Below the pieces are notes generated by a model. It ran no database searches and was not told where the DNA came from. It was given only the letters and a program-made list of their open reading frames with translations. Shown here piece after piece: positions 1 to 22,449 of a stretch of 22,449 nt of DNA. The stretch lies in the IMG/VR virus record IMGVR_UViG_3300023278_003082, positions 1-22,449 of that record; one strand, given 5' to 3'. Numbering within the stretch: position 1 is the stretch's first letter; the number at the start of each line of letters is the position of its first letter. This DNA comes from a virus. A program made the position numbers and the translations under genes.

Positions 1-2
1 CC

Positions 3-89
3 GCTGGATGGGATGAGGCGCGAGCCATCATCGCTGCTGACCGGAAAGCTGTCCGCGCCCTAGGGCGTGAAGAAGGAGGAGAACGATGA
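3..89 (+). CDS. C-terminal end of an unidentified protein (5' truncated)
   Basis: An open frame enters from the left edge and reads about 28 residues (AGWDEARAIIAADRKAVRAL and on) to a TGA at 87-89. The stretch is helical and charged, with no recognisable domain. The stop overlaps an ATG at 86 as ATGA, and a strong ribosome binding site (AAGGAGGAG, about 73-81) lies in its last codons, so the next ORF is probably translationally coupled to it. This coupling is the main reason to call it coding. Function cannot be assigned from this fragment. Confidence 0.5.
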   Translation, partial: AGWDEARAIIAADRKAVRALGREEGGER

Positions 90-194
90 CCAACAAGCTG
101 ATGGAGACGGCAACATCATCGTCCGCCTGAAATCAATATCGACCATCTTGTCACAAACCCAATCTATCTTCTACTTGAAGGCATACGTCGCTAG
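86..194 (+). pseudogene. Small ORF that needs a +1 shift to stay open
   Basis: ATG at 86 has an excellent upstream AAGGAGG, but the frame stops after 14 codons (MTNKLMETATSSSA, TGA at 128-130). Reading on in the +1 frame from 129 gives a protein-like stretch, EINIDHLVTNPIYLLLEGIR, ending in TAG at 192-194. That TAG overlaps the AGGAG ribosome site of the next gene, as expected in a coupled operon. The combined product would be about 35 residues. The segment may be a decayed or sequence-error gene, a frameshifted micro-protein, or a genuine 14-codon ORF followed by chance similarity. The UGA lacks the upstream signal of the RF2-type programmed shift. No function is suggested. Confidence 0.35.
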
Positions 195-202
195 GAGCAC
201 AA

Positions 203-412
203 ATGACAATCACAGCAGCAGAGAAGCAGGACAATATCCGCAAAGCCCGCGAGGAGTGGCTAATCCGTCGAGAGGCCAAGCTCATGAAAGCTCTTGAGCA
301 AGCCCAGAATCGAGCGGAGAATGCGAAGGCCAAAGGCAAACGCAGCGCGGAGAAGCGCCGTGAAGATGCAGCCGCTGAGGTTGCAATCCTTCGAATGGTC
401 CTCGGAGTCTAA
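203..412 (+). CDS. Small basic helical protein of unknown function
   Basis: This is a 69-residue protein starting at ATG 203, five bases after AGGAG (193-197). It is almost entirely Ala, Glu, Lys and Arg in heptad-like spacing (for example ALEQAQNRAENAKAKGKRSA), so a single long helix or coiled coil is likely, with a hydrophobic tail ending MVLGV. It has no signal peptide or membrane segment. It is co-oriented with the short ORFs upstream and with queE downstream, and a strong hairpin follows it. It was chosen over an overlapping ORF from 67 because of its ribosome site and clean composition. I do not recognise the family. Confidence 0.6.
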   Translation: MTITAAEKQDNIRKAREEWLIRREAKLMKALEQAQNRAENAKAKGKRSAEKRREDAAAEVAILRMVLGV

Positions 413-432
413 CACATGCGAATATAGCTGGG

Positions 433-451
433 GGTAGCCTAGGCTGCTACC
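433..451 (+). other. Short stem-loop in the 3' region of the small basic gene
   Basis: GGTAGC (433-438) pairs with GCTACC (446-451) around a seven-base loop. It lies 20 bases after the stop of the 69-residue gene and just before a larger hairpin. No T-tract follows, so it is unlikely to be a terminator alone; mRNA 3'-end protection is possible. Confidence 0.35.
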
Positions 452-461
452 TCAACTCGGA

Positions 462-510
462 GGGGCTCGGCGGTGTTTTCCATGTTGCGCCGTCGAGCCC
501 CATTTTCATA
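462..510 (+). terminator. Strong hairpin before queE, terminator-like
   Basis: Bases 462-475 pair with 488-501 (outer arms GGGGCTCG and CGAGCCCC, inner GC pairs with two G-T wobbles) around a loop of about 12 bases. The stem is followed by ATTTTCATAT. A 14-bp GC-rich stem plus a short T-rich tract fits an intrinsic terminator for the upstream plus-strand genes. The queE start lies only 12 bases beyond the stem and the only good SD (GGAG, 459-462) sits just before it, so the hairpin may instead, or also, act in translation initiation. Confidence 0.55.
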
Positions 511-512
511 TC

Positions 513-1280
513 ATGTTTGGACAAAATCAAATCAAGAAGCAGGACAAGTCAGATGGTCAGCTTCTAGATATCAAAGAGATCTTCTTCACGCTGCAGGGAG
601 AGGGTCCCCATGTGGGTCAACCGTCAGTCTTCATCAGACTCGCGGGCTGCAACTTGAAGTGCCACTTTTGTGACACGATGTTCGACGTCGACACGACGCT
701 GATGGATGTCCGGTCTATCGTCGACCAAGTCAAGTGGTATGGAGACAATTTCGACCTCGTAGTGTTGACTGGTGGTGAACCATTCCGTCAAAACTTCATC
801 CCGCTAGTCGAAGTGCTCAATCACAATGGTTACCGAGTTCAAGTAGAAACGGCTGGGACGTTGTGGCTGGCCGACGCTCTTAGGCAATTTCGGCCGGGTA
901 ATGACCCGTCAAAGAGGAATACTATTGTGTGCAGCCCGAAGACGGGCTCTCTCAACCCAGCAATAGTCCCCTACATAGACGCGTACAAATACATCATCAA
1001 CGAAGAGGATTATTCTGTCGACGTAGGCGATGATGGGTTGCCTGTGATGTCGACTCAGGTTCCGGGCGAACGGTTGAAGTTGGCTCGCCCCCATCCATCA
1101 TTCCCGCGTGCGAAGATCTATCTTCAGCCCTGCTTTCACTATCTTGATTATACAGATGATTGTGATTACGTAGCGGATGAAGAGAAGAATTCAACTAACC
1201 GAGAGCTAGCGACAAGCCTTGCGTTGATGCATGGCTACACGCTCTGCCTACAAGTTCACAAACTCGTAGGGCTCCCCTAA
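513..1280 (+). CDS. queE: 7-carboxy-7-deazaguanine synthase (radical SAM)
   Basis: This 255-residue protein matches QueE, which converts 6-carboxytetrahydropterin to 7-carboxy-7-deazaguanine, an intermediate of preQ0, queuosine and deazaguanine DNA modifications. The N-terminal signature EIFFTLQGEGP (22-32) leads into RLAGCNLKCHFCDT, with the radical-SAM 4Fe-4S cysteines in CX3CX2C spacing at C46, C50 and C53. TGGEP (86-90) contributes to SAM binding, and the end LQVHKLVGLP is the usual QueE C-terminus. Length is near family size with an extra charged N-terminus of about 18 residues. ATG 513 is the only suitable start but has no SD within normal distance. The stop overlaps tail to tail with the minus-strand gene ending at 1277. 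No other pathway gene (folE, queD, queC) is present here, so its role in genome modification is inferred. Confidence 0.93.
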   Translation: MFGQNQIKKQDKSDGQLLDIKEIFFTLQGEGPHVGQPSVFIRLAGCNLKCHFCDTMFDVDTTLMDVRSIVDQVKWYGDNFDLVVLTGGEPFRQNFIPLVEVLNHNGYRVQVETAGTLWLADALRQFRPGNDPSKRNTIVCSPKTGSLNPAIVPYIDAYKYIINEEDYSVDVGDDGLPVMSTQVPGERLKLARPHPSFPRAKIYLQPCFHYLDYTDDCDYVADEEKNSTNRELATSLALMHGYTLCLQVHKLVGLP

Positions 1281-1534
1281 GCAGCAGGCTTTCGTCTAGT
1301 CTTCAGGACTCCTTTCGCGCCGAAACCGACAGCGCCAAGTCCTAGGATTGAGAGTACGACGTAGAGTCCATCTCCCGCTACGTCGCCTCGAGTAGCACCT
1401 TCAGGAGCGACTCCAGCCTCAATCTCCTCTTCTGTTCGAGTCTCTTCACCCGCGGGAGCATCGAGCCAAGCTCTTGTTGCCCCACAACTAGTCAGTCCAA
1501 TCAAAAGAGTGGGAACTGCGAGTTTATGCTTCAT
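1277..1534 (-). CDS. Lipoprotein with C-terminal membrane segment, u-spanin-like (second of pair)
   Basis: Starting at ATG 1534, seven bases after GGGAAG, the product is 85 residues; an ATG five codons upstream (1549) lacks a clean signal start. A signal sequence ends in lipobox LTSC (Cys17, then Gly, compatible with outer-membrane sorting). A Glu/Gly/Ala-rich linker of about 35 residues follows, then one membrane segment (LYVVLSILGLGAVGFGAKGV) and a basic tail, KTRRKPAA. Lipid anchor at one end and inner-membrane helix at the other is the unimolecular spanin layout (phage T1 gp11), which bridges and fuses both membranes at lysis. It overlaps the end of the similarly built upstream gene. A generic membrane lipoprotein is the alternative. 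Confidence 0.6.
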   Translation of the reverse strand: MKHKLAVPTLLIGLTSCGATRAWLDAPAGEETRTEEEIEAGVAPEGATRGDVAGDGLYVVLSILGLGAVGFGAKGVLKTRRKPAA

Positions 1535-1979
1535 CTTCAATCTTCCCATTCTTGCGTCGTTTACTGTATCTCAATCCCAGCCAAGCTACGAAACTCAATC
1601 CCACTGCGGTGACAAGAGCTGCGGGCAGTTTGACCCACAACGCTCCTCCTTCAGCCTCTTCTAGATCAAGTCCAGCGATATTCAGCGAACGTCGCTGCGA
1701 TTCAAGGGCCTCTGCCTCTTCGTTGGCCTCATACCAACGACGGCGCGTCTCGACTGGGCGTACATCGCGGGCACCTAGATACCACGTCGTGCCAACAGTC
1801 CACGCAGTCAAATCTCCTTCAAATGCCCAGAGAGCGTCCTTACCTTGATCCTGCGCTCCCCAAGTGTACGATGTCCACAACTCATCAGGCGCTACAACTC
1901 CTGCGACATCACCACCAACCGCGCGCCAAGGGCTATCAGCTGCACATGAAACCAATAACAGTGTGAATAAAACTTTCAT
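1524..1979 (-). CDS. Lipoprotein with C-terminal membrane segment, u-spanin-like (first of pair)
   Basis: This is a 151-residue protein. MKVLFTLLLVSC is a short lipoprotein signal with lipobox LVSC (Cys12). Residues 13-75 are Trp- and Gly-rich and probably beta-structured (TVGTTWYLG). Residues 76-110 are a charged, likely helical stretch (ETRRRWYEANEEAEALESQR). A membrane segment at about 116-137 is followed by the basic tail YSKRRKNGK. As in T1 gp11-type u-spanins, one chain could connect outer and inner membranes and fuse them in lysis. It lies 62 bases after the holin-like gene and overlaps the next gene by 11 bases, consistent with a lysis cassette. Its ribosome site (GGGGAG, about 12 bases from ATG) is partly inside a hairpin. 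No endolysin is seen nearby, so function rests on architecture and position. Confidence 0.6.
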   Translation of the reverse strand: MKVLFTLLLVSCAADSPWRAVGGDVAGVVAPDELWTSYTWGAQDQGKDALWAFEGDLTAWTVGTTWYLGARDVRPVETRRRWYEANEEAEALESQRRSLNIAGLDLEEAEGGALWVKLPAALVTAVGLSFVAWLGLRYSKRRKNGKIEDEA

Positions 1980-1994
1980 TGGTAGGTGATGCTC

Positions 1995-2024
1995 CCCACT
2001 CCGAGCTTTACGACCCGGAGTGGG
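1995..2024 (-). promoter_or_regulatory. Hairpin overlapping the ribosome site of the first u-spanin-like gene
   Basis: CCCACTCCG (1995-2003) and CGGAGTGGG (2016-2024) form a perfect 9-bp stem with a 12-base loop. In the minus-strand transcript the 3' arm merges into the GGAG/GGGGAG region upstream of ATG 1979, and no U-tract follows. It could limit translation of the spanin-type gene. On the plus strand a weak AAGTCTTT follows the stem, so a plus-strand terminator role cannot be excluded. Confidence 0.4.
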
Positions 2025-2041
2025 AAGTCTTTAGGTCAAGT

Positions 2042-2221
2042 CTAAGCAGCAGGCGGTTTGCTCTTACCGAAATCGGAAAGAGCGATGCCTCCGAGAAGTA
2101 CCCACAACGACGTAATCGATTCTTCGGGAACGGACCAACTTCCGTGGGCATTTCCCCAAGACAGGACCGCTGCGAGCAATCCGACAACGATTTTCTTCCA
2201 ACCATCTAATTTTCCTAACAT
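2042..2221 (-). CDS. 59-residue holin-like small membrane protein
   Basis: ATG at 2221 opens a 59-codon frame to TAG at 2044-2042. It begins MLGKLDGWKKIVVGLLAAVL, continues with a polar turn (NAHGSWSVPEE), then SLWVLLGGIALSDFG, and ends KSKPPAA. The KLDGxK start, two hydrophobic segments (about 11-22 and 37-49) and an LLGG motif match a widespread group of small phage membrane proteins often annotated as holins. Its place just before two spanin-like genes supports a lysis role: a membrane pore or lesion that sets lysis timing. The SD is weak (AGGA about 14 bases upstream). Direct evidence of holin function is absent; it could be another small membrane protein. Confidence 0.65.
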   Translation of the reverse strand: MLGKLDGWKKIVVGLLAAVLSWGNAHGSWSVPEESITSLWVLLGGIALSDFGKSKPPAA

Positions 2222-2491
2222 AGTATCAATCTTCGTCCTTTAGAGTTTGAGTTACAAGTGCGTCAACATCGCCCCTCGTATCTTCATGCCATAGAAGAAT
2301 CAATGAACGATGATGAAAAGTTCAACCAGAATATCAGTCCTTCTGATGAAGCTGGTTGTGTTGTTTGGTTAGGCGGGAAATCAAAGCTTCAAATGAGATG
2401 TAAGGTGGGGAGGCGGCGGTCAGGAGGTGCTGGGGAGATCACAGGAGGTTTGGGAAGCTGACTTGACCGCCTCCCCGATGGACGCTAGATG
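2222..2491. other. Non-coding spacer between fibre and lysis genes
   Basis: I find no convincing gene on either strand in this 270-base gap, the longest in the minus-strand operon. It contains the long inverted repeat at 2407-2476. A 67-codon plus-strand ORF (2258-2461) has low-complexity composition and no supporting ribosome site. A promoter for the lysis genes may lie here, but I cannot point to a convincing -35/-10 pair. Confidence 0.5.
2407..2476 (-). ncRNA. Long hairpin with a CU-rich loop carrying two ACCUCCU motifs
   Basis: GGGGAGGCGG (2407-2416) plus TCA (2420-2422) is the inverse of TGACCGCCTCCCC (2464-2476): 13 pairs with one three-base bulge around a loop of about 41 bases. Read from the minus strand, 16 bases after the stop of the 246-residue gene, the loop holds CUUCCC, ACCUCCU (2449-2443), UCUCCCC and ACCUCCU (2428-2422, its end meeting the stem). 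ACCUCCU is the anti-Shine-Dalgarno sequence of 16S rRNA. The element may be a 3' structural end or terminator (only a weak downstream T-tract) or a regulatory RNA able to pair with ribosome sites. The RNA call is inference. Confidence 0.35.
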
Positions 2492-3232
2492 CTAGTCATC
2501 GACAAGTACAAGAGTGAATGTGGCAGCTACGCCAAGATTATCTGTATCTGTATTCGCTCGAACCCTGACTCTAGTTTTCGCAGGAAGGCTGAGATACGAA
2601 AGCTGATTCACATGATGAGGTGATCCCTGATCAATTTGAACAGCGTCGCGGATACGCCAACCAATGCCATCTGCGTGTGTCATCAGCTGAAATTCAACTT
2701 CAGCTGCTGTACCGTTTGTGAGCGATACGCTCCAATCAACTAAGTATCCCGTCTTCGCGTTAGGAATCTGATACAAAGCTCCCTGCTGCTGTCCATAACC
2801 CGCAGCCATTCTATGCAATTCAGCACCCGCACTTTGAATCAGGATATCAACATCGCCATCATTTGTTTCAATCGAACCCGTGGTCAGTAGAATGATTTCA
2901 TCGATGAAGATGTATGTATTCGACAGATTGACTTCAGTCGTCCCATTGAGCGAGACTGACTCAGTCTGAGCGTCATACGAAGAGTCGAGTCCGTTGATCG
3001 TCAGCGTTCTTGCACCCGTACCCGCAGTGTTCGTATCATTGACGCTCGAAGATACTGCTGCAAGTGATTGAGCAGACGTGTACCAGTTTGCATCGCCGCC
3101 GAACGCCCAAACATCCTCATCAGTAGCGTTATCAACATCAAGGTTGATTCCCGCTCTTCGAATGAGTGTATGCTTAGGGACATTCCCCTTCGCAACCTCA
3201 AGAAAGAAATCTCTACCTGGCAAGAAGGTCAT
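2492..3232 (-). CDS. Beta-rich virion protein, probable tail appendage
   Basis: This 246-residue protein starts at ATG 3232, seven bases after GGAG. The N-terminus (RDFFLEVAKGNVPKHTLIRR) followed by a Thr/Ser/Asn-rich region with GARTLTINGLD and SVSLNGTTEVNL resembles uncharacterised structural proteins often seen in aquatic phages. The rest is predicted beta strand with few cysteines or charges, and there is no signal peptide or enzyme motif. It is the last gene of the tail-tip and fibre block, following the DUF2793 protein, so a role as tail fibre, receptor-binding or decorating protein is likely. The exact role is unknown, and the family match is from memory of sequence style, not a search. 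Confidence 0.6.
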   Translation of the reverse strand: MTFLPGRDFFLEVAKGNVPKHTLIRRAGINLDVDNATDEDVWAFGGDANWYTSAQSLAAVSSSVNDTNTAGTGARTLTINGLDSSYDAQTESVSLNGTTEVNLSNTYIFIDEIILLTTGSIETNDGDVDILIQSAGAELHRMAAGYGQQQGALYQIPNAKTGYLVDWSVSLTNGTAAEVEFQLMTHADGIGWRIRDAVQIDQGSPHHVNQLSYLSLPAKTRVRVRANTDTDNLGVAATFTLVLVDD

Positions 3233-3244
3233 TGAAAGTCTCCA

Positions 3245-3904
3245 CTAGATAATCCACCACTCAGTTCCATCGCAAGATACTGTTAGGCAGTCGTACTGAC
3301 TGATGATATTGACGGTCAGGTTCCCATCAATTGTCTCTGATCCGTTCCCGTCGATAATGACATCGTTCGCTGAAGCATCTTTTCGCTTGAGTTTGAACGT
3401 TTGGCCCGACGAAGAAGCTACGACAGGTAAGGTCACAGTCACATCGCCACTAGTGCAGTCGATTGTATGGGCGTCAGCCGTAGCGTGCACGGCGCTGAAG
3501 CTGGCAGTCTTGTTTGACCAGGTTAGGGTCTGGGCAGCCGAACCCCCTCCGAGCGGGTCAGAGGCCCAGCTTGAGCCATTGAACTGACTGTGTACCGCTT
3601 CATCTACAATGAACGCACGCCATCCATTTGAGGGCGTAAAGAATTGCCACCCGTTTCCATCGTAGTAAGCAATATCATCTTCTTTGCCCGCCCAATCTCC
3701 CGTCGCGGTTGCAGCAGGAATATAGACATCGCCGTCAGAAGGAGAACCTGGGGGCGCAGTTAGGTTGCGATCAATCACATTTGACTGAATCAACGCATCA
3801 AACGCAACGATGTGATTGTTCATACGGGTTATCTGACCCGTAGAGTTCTCATCAATCTTAGCGACGCCAGTATTCGGTGCGGTTTGAGGAGCAATCTGTG
3901 CCAT
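3245..3904 (-). CDS. DUF2793 fibre-type protein with C-terminal beta domain
   Basis: This is a 219-residue protein. Residues about 43-115 match DUF2793: PPGSPSDGDVYIPAATATGDW, then AYYDGNGWQFFTPSNGWRAF, the pattern seen at the end of tail modules in GTA-like prophages. Residues about 128-219 form a small beta domain (DVTVTLP, then GQTFKLKRKD, DVIIDGNGSETIDG, ending DGTEWWII), a layout that recurs in the two proteins around the distal tail gene. The start at 3904 follows the previous gene's TGA by only a few bases and has a weak SD, suggesting coupling. It is likely a tail fibre or fibre-attachment protein; DUF2793 has no established biochemical function that I know of. Confidence 0.75.
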   Translation of the reverse strand: MAQIAPQTAPNTGVAKIDENSTGQITRMNNHIVAFDALIQSNVIDRNLTAPPGSPSDGDVYIPAATATGDWAGKEDDIAYYDGNGWQFFTPSNGWRAFIVDEAVHSQFNGSSWASDPLGGGSAAQTLTWSNKTASFSAVHATADAHTIDCTSGDVTVTLPVVASSSGQTFKLKRKDASANDVIIDGNGSETIDGNLTVNIISQYDCLTVSCDGTEWWII

Positions 3905-3907
3905 GAT

Positions 3908-6900
3908 TCAATTGATTGTGATTTCTACCGCCGGACCTTCATGGAAATATTGCGTCTGATGCACAATTTCAAACGTGATGGGATCGCCGGGAGTAAATGA
4001 ATCACCTACTTGCATCGAATTGGTGTAGGTAATTGATCGTGTATATCCCGGACCCCACTGTGTCTTCACTGTACTACTTCCCGGACCAGCAAGCGCTCGA
4101 ACGAAGTAACCTTCGACCGATGACTTATTAGCCCGCTCGTGCAAAGGCTCCCCTTGGTCTACAGGAGATCTAGTCATCCTCGTTTGACGTTCCCATTTCA
4201 GCGTAATTGCATTATCAGCGGCTCGAGTACCCGTAACGTTATTCACCTTATACGGGCGACACGTTCTACAGGTCATAGGAATAAAGACATCATTGCCCGT
4301 TCCATTAGACTCGACTACATCAACAAGCTCTAAATCCTGTCCATACGCCGCCAACTTCCAATAGCGTACTTCATCTGCTGACGTCAGGTTGAGAGGAATG
4401 AAATCAATGCCTGGTCCATCAAGCCATACTACGCGCTCTCGAATAGAGTGTAGTTCGATTTGGTCCCATGTATCTTTCAGGCCGCGAAGTAGGTTAGTAA
4501 GCTCATAGGTAGCCATTCCCTCAACGCTTGTAGATACAAGTGTGGCTGTCTGTACGCCAATAATCTCTTCGCCAACAAGGAATCGATTACTCCCTCTATA
4601 GAGCAGATCTTCTGTAACCGATTCAAGCGTTGCGCCTTTGTTGATTAGCGTAACTCTAATCGTAGAACGTCGATCAATTGAGTAAGTATGGGCATCGAGT
4701 ACAGGGGCCATCGACGTGGTTCCCATAATCGCTTCTTCTGCAACTGAAGCAATCGCTGTGTACCCAGATACATCTTGATGGCTCATATAGAGCACGCCTC
4801 CTGCCCAATCTCTATTTTGGTCAGCAGAACATGCAGCTAGGTAGAAACCCGGCATGTTGACGTGGCTATCTTGGAGAGGATTGAGATCTAGCAGCTCCCA
4901 CCGAATATTGCCCGGCGATGATACAGCGCGTGATGCTTGGTTGTTTTTACGAATCCCTCCTTGTAGCGGCGGACCGCCTCCTCCTTGTCCTGTCGATCCA
5001 AGCAAACCAATCGCCCCTTCTGAAAGTGCGGTCTGGGTTAGAGCCGTAACATCCTCTTCAACTCCTTCACACAGAAGCAAACCGTCTGTAGTCTCTTCAA
5101 CTCGATTGACTAGAATCTCCCAGTCACGACCGAAAGTATCATCAATCTGCGCGACATAGCCCTCATGAATTCTTCCTAACCAGGTCGGGGGTAATTGAAA
5201 TGAAATCGTATGTTGCGAAACACGAGACTGCGCCCAAAGTGTATCAGCTAGTTGCTGACCCTGGTCAGCGGTGATTACCACCTCTCCTAGCTCAACATTT
5301 GAAATGTCACCTTCGATACCAAAGTTCTCCGACTCTTGAGTTGAAGTCTGGAATCCTTGATCTGGATCCTTATGTTTGACTGACACTCGAGCGACCTTCA
5401 AGGCATTAGGAGCATCTTTGATTGTGAACGGCCTTGCCCGATCATCTCCTATCGTGCCAGCAGTGATGTCCGCTGTAATATTTACGCGAGGCAGACTTGC
5501 ACGATCTTGGAAGTAGATGATTCCATCTTCTTGTCGAGCTACAGTCTGAGTCGCAAGCAGAATCGGTTGTAGTTGCGTTCTTAGATTCTGTGCACCGCGA
5601 ACAGCATATCCTGTAATTGCTTTAGTGCAACCACTGACATCAAACTGCGATGTATTATAGCCCGCAACCAGCATAATCTCAGTGATAATACCACTGACAT
5701 CACCACTTCCATCGACGCGAAGTATCGCTTCAAAACCAGGAACTCGGTTGCCAAAATCAGTCAGTTCTAGATTTTCAAAGAAAGCTACAACCTTGAGACG
5801 GAAACCAGGAACATTCCCTGAACCCCCTACAGCAGCAGTCTCAAGTTCAGAGAGAACAGGATCAGGTCCTTGCGTTGAAGTGCCGATATAGGTTCTAATC
5901 GCTTCAACTTGTGTAATCGACCACTGAGATTGCTCTTGTTGAATTCTAATCGCTTGACCCGCGTGACTGCCGCTGAATACGAATCTAGGAAATCCTCCAC
6001 GTCCCCTAATCAATTTCATTCTTGATGTGTTTGTGGCTTCATCCCAAGAAGTTCCATGATTCAAGTAAGGCTGTAATTGAGCGCCTGATGGTCCATCATT
6101 GATCTCAGTTGTATGATGCGTCGCTGACGTAGCAGTCCCGGCACCGATGTTGCCTTGAACAGCAGGTTGGACATAAACCTTATGCACATCAGGATTGCCG
6201 CCGGTCCCTGTGAATTCAATATCAAGAGAATCACCCTCGTCATCCCCAATAACTTGAAGGGTGCCGAACGCATACCCTAGAACCCCAAGTGTGTCGCCGA
6301 TGAACAAAGTCCCAGTCTCTTGAGATGTTAGCATGAGGAATTGATCCCCATCGACTGCGGCTACATCTACCGTTATATCGTTGACATCATGTGCAGTCGT
6401 TGAGAAACCTGTTACTGCGACTAGCCGCGCCTTGAGTCGCGTAAGATCATATCCAGATGAGACAAGAACTAGATATGCACCAAGTACGCCCAGTCGAGAC
6501 GAAATCGTCTCTACTGTCGCAGCAACTGTAGTCTCTGTAAAATCAACATTATCTTGCTCATCAAAGATAGGCTTCCCATCAGCATAGATTCTTTCGATCG
6601 AACCAATCGGCTTATTCAGGTCGCGAACTGCGAACTCAAGCGCAGCGCTGACTGAATAGGTGTAACTGATGTATGTTCCTCCTGACCCGCCTTTGCCCCC
6701 ACCCCTATCTCTATGCCTCGTCTCTGACAGACGAGTTTGCCAAATCACAGTGCCAGGTACACGCACTCGATCTCCGTAGACACGCCATGTAGGTGTACCC
6801 TGCCTCACTCCTCCAATGTCAAGGTCACCAACCTTCGTCCCCTCTTGCGGATCAGGGGCGAAGATCTTTCCCATAATCAGCGAGTCTACGTATGTCGCTG

Positions 6901-6982
6901 CTACTGTGAGGACGATTTGAGTGGCGGCGCCAATTTCGATTGCACCCGATCCGACTGCCGCAGCTAGAGCAATTGTCGCCAT
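3908..6982 (-). CDS. Central tail tip protein, GTA gp15-like
   Basis: The start is set at ATG 6982 (MATIALAAAV), nine bases after AAGGAGG, rather than the ATG 33 bases upstream, giving 1024 residues. After a hydrophobic N-terminus come YGDRVRVPGTVIW (69-81), a Gly-rich loop (93-102) and YTYSVSAALEFAV (107-119), then SIERIYADGKPIF. This is the N-terminal pattern of GTA gp15-type tip proteins (Phage-tail_3 group). The last 115 residues (from PYKVNNVTGT) include a fibronectin-like domain with LKWERQTR. In the R. capsulatus GTA the equivalent closes the tail and contacts the cell. The GTA TIM-barrel domain is not evident. It follows the peptidase gene, the standard order. It likely forms a trimer at the tip and takes part in adsorption. 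Confidence 0.85.
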   Translation of the reverse strand: MATIALAAAVGSGAIEIGAATQIVLTVAATYVDSLIMGKIFAPDPQEGTKVGDLDIGGVRQGTPTWRVYGDRVRVPGTVIWQTRLSETRHRDRGGGKGGSGGTYISYTYSVSAALEFAVRDLNKPIGSIERIYADGKPIFDEQDNVDFTETTVAATVETISSRLGVLGAYLVLVSSGYDLTRLKARLVAVTGFSTTAHDVNDITVDVAAVDGDQFLMLTSQETGTLFIGDTLGVLGYAFGTLQVIGDDEGDSLDIEFTGTGGNPDVHKVYVQPAVQGNIGAGTATSATHHTTEINDGPSGAQLQPYLNHGTSWDEATNTSRMKLIRGRGGFPRFVFSGSHAGQAIRIQQEQSQWSITQVEAIRTYIGTSTQGPDPVLSELETAAVGGSGNVPGFRLKVVAFFENLELTDFGNRVPGFEAILRVDGSGDVSGIITEIMLVAGYNTSQFDVSGCTKAITGYAVRGAQNLRTQLQPILLATQTVARQEDGIIYFQDRASLPRVNITADITAGTIGDDRARPFTIKDAPNALKVARVSVKHKDPDQGFQTSTQESENFGIEGDISNVELGEVVITADQGQQLADTLWAQSRVSQHTISFQLPPTWLGRIHEGYVAQIDDTFGRDWEILVNRVEETTDGLLLCEGVEEDVTALTQTALSEGAIGLLGSTGQGGGGPPLQGGIRKNNQASRAVSSPGNIRWELLDLNPLQDSHVNMPGFYLAACSADQNRDWAGGVLYMSHQDVSGYTAIASVAEEAIMGTTSMAPVLDAHTYSIDRRSTIRVTLINKGATLESVTEDLLYRGSNRFLVGEEIIGVQTATLVSTSVEGMATYELTNLLRGLKDTWDQIELHSIRERVVWLDGPGIDFIPLNLTSADEVRYWKLAAYGQDLELVDVVESNGTGNDVFIPMTCRTCRPYKVNNVTGTRAADNAITLKWERQTRMTRSPVDQGEPLHERANKSSVEGYFVRALAGPGSSTVKTQWGPGYTRSITYTNSMQVGDSFTPGDPITFEIVHQTQYFHEGPAVEITIN

Positions 6983-6983
6983 A

Positions 6984-7421
6984 TCAACAAGCCTCCTTGT
7001 GACGCCAGTATGCAACTACGCGCTTCTGCCAGAAGGGTTGGTCGAAAGATTCTACGCGAACCTGGCCTCCCTTGCGCGTCCCTAACGCATGGATAAGTGA
7101 ATTCGTTGTACCATCATAGATTGAGATATGCTGAGGCTTACCTCGATGGCTCATCCAGAATTCAATCATGTCACCCGATTGGAGTGTATCAACCTTGACT
7201 ACGTTAGGCGAATCAGAAAGCAGATTATGTAGCGTACCATCAGTTTCGCGCGCATAGTCAGTCCGATCTTCTACTTCGAGACCTAACGTGTCGCAGATTA
7301 GCTTGACCATCCCTGCGCAGTCACATCCACCAGAAGGACCTCCTAGCCGCCCTTGATGCACGAAAGGAGTATCTACAAGCAAACGAGCTTCTAACACAAT
7401 CTTATCGCCTAATCGACTCAT
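6984..7421 (-). CDS. NlpC/P60-family tail tip peptidase
   Basis: This 145-residue protein belongs to the NlpC/P60 papain-like peptidases, which cut peptide stems of peptidoglycan. GGCDCAGMV places the catalytic Cys at residue 35; the catalytic His is probably H98 in QHISIY, and H111 (LIHAL) is the likely third polar residue. The size matches GTA gp14-type tail peptidases, with no signal peptide, as expected for a virion component that locally opens the cell wall during DNA entry. It starts by an ATGA overlap with the hub gene and ends two bases before the gp15-like gene, preserving the gp13-gp14-gp15 order. Confidence 0.9.
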   Translation of the reverse strand: MSRLGDKIVLEARLLVDTPFVHQGRLGGPSGGCDCAGMVKLICDTLGLEVEDRTDYARETDGTLHNLLSDSPNVVKVDTLQSGDMIEFWMSHRGKPQHISIYDGTTNSLIHALGTRKGGQVRVESFDQPFWQKRVVAYWRHKEAC

Positions 7422-10400
7422 CGCGTTGGAGTCTCCAATCCGGTATCCGTGTTAGGCACAAAGGCGCGGCCTCCATGCTGCGGTCCGTTTGTCCACTTAG
7501 TGATACAGTCGCGGATCAATGCCTTTCTGCAACCAGGAATCAGATCGAAAGTATCGCCTGCAACGATAGGAACAGGCGTAGCTTCATCTAAGAAGATGAC
7601 ATCAGAAATGAAGGTCTTGATTCTAAATGACAATCCTGTGAGGTTCCCAGTCTTGAAGGTCAACAATCCTCGCCCGTAATAATCATCGACCGCAGTAGGA
7701 ACTGAAGACGTGAATTCTCTACGATCTAGTCCCGAAGTCACAACCGACACTGATAGTGCAATTTGTGTGATTGGTGCGAGGTCAACGCCGCATTCAGGCG
7801 AACCAAAAGTCAGTCCGCATGACACAGTGATAGCTTCGCCTACTTTGCGGTCCATTACATGCGTAGGACCTACGAGGTCACCTTTCCACTTTTCACTATC
7901 AAAGGTCGTGTCTGCAAGCGTGTATTGGTGCATCACGATAGGATCAGTCCACGGAACGCGGTGATCGATTTCAAAGATACGAACTTCAGCCCCGCGAAAG
8001 CGTCCGGCAACCAAATCATCATCAGTGATACGATCTGATGTAATAGCACCTTGAACCTCAAGGTTATGCTCAGCTAGACCCGTATCTTGGCGGCGTGTAC
8101 TCGCGCTAAGTCCCGATGCAGGCAAGTAAGTCTGCCCTTCATGAATCAGTGGTTGATTAGCTGATGTGAAGAAGAACGCTAATCCATCAGTTCTAATCAA
8201 TTGATAGCAGACTGCAGTGTAGAGCGCCTCAACCGGATCGGGAGTCGCTTGGCTCTCTACGAAGAAGATACCCTCATGCGCTCCAATATCGAATGGACCG
8301 AACCGCCGCTTTCCTGTAATGTCAGTCGAGAAGATACTGGTATGGTTTGACCCCGCATCAAGTCCGGGGCTCGTCGATGACTGTCTATAGTCGTTGACAG
8401 ATGCATCTTTGTAAAGTGATGCTGCCGTTGTGCTGATTATCGATCCTGTGCCGACCGCAGTAGAATCACTACTGATACAATGGTCGAGGACTTCAGACAT
8501 AGTGATGGTTCCGTCGCCAAGGAAGTCAGAATCATCTGAATCAGTAGCAATACATCCCGAAATTTGAATGCGCGCGCAATTATCCTCAATCGTGAAACCG
8601 CGCGCTGCTGACGGAGATCCTTTTATTGAATGCGCGATACAATGCAGCAGCTTGATATTAGTTGACGCACGCGCAAGTCGAAATCCTTGTGTGACTCCTT
8701 GTGCGCTTGTGTTCGATCCCCGCACCAGACAATTGATGTAGGTATTGCCTGTTCCCCGATTGTCGAAACCATACATGAGGTCGGCTGAGCCTCCTGTATG
8801 TGCTACTGAGACTGAATCCATGAAACAGTCACTTGCAAGAACCTTTATGCCGAAACGCTTTTGTGCGCCCCCGTAAATCAAGATGACTCCAAGCCCTGTC
8901 AGCCGCGTGTAGTCAGATCCAATCTCTATTAGGGGCGAAAACTGTCCTAACGAAGGGAAGTCAGTCGAGCCTACACCTTGAATCCTAGCACCGCTGAACG
9001 GTCTATAAGCGCTGAAACGCTGCGCAGCGCCATGCGTAATTTCAATATAGCGCAACGCATCAGTATTATGAAAGCGTATCTGGATGACTCCAGACGTAGG
9101 CAGATCAGCGCCGAGCTCGCCCTCAAGCACAGCGATATGCCGTTCATTAGACGCGTAGAGACTATTCGGTACTGCACGCGATAACCATTCTTCAAGCGTA
9201 TCATAATCGCGAACAGGAGGACCATTCGTTACAGAACGAACTCCGGTAGCTCCAATTCTACTCGTGACGACAGTCACCGCTTCTGTGTTGTGAGGCGCGA
9301 ATGAACCTTCGTAAGGACCAATATCCCAACTTCCAATTGACCCGGAGGCGCGAGGATTTCCAGCGAAGTCGTCCGTATCTCCGAACTCAGTTGTCAGCAT
9401 CGTACTGATTTCAGTAGTGTCGACGCCGCCAATATCGGGACTGCCTGCTCCGTCTACAGCAGGGCTCCCAAACTTCAACCTGAAATCATGCTGTCTAGCT
9501 GCAAGCCACAACGACCCGGCTGTGATACTTATCAAGTTCCCGTCATACCCCACACCATTGTTCTGGGGTAAATTGAAATCATCTGCGATGTTATTCTTGA
9601 TATTGAGCGGAAGTCCTGTGTAACTAACGCCGTAGTGCCCTACAGAAATCGTGCCATAGACTTCAGCCGCTGACCCCGATGCTGGCGGCGCGACGAGGAC
9701 CCCGCCTGTACCTGAAACTCCCCGAGAACTATATACAAGACAGTGATATAGACCTCCGCCTTCATACGCAACAAGGTCGAAGAGAAATCCAGTAGCCGTG
9801 CCTCTAAAGTCAGCGGGGCCGCCGATGCTCATGCAGTTGAAGAACTTGTTGTCTGTAGCAACCGGATCTCCCCCAGAGAACTTTCCTATATAGAATCCTA
9901 CATACGAAGCCAGAGATTGATCGTGTCCTCCTTGCTGATTGATCACACAGACGTTCTTGTAGCGGCCGTAGCTCCCCCCGGCCCACACCCCCGCTTTGAT
10001 TGTAGTACCATCAGCAGCATAAGTATCAGTCCCTATGACGCCGATATTCTCCATGTGGAAGTAGGACTCAGTAACCCTAATTCCTCCGTCCTGTCCCGGA
10101 CCTGAACTCCAATTGACAATGATGCGCGCGCCCGTCATCGTAATCGGATCAAACTCATCTCCTGCACGCGCGCGCAAAACACGATGAGCAGTCGCATCTT
10201 GAAACGTCTCGTTCGCGAACATATTCAACGCGCCAGCAGATAGACCCGTTTCATATTCCTCATCATGGAGTTCGCCGATAATACGATCACCAGCGATAGT
10301 CAAGTCGTCGTTATGAGCTGCGATCCAACCTGCGATAGTTTCGAAGTCACCGACATACACATCAGTAGCAGTTAGCTGAGGCTGATATGTTGTTGGATAC

Positions 10401-11005
10401 GAACTCTTCTCGAGCTGAAAACCCCAAATCCAACAATGAGACACTCCTGGAGCCCGTGATGGCTGCATTTCAGCGCGTAAAGTCGTAGAAGCTGTATTGT
10501 CGTAGACAATAGAAAGCCATACGCGCCAAAATCCATTTGCTTCTTTCGAGATACCAACAGGATCACCGGGAGCAACATCCACTAATGAATCAGTACCAAC
10601 AGACCGCCACTTCAACAACGGCATATTGTTGGCAGGATCTACCGTATTCCAGTTTATATTGACTTCAGTTCGAACATCAGGAGACGCCCCTAAATGCACG
10701 AGATCAAACTGAGTCTGCGTAGTCGCAGCTCCAGGCTTGATATACAACGACTGCGTATACGTTTCATTGTTTACTAACTCTGCAGCGAGAACGTCATGAT
10801 AGACGTATCCAAGTCCCCCATCCGTATCATCAATCTTATCAGCAGTCGTTGTTCCATCAGGAGCGAGCGTATCGTTGGTCGTGACGGTGATGGTTCCGCC
10901 AGGACCTTTTGTCCAGTACGCGCCTGAAATAGAAGTATGAAAATCTTCAGTCCAAAACAGCCGATTCCGCCCCGCTTTCGAAATCTGTTGAATAACATCA
11001 GGCAT
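7418..11005 (-). CDS. Tail hub (DUF2163) with N-terminal lectin-like and twin beta-helix modules
   Basis: This is a 1195-residue fusion. Residues about 5-210 form a carbohydrate-binding-like beta sandwich (LAPDGTTTADKI, later GFWRVWLSIVYD). Residues 215-567 and 572-911 are two right-handed beta-helix modules rich in short strands and N/C/G turns (for example NKFFNCMSIGG and NTYINCLVRGS); each closes with a related cap (SPAVDGAG to DIGPYEG, and SPGLDAGS to DIGAHEG). Residues 920-1190 are the GTA gp13-like hub, DUF2163/Phage_BR0599, with C1063/C1072 (CGLTFGSPECGVDL), C1159/C1167 and a GPQHGGRAFVPN end. Usual gp13 proteins are about 300 residues, so roughly 910 residues are added. The hub joins tube and tip; the added part is likely a surface-glycan binder or depolymerase. 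Catalytic residues are not identifiable. Confidence 0.8.
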   Translation of the reverse strand: MPDVIQQISKAGRNRLFWTEDFHTSISGAYWTKGPGGTITVTTNDTLAPDGTTTADKIDDTDGGLGYVYHDVLAAELVNNETYTQSLYIKPGAATTQTQFDLVHLGASPDVRTEVNINWNTVDPANNMPLLKWRSVGTDSLVDVAPGDPVGISKEANGFWRVWLSIVYDNTASTTLRAEMQPSRAPGVSHCWIWGFQLEKSSYPTTYQPQLTATDVYVGDFETIAGWIAAHNDDLTIAGDRIIGELHDEEYETGLSAGALNMFANETFQDATAHRVLRARAGDEFDPITMTGARIIVNWSSGPGQDGGIRVTESYFHMENIGVIGTDTYAADGTTIKAGVWAGGSYGRYKNVCVINQQGGHDQSLASYVGFYIGKFSGGDPVATDNKFFNCMSIGGPADFRGTATGFLFDLVAYEGGGLYHCLVYSSRGVSGTGGVLVAPPASGSAAEVYGTISVGHYGVSYTGLPLNIKNNIADDFNLPQNNGVGYDGNLISITAGSLWLAARQHDFRLKFGSPAVDGAGSPDIGGVDTTEISTMLTTEFGDTDDFAGNPRASGSIGSWDIGPYEGSFAPHNTEAVTVVTSRIGATGVRSVTNGPPVRDYDTLEEWLSRAVPNSLYASNERHIAVLEGELGADLPTSGVIQIRFHNTDALRYIEITHGAAQRFSAYRPFSGARIQGVGSTDFPSLGQFSPLIEIGSDYTRLTGLGVILIYGGAQKRFGIKVLASDCFMDSVSVAHTGGSADLMYGFDNRGTGNTYINCLVRGSNTSAQGVTQGFRLARASTNIKLLHCIAHSIKGSPSAARGFTIEDNCARIQISGCIATDSDDSDFLGDGTITMSEVLDHCISSDSTAVGTGSIISTTAASLYKDASVNDYRQSSTSPGLDAGSNHTSIFSTDITGKRRFGPFDIGAHEGIFFVESQATPDPVEALYTAVCYQLIRTDGLAFFFTSANQPLIHEGQTYLPASGLSASTRRQDTGLAEHNLEVQGAITSDRITDDDLVAGRFRGAEVRIFEIDHRVPWTDPIVMHQYTLADTTFDSEKWKGDLVGPTHVMDRKVGEAITVSCGLTFGSPECGVDLAPITQIALSVSVVTSGLDRREFTSSVPTAVDDYYGRGLLTFKTGNLTGLSFRIKTFISDVIFLDEATPVPIVAGDTFDLIPGCRKALIRDCITKWTNGPQHGGRAFVPNTDTGLETPTR

Positions 11006-11014
11006 GGATTATTC

Positions 11015-11962
11015 TCAGGACGTCCGGTGAGGATAAGTAACGTACATCCACTCACGCTTATCAAGCACCGCAGGAGGACGTGATATTGTATCCCTAAATT
11101 GAAACTCAGTCGCTACGGGAGCTTCTTCAAATTGAAGACTGCCGAAGAAAGTCGAATCTTGATCGAATTGCGGTTGCGATGGAATCAACTCAGCCCGATA
11201 TGACCCTCCTGTCGTCGTACTTAGTGTGACTTGTACACGCCACAATCCAAGAATACTTGAACTTGATGCCCCAGATTCTTCAGCGCCAGGAATACGTTCA
11301 ATTTGATACTGCCCTCCAGCTAAACCAGTATCTGTGAAGAACTCAAACACACCTGTAAGAGGATTGAATCGAAGATCGGATGTTTCAAAGGGAGTTTGTA
11401 GATGTCCTAGAGCGATCCCAGCAGAAGGCGAATCCTTTCCTCGCATGTATGCGGAAAACGTATATTTGGTCTTCGCTGCAACAGCGAAATCATGCCAAAC
11501 TTTATAGCCATTCGCCGGATCATTATCATTGATCCGCTCCATCGTATACGTTCCGTCCGGACCGAACGCAGCATTCTGATCCGCAGTTCCTGTGCCAAAG
11601 AATGAATAATATGAATCAGTCGGTACAATTCGTTCTGGAATTTCGTTCAAGTTCCTAGGAACGTTGATGATACTGAAAAACGCGAGCTGTCCCACTGTCA
11701 GCGCAAAATTGATCTTCTGCGTTCCAGGCGTAGCTACATCAACGATGTTGAATGTATTTCCAGAATCATTGAAGATACCTAGAACGATGCCTCCAGTCTT
11801 CCACGCAGTCGCTGATGATGTCAATGCTGGGAGTACCATCTCAAGACTACCCGCTGTCGCGTTGATATTGAGTAAACGTCCGCGATAATCTAGTGGGTCA
11901 ATATCAGCGCCAGTCGTGATATACTCAGCTCCTCCAAAGTATTCTTCGACTGTGATAGTCAT
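11015..11962 (-). CDS. Tail tip accessory protein with two shared beta domains
   Basis: This 315-residue protein lies between the distal tail and hub genes, where GTA-type modules normally have nothing. Residues about 20-103 (LEMVLPALTS, then GIVLGIFNDSGNTFNIVDV) resemble the C-terminal extension of the upstream DUF2460 protein. Residues 113-290 (AAFGPDGTYTMERINDNDPA, GLWRVQVTLSTTTGGSYRAE) align with the lectin-like N-terminal domain of the downstream hub protein. It starts by TGATG overlap with the preceding gene. A role as an adhesin or structural collar at the tip is likely. It has no enzyme motif or signal peptide. The domain relations are read directly by eye; fold assignment to a carbohydrate-binding type is inference. 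Confidence 0.65.
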   Translation of the reverse strand: MTITVEEYFGGAEYITTGADIDPLDYRGRLLNINATAGSLEMVLPALTSSATAWKTGGIVLGIFNDSGNTFNIVDVATPGTQKINFALTVGQLAFFSIINVPRNLNEIPERIVPTDSYYSFFGTGTADQNAAFGPDGTYTMERINDNDPANGYKVWHDFAVAAKTKYTFSAYMRGKDSPSAGIALGHLQTPFETSDLRFNPLTGVFEFFTDTGLAGGQYQIERIPGAEESGASSSSILGLWRVQVTLSTTTGGSYRAELIPSQPQFDQDSTFFGSLQFEEAPVATEFQFRDTISRPPAVLDKREWMYVTYPHRTS

Positions 11963-12927
11963 CAGGCTGTCGCGCCCCAGACCATGTTGCCGCTAGAATC
12001 TTTGTAGACAAACGTAATCGCTACACCCGTTGTCGAAATAGTCCACAAAGCAGTAGCATCATCAAAAGTACGGAATGTCAATGTACTCGTTCCGTTGTTT
12101 TTGAGGATGTGATACATCGGTCCGCCAGCCAAGAAGGTTGAATCGGGCATCAGGACAGTCGTATCTGTTGATCCAATGAACGATACCGCTCGACCCATAG
12201 CCCAGGTCAGCGCAAACTTGGTTCCGACGTAGGTGACCTCAGAACCGCCTCCATAATATGCGCGGTCGGGCGATACGACATCACCAAGCATCTCGATGAT
12301 AGGAATCTCGCTGATGCTGCCCGTATCATAGTTAGTGAGCGCAGCCGTCAGCGCCTCATCAATCTCTTCGCCGAATTGAACAGGAACGTCGAATTCGAAT
12401 CCTGCGGTGACTGTCTCGCCTGTAATATCACGTCCAGGCGTAAACGTGACAATACCTGTAGTCGTATCTACTGTGTAGTTGCCCGTCTCGTCAGCGAGAT
12501 CAGATGCAAGCAGAACAGTCGACGTCACTGGCTTCTCAATCGCGCGTGTAATTGACTGCGCGCCACTCGTGTACGTCTTGACTAACTGAAAGGTCTGAGG
12601 ACCAGCGCCGCTTCCTGTTCCAATGATCTGATCGTTGTTCGCATGGGCTGAGCGATGGTCGGCAGCAGAGGTGTAGTCTAGCCAATCCTTCCACCGAAAC
12701 CCGTTCACAACGCCTTGACGCCCTTGATAGAACGTCATAACGTCACTGATGTCTTGGAGGTTCCGAATTCCGTAGACAGCGTTATAAGAACGCTTCGCAT
12801 TCGGCCAACGAGCCACCCGCACGGTGTCTCCCGCAGCTCCTTCGATGATCGAAGTGTTGAACCCTAGACCAGCTCGACTGTCTCTGCTGATCCGTTCTGG
12901 AAATCGAGGCGTTTCATGAAATGCCAT
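11962..12927 (-). CDS. Distal tail protein, DUF2460 (GTA gp12-like), with extra C-terminal domain
   Basis: This is a 321-residue protein. Residues about 6-213 match DUF2460: FPERISRDSRAGLGFNTSI near the start, GIRNLQDISDVMTFYQGRQG, GFRWKDWLDY, and the closing region with DVPVQFGEEIDEAL and SISEIPIIEM. In the R. capsulatus GTA the homologue gp12 forms the hexameric distal ring linking tail tube to hub. Residues about 220-321 are an added beta domain (PMYHILKNNGTSTLTFRTFD) not in the usual protein of about 210 residues and similar to a domain in the next gene. The start is ATG 12927, overlapping the tape measure stop as TAATG, with GGAGAG ten bases upstream. Confidence 0.88.
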   Translation of the reverse strand: MAFHETPRFPERISRDSRAGLGFNTSIIEGAAGDTVRVARWPNAKRSYNAVYGIRNLQDISDVMTFYQGRQGVVNGFRWKDWLDYTSAADHRSAHANNDQIIGTGSGAGPQTFQLVKTYTSGAQSITRAIEKPVTSTVLLASDLADETGNYTVDTTTGIVTFTPGRDITGETVTAGFEFDVPVQFGEEIDEALTAALTNYDTGSISEIPIIEMLGDVVSPDRAYYGGGSEVTYVGTKFALTWAMGRAVSFIGSTDTTVLMPDSTFLAGGPMYHILKNNGTSTLTFRTFDDATALWTISTTGVAITFVYKDSSGNMVWGATA

Positions 12928-15900
12928 TACGAGAACGCTCTCCTGCTTGCGTTCCTAAGATCATTTTCAACTTGACGAGTCGACCGCTTGATTTGGCGAT
13001 CTTGACCCCTACCTGAGAAGTTATACGTATTGTGGAATGTGACGTTCGTTCCGCCCCCGGCTGATCCGACGCCTAATCCCCCTCCGGGCAGTCGCGTCAG
13101 AGGCATGATAGCTTCAGGACCAGCCTCTCCTAGCCGACCAATCGTATTACGTCCTACGGGGAAGCTTGTCTCATTATTGAAGACACCTCCGCGTGCAAAC
13201 GATGCTACTCGATTACCATGATTGTAGACGGCTCCGAGCGCGTTACCTTGGGTGCCGAAGCCGTTGAAGGAATCAAAGCCTGCTTGAGAGCTCGGATCAA
13301 CCCCGTTAGCCCCTAGATTCGCTCCTCCTAGCGATCCAAGCAGTACACTGAAGAAACTACCCGCACCTGCATTCCCGCTACTATTGCTGAATTGATTGAA
13401 GAGATCTTTGAAGATAGTCTGGAACAACAACATCCTGACTGATAGATTGATGACATCAGACAGGACGGCCTTCAACACGTTCTTCATCACGTCGCCGAAG
13501 TTCTCTCCTTCAACGATAGCACGTGTGATTCCTTCAGAGAGATTATTGAACGACGACAGCAATCCTGTTGCAAGAAGCTGATTCTCGGCGAAGAACGTAG
13601 CAGCCTCTTGATCAGCAAGAGCTCGTTCTCGTATCTTCTGGATAAGTCGTGCTTCAAGTTCAAGCTGAGCTCTCATAGCAGGCAACTTACGTTGCACTAT
13701 CTGGTCAATCTCCTCGTCAGAATGACCCGCTGCCTTGAGCCGGGATGCCAGCGCCTGCTTTTCAAGTTCAATATGAGCTTCTATCGTTGCGTTTTCTTGT
13801 TGAGCAAGTTCCTTATGGATTTGTCTCGCTCGAGCTAGGTGTTCAGTTGAGGGTGTCAACTGATTCCTCAACGCAAGTTCACGATCAAGAAGGGGGATAA
13901 CAGTCTCAGCAATTGCTGTACGCTGTGCTGCCTCTGCCGCAGCCGCGCGCTCCGCATGCGCCTTATCTCTAACCGCTTGTGCAAGTTTTCGCGTCCTCTC
14001 CAACTCTGCTGCAAGAGCAGGAAGATATGTCTCTACTAGCTTTGTTGCAAAAGCCTTTTTGAGCCCAAAACCTTCAGCTTGAGCAATTAGTGATTCCTTC
14101 AGGATAAGGATTGTTTGCTTGTGGAGTGAATTCTCAATCTTAGTAGCTTCAGTATTCAACTCAGCGCTTCGCGCGAGATTCGCCTTTGAAGGACGGAGCT
14201 GGTTGACTAACGTCAATTCTGCCTCCAAACTCTTCAGATGTGCACTATCAAGCGTGAATATCGCTGATGCTTCTGCTGCCGCTTGCGCTCGACCAGACAA
14301 ATTACCAATCTCTGCATCAATACTCTCACGAAGTTCTTGAGAGAACGAAATATCGGCTATAAGCTTCTTCTGAAAGTCTTCAATGCTGAGTAGTTTTGAT
14401 GCTTCTGAGTACGTGAGTGTTAGATGACCGATTGCTTCTTCTGCAACAGATCTAATGTTAGCCGTACCGAAGATCAACTTCAGTAAACGATCCGAAGCAT
14501 CAATATTTCCTTGTGTGACAATATCATCGTCGCTGAATATTAGAGATTGAAGTAGTCCGGCGCCCGCTAAGCCCCCGGCCGCAAGTTTGAGTCCCGCACC
14601 AACTTGATAGAAATCTTCAATCGCGGTTGTAGTCTTTTCTTTGAAAGCCTTACCGTCCACAGTGTCAAATCGAAATTCAGCTCTAGATGCAATTGTAGCG
14701 AATAGATGCTCAAGCGCAATCACTGGGCCTTGCGCTGCTTCGATTCGTGCAAACTCCGCGATTAGTTGATCCGTCAGCAGAACTCCTAACGAAGCAATTC
14801 CGGCATCAGGAAGGATTGTTGCCGCATCAACAAGACTAAGTAGCGGCTTTTCGTCCGCCTTAGCTAGGGGCTGAGTTGCCTTTCTTTGCAAGACTTTGAT
14901 TTGAGTGTCAAGGTCTTTGAGCGCTTTGATTCTGCGATCAAGCGCATCAACTTGACCAATCTTATCGCTCTTGTTGATAGCTTGCTCAAACAATTCCGCT
15001 GAATGTGCCGCTTCATCTGCAGCAAAAGCAAGGTTAGCGAAAGTCCCAGGCAACGGCTCGAGTGCTTCCTTACGAGCGGAGGCTGCTGCTCTTCTAAGAT
15101 TCTGAATCGTTACGACCAACCCACCAATCGCGATTGCTGCAAGGCCGATAGGTCCAAGCGCAGTTCCGATGGCAGCTAGACGCGCTCCAATCGCCGCGCC
15201 AGAAAGAGCTCTTCCCGCAACGAATGCTGCTTCAGCTATTGAGAGGAGCTTTGCTGAAAGCTTCAACGCAAGGAAAGCCAAAGCGGACGACACCAAGAAT
15301 CTAATCGCAGTTGATAGCGCTCTGATTGTCGCTGTAGTACCATCAACTCGCGCTTCAATCGTGAACAGATCGCGTACAAGCCGGTCAGTGCCAATGATGA
15401 AGCTCTTTAGTGCAGGAAGAACCGTCTCTCCGATTTCAAGCCCGACAGCCCGCAACGAGTTGCCCAATTGCACAGCCTGTTTATTGAGCGATTCAAATGC
15501 TGTTTCAGATTCTTTGAGAGTTGCGTTGTTCTCTTCCGCAGCCCTATCAGTCTCATCAAGAACATCTACAAAGAGGGAGTACCGCTTTGATAGTGTTTTG
15601 ATCGTCTTCGTATCACGAATATTGACCAAATCCAAGTTCTTGAGAGACAGTGAGACTGAATCTCCTTCACGAGATAGTCCACGCAGAACAAGAGCGAATG
15701 CCCTGAACTTATCCTCTTCGAACTTTTGGGCAAAAACTTGGCTATCAAGCTGTGTCAGTCTCTCGAGTTCAGCGAGAGCTACTTTGTTCCCTGTGATGAT
15801 CGCCTCTTGGATCTTATTGAAAGCGCGTCCAAACGCTGACCCTGTCGCCTCCGTTTGAAGTCCTAGTGCCTTTGACGCAGCAGAAAGAGCAACAATTTCT

Positions 15901-16601
15901 TTACTCGCCAAATCAAACTGAACCGTTGATTGAGCAATCCGCGTTGCTAGTCCAACGATTTCAGCTTCAGTCGTCGCAAACTCGTTACCAAGATGAACGA
16001 TGACGTTCGTCAGCTTATCAATATCACTTGCTTTCTCTCCAGACAGCGAAAGAATCCTCGCTAGCTGAAGTGCAGTATCACCTAAATCGCCTGATAGACT
16101 ACTTGCCGCAGATCCTAGTCTCGAAATAGTCTCTGTAAACTTGATTAGATCAGACGCAGACGAAATGCCCAACTGACCGGCCGCTTCTGCGATTCCAAGC
16201 AACGAATCAGTCGCTACCGGGATTCTCAGGGAGAGCGAGACGATTTCAGCGCCGAAGTTAGCCAACCTCTCTTTGACTAACCCTGTCGTCTTTCCTACAG
16301 CGATGAGCCCTTGCTCAAAATCAGCAAACAGATGAATTGTATTAGTTAGAGCACGCAACGATCCAATCACAATTGCGAACGAAGCGATAGCGACAGCAAC
16401 TCGTGTGAATTGATGTACGAGTCCATTTAGAATTCCGCTGAATCCCTTGAACTGCTTCTTCGGCAGAGAATTTCCTGTCGCCTTTCCCGCCTTCTGAGTC
16501 TTCAGTAACTCCTTCTGAACAGCGAGCAACTCAGCCTGTACCCGCTTAGCATCATTCAGTTGAATGACAATATTGAGTTCTGCTAAGCTAGGAGCTGCCA
16601 C
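12927..16601 (-). CDS. Tail tape measure protein
   Basis: This 1224-residue protein directs tail tube length and is expelled during infection. Residues about 90-400 match the TP901-type core (FADFEQGLIAVGKTTGL, GIAEAAGQLGIS, ARILSLSGEKASDIDKLTNV). Hydrophobic stretches at about 66-85 and 435-500 are followed by long coiled coils. The C-terminus carries FARGGVFNNETSFPVGRNTI and GEAGPEAIMPLTRLPGG, the usual tape measure ending. Residues 788-900 and 901-1013 are a gapless 113-residue tandem repeat. The start is GTG 16601, directly after the chaperone T stop, so initiation is probably coupled. By the general rule of about 0.15 nm per residue the tail would be about 180 nm long; this is an estimate only. 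Confidence 0.93.
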   Translation of the reverse strand: MAAPSLAELNIVIQLNDAKRVQAELLAVQKELLKTQKAGKATGNSLPKKQFKGFSGILNGLVHQFTRVAVAIASFAIVIGSLRALTNTIHLFADFEQGLIAVGKTTGLVKERLANFGAEIVSLSLRIPVATDSLLGIAEAAGQLGISSASDLIKFTETISRLGSAASSLSGDLGDTALQLARILSLSGEKASDIDKLTNVIVHLGNEFATTEAEIVGLATRIAQSTVQFDLASKEIVALSAASKALGLQTEATGSAFGRAFNKIQEAIITGNKVALAELERLTQLDSQVFAQKFEEDKFRAFALVLRGLSREGDSVSLSLKNLDLVNIRDTKTIKTLSKRYSLFVDVLDETDRAAEENNATLKESETAFESLNKQAVQLGNSLRAVGLEIGETVLPALKSFIIGTDRLVRDLFTIEARVDGTTATIRALSTAIRFLVSSALAFLALKLSAKLLSIAEAAFVAGRALSGAAIGARLAAIGTALGPIGLAAIAIGGLVVTIQNLRRAAASARKEALEPLPGTFANLAFAADEAAHSAELFEQAINKSDKIGQVDALDRRIKALKDLDTQIKVLQRKATQPLAKADEKPLLSLVDAATILPDAGIASLGVLLTDQLIAEFARIEAAQGPVIALEHLFATIASRAEFRFDTVDGKAFKEKTTTAIEDFYQVGAGLKLAAGGLAGAGLLQSLIFSDDDIVTQGNIDASDRLLKLIFGTANIRSVAEEAIGHLTLTYSEASKLLSIEDFQKKLIADISFSQELRESIDAEIGNLSGRAQAAAEASAIFTLDSAHLKSLEAELTLVNQLRPSKANLARSAELNTEATKIENSLHKQTILILKESLIAQAEGFGLKKAFATKLVETYLPALAAELERTRKLAQAVRDKAHAERAAAAEAAQRTAIAETVIPLLDRELALRNQLTPSTEHLARARQIHKELAQQENATIEAHIELEKQALASRLKAAGHSDEEIDQIVQRKLPAMRAQLELEARLIQKIRERALADQEAATFFAENQLLATGLLSSFNNLSEGITRAIVEGENFGDVMKNVLKAVLSDVINLSVRMLLFQTIFKDLFNQFSNSSGNAGAGSFFSVLLGSLGGANLGANGVDPSSQAGFDSFNGFGTQGNALGAVYNHGNRVASFARGGVFNNETSFPVGRNTIGRLGEAGPEAIMPLTRLPGGGLGVGSAGGGTNVTFHNTYNFSGRGQDRQIKRSTRQVENDLRNASRRAFS

Positions 16602-16979
16602 CTAACTATTCACCGCAGATGTGTAAAGTCCATCAAGCTCTCTAATGACATAAATCTCCCAGGGCTCAAGTTCTACCTGCATAAGCGTTGCCCAGGATAG
16701 AATCTCAGTCGCTGAAAGATTCATGTGAATTAGTTTCGGCTTTGATGCCCCCATCCCAGCAGGAAGATAGACGATAGTGCTGGAACGGCCTTTACTGATG
16801 TTTTGAAAGAGAGACCACACACCTTCAAGGTCTTCAGGAAAACCTTCTTCAAGATCGGGAATATCATATTCATCGACATCGCCCCGTGTCTTCTCAAGTT
16901 GTTTCCGGTGTGCCCCAAGAGTTGCCCCGTCATCAGTCGACTTCAAATCCTCGAATGCTTTCTTGGCATATTCGAGCAA
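16602..16979 (-). CDS. Tail assembly chaperone T-type ORF (probably made by -1 frameshift)
   Basis: This is a 125-codon frame between the chaperone G ORF and the tape measure, the classic position of the lambda T-like part of a G-GT chaperone pair that binds the tape measure and tube protein. Counted from TTG 16979 it reads MLEYAKKAFEDLKS and ends EIYVIRELDGLYTSAVNS. TTG is a poor start. The frame stays open upstream to overlap the end of ORF G and lies in the -1 frame relative to it, so the main product is probably the G-T fusion. Its stop TAG abuts the tape measure GTG. There is no similarity to known enzymes. Confidence 0.7.
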   Translation of the reverse strand: MLEYAKKAFEDLKSTDDGATLGAHRKQLEKTRGDVDEYDIPDLEEGFPEDLEGVWSLFQNISKGRSSTIVYLPAGMGASKPKLIHMNLSATEILSWATLMQVELEPWEIYVIRELDGLYTSAVNS

Positions 16980-16987
16980 CTCTTCTA

Positions 16988-17431
16988 TTACTCCCCCAGG
17001 TTTTCAACTCCCTGCTCAATGAGTTCAGCGACTTGTTCACGCACCCAAGGGAATTGCTCATAAAGCGAGCGTGCGTTCTCATAGTTGCATTCAAGAGGAC
17101 CATCAACGATAATATTTTGCCACTTCGCGGTGACTTTCGCCATCAAGATGATACCATCCATTTCAGTATCTTCGATACGAGGAGTCCGCATCCGGCCCCC
17201 ACGCATACGCTTCTTGACACGCCCGTTCACAAGCTCTCTCTGATGGGTTTCATACTTCTTGGAGTACTTCCCATAGATCCAGATTGCGACCGGCTCATGG
17301 GTTTTGTCGTCTTCTAAGAGTTCCCCATCAGGCCCAGCCAGATGCAGCATCAAAGTAGTATCAGTATCGAAATTGGTGAGATCCATGGCATTGCGTTGCG
17401 GTTTGGATTTAGTCGCTGCTTGCTTCGTCAT
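16988..17431 (-). CDS. Tail assembly chaperone, G-type
   Basis: This 147-residue protein lies between the major tail protein and the tape measure. It has an N-terminal basic leader, a beta-like region (DTTLMLHLAGPDGELLEDD, PVAIWIYGKYSKKYE), a basic loop (KKRMRGGRMRTPR) and a helical C-terminus (ENARSLYEQFPWVREQVAEL). The pattern of substrate-like aspartates plus IWxxGxxSxxY-type wording is usual in tail assembly chaperones of siphoviruses. It starts by TAATG overlap with the tail tube gene. Near its end a G-rich heptamer (GGGGGAG, 16997-16991) precedes the TAA and could support -1 frameshifting into the next ORF. Confidence 0.72.
   Translation of the reverse strand: MTKQAATKSKPQRNAMDLTNFDTDTTLMLHLAGPDGELLEDDKTHEPVAIWIYGKYSKKYETHQRELVNGRVKKRMRGGRMRTPRIEDTEMDGIILMAKVTAKWQNIIVDGPLECNYENARSLYEQFPWVREQVAELIEQGVENLGE
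16991..16997 (-). other. Candidate -1 frameshift site in the chaperone pair
   Basis: Codons CTG GGG GAG TAA end ORF G. The G GGG GAG run can slip by one base, after which the -1 frame reads GTA ATA GAA GAG TTG into ORF T with no stop; the first in-frame stop upstream (TGA) lies just before, so the usable overlap is confined to about eight codons. The P-site GGG re-pairs perfectly and the A-site GAG only partly. The predicted joint is ENLGEVIEELLEYAKK or ENLGGVIEELLEYAKK. Confidence 0.5.
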
Positions 17432-18606
17432 TAGACATTACTTCTTTGGAAAGAAAGTGCAGTTGCGTAGGTTCCATGCTCAAGTGCCTCGAAAGGCATA
17501 GAAATCGGAACGGGTCCTTCTTGCGGGGGATCAACGTCACCCCCGGTGTATTTCACTTTGTAAAAGTTAGCAATCAAGTAATCAGTTCCGTTGATATCAT
17601 CGAGTTTGAGGGTTAGATGAGATGTAGTTTCGTTGAAGAATTTATCCATCAAAACTGCATCCTCCAGGAACGCAGTCATCGTTCCAGTAACGACAGCCGT
17701 TCCTTCAAACACATCAGGCGAGAACTTAGATCCGATCACCCCCTCAAGGCTTCTGTTGTTAGCGACAGTGAAGTCAAGACCAGTCACAACCGCAATCGCA
17801 TTAGCAGCAGCGGTTGTGCCTTCGTAAAGTTCACCATCAAAGGCTGCGAACGGAGCATTTGTCGGAGCTGCTGCTGGTGTGCCCCTCTCAGCGCCCACCA
17901 ACGCATCCGCTGACATGCCTACAAGGCCGAAAGTCACGTTTGCAATCGATTCAGGCGATACGGTGAACGCCATTTCATTGATAGCAACACCATTGAACAC
18001 CTGAAATTGTGAGATATCATTGAATCGACGCTCAAGCGTTACAGTTTGTAGCGTCGTTCCAATATCAATCCGCTTGCCTTCAATATCAAGTGTACGACCA
18101 GTAGTACTTGCCTCATCAACCAGAGCTACTGCTGGCGGACTGATAGTGATGATAGTCGTCGTAAGAGATTCAATTCGAAAAGTACCGTTGTTGGCTCCCG
18201 CGGTGAATCCAGTCGTGGTGATGTAATCGCCGCTCCTGAAACCATCAGCGATGAAGTCGCCTGTAGCGCGTACAAAGTCATCCGTAGCTGTGATTACTTG
18301 TAGATCAGGCGAGCCCGTCGTTGTGACAGCAGTCCAAGATCCGCCCATGCCATACTGAATCCAGTCGTCATAAGCAAGAGCGCCAAGTTCTGCTGCAATC
18401 GAGCCTGCAACTCGATTGAAACCATGTCGAACATCACTTCGTTGGCGCGATGCACGCACCTCCGAAGATTCGAGAATATCTTTCTCGAGGTTGATATTCC
18501 GGCCAGTTGTCCGGAGATATTTGATTCCTGCGGGAGAGTCAGGCGTACCTCGAACCGTTTCGGTTTGGTACGCCAGGTCAACTCTACTCCCAGATCCAAT
18601 AGCCAT
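17431..18606 (-). CDS. Major tail (tube) protein
   Basis: This 391-residue protein starts at ATG 18606, nine bases after AGGAG. N-terminal GSRVDLAYQTETVRGTPDSP and LRTTGRNINLEKDILESSEV, followed by SDVRHGFNRVAGSIAAELG, are typical of siphovirus tail tube proteins. The C-terminal half (ITGxDFTV-like strands, GTVTAFLED-like strand, LTLKLDDINGTDYLI, FYKVKYTGGDVDPPQEGPV) matches the conserved tube core. Residues about 93-180, rich in Thr, Ile and Gly (DGFRSGDYITTTGFTAGANN), look like an inserted beta domain probably exposed on the tube surface. Position directly before the chaperone pair and tape measure supports the call. The protein should polymerise in rings around the tape measure. Confidence 0.88.
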   Translation of the reverse strand: MAIGSGSRVDLAYQTETVRGTPDSPAGIKYLRTTGRNINLEKDILESSEVRASRQRSDVRHGFNRVAGSIAAELGALAYDDWIQYGMGGSWTAVTTTGSPDLQVITATDDFVRATGDFIADGFRSGDYITTTGFTAGANNGTFRIESLTTTIITISPPAVALVDEASTTGRTLDIEGKRIDIGTTLQTVTLERRFNDISQFQVFNGVAINEMAFTVSPESIANVTFGLVGMSADALVGAERGTPAAAPTNAPFAAFDGELYEGTTAAANAIAVVTGLDFTVANNRSLEGVIGSKFSPDVFEGTAVVTGTMTAFLEDAVLMDKFFNETTSHLTLKLDDINGTDYLIANFYKVKYTGGDVDPPQEGPVPISMPFEALEHGTYATALSFQRSNV

Positions 18607-18618
18607 TTTTCATGTCTC

Positions 18619-19047
18619 CTAAGTAGTTGCTTGAGCGTAGGTTCTCCAATTGATTACGACTGGGATTATGTACCAGACGTCATCAACCTTCAGACCAGGG
18701 CTTCGTTCAGTTCTATCGATTGCGATATCTATGCCTTGGTGCTGCAAAGACGTCGCAGCTTCAAAGATGTTCGAGATTTCAGTTGCCAAGTCCTCAGCAA
18801 CTTCAGTGCCCTTGCCCTCGGGGTAGAAGACATCATATACAACGCGACCGATCCCCTCGATGAGACCGGAAGCTACTTTTCGCTCCAATACAGGTTGTAG
18901 TGATTCTCTCAAGTAATAATCACCAGGGTTAGGAGGAGTGAAATCCACGTTTTCATATGCGACAGTGAGCTTGGTCGGGTTTGTAATGTTTGCGAGCAGC
19001 TCTTGTCTAATGGATTGACGCACAAGCCGTAGATCTACATGCGCCAT
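18619..19047 (-). CDS. Tail terminator protein (DUF4128-like)
   Basis: This 142-residue protein has an N-terminal helix (LRLVRQSIRQELLANIT), a middle section YENVDFTPPNPGDYYLRESL, a strand with VVYDVFYPEGKG, a helix (AEDLATEISNIFEAATSL), and a closing strand VWYIIPVVINWRTYA. This layout, and the position just before the major tail protein, matches the tail terminator, which caps the finished tube and docks it to the head. It starts by TAATG overlap with the gp10-like gene. The TAG stop lies inside the ribosome site of the tail tube gene. Confidence 0.75.
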   Translation of the reverse strand: MAHVDLRLVRQSIRQELLANITNPTKLTVAYENVDFTPPNPGDYYLRESLQPVLERKVASGLIEGIGRVVYDVFYPEGKGTEVAEDLATEISNIFEAATSLQHQGIDIAIDRTERSPGLKVDDVWYIIPVVINWRTYAQATT

Positions 19048-19490
19048 TATAGAGTCTCAACTCCAGAAGTTTGAACTTGTGCTAATTGAGCAGAAACTCG
19101 TGCCGTTGCGATGGCGAGAACATTTCTAGGCGGATTCTTAGGAGAGCCAAACTCAACATAGACTCCATATCGAATACTGTTTGAGATGAAGATTTTATCG
19201 TCCGGCTTTCTAATCGATAGAAGCCTACTTTTACGATATGCAACTTCAGCTGATGTCGGTGCTGAGCCTTGAGTAGCTCCTTCAGCCCGACCAGGATCAC
19301 CATACGTCTGACTAGATGTGTCTGTCCCACCTTTACCGATTCTCCAACTTCCACGATAACTCCCAGTATCAACTGGAGACAATTCAAGAACCGAGTTGTA
19401 AGCGAGCTTGGTCGCATTCCGAAGAACTTGAGCAAGATTCTTATCAACCTTCGTTTGAAAGGCTGTCAGTTGTGTAAAGAGAGTCGTCAT
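19047..19490 (-). CDS. HK97 gp10-like neck/tail completion protein
   Basis: This 147-residue protein has the HK97 gp10-like signature: an N-terminal helix, then LELSPVDTGSYRGSWRIGKG (Asp-Thr-Gly followed by Arg and Trp), and the later ISNSIRYGVYVEFGSPKNPP with Tyr-X-X-Tyr/Phe-Gly. Family members occupy the neck between stopper and terminator and are needed to complete head-tail joining. It overlaps the upstream gene by ATGA and the downstream gene by TAATG, consistent with tightly coupled production of neck parts in set ratios. Catalytic motifs are absent. Confidence 0.82.
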   Translation of the reverse strand: MTTLFTQLTAFQTKVDKNLAQVLRNATKLAYNSVLELSPVDTGSYRGSWRIGKGGTDTSSQTYGDPGRAEGATQGSAPTSAEVAYRKSRLLSIRKPDDKIFISNSIRYGVYVEFGSPKNPPRNVLAIATARVSAQLAQVQTSGVETL

Positions 19491-19861
19491 TTACGCAGTT
19501 GAAGTTCATACGCTGCAACCGAGTCGCCCGATGACAGCGGAGTTACTGAAACAATACGATACACTACACCACTTCGAGTGATAGTATCAGTTTCGAGGTC
19601 AGGGACAATAGTCAAGCCTTTCGTAGCGACCATCACTTTGAGGTCTTCCTTTAGAATGCTTGTGTTATTGATCTCACTGATCATGTACGCCTCAGGCGGA
19701 CTCGTCTTGATTGTGTAAAGGACCGGCGATGCTGCTGCTCTAACCCCCGTAATGGGAGTATAGGTTGTGACAGCCGCTCGGGTCAGGGTTGAGGTGTTGG
19801 TTACGAAAGCGGAGATAAGATTTGAAGCTACCTCGCTAAAGACTGTGTCAAGAGCTCCCAT
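19487..19861 (-). CDS. Head-tail stopper-position protein
   Basis: This 124-residue protein sits between the adaptor and the gp10-like gene, the usual place of the head-closure stopper. It has an N-terminal helix (GALDTVFSEVASNLISAFVT), then beta-rich sequence (ATYTPITGVRAA-type, SPVLYTIKTSPPEAYMISEI) with ILKEDLKVMVATKGL and VVYRIVSVTPLSSGDSVAAY, which resembles the small beta barrel with a closing strand pair seen in stopper proteins. I recognise the pattern by size, order and strand layout rather than by a distinctive motif. The SD is weak (GCAGAAG) and the gap to the upstream gene is four bases. Confidence 0.62.
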   Translation of the reverse strand: MGALDTVFSEVASNLISAFVTNTSTLTRAAVTTYTPITGVRAAASPVLYTIKTSPPEAYMISEINNTSILKEDLKVMVATKGLTIVPDLETDTITRSGVVYRIVSVTPLSSGDSVAAYELQLRK

Positions 19862-19865
19862 GAAT

Positions 19866-20387
19866 TCAACTTCTGCTCAAGTCAACGGCTTTATCGCCCC
19901 GTAATCCAGAAGAAAGTATATCCCCAAAAGGGGCCAGCATTGATATGACTTCTTGTGAGATCACATCATGTACGAATTTCTTGTCTATTTTAGCTTCAAG
20001 CGATCCGAGCTTGGCTTCAGCCATACCCAAGCTAGTCAGGATAGGCTCGAGGACTGTATCATTCTCCAGTAGGTGAAGTGCTTGCGTTGCGGTTGCTTTC
20101 TCTAAGATAAGCGAGATCGTATCTTGATCAATATTCTGACCGTCATAGTCGACTGTCCCTGCGCGGGGCTGGCGAAGACGCTGCTCGAGTGTAGTTTTAG
20201 ATCCATACCAGTCGAACAGTACGTCAAAGAGCTGGGTAGCCCAAATCAGTGCTCGTTCACGAGTGAGAGAATCTGCGTCATCCCAAGCGACTGTGTACAA
20301 CCGTTCTGCCTGGAGATAGGTTGTAGCGTCAGCTTCAGTGACGTATGAATTGGATGCCGAGCCCTTTGGAGTTGCGTCTAATGCCAT
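19866..20387 (-). CDS. Head-tail adaptor (DnaT-like family)
   Basis: This 173-residue protein begins GSASNSYVTEADATTYLQAE and continues with AWDDADSLTRERALIWATQL and LFDWYGSK. That pattern (NSYV, acidic start, AL..AT..LD) marks the family labelled DnaT-like in databases, which in phages occupies the gp6-type connector position, where the adaptor ring docks under the portal. RLRQPRAG in the middle fits. The C-terminus is helical with a VDLSR end. It is the first clear neck gene after the small Lys-rich protein, followed directly by the stopper-position gene. A DNA replication role is unlikely here. Confidence 0.75.
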   Translation of the reverse strand: MALDATPKGSASNSYVTEADATTYLQAERLYTVAWDDADSLTRERALIWATQLFDVLFDWYGSKTTLEQRLRQPRAGTVDYDGQNIDQDTISLILEKATATQALHLLENDTVLEPILTSLGMAEAKLGSLEAKIDKKFVHDVISQEVISMLAPFGDILSSGLRGDKAVDLSRS

Positions 20388-20435
20388 AGCAAAGTATCAA
20401 TCGTTACATCGATATATCTCGTTTCATGAAGTCTC

Positions 20436-20651
20436 TTACTTTTTTCCTTCACGCTTTCTAGAGACAAACAAATCAGCCTTCTCAGCTTTGACGTCTTTCG
20501 CAGGCTTTTCGACCTTTTTCGGCTTGGCCTCAATCTCCTCTTCTTTCACAGGATTGACCCGGTCGTGGTGGAGCGGATTGAACTGCTCCTTAGTGAACTT
20601 GAAGATTTGGGGCAGCCCTTTCTTACGCGCGAGAATGAATTCTTCAGCCAT
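20436..20651 (-). CDS. Small Lys/Glu-rich protein of unknown function
   Basis: This is a 71-residue protein. The first 33 residues (MAEEFILARKKGLPQIFKFT, then NPLHHDRVNP) look ordered. The rest (EEEIEAKPKKVEKPAKDVKA and on to RKREGKK) is a low-complexity charged tail that is probably disordered. Short proteins of this sort often lie between capsid and neck genes in siphoviruses, but I cannot name a family. It starts a few bases after the stop of the membrane protein gene with little SD, so coupling is likely. There is a 48-base gap before it reaches the adaptor gene. Confidence 0.62.
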   Translation of the reverse strand: MAEEFILARKKGLPQIFKFTKEQFNPLHHDRVNPVKEEEIEAKPKKVEKPAKDVKAEKADLFVSRKREGKK

Positions 20652-20656
20652 GATTA

Positions 20657-20908
20657 TTAGACTACTGTTTTCATGATTCCAGAAAGGAATGCCCCAAGGA
20701 GTGACCCCGCAGCAGCAGCGAAGCCAGAGGCATAGATAATTTTTCGCTCGACGGCCGACAACCGACCTTCAATACGAGCATAATGTAAATTCATCTGTTT
20801 GTTCCACTCGTGTTGACTAGCCCACCATGCATTGATTCTGCCATCGTGTTCAGCGATCCAAGCACGGACATCATCAATATCATCAATTCGATTCGAACTA
20901 CTATCCAT
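20657..20908 (-). CDS. Small membrane protein, XhlA-like (coiled coil plus C-terminal membrane helix)
   Basis: ATG 20908, eight bases after AAGGA, gives 83 residues; a longer frame to 20983 would read through a terminator-like hairpin and has Arg/Pro-rich, non-protein-like composition. Residues 1-56 are charged and helical (DDVRAWIAEHDGRINAWWAS, HYARIEGRLSAVERK). Residues 57-79 (IIYASGFAAAAGSLLGAFLSGIM) form one membrane helix, and the end is KTVV. XhlA-type phage proteins have this cytoplasmic coiled coil plus C-terminal anchor and assist holins. Its location away from the lysis-type genes at 1277-2221 leaves other roles open, such as membrane signalling or exclusion. It directly follows the terminator-like hairpin. 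Confidence 0.6.
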   Translation of the reverse strand: MDSSSNRIDDIDDVRAWIAEHDGRINAWWASQHEWNKQMNLHYARIEGRLSAVERKIIYASGFAAAAGSLLGAFLSGIMKTVV

Positions 20909-20934
20909 CAAGGCAATCCTTAGTCTTGAAAGAG

Positions 20935-20965
20935 GAAAGCAAGGAGGGGACCGAAGCCCCCTCCT
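20935..20965 (-). terminator. UUCG-capped terminator-like hairpin
   Basis: On the minus strand AGGAGGGGGC and GTCCCCTCCT form a 10-pair stem (one G-U) closed by a C(UUCG)G tetraloop at 20965-20942, followed by TGCTTTCCTCTTTC. This is a textbook stable hairpin with a pyrimidine-rich tail. It lies between the lipoprotein gene (stop 21050) and the small membrane protein (start 20908), inside an otherwise unbroken operon, so it could attenuate transcription rather than stop it fully. Confidence 0.7.
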
Positions 20966-21049
20966 CGCCGACCACGGCCGCACACTGCGACAAACAGCGA
21001 CTTGACCGCAACGCCCGCTCGAGTTGTCGTCTCGCGGATTTCATCTATT

Positions 21050-21472
21050 CTAAGAAGAGTAAATCTCAACCAAGTCAAGCAACGCTCTTGTAGAACTCAA
21101 CGTCGCATTTATGTAGACCTGCGAATCTTCATCAAGGAAGATTTTTGCAGCATCAAGAAGGACTTCAAGCGCCCTCATTGCTGTTTCGGTTGAAAGCTCA
21201 AGTGACATTCCTTCAGCTCCCGCAGCAATCTCATCAAGAATGAGCGCTACCTCTTCTACTTGAGCTGCAAAGTCACGTCCAGCTTGAGCGACGTCAGGGC
21301 TTGCCTGTTCCCATTGTTCCGTGAAAGTGAGCACCACGACATTGGTTGCTCTAAGATCTCTTGCCGCGCCTGCTGGAGAGAACTCTCGAACTCCCGTATC
21401 AGGATTGACTGGAAACATAGAACAAGCGGGTGTCACGAATAGAAATCCAAGAGCGAGTAAAATGCGCTTCAT
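21050..21472 (-). CDS. Phage lipoprotein
   Basis: Starting at ATG 21472 (MKRILLALGF, AGGA nine bases upstream) the protein has 140 residues; an ATG nine codons upstream adds a non-signal leader. Residues 1-16 are a lipoprotein signal with lipobox TPAC (Cys17, then Ser, favouring the outer membrane). The mature part has a Pro/Gly-containing linker and long amphipathic helices (ARDLRATNVVVLTFTEQWEQ, EVALILDEIAAGAEG, ALEVLLDAAKIFL). There is no C-terminal membrane helix, unlike the u-spanin-like pair. It overlaps the preceding gene by ATGA. Phage lipoproteins can serve in lysis or in blocking superinfection by masking receptors; neither can be chosen from sequence. It lies before a strong hairpin. 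Confidence 0.72.
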   Translation of the reverse strand: MKRILLALGFLFVTPACSMFPVNPDTGVREFSPAGAARDLRATNVVVLTFTEQWEQASPDVAQAGRDFAAQVEEVALILDEIAAGAEGMSLELSTETAMRALEVLLDAAKIFLDEDSQVYINATLSSTRALLDLVEIYSS

Positions 21473-21822
21473 TTGGTGATGTCCTGTAAGATTGTCCACT
21501 TCCCTTTTGCAATCGTACGAATCTTCGACGCAGCATCGGTCTGCTGGATGTCGTAGAAGTAATTCCCCGGAGCCGACAACGCATCAGTCGCATCAGGGGC
21601 GAAGCTAACCAAACCGTTCACTGCGTCGTCAAGAACTCCGATAAGCTGATAGATGTTCGTTCCCGCTGCTGTGGGAGTAGCACTCGGATCGACTGTAAGA
21701 AGGAACGAAAAACCTGTAACATCAATCGCTGCTGCAACTGAATCTTTGATGGCAATTTGAATTGAGAATGTATCGCCTCGATGACGACAATAATCAATCT
21801 CTGTGACTGTAGGATTCGCCAT
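21469..21822 (-). CDS. BppU N-terminal-like beta domain virion protein
   Basis: This 117-residue protein resembles the N-terminal domain of phage baseplate upper protein (BppU_N, Ig-like): DYCRHRGDTFSIQIAIKD near the start, AIDVTGFSFLLTVDPS, then GLVSFAPDATDALSAPGNYF and the closing strand YDIQQTD..IRTIAKGKWTI. Such single domains occur in many phages near capsid or tail genes and are probably structural adhesion or decoration modules. It lies directly after the 87-residue protein and overlaps the lipoprotein start by ATGA. Its position, far from the tip, favours a head or neck appendage. The SD is weak, suggesting coupling. Confidence 0.6.
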   Translation of the reverse strand: MANPTVTEIDYCRHRGDTFSIQIAIKDSVAAAIDVTGFSFLLTVDPSATPTAAGTNIYQLIGVLDDAVNGLVSFAPDATDALSAPGNYFYDIQQTDAASKIRTIAKGKWTILQDITK

Positions 21823-21824
21823 GA

Positions 21825-22088
21825 TTATGCTTGGTTGACCGGAATGGGTGTCACGACCACCACAGGTGAATTAGGCGACGTAACTACGTCAGGAGTAACA
21901 GGAGTCACCACGATGTCAGGGGTAGTTGCAGTAACGATGAGTTCAGTCGCAGCAGAAGTCACGACATTGATTTCGTCATCAACGACTAACGTACCTCCTC
22001 CCATCACAACCGTAGCTCCCCCTCCAGCGGGTAGCGAGATAAACACAGGCTGTGTCCGAGTATCAAGTGTGTCGAGGAAGAAGGTCAT
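21825..22088 (-). CDS. Val/Thr/Pro-rich small protein
   Basis: This 87-residue protein has an ordered N-terminus (MTFFLDTLDTRTQPVFISLP) followed by a low-complexity, beta-prone region with repeating V-T-P units (TPDIVVTPVTPDVVTSPNSP). Its start overlaps the stop of the upstream partial gene as ATGA, and the next gene starts two bases after its stop. The repetition suggests an extended linker or surface-exposed strand protein. I do not recognise a family. Its neighbours on both sides look like Ig-type virion proteins, so a structural role is the best guess. Confidence 0.55.
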   Translation of the reverse strand: MTFFLDTLDTRTQPVFISLPAGGGATVVMGGGTLVVDDEINVVTSAATELIVTATTPDIVVTPVTPDVVTSPNSPVVVVTPIPVNQA

Positions 22089-22449
22089 TGCGTTGTAGGC
22101 ACTCCTCGACGCGTAGTGACTGTACCTGCCGTATCGGTAATAGATACGATAGCGTAGTAATCAGTATTCGCTACCAGCGCTTGGTTGCGATCAATCCTGA
22201 AATGACCCTGTGCGTCAGCCACTGCGTCCGTATCAGTGAACAACAATGTCCCATCCGGGTTATACCACGAAATGGTGAGAGACGTTGCCGTCGTTATGAC
22301 CTGACCCGTTCGCTCAAGCCACGCACCGATACGCGTCTGGGTTCCCCCCTCATCGTACGCGCAAACCAGATGACACTCGTCGGGGTACTTGATGGCGTCG
22401 ATGTTCAGCGTGATGGGTGCGGCGTCCTGCGAGATGGTGACGTGCGTGA
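22085..22449 (-). CDS. Ig-like beta protein, C-terminal part (5' truncated)
   Basis: An open frame enters from the right edge and runs about 120 residues to TGA at 22087-22085. No start codon appears inside the window. The segment includes LNIDAIKYPDECHLVCAYDE, IGAWLERTGQ, LTISWYNPDGTLLFTD, GHFRIDRNQALVANTDYYA and IVSITDTAG. The alternating strand pattern (SWYNPDGTLL, then YYAIVSIT) is typical of BppU- or Ig-like domains in phage structural proteins. It is probably a virion or appendage protein of the same group as the 117-residue neighbour. The gene immediately downstream overlaps by ATGA. Confidence 0.6.
   Translation of the reverse strand, partial: THVTISQDAAPITLNIDAIKYPDECHLVCAYDEGGTQTRIGAWLERTGQVITTATSLTISWYNPDGTLLFTDTDAVADAQGHFRIDRNQALVANTDYYAIVSITDTAGTVTTRRGVPTTQ

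What the first reader, a model, noticed from the sequence alone, without database searches (positions are those of the whole stretch)
7418..11005. Tail hub protein carrying two N-terminal beta-helix modules
The last 270 residues are a GTA gp13-like DUF2163 hub, but about 910 residues precede it: a lectin-like sandwich and two successive beta-helices with matching Gly/Asp caps (DIGPYEG at 561-567, DIGAHEG at 906-912). Receptor-binding beta-helices are normally separate tailspikes or C-terminal extensions; fusion in front of the hub would place a trimeric spike at the tube-tip junction. The two helices look like an ancient duplication.
Basis: partly seen in the sequence, partly recalled or inferred. 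Interest (0 to 1): 0.62.

Follow-up and report, generated by a model that had tools for sequence, protein, structure and literature searches.

The report
Phage tail hub carrying fused adhesin modules
In this uncultured virus the protein that caps the tail tube is made in one piece with a sugar-binding-type domain and two duplicated beta-helix-type modules, an unusually large version of a known habit of phages to hang host-binding parts on their tail hub.

Summary
Window 7418-11005 (-) is one uninterrupted 1195-aa gene. Residues 11-213 match the gene transfer agent (GTA) head-spike-fibre domain (NF048003, E 4e-23). Residues 215-567 and 576-912 are two homologous modules, each ending in a choice-of-anchor-Q cap typical of right-handed beta-helix proteins. 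Residues 926-1195 are a GTA-type baseplate hub (TIGR02218, E 1e-34), with the four Fe-S cysteines and the usual gene neighbours.

No in-frame start lies near the hub's beginning, so the hub can only be made as the fusion unless cleaved. AlphaFold confirmed the hub fold but was inconclusive for the helices: too few homologues. A trimeric spike is not shown.

Hubs of this family decorated with other modules do exist: LamG (Tetraselmis virus S20), a TIM-barrel tail-sheath protein, a weak FN3-like region, and many internal insertions. I found no other beta-helix-hub fusion. The nearest functional parallel is RcGTA TspA, a separate, detachable beta-sandwich plus beta-helix depolymerase, to which I found no sequence relationship by indirect tests.

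Verdict: a new variant of a known kind (a decorated hub), known from one metagenomic fragment. Most likely role: three hub-tethered surface-glycan-binding, possibly depolymerising, arms.

The parts
7418..11005 (-). whole gene: spike-fibre domain + two duplicated beta-helix-type modules + GTA-type hub, 1195 aa
   Evidence: stop overlaps the next gene's ATG by 4 nt, start lies 9 nt after the previous gene's stop
10367..10975 (-). residues 11-213, GTA head-spike-fibre-type beta-sandwich (CBM-like)
   Evidence: NF048003 E 4.1e-23; profile A7 finds Rcc01080 in PDB 6tb9/6tba at 9.5e-31 and E217/Pa193 baseplate proteins at about 3e-14; Foldseek 9b45/8env about 1e-4
9305..10363 (-). residues 215-567, beta-helix-type module 1
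   Evidence: homologous to module 2; coil motif [VNHG][CT]x[VAS] at 352, 390, 421, 451
9308..9487 (-). residues 507-566, choice-of-anchor-Q cap of module 1 (DIGPYEG at 561-567)
   Evidence: NF041518 18.6 bits, E 0.0017, below its cut-off alone; one of two stretches
8270..9280 (-). residues 576-912, beta-helix-type module 2
   Evidence: coil motif at 758, 788, 817, 842; weak Pfam Beta_helix 758-824, E 0.88
8273..8383 (-). residues 875-911, choice-of-anchor-Q cap of module 2 (DIGAHEG at 906-912)
   Evidence: NF041518: whole protein 30 bits E 4.6e-7; cap alone 26.2 bits against cut-off 25
8231..8269 (-). residues 913-925, 13-residue linker between module 2 and hub; no in-frame ATG/GTG/TTG/CTG in residues 880-934
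7421..8230 (-). residues 926-1195, GTA-type baseplate hub: attachment domain 926-1075, Fe-S Cys 1063, 1072, 1159, 1167, C-terminal PF09356 1109-1187
   Evidence: invariant Cys in alignment A1; PDB 8gtc_P and 6tba_7A by sequence and by fold
11015..11962 (-). gene just upstream: 315 aa, second, divergent copy of the spike-fibre domain (residues ~123-286)
   Evidence: NF048003 1.2e-8, 35.7 bits, just under the 36-bit cut-off; 30% identical to residues 37-208 of the hub protein
11962..12927 (-). distal tail protein (gp12/Rcc01695 type, DUF2460) with a C-terminal extension
   Evidence: PF09343 2e-53, TIGR02217 5e-52
6984..7421 (-). NlpC/P60 tail peptidase (gp14 type)
   Evidence: PF00877 5e-11
3908..7015 (-). 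megatron-type baseplate protein (gp15 type), without a detectable TIM-barrel domain
   Evidence: phrog_4271 1.5e-91; NF048004 partial; PF13550 and PF23666
3245..3904 (-). DUF2793 protein, probable tail fibre, directly after the megatron gene
   Evidence: PF10983 1.4e-24; phrog_7049 tail fibre 2.5e-19

Best explanation
The gene encodes the trimeric baseplate hub of a siphophage with a GTA-type tail tip, extended at its N-terminus by a surface-glycan-engaging arm. The C-terminal 270 residues close the tail tube under the distal tail protein and hold an Fe-S cluster, as in RcGTA and phage R4C. Each hub copy carries two tandem, duplicated right-handed beta-helix-type modules ending in an outermost head-spike-fibre-type beta-sandwich. 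With three hubs per tail, three such arms would radiate from the tube-tip junction and hold the virion to, or locally trim, capsule or matrix polysaccharide while the baseplate finds its receptor and the NlpC peptidase and megatron carry out penetration. Shown here: the domain order, the homology of hub, sandwich and caps, the duplication, the operon context, and the lack of an internal start. Inferred from solved relatives: the trimeric hub and its place in the tail. Inferred by analogy only: glycan binding. Open: enzymatic activity, trimerisation of the helices, arm geometry.
For: Domain hits. Hub fold and conserved Cys, matched to published hub domains and Fe-S cluster (PMC7296036, PMC10276861). 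Spike domain matches Rcc01080; RcGTA head fibres mediate binding to the R. capsulatus capsule (PMC7296036). Duplication: E 5e-8, above all 200 shuffles. Cap homologue in a planctomycete protein that itself matches choice_anch_Q and, weakly, pectate lyase PelN and NosD models. Conserved order gp12-hub-NlpC-megatron. Same N-terminal position used by other modules: LamG in S20, NCTSP TIM barrel in L176. Continuous codon usage: residues 1-920 correlate 0.914 with other tail genes. No internal start at residues 880-934.
Against: No structure confirms the beta-helices: AlphaFold gave pLDDT ~20-30 for module 1 and ~25-57 for module 2, and a two-row profile finds no beta-helix in the PDB. Module 1's cap is sub-threshold on its own. 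The self-repeat test was positive only for module 2 (z 3.1) and negative for module 1. NF048003 also rings in 5 of 14 control genomes, so its name does not prove capsule binding. No second phage with this architecture was found. Host and glycan are unknown.
Confidence: 0.62

Rival explanations
1. A hub-tethered tailspike depolymerase: the beta-helices form a trimeric, catalytically active spike that digests capsule or biofilm polysaccharide, a covalently attached counterpart of RcGTA TspA.
For: Same domain order as TspA (N-terminal CBM-type beta-sandwich, then right-handed beta-helix; PMC13420450). The hub is trimeric in relatives. The cap homologue L181 weakly matches a pectate lyase model.
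Against: No catalytic family hit. No sequence similarity to the longer alphaproteobacterial PF12218-cap beta-helix proteins; outside the hub, P0001 matched only a spike domain in 385 alphaproteobacterial genomes. TspA's own sequence was not at hand. Trimerisation could not be tested.
Confidence: 0.2
2. The fused region is mainly structural (a collar or sheath around the distal tail) rather than host-binding.
For: In L176 a protein matching the non-contractile tail sheath TIM-barrel family is fused at the same place in front of the hub.
Against: The sandwich is related to a head fibre involved in capsule attachment (PMC7296036), and comparable modules on siphophage baseplate proteins bind host glycans (PMC7291167).
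Confidence: 0.1
3. Assembly or annotation artefact: a separate adhesin gene joined to the hub by chimaeric assembly or a lost stop codon.
For: All close-enough relatives have stand-alone hubs. The record is a single IMG/VR fragment with no reads to check.
Against: The same orientation, collinear operon and tight spacing at both ends, in-frame linker, no composition break, and other independent N-terminal fusions at the same site. Relatives are only ~30-35% identical, so their separate hub is not informative about this junction.
Confidence: 0.05

Closest known systems
RcGTA hub Rcc01696 (g13) and phage R4C hub (PDB 6tba, 8gtc)
   Same: Homologous hub: sequence E 9e-17 and 8e-19, fold, four Fe-S cysteines, same gene neighbours
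   Different: They are 291-296 aa hubs without the ~910-residue N-terminal part
RcGTA head-spike fibre Rcc01080 (GhsB)
   Same: Homologous beta-sandwich domain (profile E 9.5e-31)
   Different: There it sits on the capsid; here it is the N-terminus of a tail hub
RcGTA tailspike TspA (Rcc02623), preprint PMC13420450
   Same: Domain order: CBM-type beta-sandwich then right-handed beta-helix, on a GTA-type baseplate
   Different: TspA is a separate, detachable trimer bound to tail tube, distal tail protein and megatron; no sequence relation found by indirect tests; the preprint reports no TspA homologue in phages with RcGTA-like baseplates
Tetraselmis viridis virus S20 hub (L009, ORF 3050-4804)
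   Same: Carbohydrate-binding-type module N-terminal to the same hub family (LamG PF13385 6.5e-12)
   Different: One LamG domain plus short repeats, 585 aa; no beta-helix
NCTSP-hub fusion in an alphaproteobacterial genome (L176)
   Same: Large module in front of the same hub, 899 aa (PF23845 3e-100, PF23844 2e-35)
   Different: TIM barrel of the non-contractile tail sheath family, not beta-helix
Evolved Dit / evolved Tal of siphophages (PMC7291167)
   Same: Carbohydrate-binding modules built into baseplate structural proteins
   Different: CBMs sit in loops of Dit or Tal or C-terminal to Tal; here the modules precede the hub and include tandem beta-helix-type parts
Choice-of-anchor-Q right-handed beta-helix proteins (e.g. 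planctomycete L181)
   Same: C-terminal cap SPAxDAG...DIGAxE
   Different: Cellular proteins; similarity to the phage modules is confined to the cap region

Membership tests
GTA-type baseplate hub (TIGR02218 / PF09931+PF09356) | Score above the curated family cut-off | tested here: met
   TIGR02218 120.4 against 80.5 bits; PF09931 112 against 26, PF09356 43.3 against 22.9
GTA-type baseplate hub (TIGR02218 / PF09931+PF09356) | Four conserved Fe-S cysteines | tested here: met
   Invariant columns C139, C148, C235, C243 in A1 = residues 1063, 1072, 1159, 1167; role from PMC7296036 and PMC10276861
GTA-type baseplate hub (TIGR02218 / PF09931+PF09356) | Hub fold | tested here: met
   AlphaFold hub domains partly above pLDDT 90; Foldseek 8gtc_P 5.1e-13, 6tba_7A 1e-10
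GTA-type baseplate hub (TIGR02218 / PF09931+PF09356) | Gene order distal tail protein - hub - NlpC - megatron | tested here: met
   here with one extra adhesin gene between distal tail protein and hub, as in L001
NF048003 GTA_spike_fiber domain | Score above curated cut-off | tested here: met
   82.8 against 36 bits; Rcc01080 by profile, 9.5e-31
Choice-of-anchor-Q beta-helix (NF041518) | Cap motif above cut-off | tested here: met
   Met for module 2 (26.2 bits) and the whole protein (30 bits); module 1 alone 18.6, below 25
Choice-of-anchor-Q beta-helix (NF041518) | Right-handed parallel beta-helix fold | tested here: inconclusive
   AlphaFold low confidence with only 2-3 rows covering the modules
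RcGTA TspA-type tailspike | Sequence homology to TspA or its PF12218-like cap | tested here: not met
   No PF12218 hit in P0001; no similarity to the longer alphaproteobacterial PF12218-cap proteins; indirect, TspA's own sequence not available
RcGTA TspA-type tailspike | Homotrimer with active site between subunits | not testable with these tools
   No multimer prediction offered; monomer models of the modules are poor
Evolved (decorated) baseplate protein | Carbohydrate-binding-type module in one chain with a baseplate structural protein | tested here: met
   binding itself not tested

The most novel reading that the evidence does not exclude
Phages with GTA-type baseplates carry their own polysaccharide-degrading spike, built covalently into the hub rather than as a detachable protein like TspA, so that matrix digestion is coupled to the protein that gates the tail tube.
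Probability: 0.18. Interest if true: 0.66.

Novelty: new variant of a known kind. Interest (0 to 1): 0.42.

Why it matters
Hubs close the tail tube and take part in triggering ejection, so a hub covalently joined to long adhesin arms would link surface binding to the gate without intermediate proteins. A 2026 preprint reports that phages with RcGTA-like baseplates lack the GTA's beta-sandwich/beta-helix spike; this gene is a candidate for a phage solution by fusion, although not a homologue as far as tested. It also shows a domain known from a GTA head spike reused on a tail tip, and adds to a pattern of varied modules (LamG, TIM barrel, weak FN3-like, beta-helix type) landing in front of or inside the same hub. 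It remains one sequence from one fragment.

Tried and rejected
Close relatives by peptide scans of IMG/VR with the whole protein, the hub and each module: none; whole protein in genome contigs: none. An eight-hub alignment was too divergent to scan with; closer alignments worked. A DNA pattern for DIGA[YH]EG in IMG/VR gave 7 loci, none recognisable as a choice-of-anchor-Q cap. Apparent N-terminal extensions in L022, L063, L068, L150, L177 and L182 were rejected as GC-rich out-of-frame read-through. Plasmids: no match for module 2. Profile of the two modules against the PDB: only chance hits such as Rab11. AlphaFold of residues 1-575: poor except part of the sandwich. PF12218-cap proteins as TspA stand-ins: no similarity. 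Literature search for 'choice-of-anchor Q': no paper in the library. I did not find a beta-helix-hub fusion in 50,697 phage records, 385 alphaproteobacterial and 392 planctomycete-phylum genomes, or the IMG/VR loci fetched. These searches are sensitive to the hub but weak for diverged beta-helices, and the IMG/VR scans keep only part of the hits.
Full report
What was checked. The window is a 22,449-base IMG/VR virus fragment. The finding lies in a tail operon on the minus strand: tail tube (17431-18606), tape measure (12927-16601), distal tail protein (11962-12927), a 315-aa adhesin-like gene (11015-11962), the 1195-aa gene of the finding (7418-11005), an NlpC peptidase (6984-7421), a megatron-type protein (3908-7015) and a DUF2793 probable fibre (3245-3904). 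Apart from the extra adhesin gene and the giant hub, this is the gene order of GTA-type baseplates in phages and prophages.

Domain anatomy. Residues 11-213 match NF048003 (GTA_spike_fiber, 82.8 bits against a cut-off of 36). Residues 926-1195 match TIGR02218, PF09931 and PF09356. NF041518 (choice-of-anchor Q) matches twice. Taken separately, the second cap passes the curated cut-off (26.2 bits) and the first does not (18.6 bits). A profile of five spike-type domains finds RcGTA head-spike fibre Rcc01080 in the PDB (E 9.5e-31) and baseplate proteins of phages E217 and Pa193 (about 3e-14). The name of NF048003 should not be over-read: the model also rings in 5 of 14 control genomes, so it describes a widespread CBM-like sandwich.

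The hub is intact. All four cysteines that hold the Fe-S cluster in the RcGTA and R4C hubs are present (1063, 1072, 1159, 1167; PMC7296036, PMC10276861). Its predicted fold matches those hubs (8gtc_P 5e-13, 6tba_7A 1e-10). No ATG, GTG, TTG or CTG occurs in frame in residues 880-934, so a stand-alone hub cannot come from internal initiation near its natural start.

The two middle modules. They are homologous to each other (26% over 193 aa, E 5e-8; 39.7 bits against a maximum of 25.0 in 200 shuffles and 17.3 for the reversed sequence). The beta-helix assignment rests on the caps, on a coil motif recurring at 25-38 residue spacing in both modules (352, 390, 421, 451 and 758, 788, 817, 842), and on cap homology to planctomycete proteins L181 and L198. 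L181 matches choice-of-anchor Q (5.9e-14) and, below their cut-offs, pectate lyase PelN and NosD models. A simple self-repeat test was positive for module 2 (z 3.1, although one of 60 shuffles scored higher) and negative for module 1. AlphaFold did not settle it: with three sequences module 1 had pLDDT about 20-30; with 25 sequences, of which only two cover module 2, that part had about 25-57 with mostly beta strands, while the attachment and oligosaccharide-binding parts of the hub partly exceeded 90.

Artefact test. The gene starts 9 nt after the previous stop and its stop overlaps the next start by 4 nt. G+C is even across the four parts (0.47-0.52), and codon usage of residues 1-920 correlates 0.914 with other tail genes. 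Every relative found has a hub at only about 30-35% identity, so their separate hubs do not speak against this junction. Read mapping was not possible.

How unusual is it? Among 147 hub ORFs from IMG/VR loci and phages (a partly redundant set), normal hubs are about 280-300 aa; 14 carry insertions of 157-415 aa between the attachment and oligosaccharide-binding parts, including LamG in Roseobacter phage DSS3P8. Caulobacter phage phiCbK shows the same split. True N-terminal fusions are rarer: LamG in Tetraselmis virus S20, the non-contractile-tail-sheath TIM barrel in L176, and a weak FN3-like region in L174 (fn3 E 0.005, below cut-off). The slot between the distal tail protein and the hub is also variable: an annotated kelch protein in L001 and a 444-aa ORF in the Pla86 planctomycete locus L150, an unrelated gene set in L096, and here a second spike-fibre-type domain.

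Most likely function. RcGTA head fibres, which carry the same domain type, enable attachment to the host capsule (PMC7296036). Carbohydrate-binding modules on Dit and Tal are an established theme in siphophages, with glycan binding shown for some (PMC7291167). I therefore take the N-terminal part to be a tethered glycan-engaging arm, three per tail if the hub is trimeric as in RcGTA and R4C. Whether it also cleaves glycan is open. The closest functional parallel is TspA of RcGTA, a separate, detachable trimer with an N-terminal beta-sandwich and a right-handed beta-helix that degrades biofilm; its authors found no homologue in phages with RcGTA-like baseplates (PMC13420450).

Verdict. It is a new variant of a known kind: a decorated GTA-type hub, with tandem beta-helix-type modules not seen on a hub elsewhere in these searches. 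Trimeric-spike geometry and enzymatic activity remain inference.

Noticed in passing
L176:1305-4001 (+), alphaproteobacterial genome G169: 899-aa protein: non-contractile tail sheath protein (PF23844 + PF23845 TIM barrel) fused in front of a GTA-type hub.
   Followed up: partly
L183:1464-3479 (-), alphaproteobacterial genome G150: 672-aa protein joining the hub attachment domain to the central and C-terminal parts of megatron, resembling the one-chain T4 gp27 arrangement; PF09356 not detected.
   Followed up: partly
L125, L132, L134-L136, L138-L141, L143, L146, L147, L149, L006, L179: GTA-type hubs with large modules inserted between the attachment and oligosaccharide-binding parts: a recurrent decoration site with varied, mostly unassigned inserts.
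   Followed up: partly
window 11015-11962 (-): Upstream 315-aa gene carries a second, divergent spike-fibre domain; its slot holds an annotated kelch protein in the Manatee Spring phage (L001) and a 444-aa ORF in the Planctomycetes Pla86 locus (L150).
   Followed up: partly
window 3908-7015 (-): Megatron-type protein lacks the ~385-residue peripheral stretch present in L004 and longer relatives (432 to 439 here, 203 to 589 in L004) and has a different ~200-residue stretch at about 155-370. L001's megatron is short as well.
   Followed up: partly
L150 (CP036296.1, Planctomycetes bacterium Pla86): GTA-type tail module with distal tail protein, hub and NlpC genes in a planctomycete chromosome, outside the usual alphaproteobacterial hosts.
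   Followed up: no
window 513-1280 (+): Radical SAM protein (PF04055 3e-10) on the opposite strand; from memory the sequence resembles QueE, which would hint at 7-deazaguanine metabolism or DNA modification; not tested.
   Followed up: no
window 11962-12927 (-), about residues 215-321: Distal tail protein has a ~100-aa C-terminal extension shared in length with L001, L096 and L150 (320-329 aa) and by eye similar to the N-terminus of the next gene's protein.
   Followed up: no
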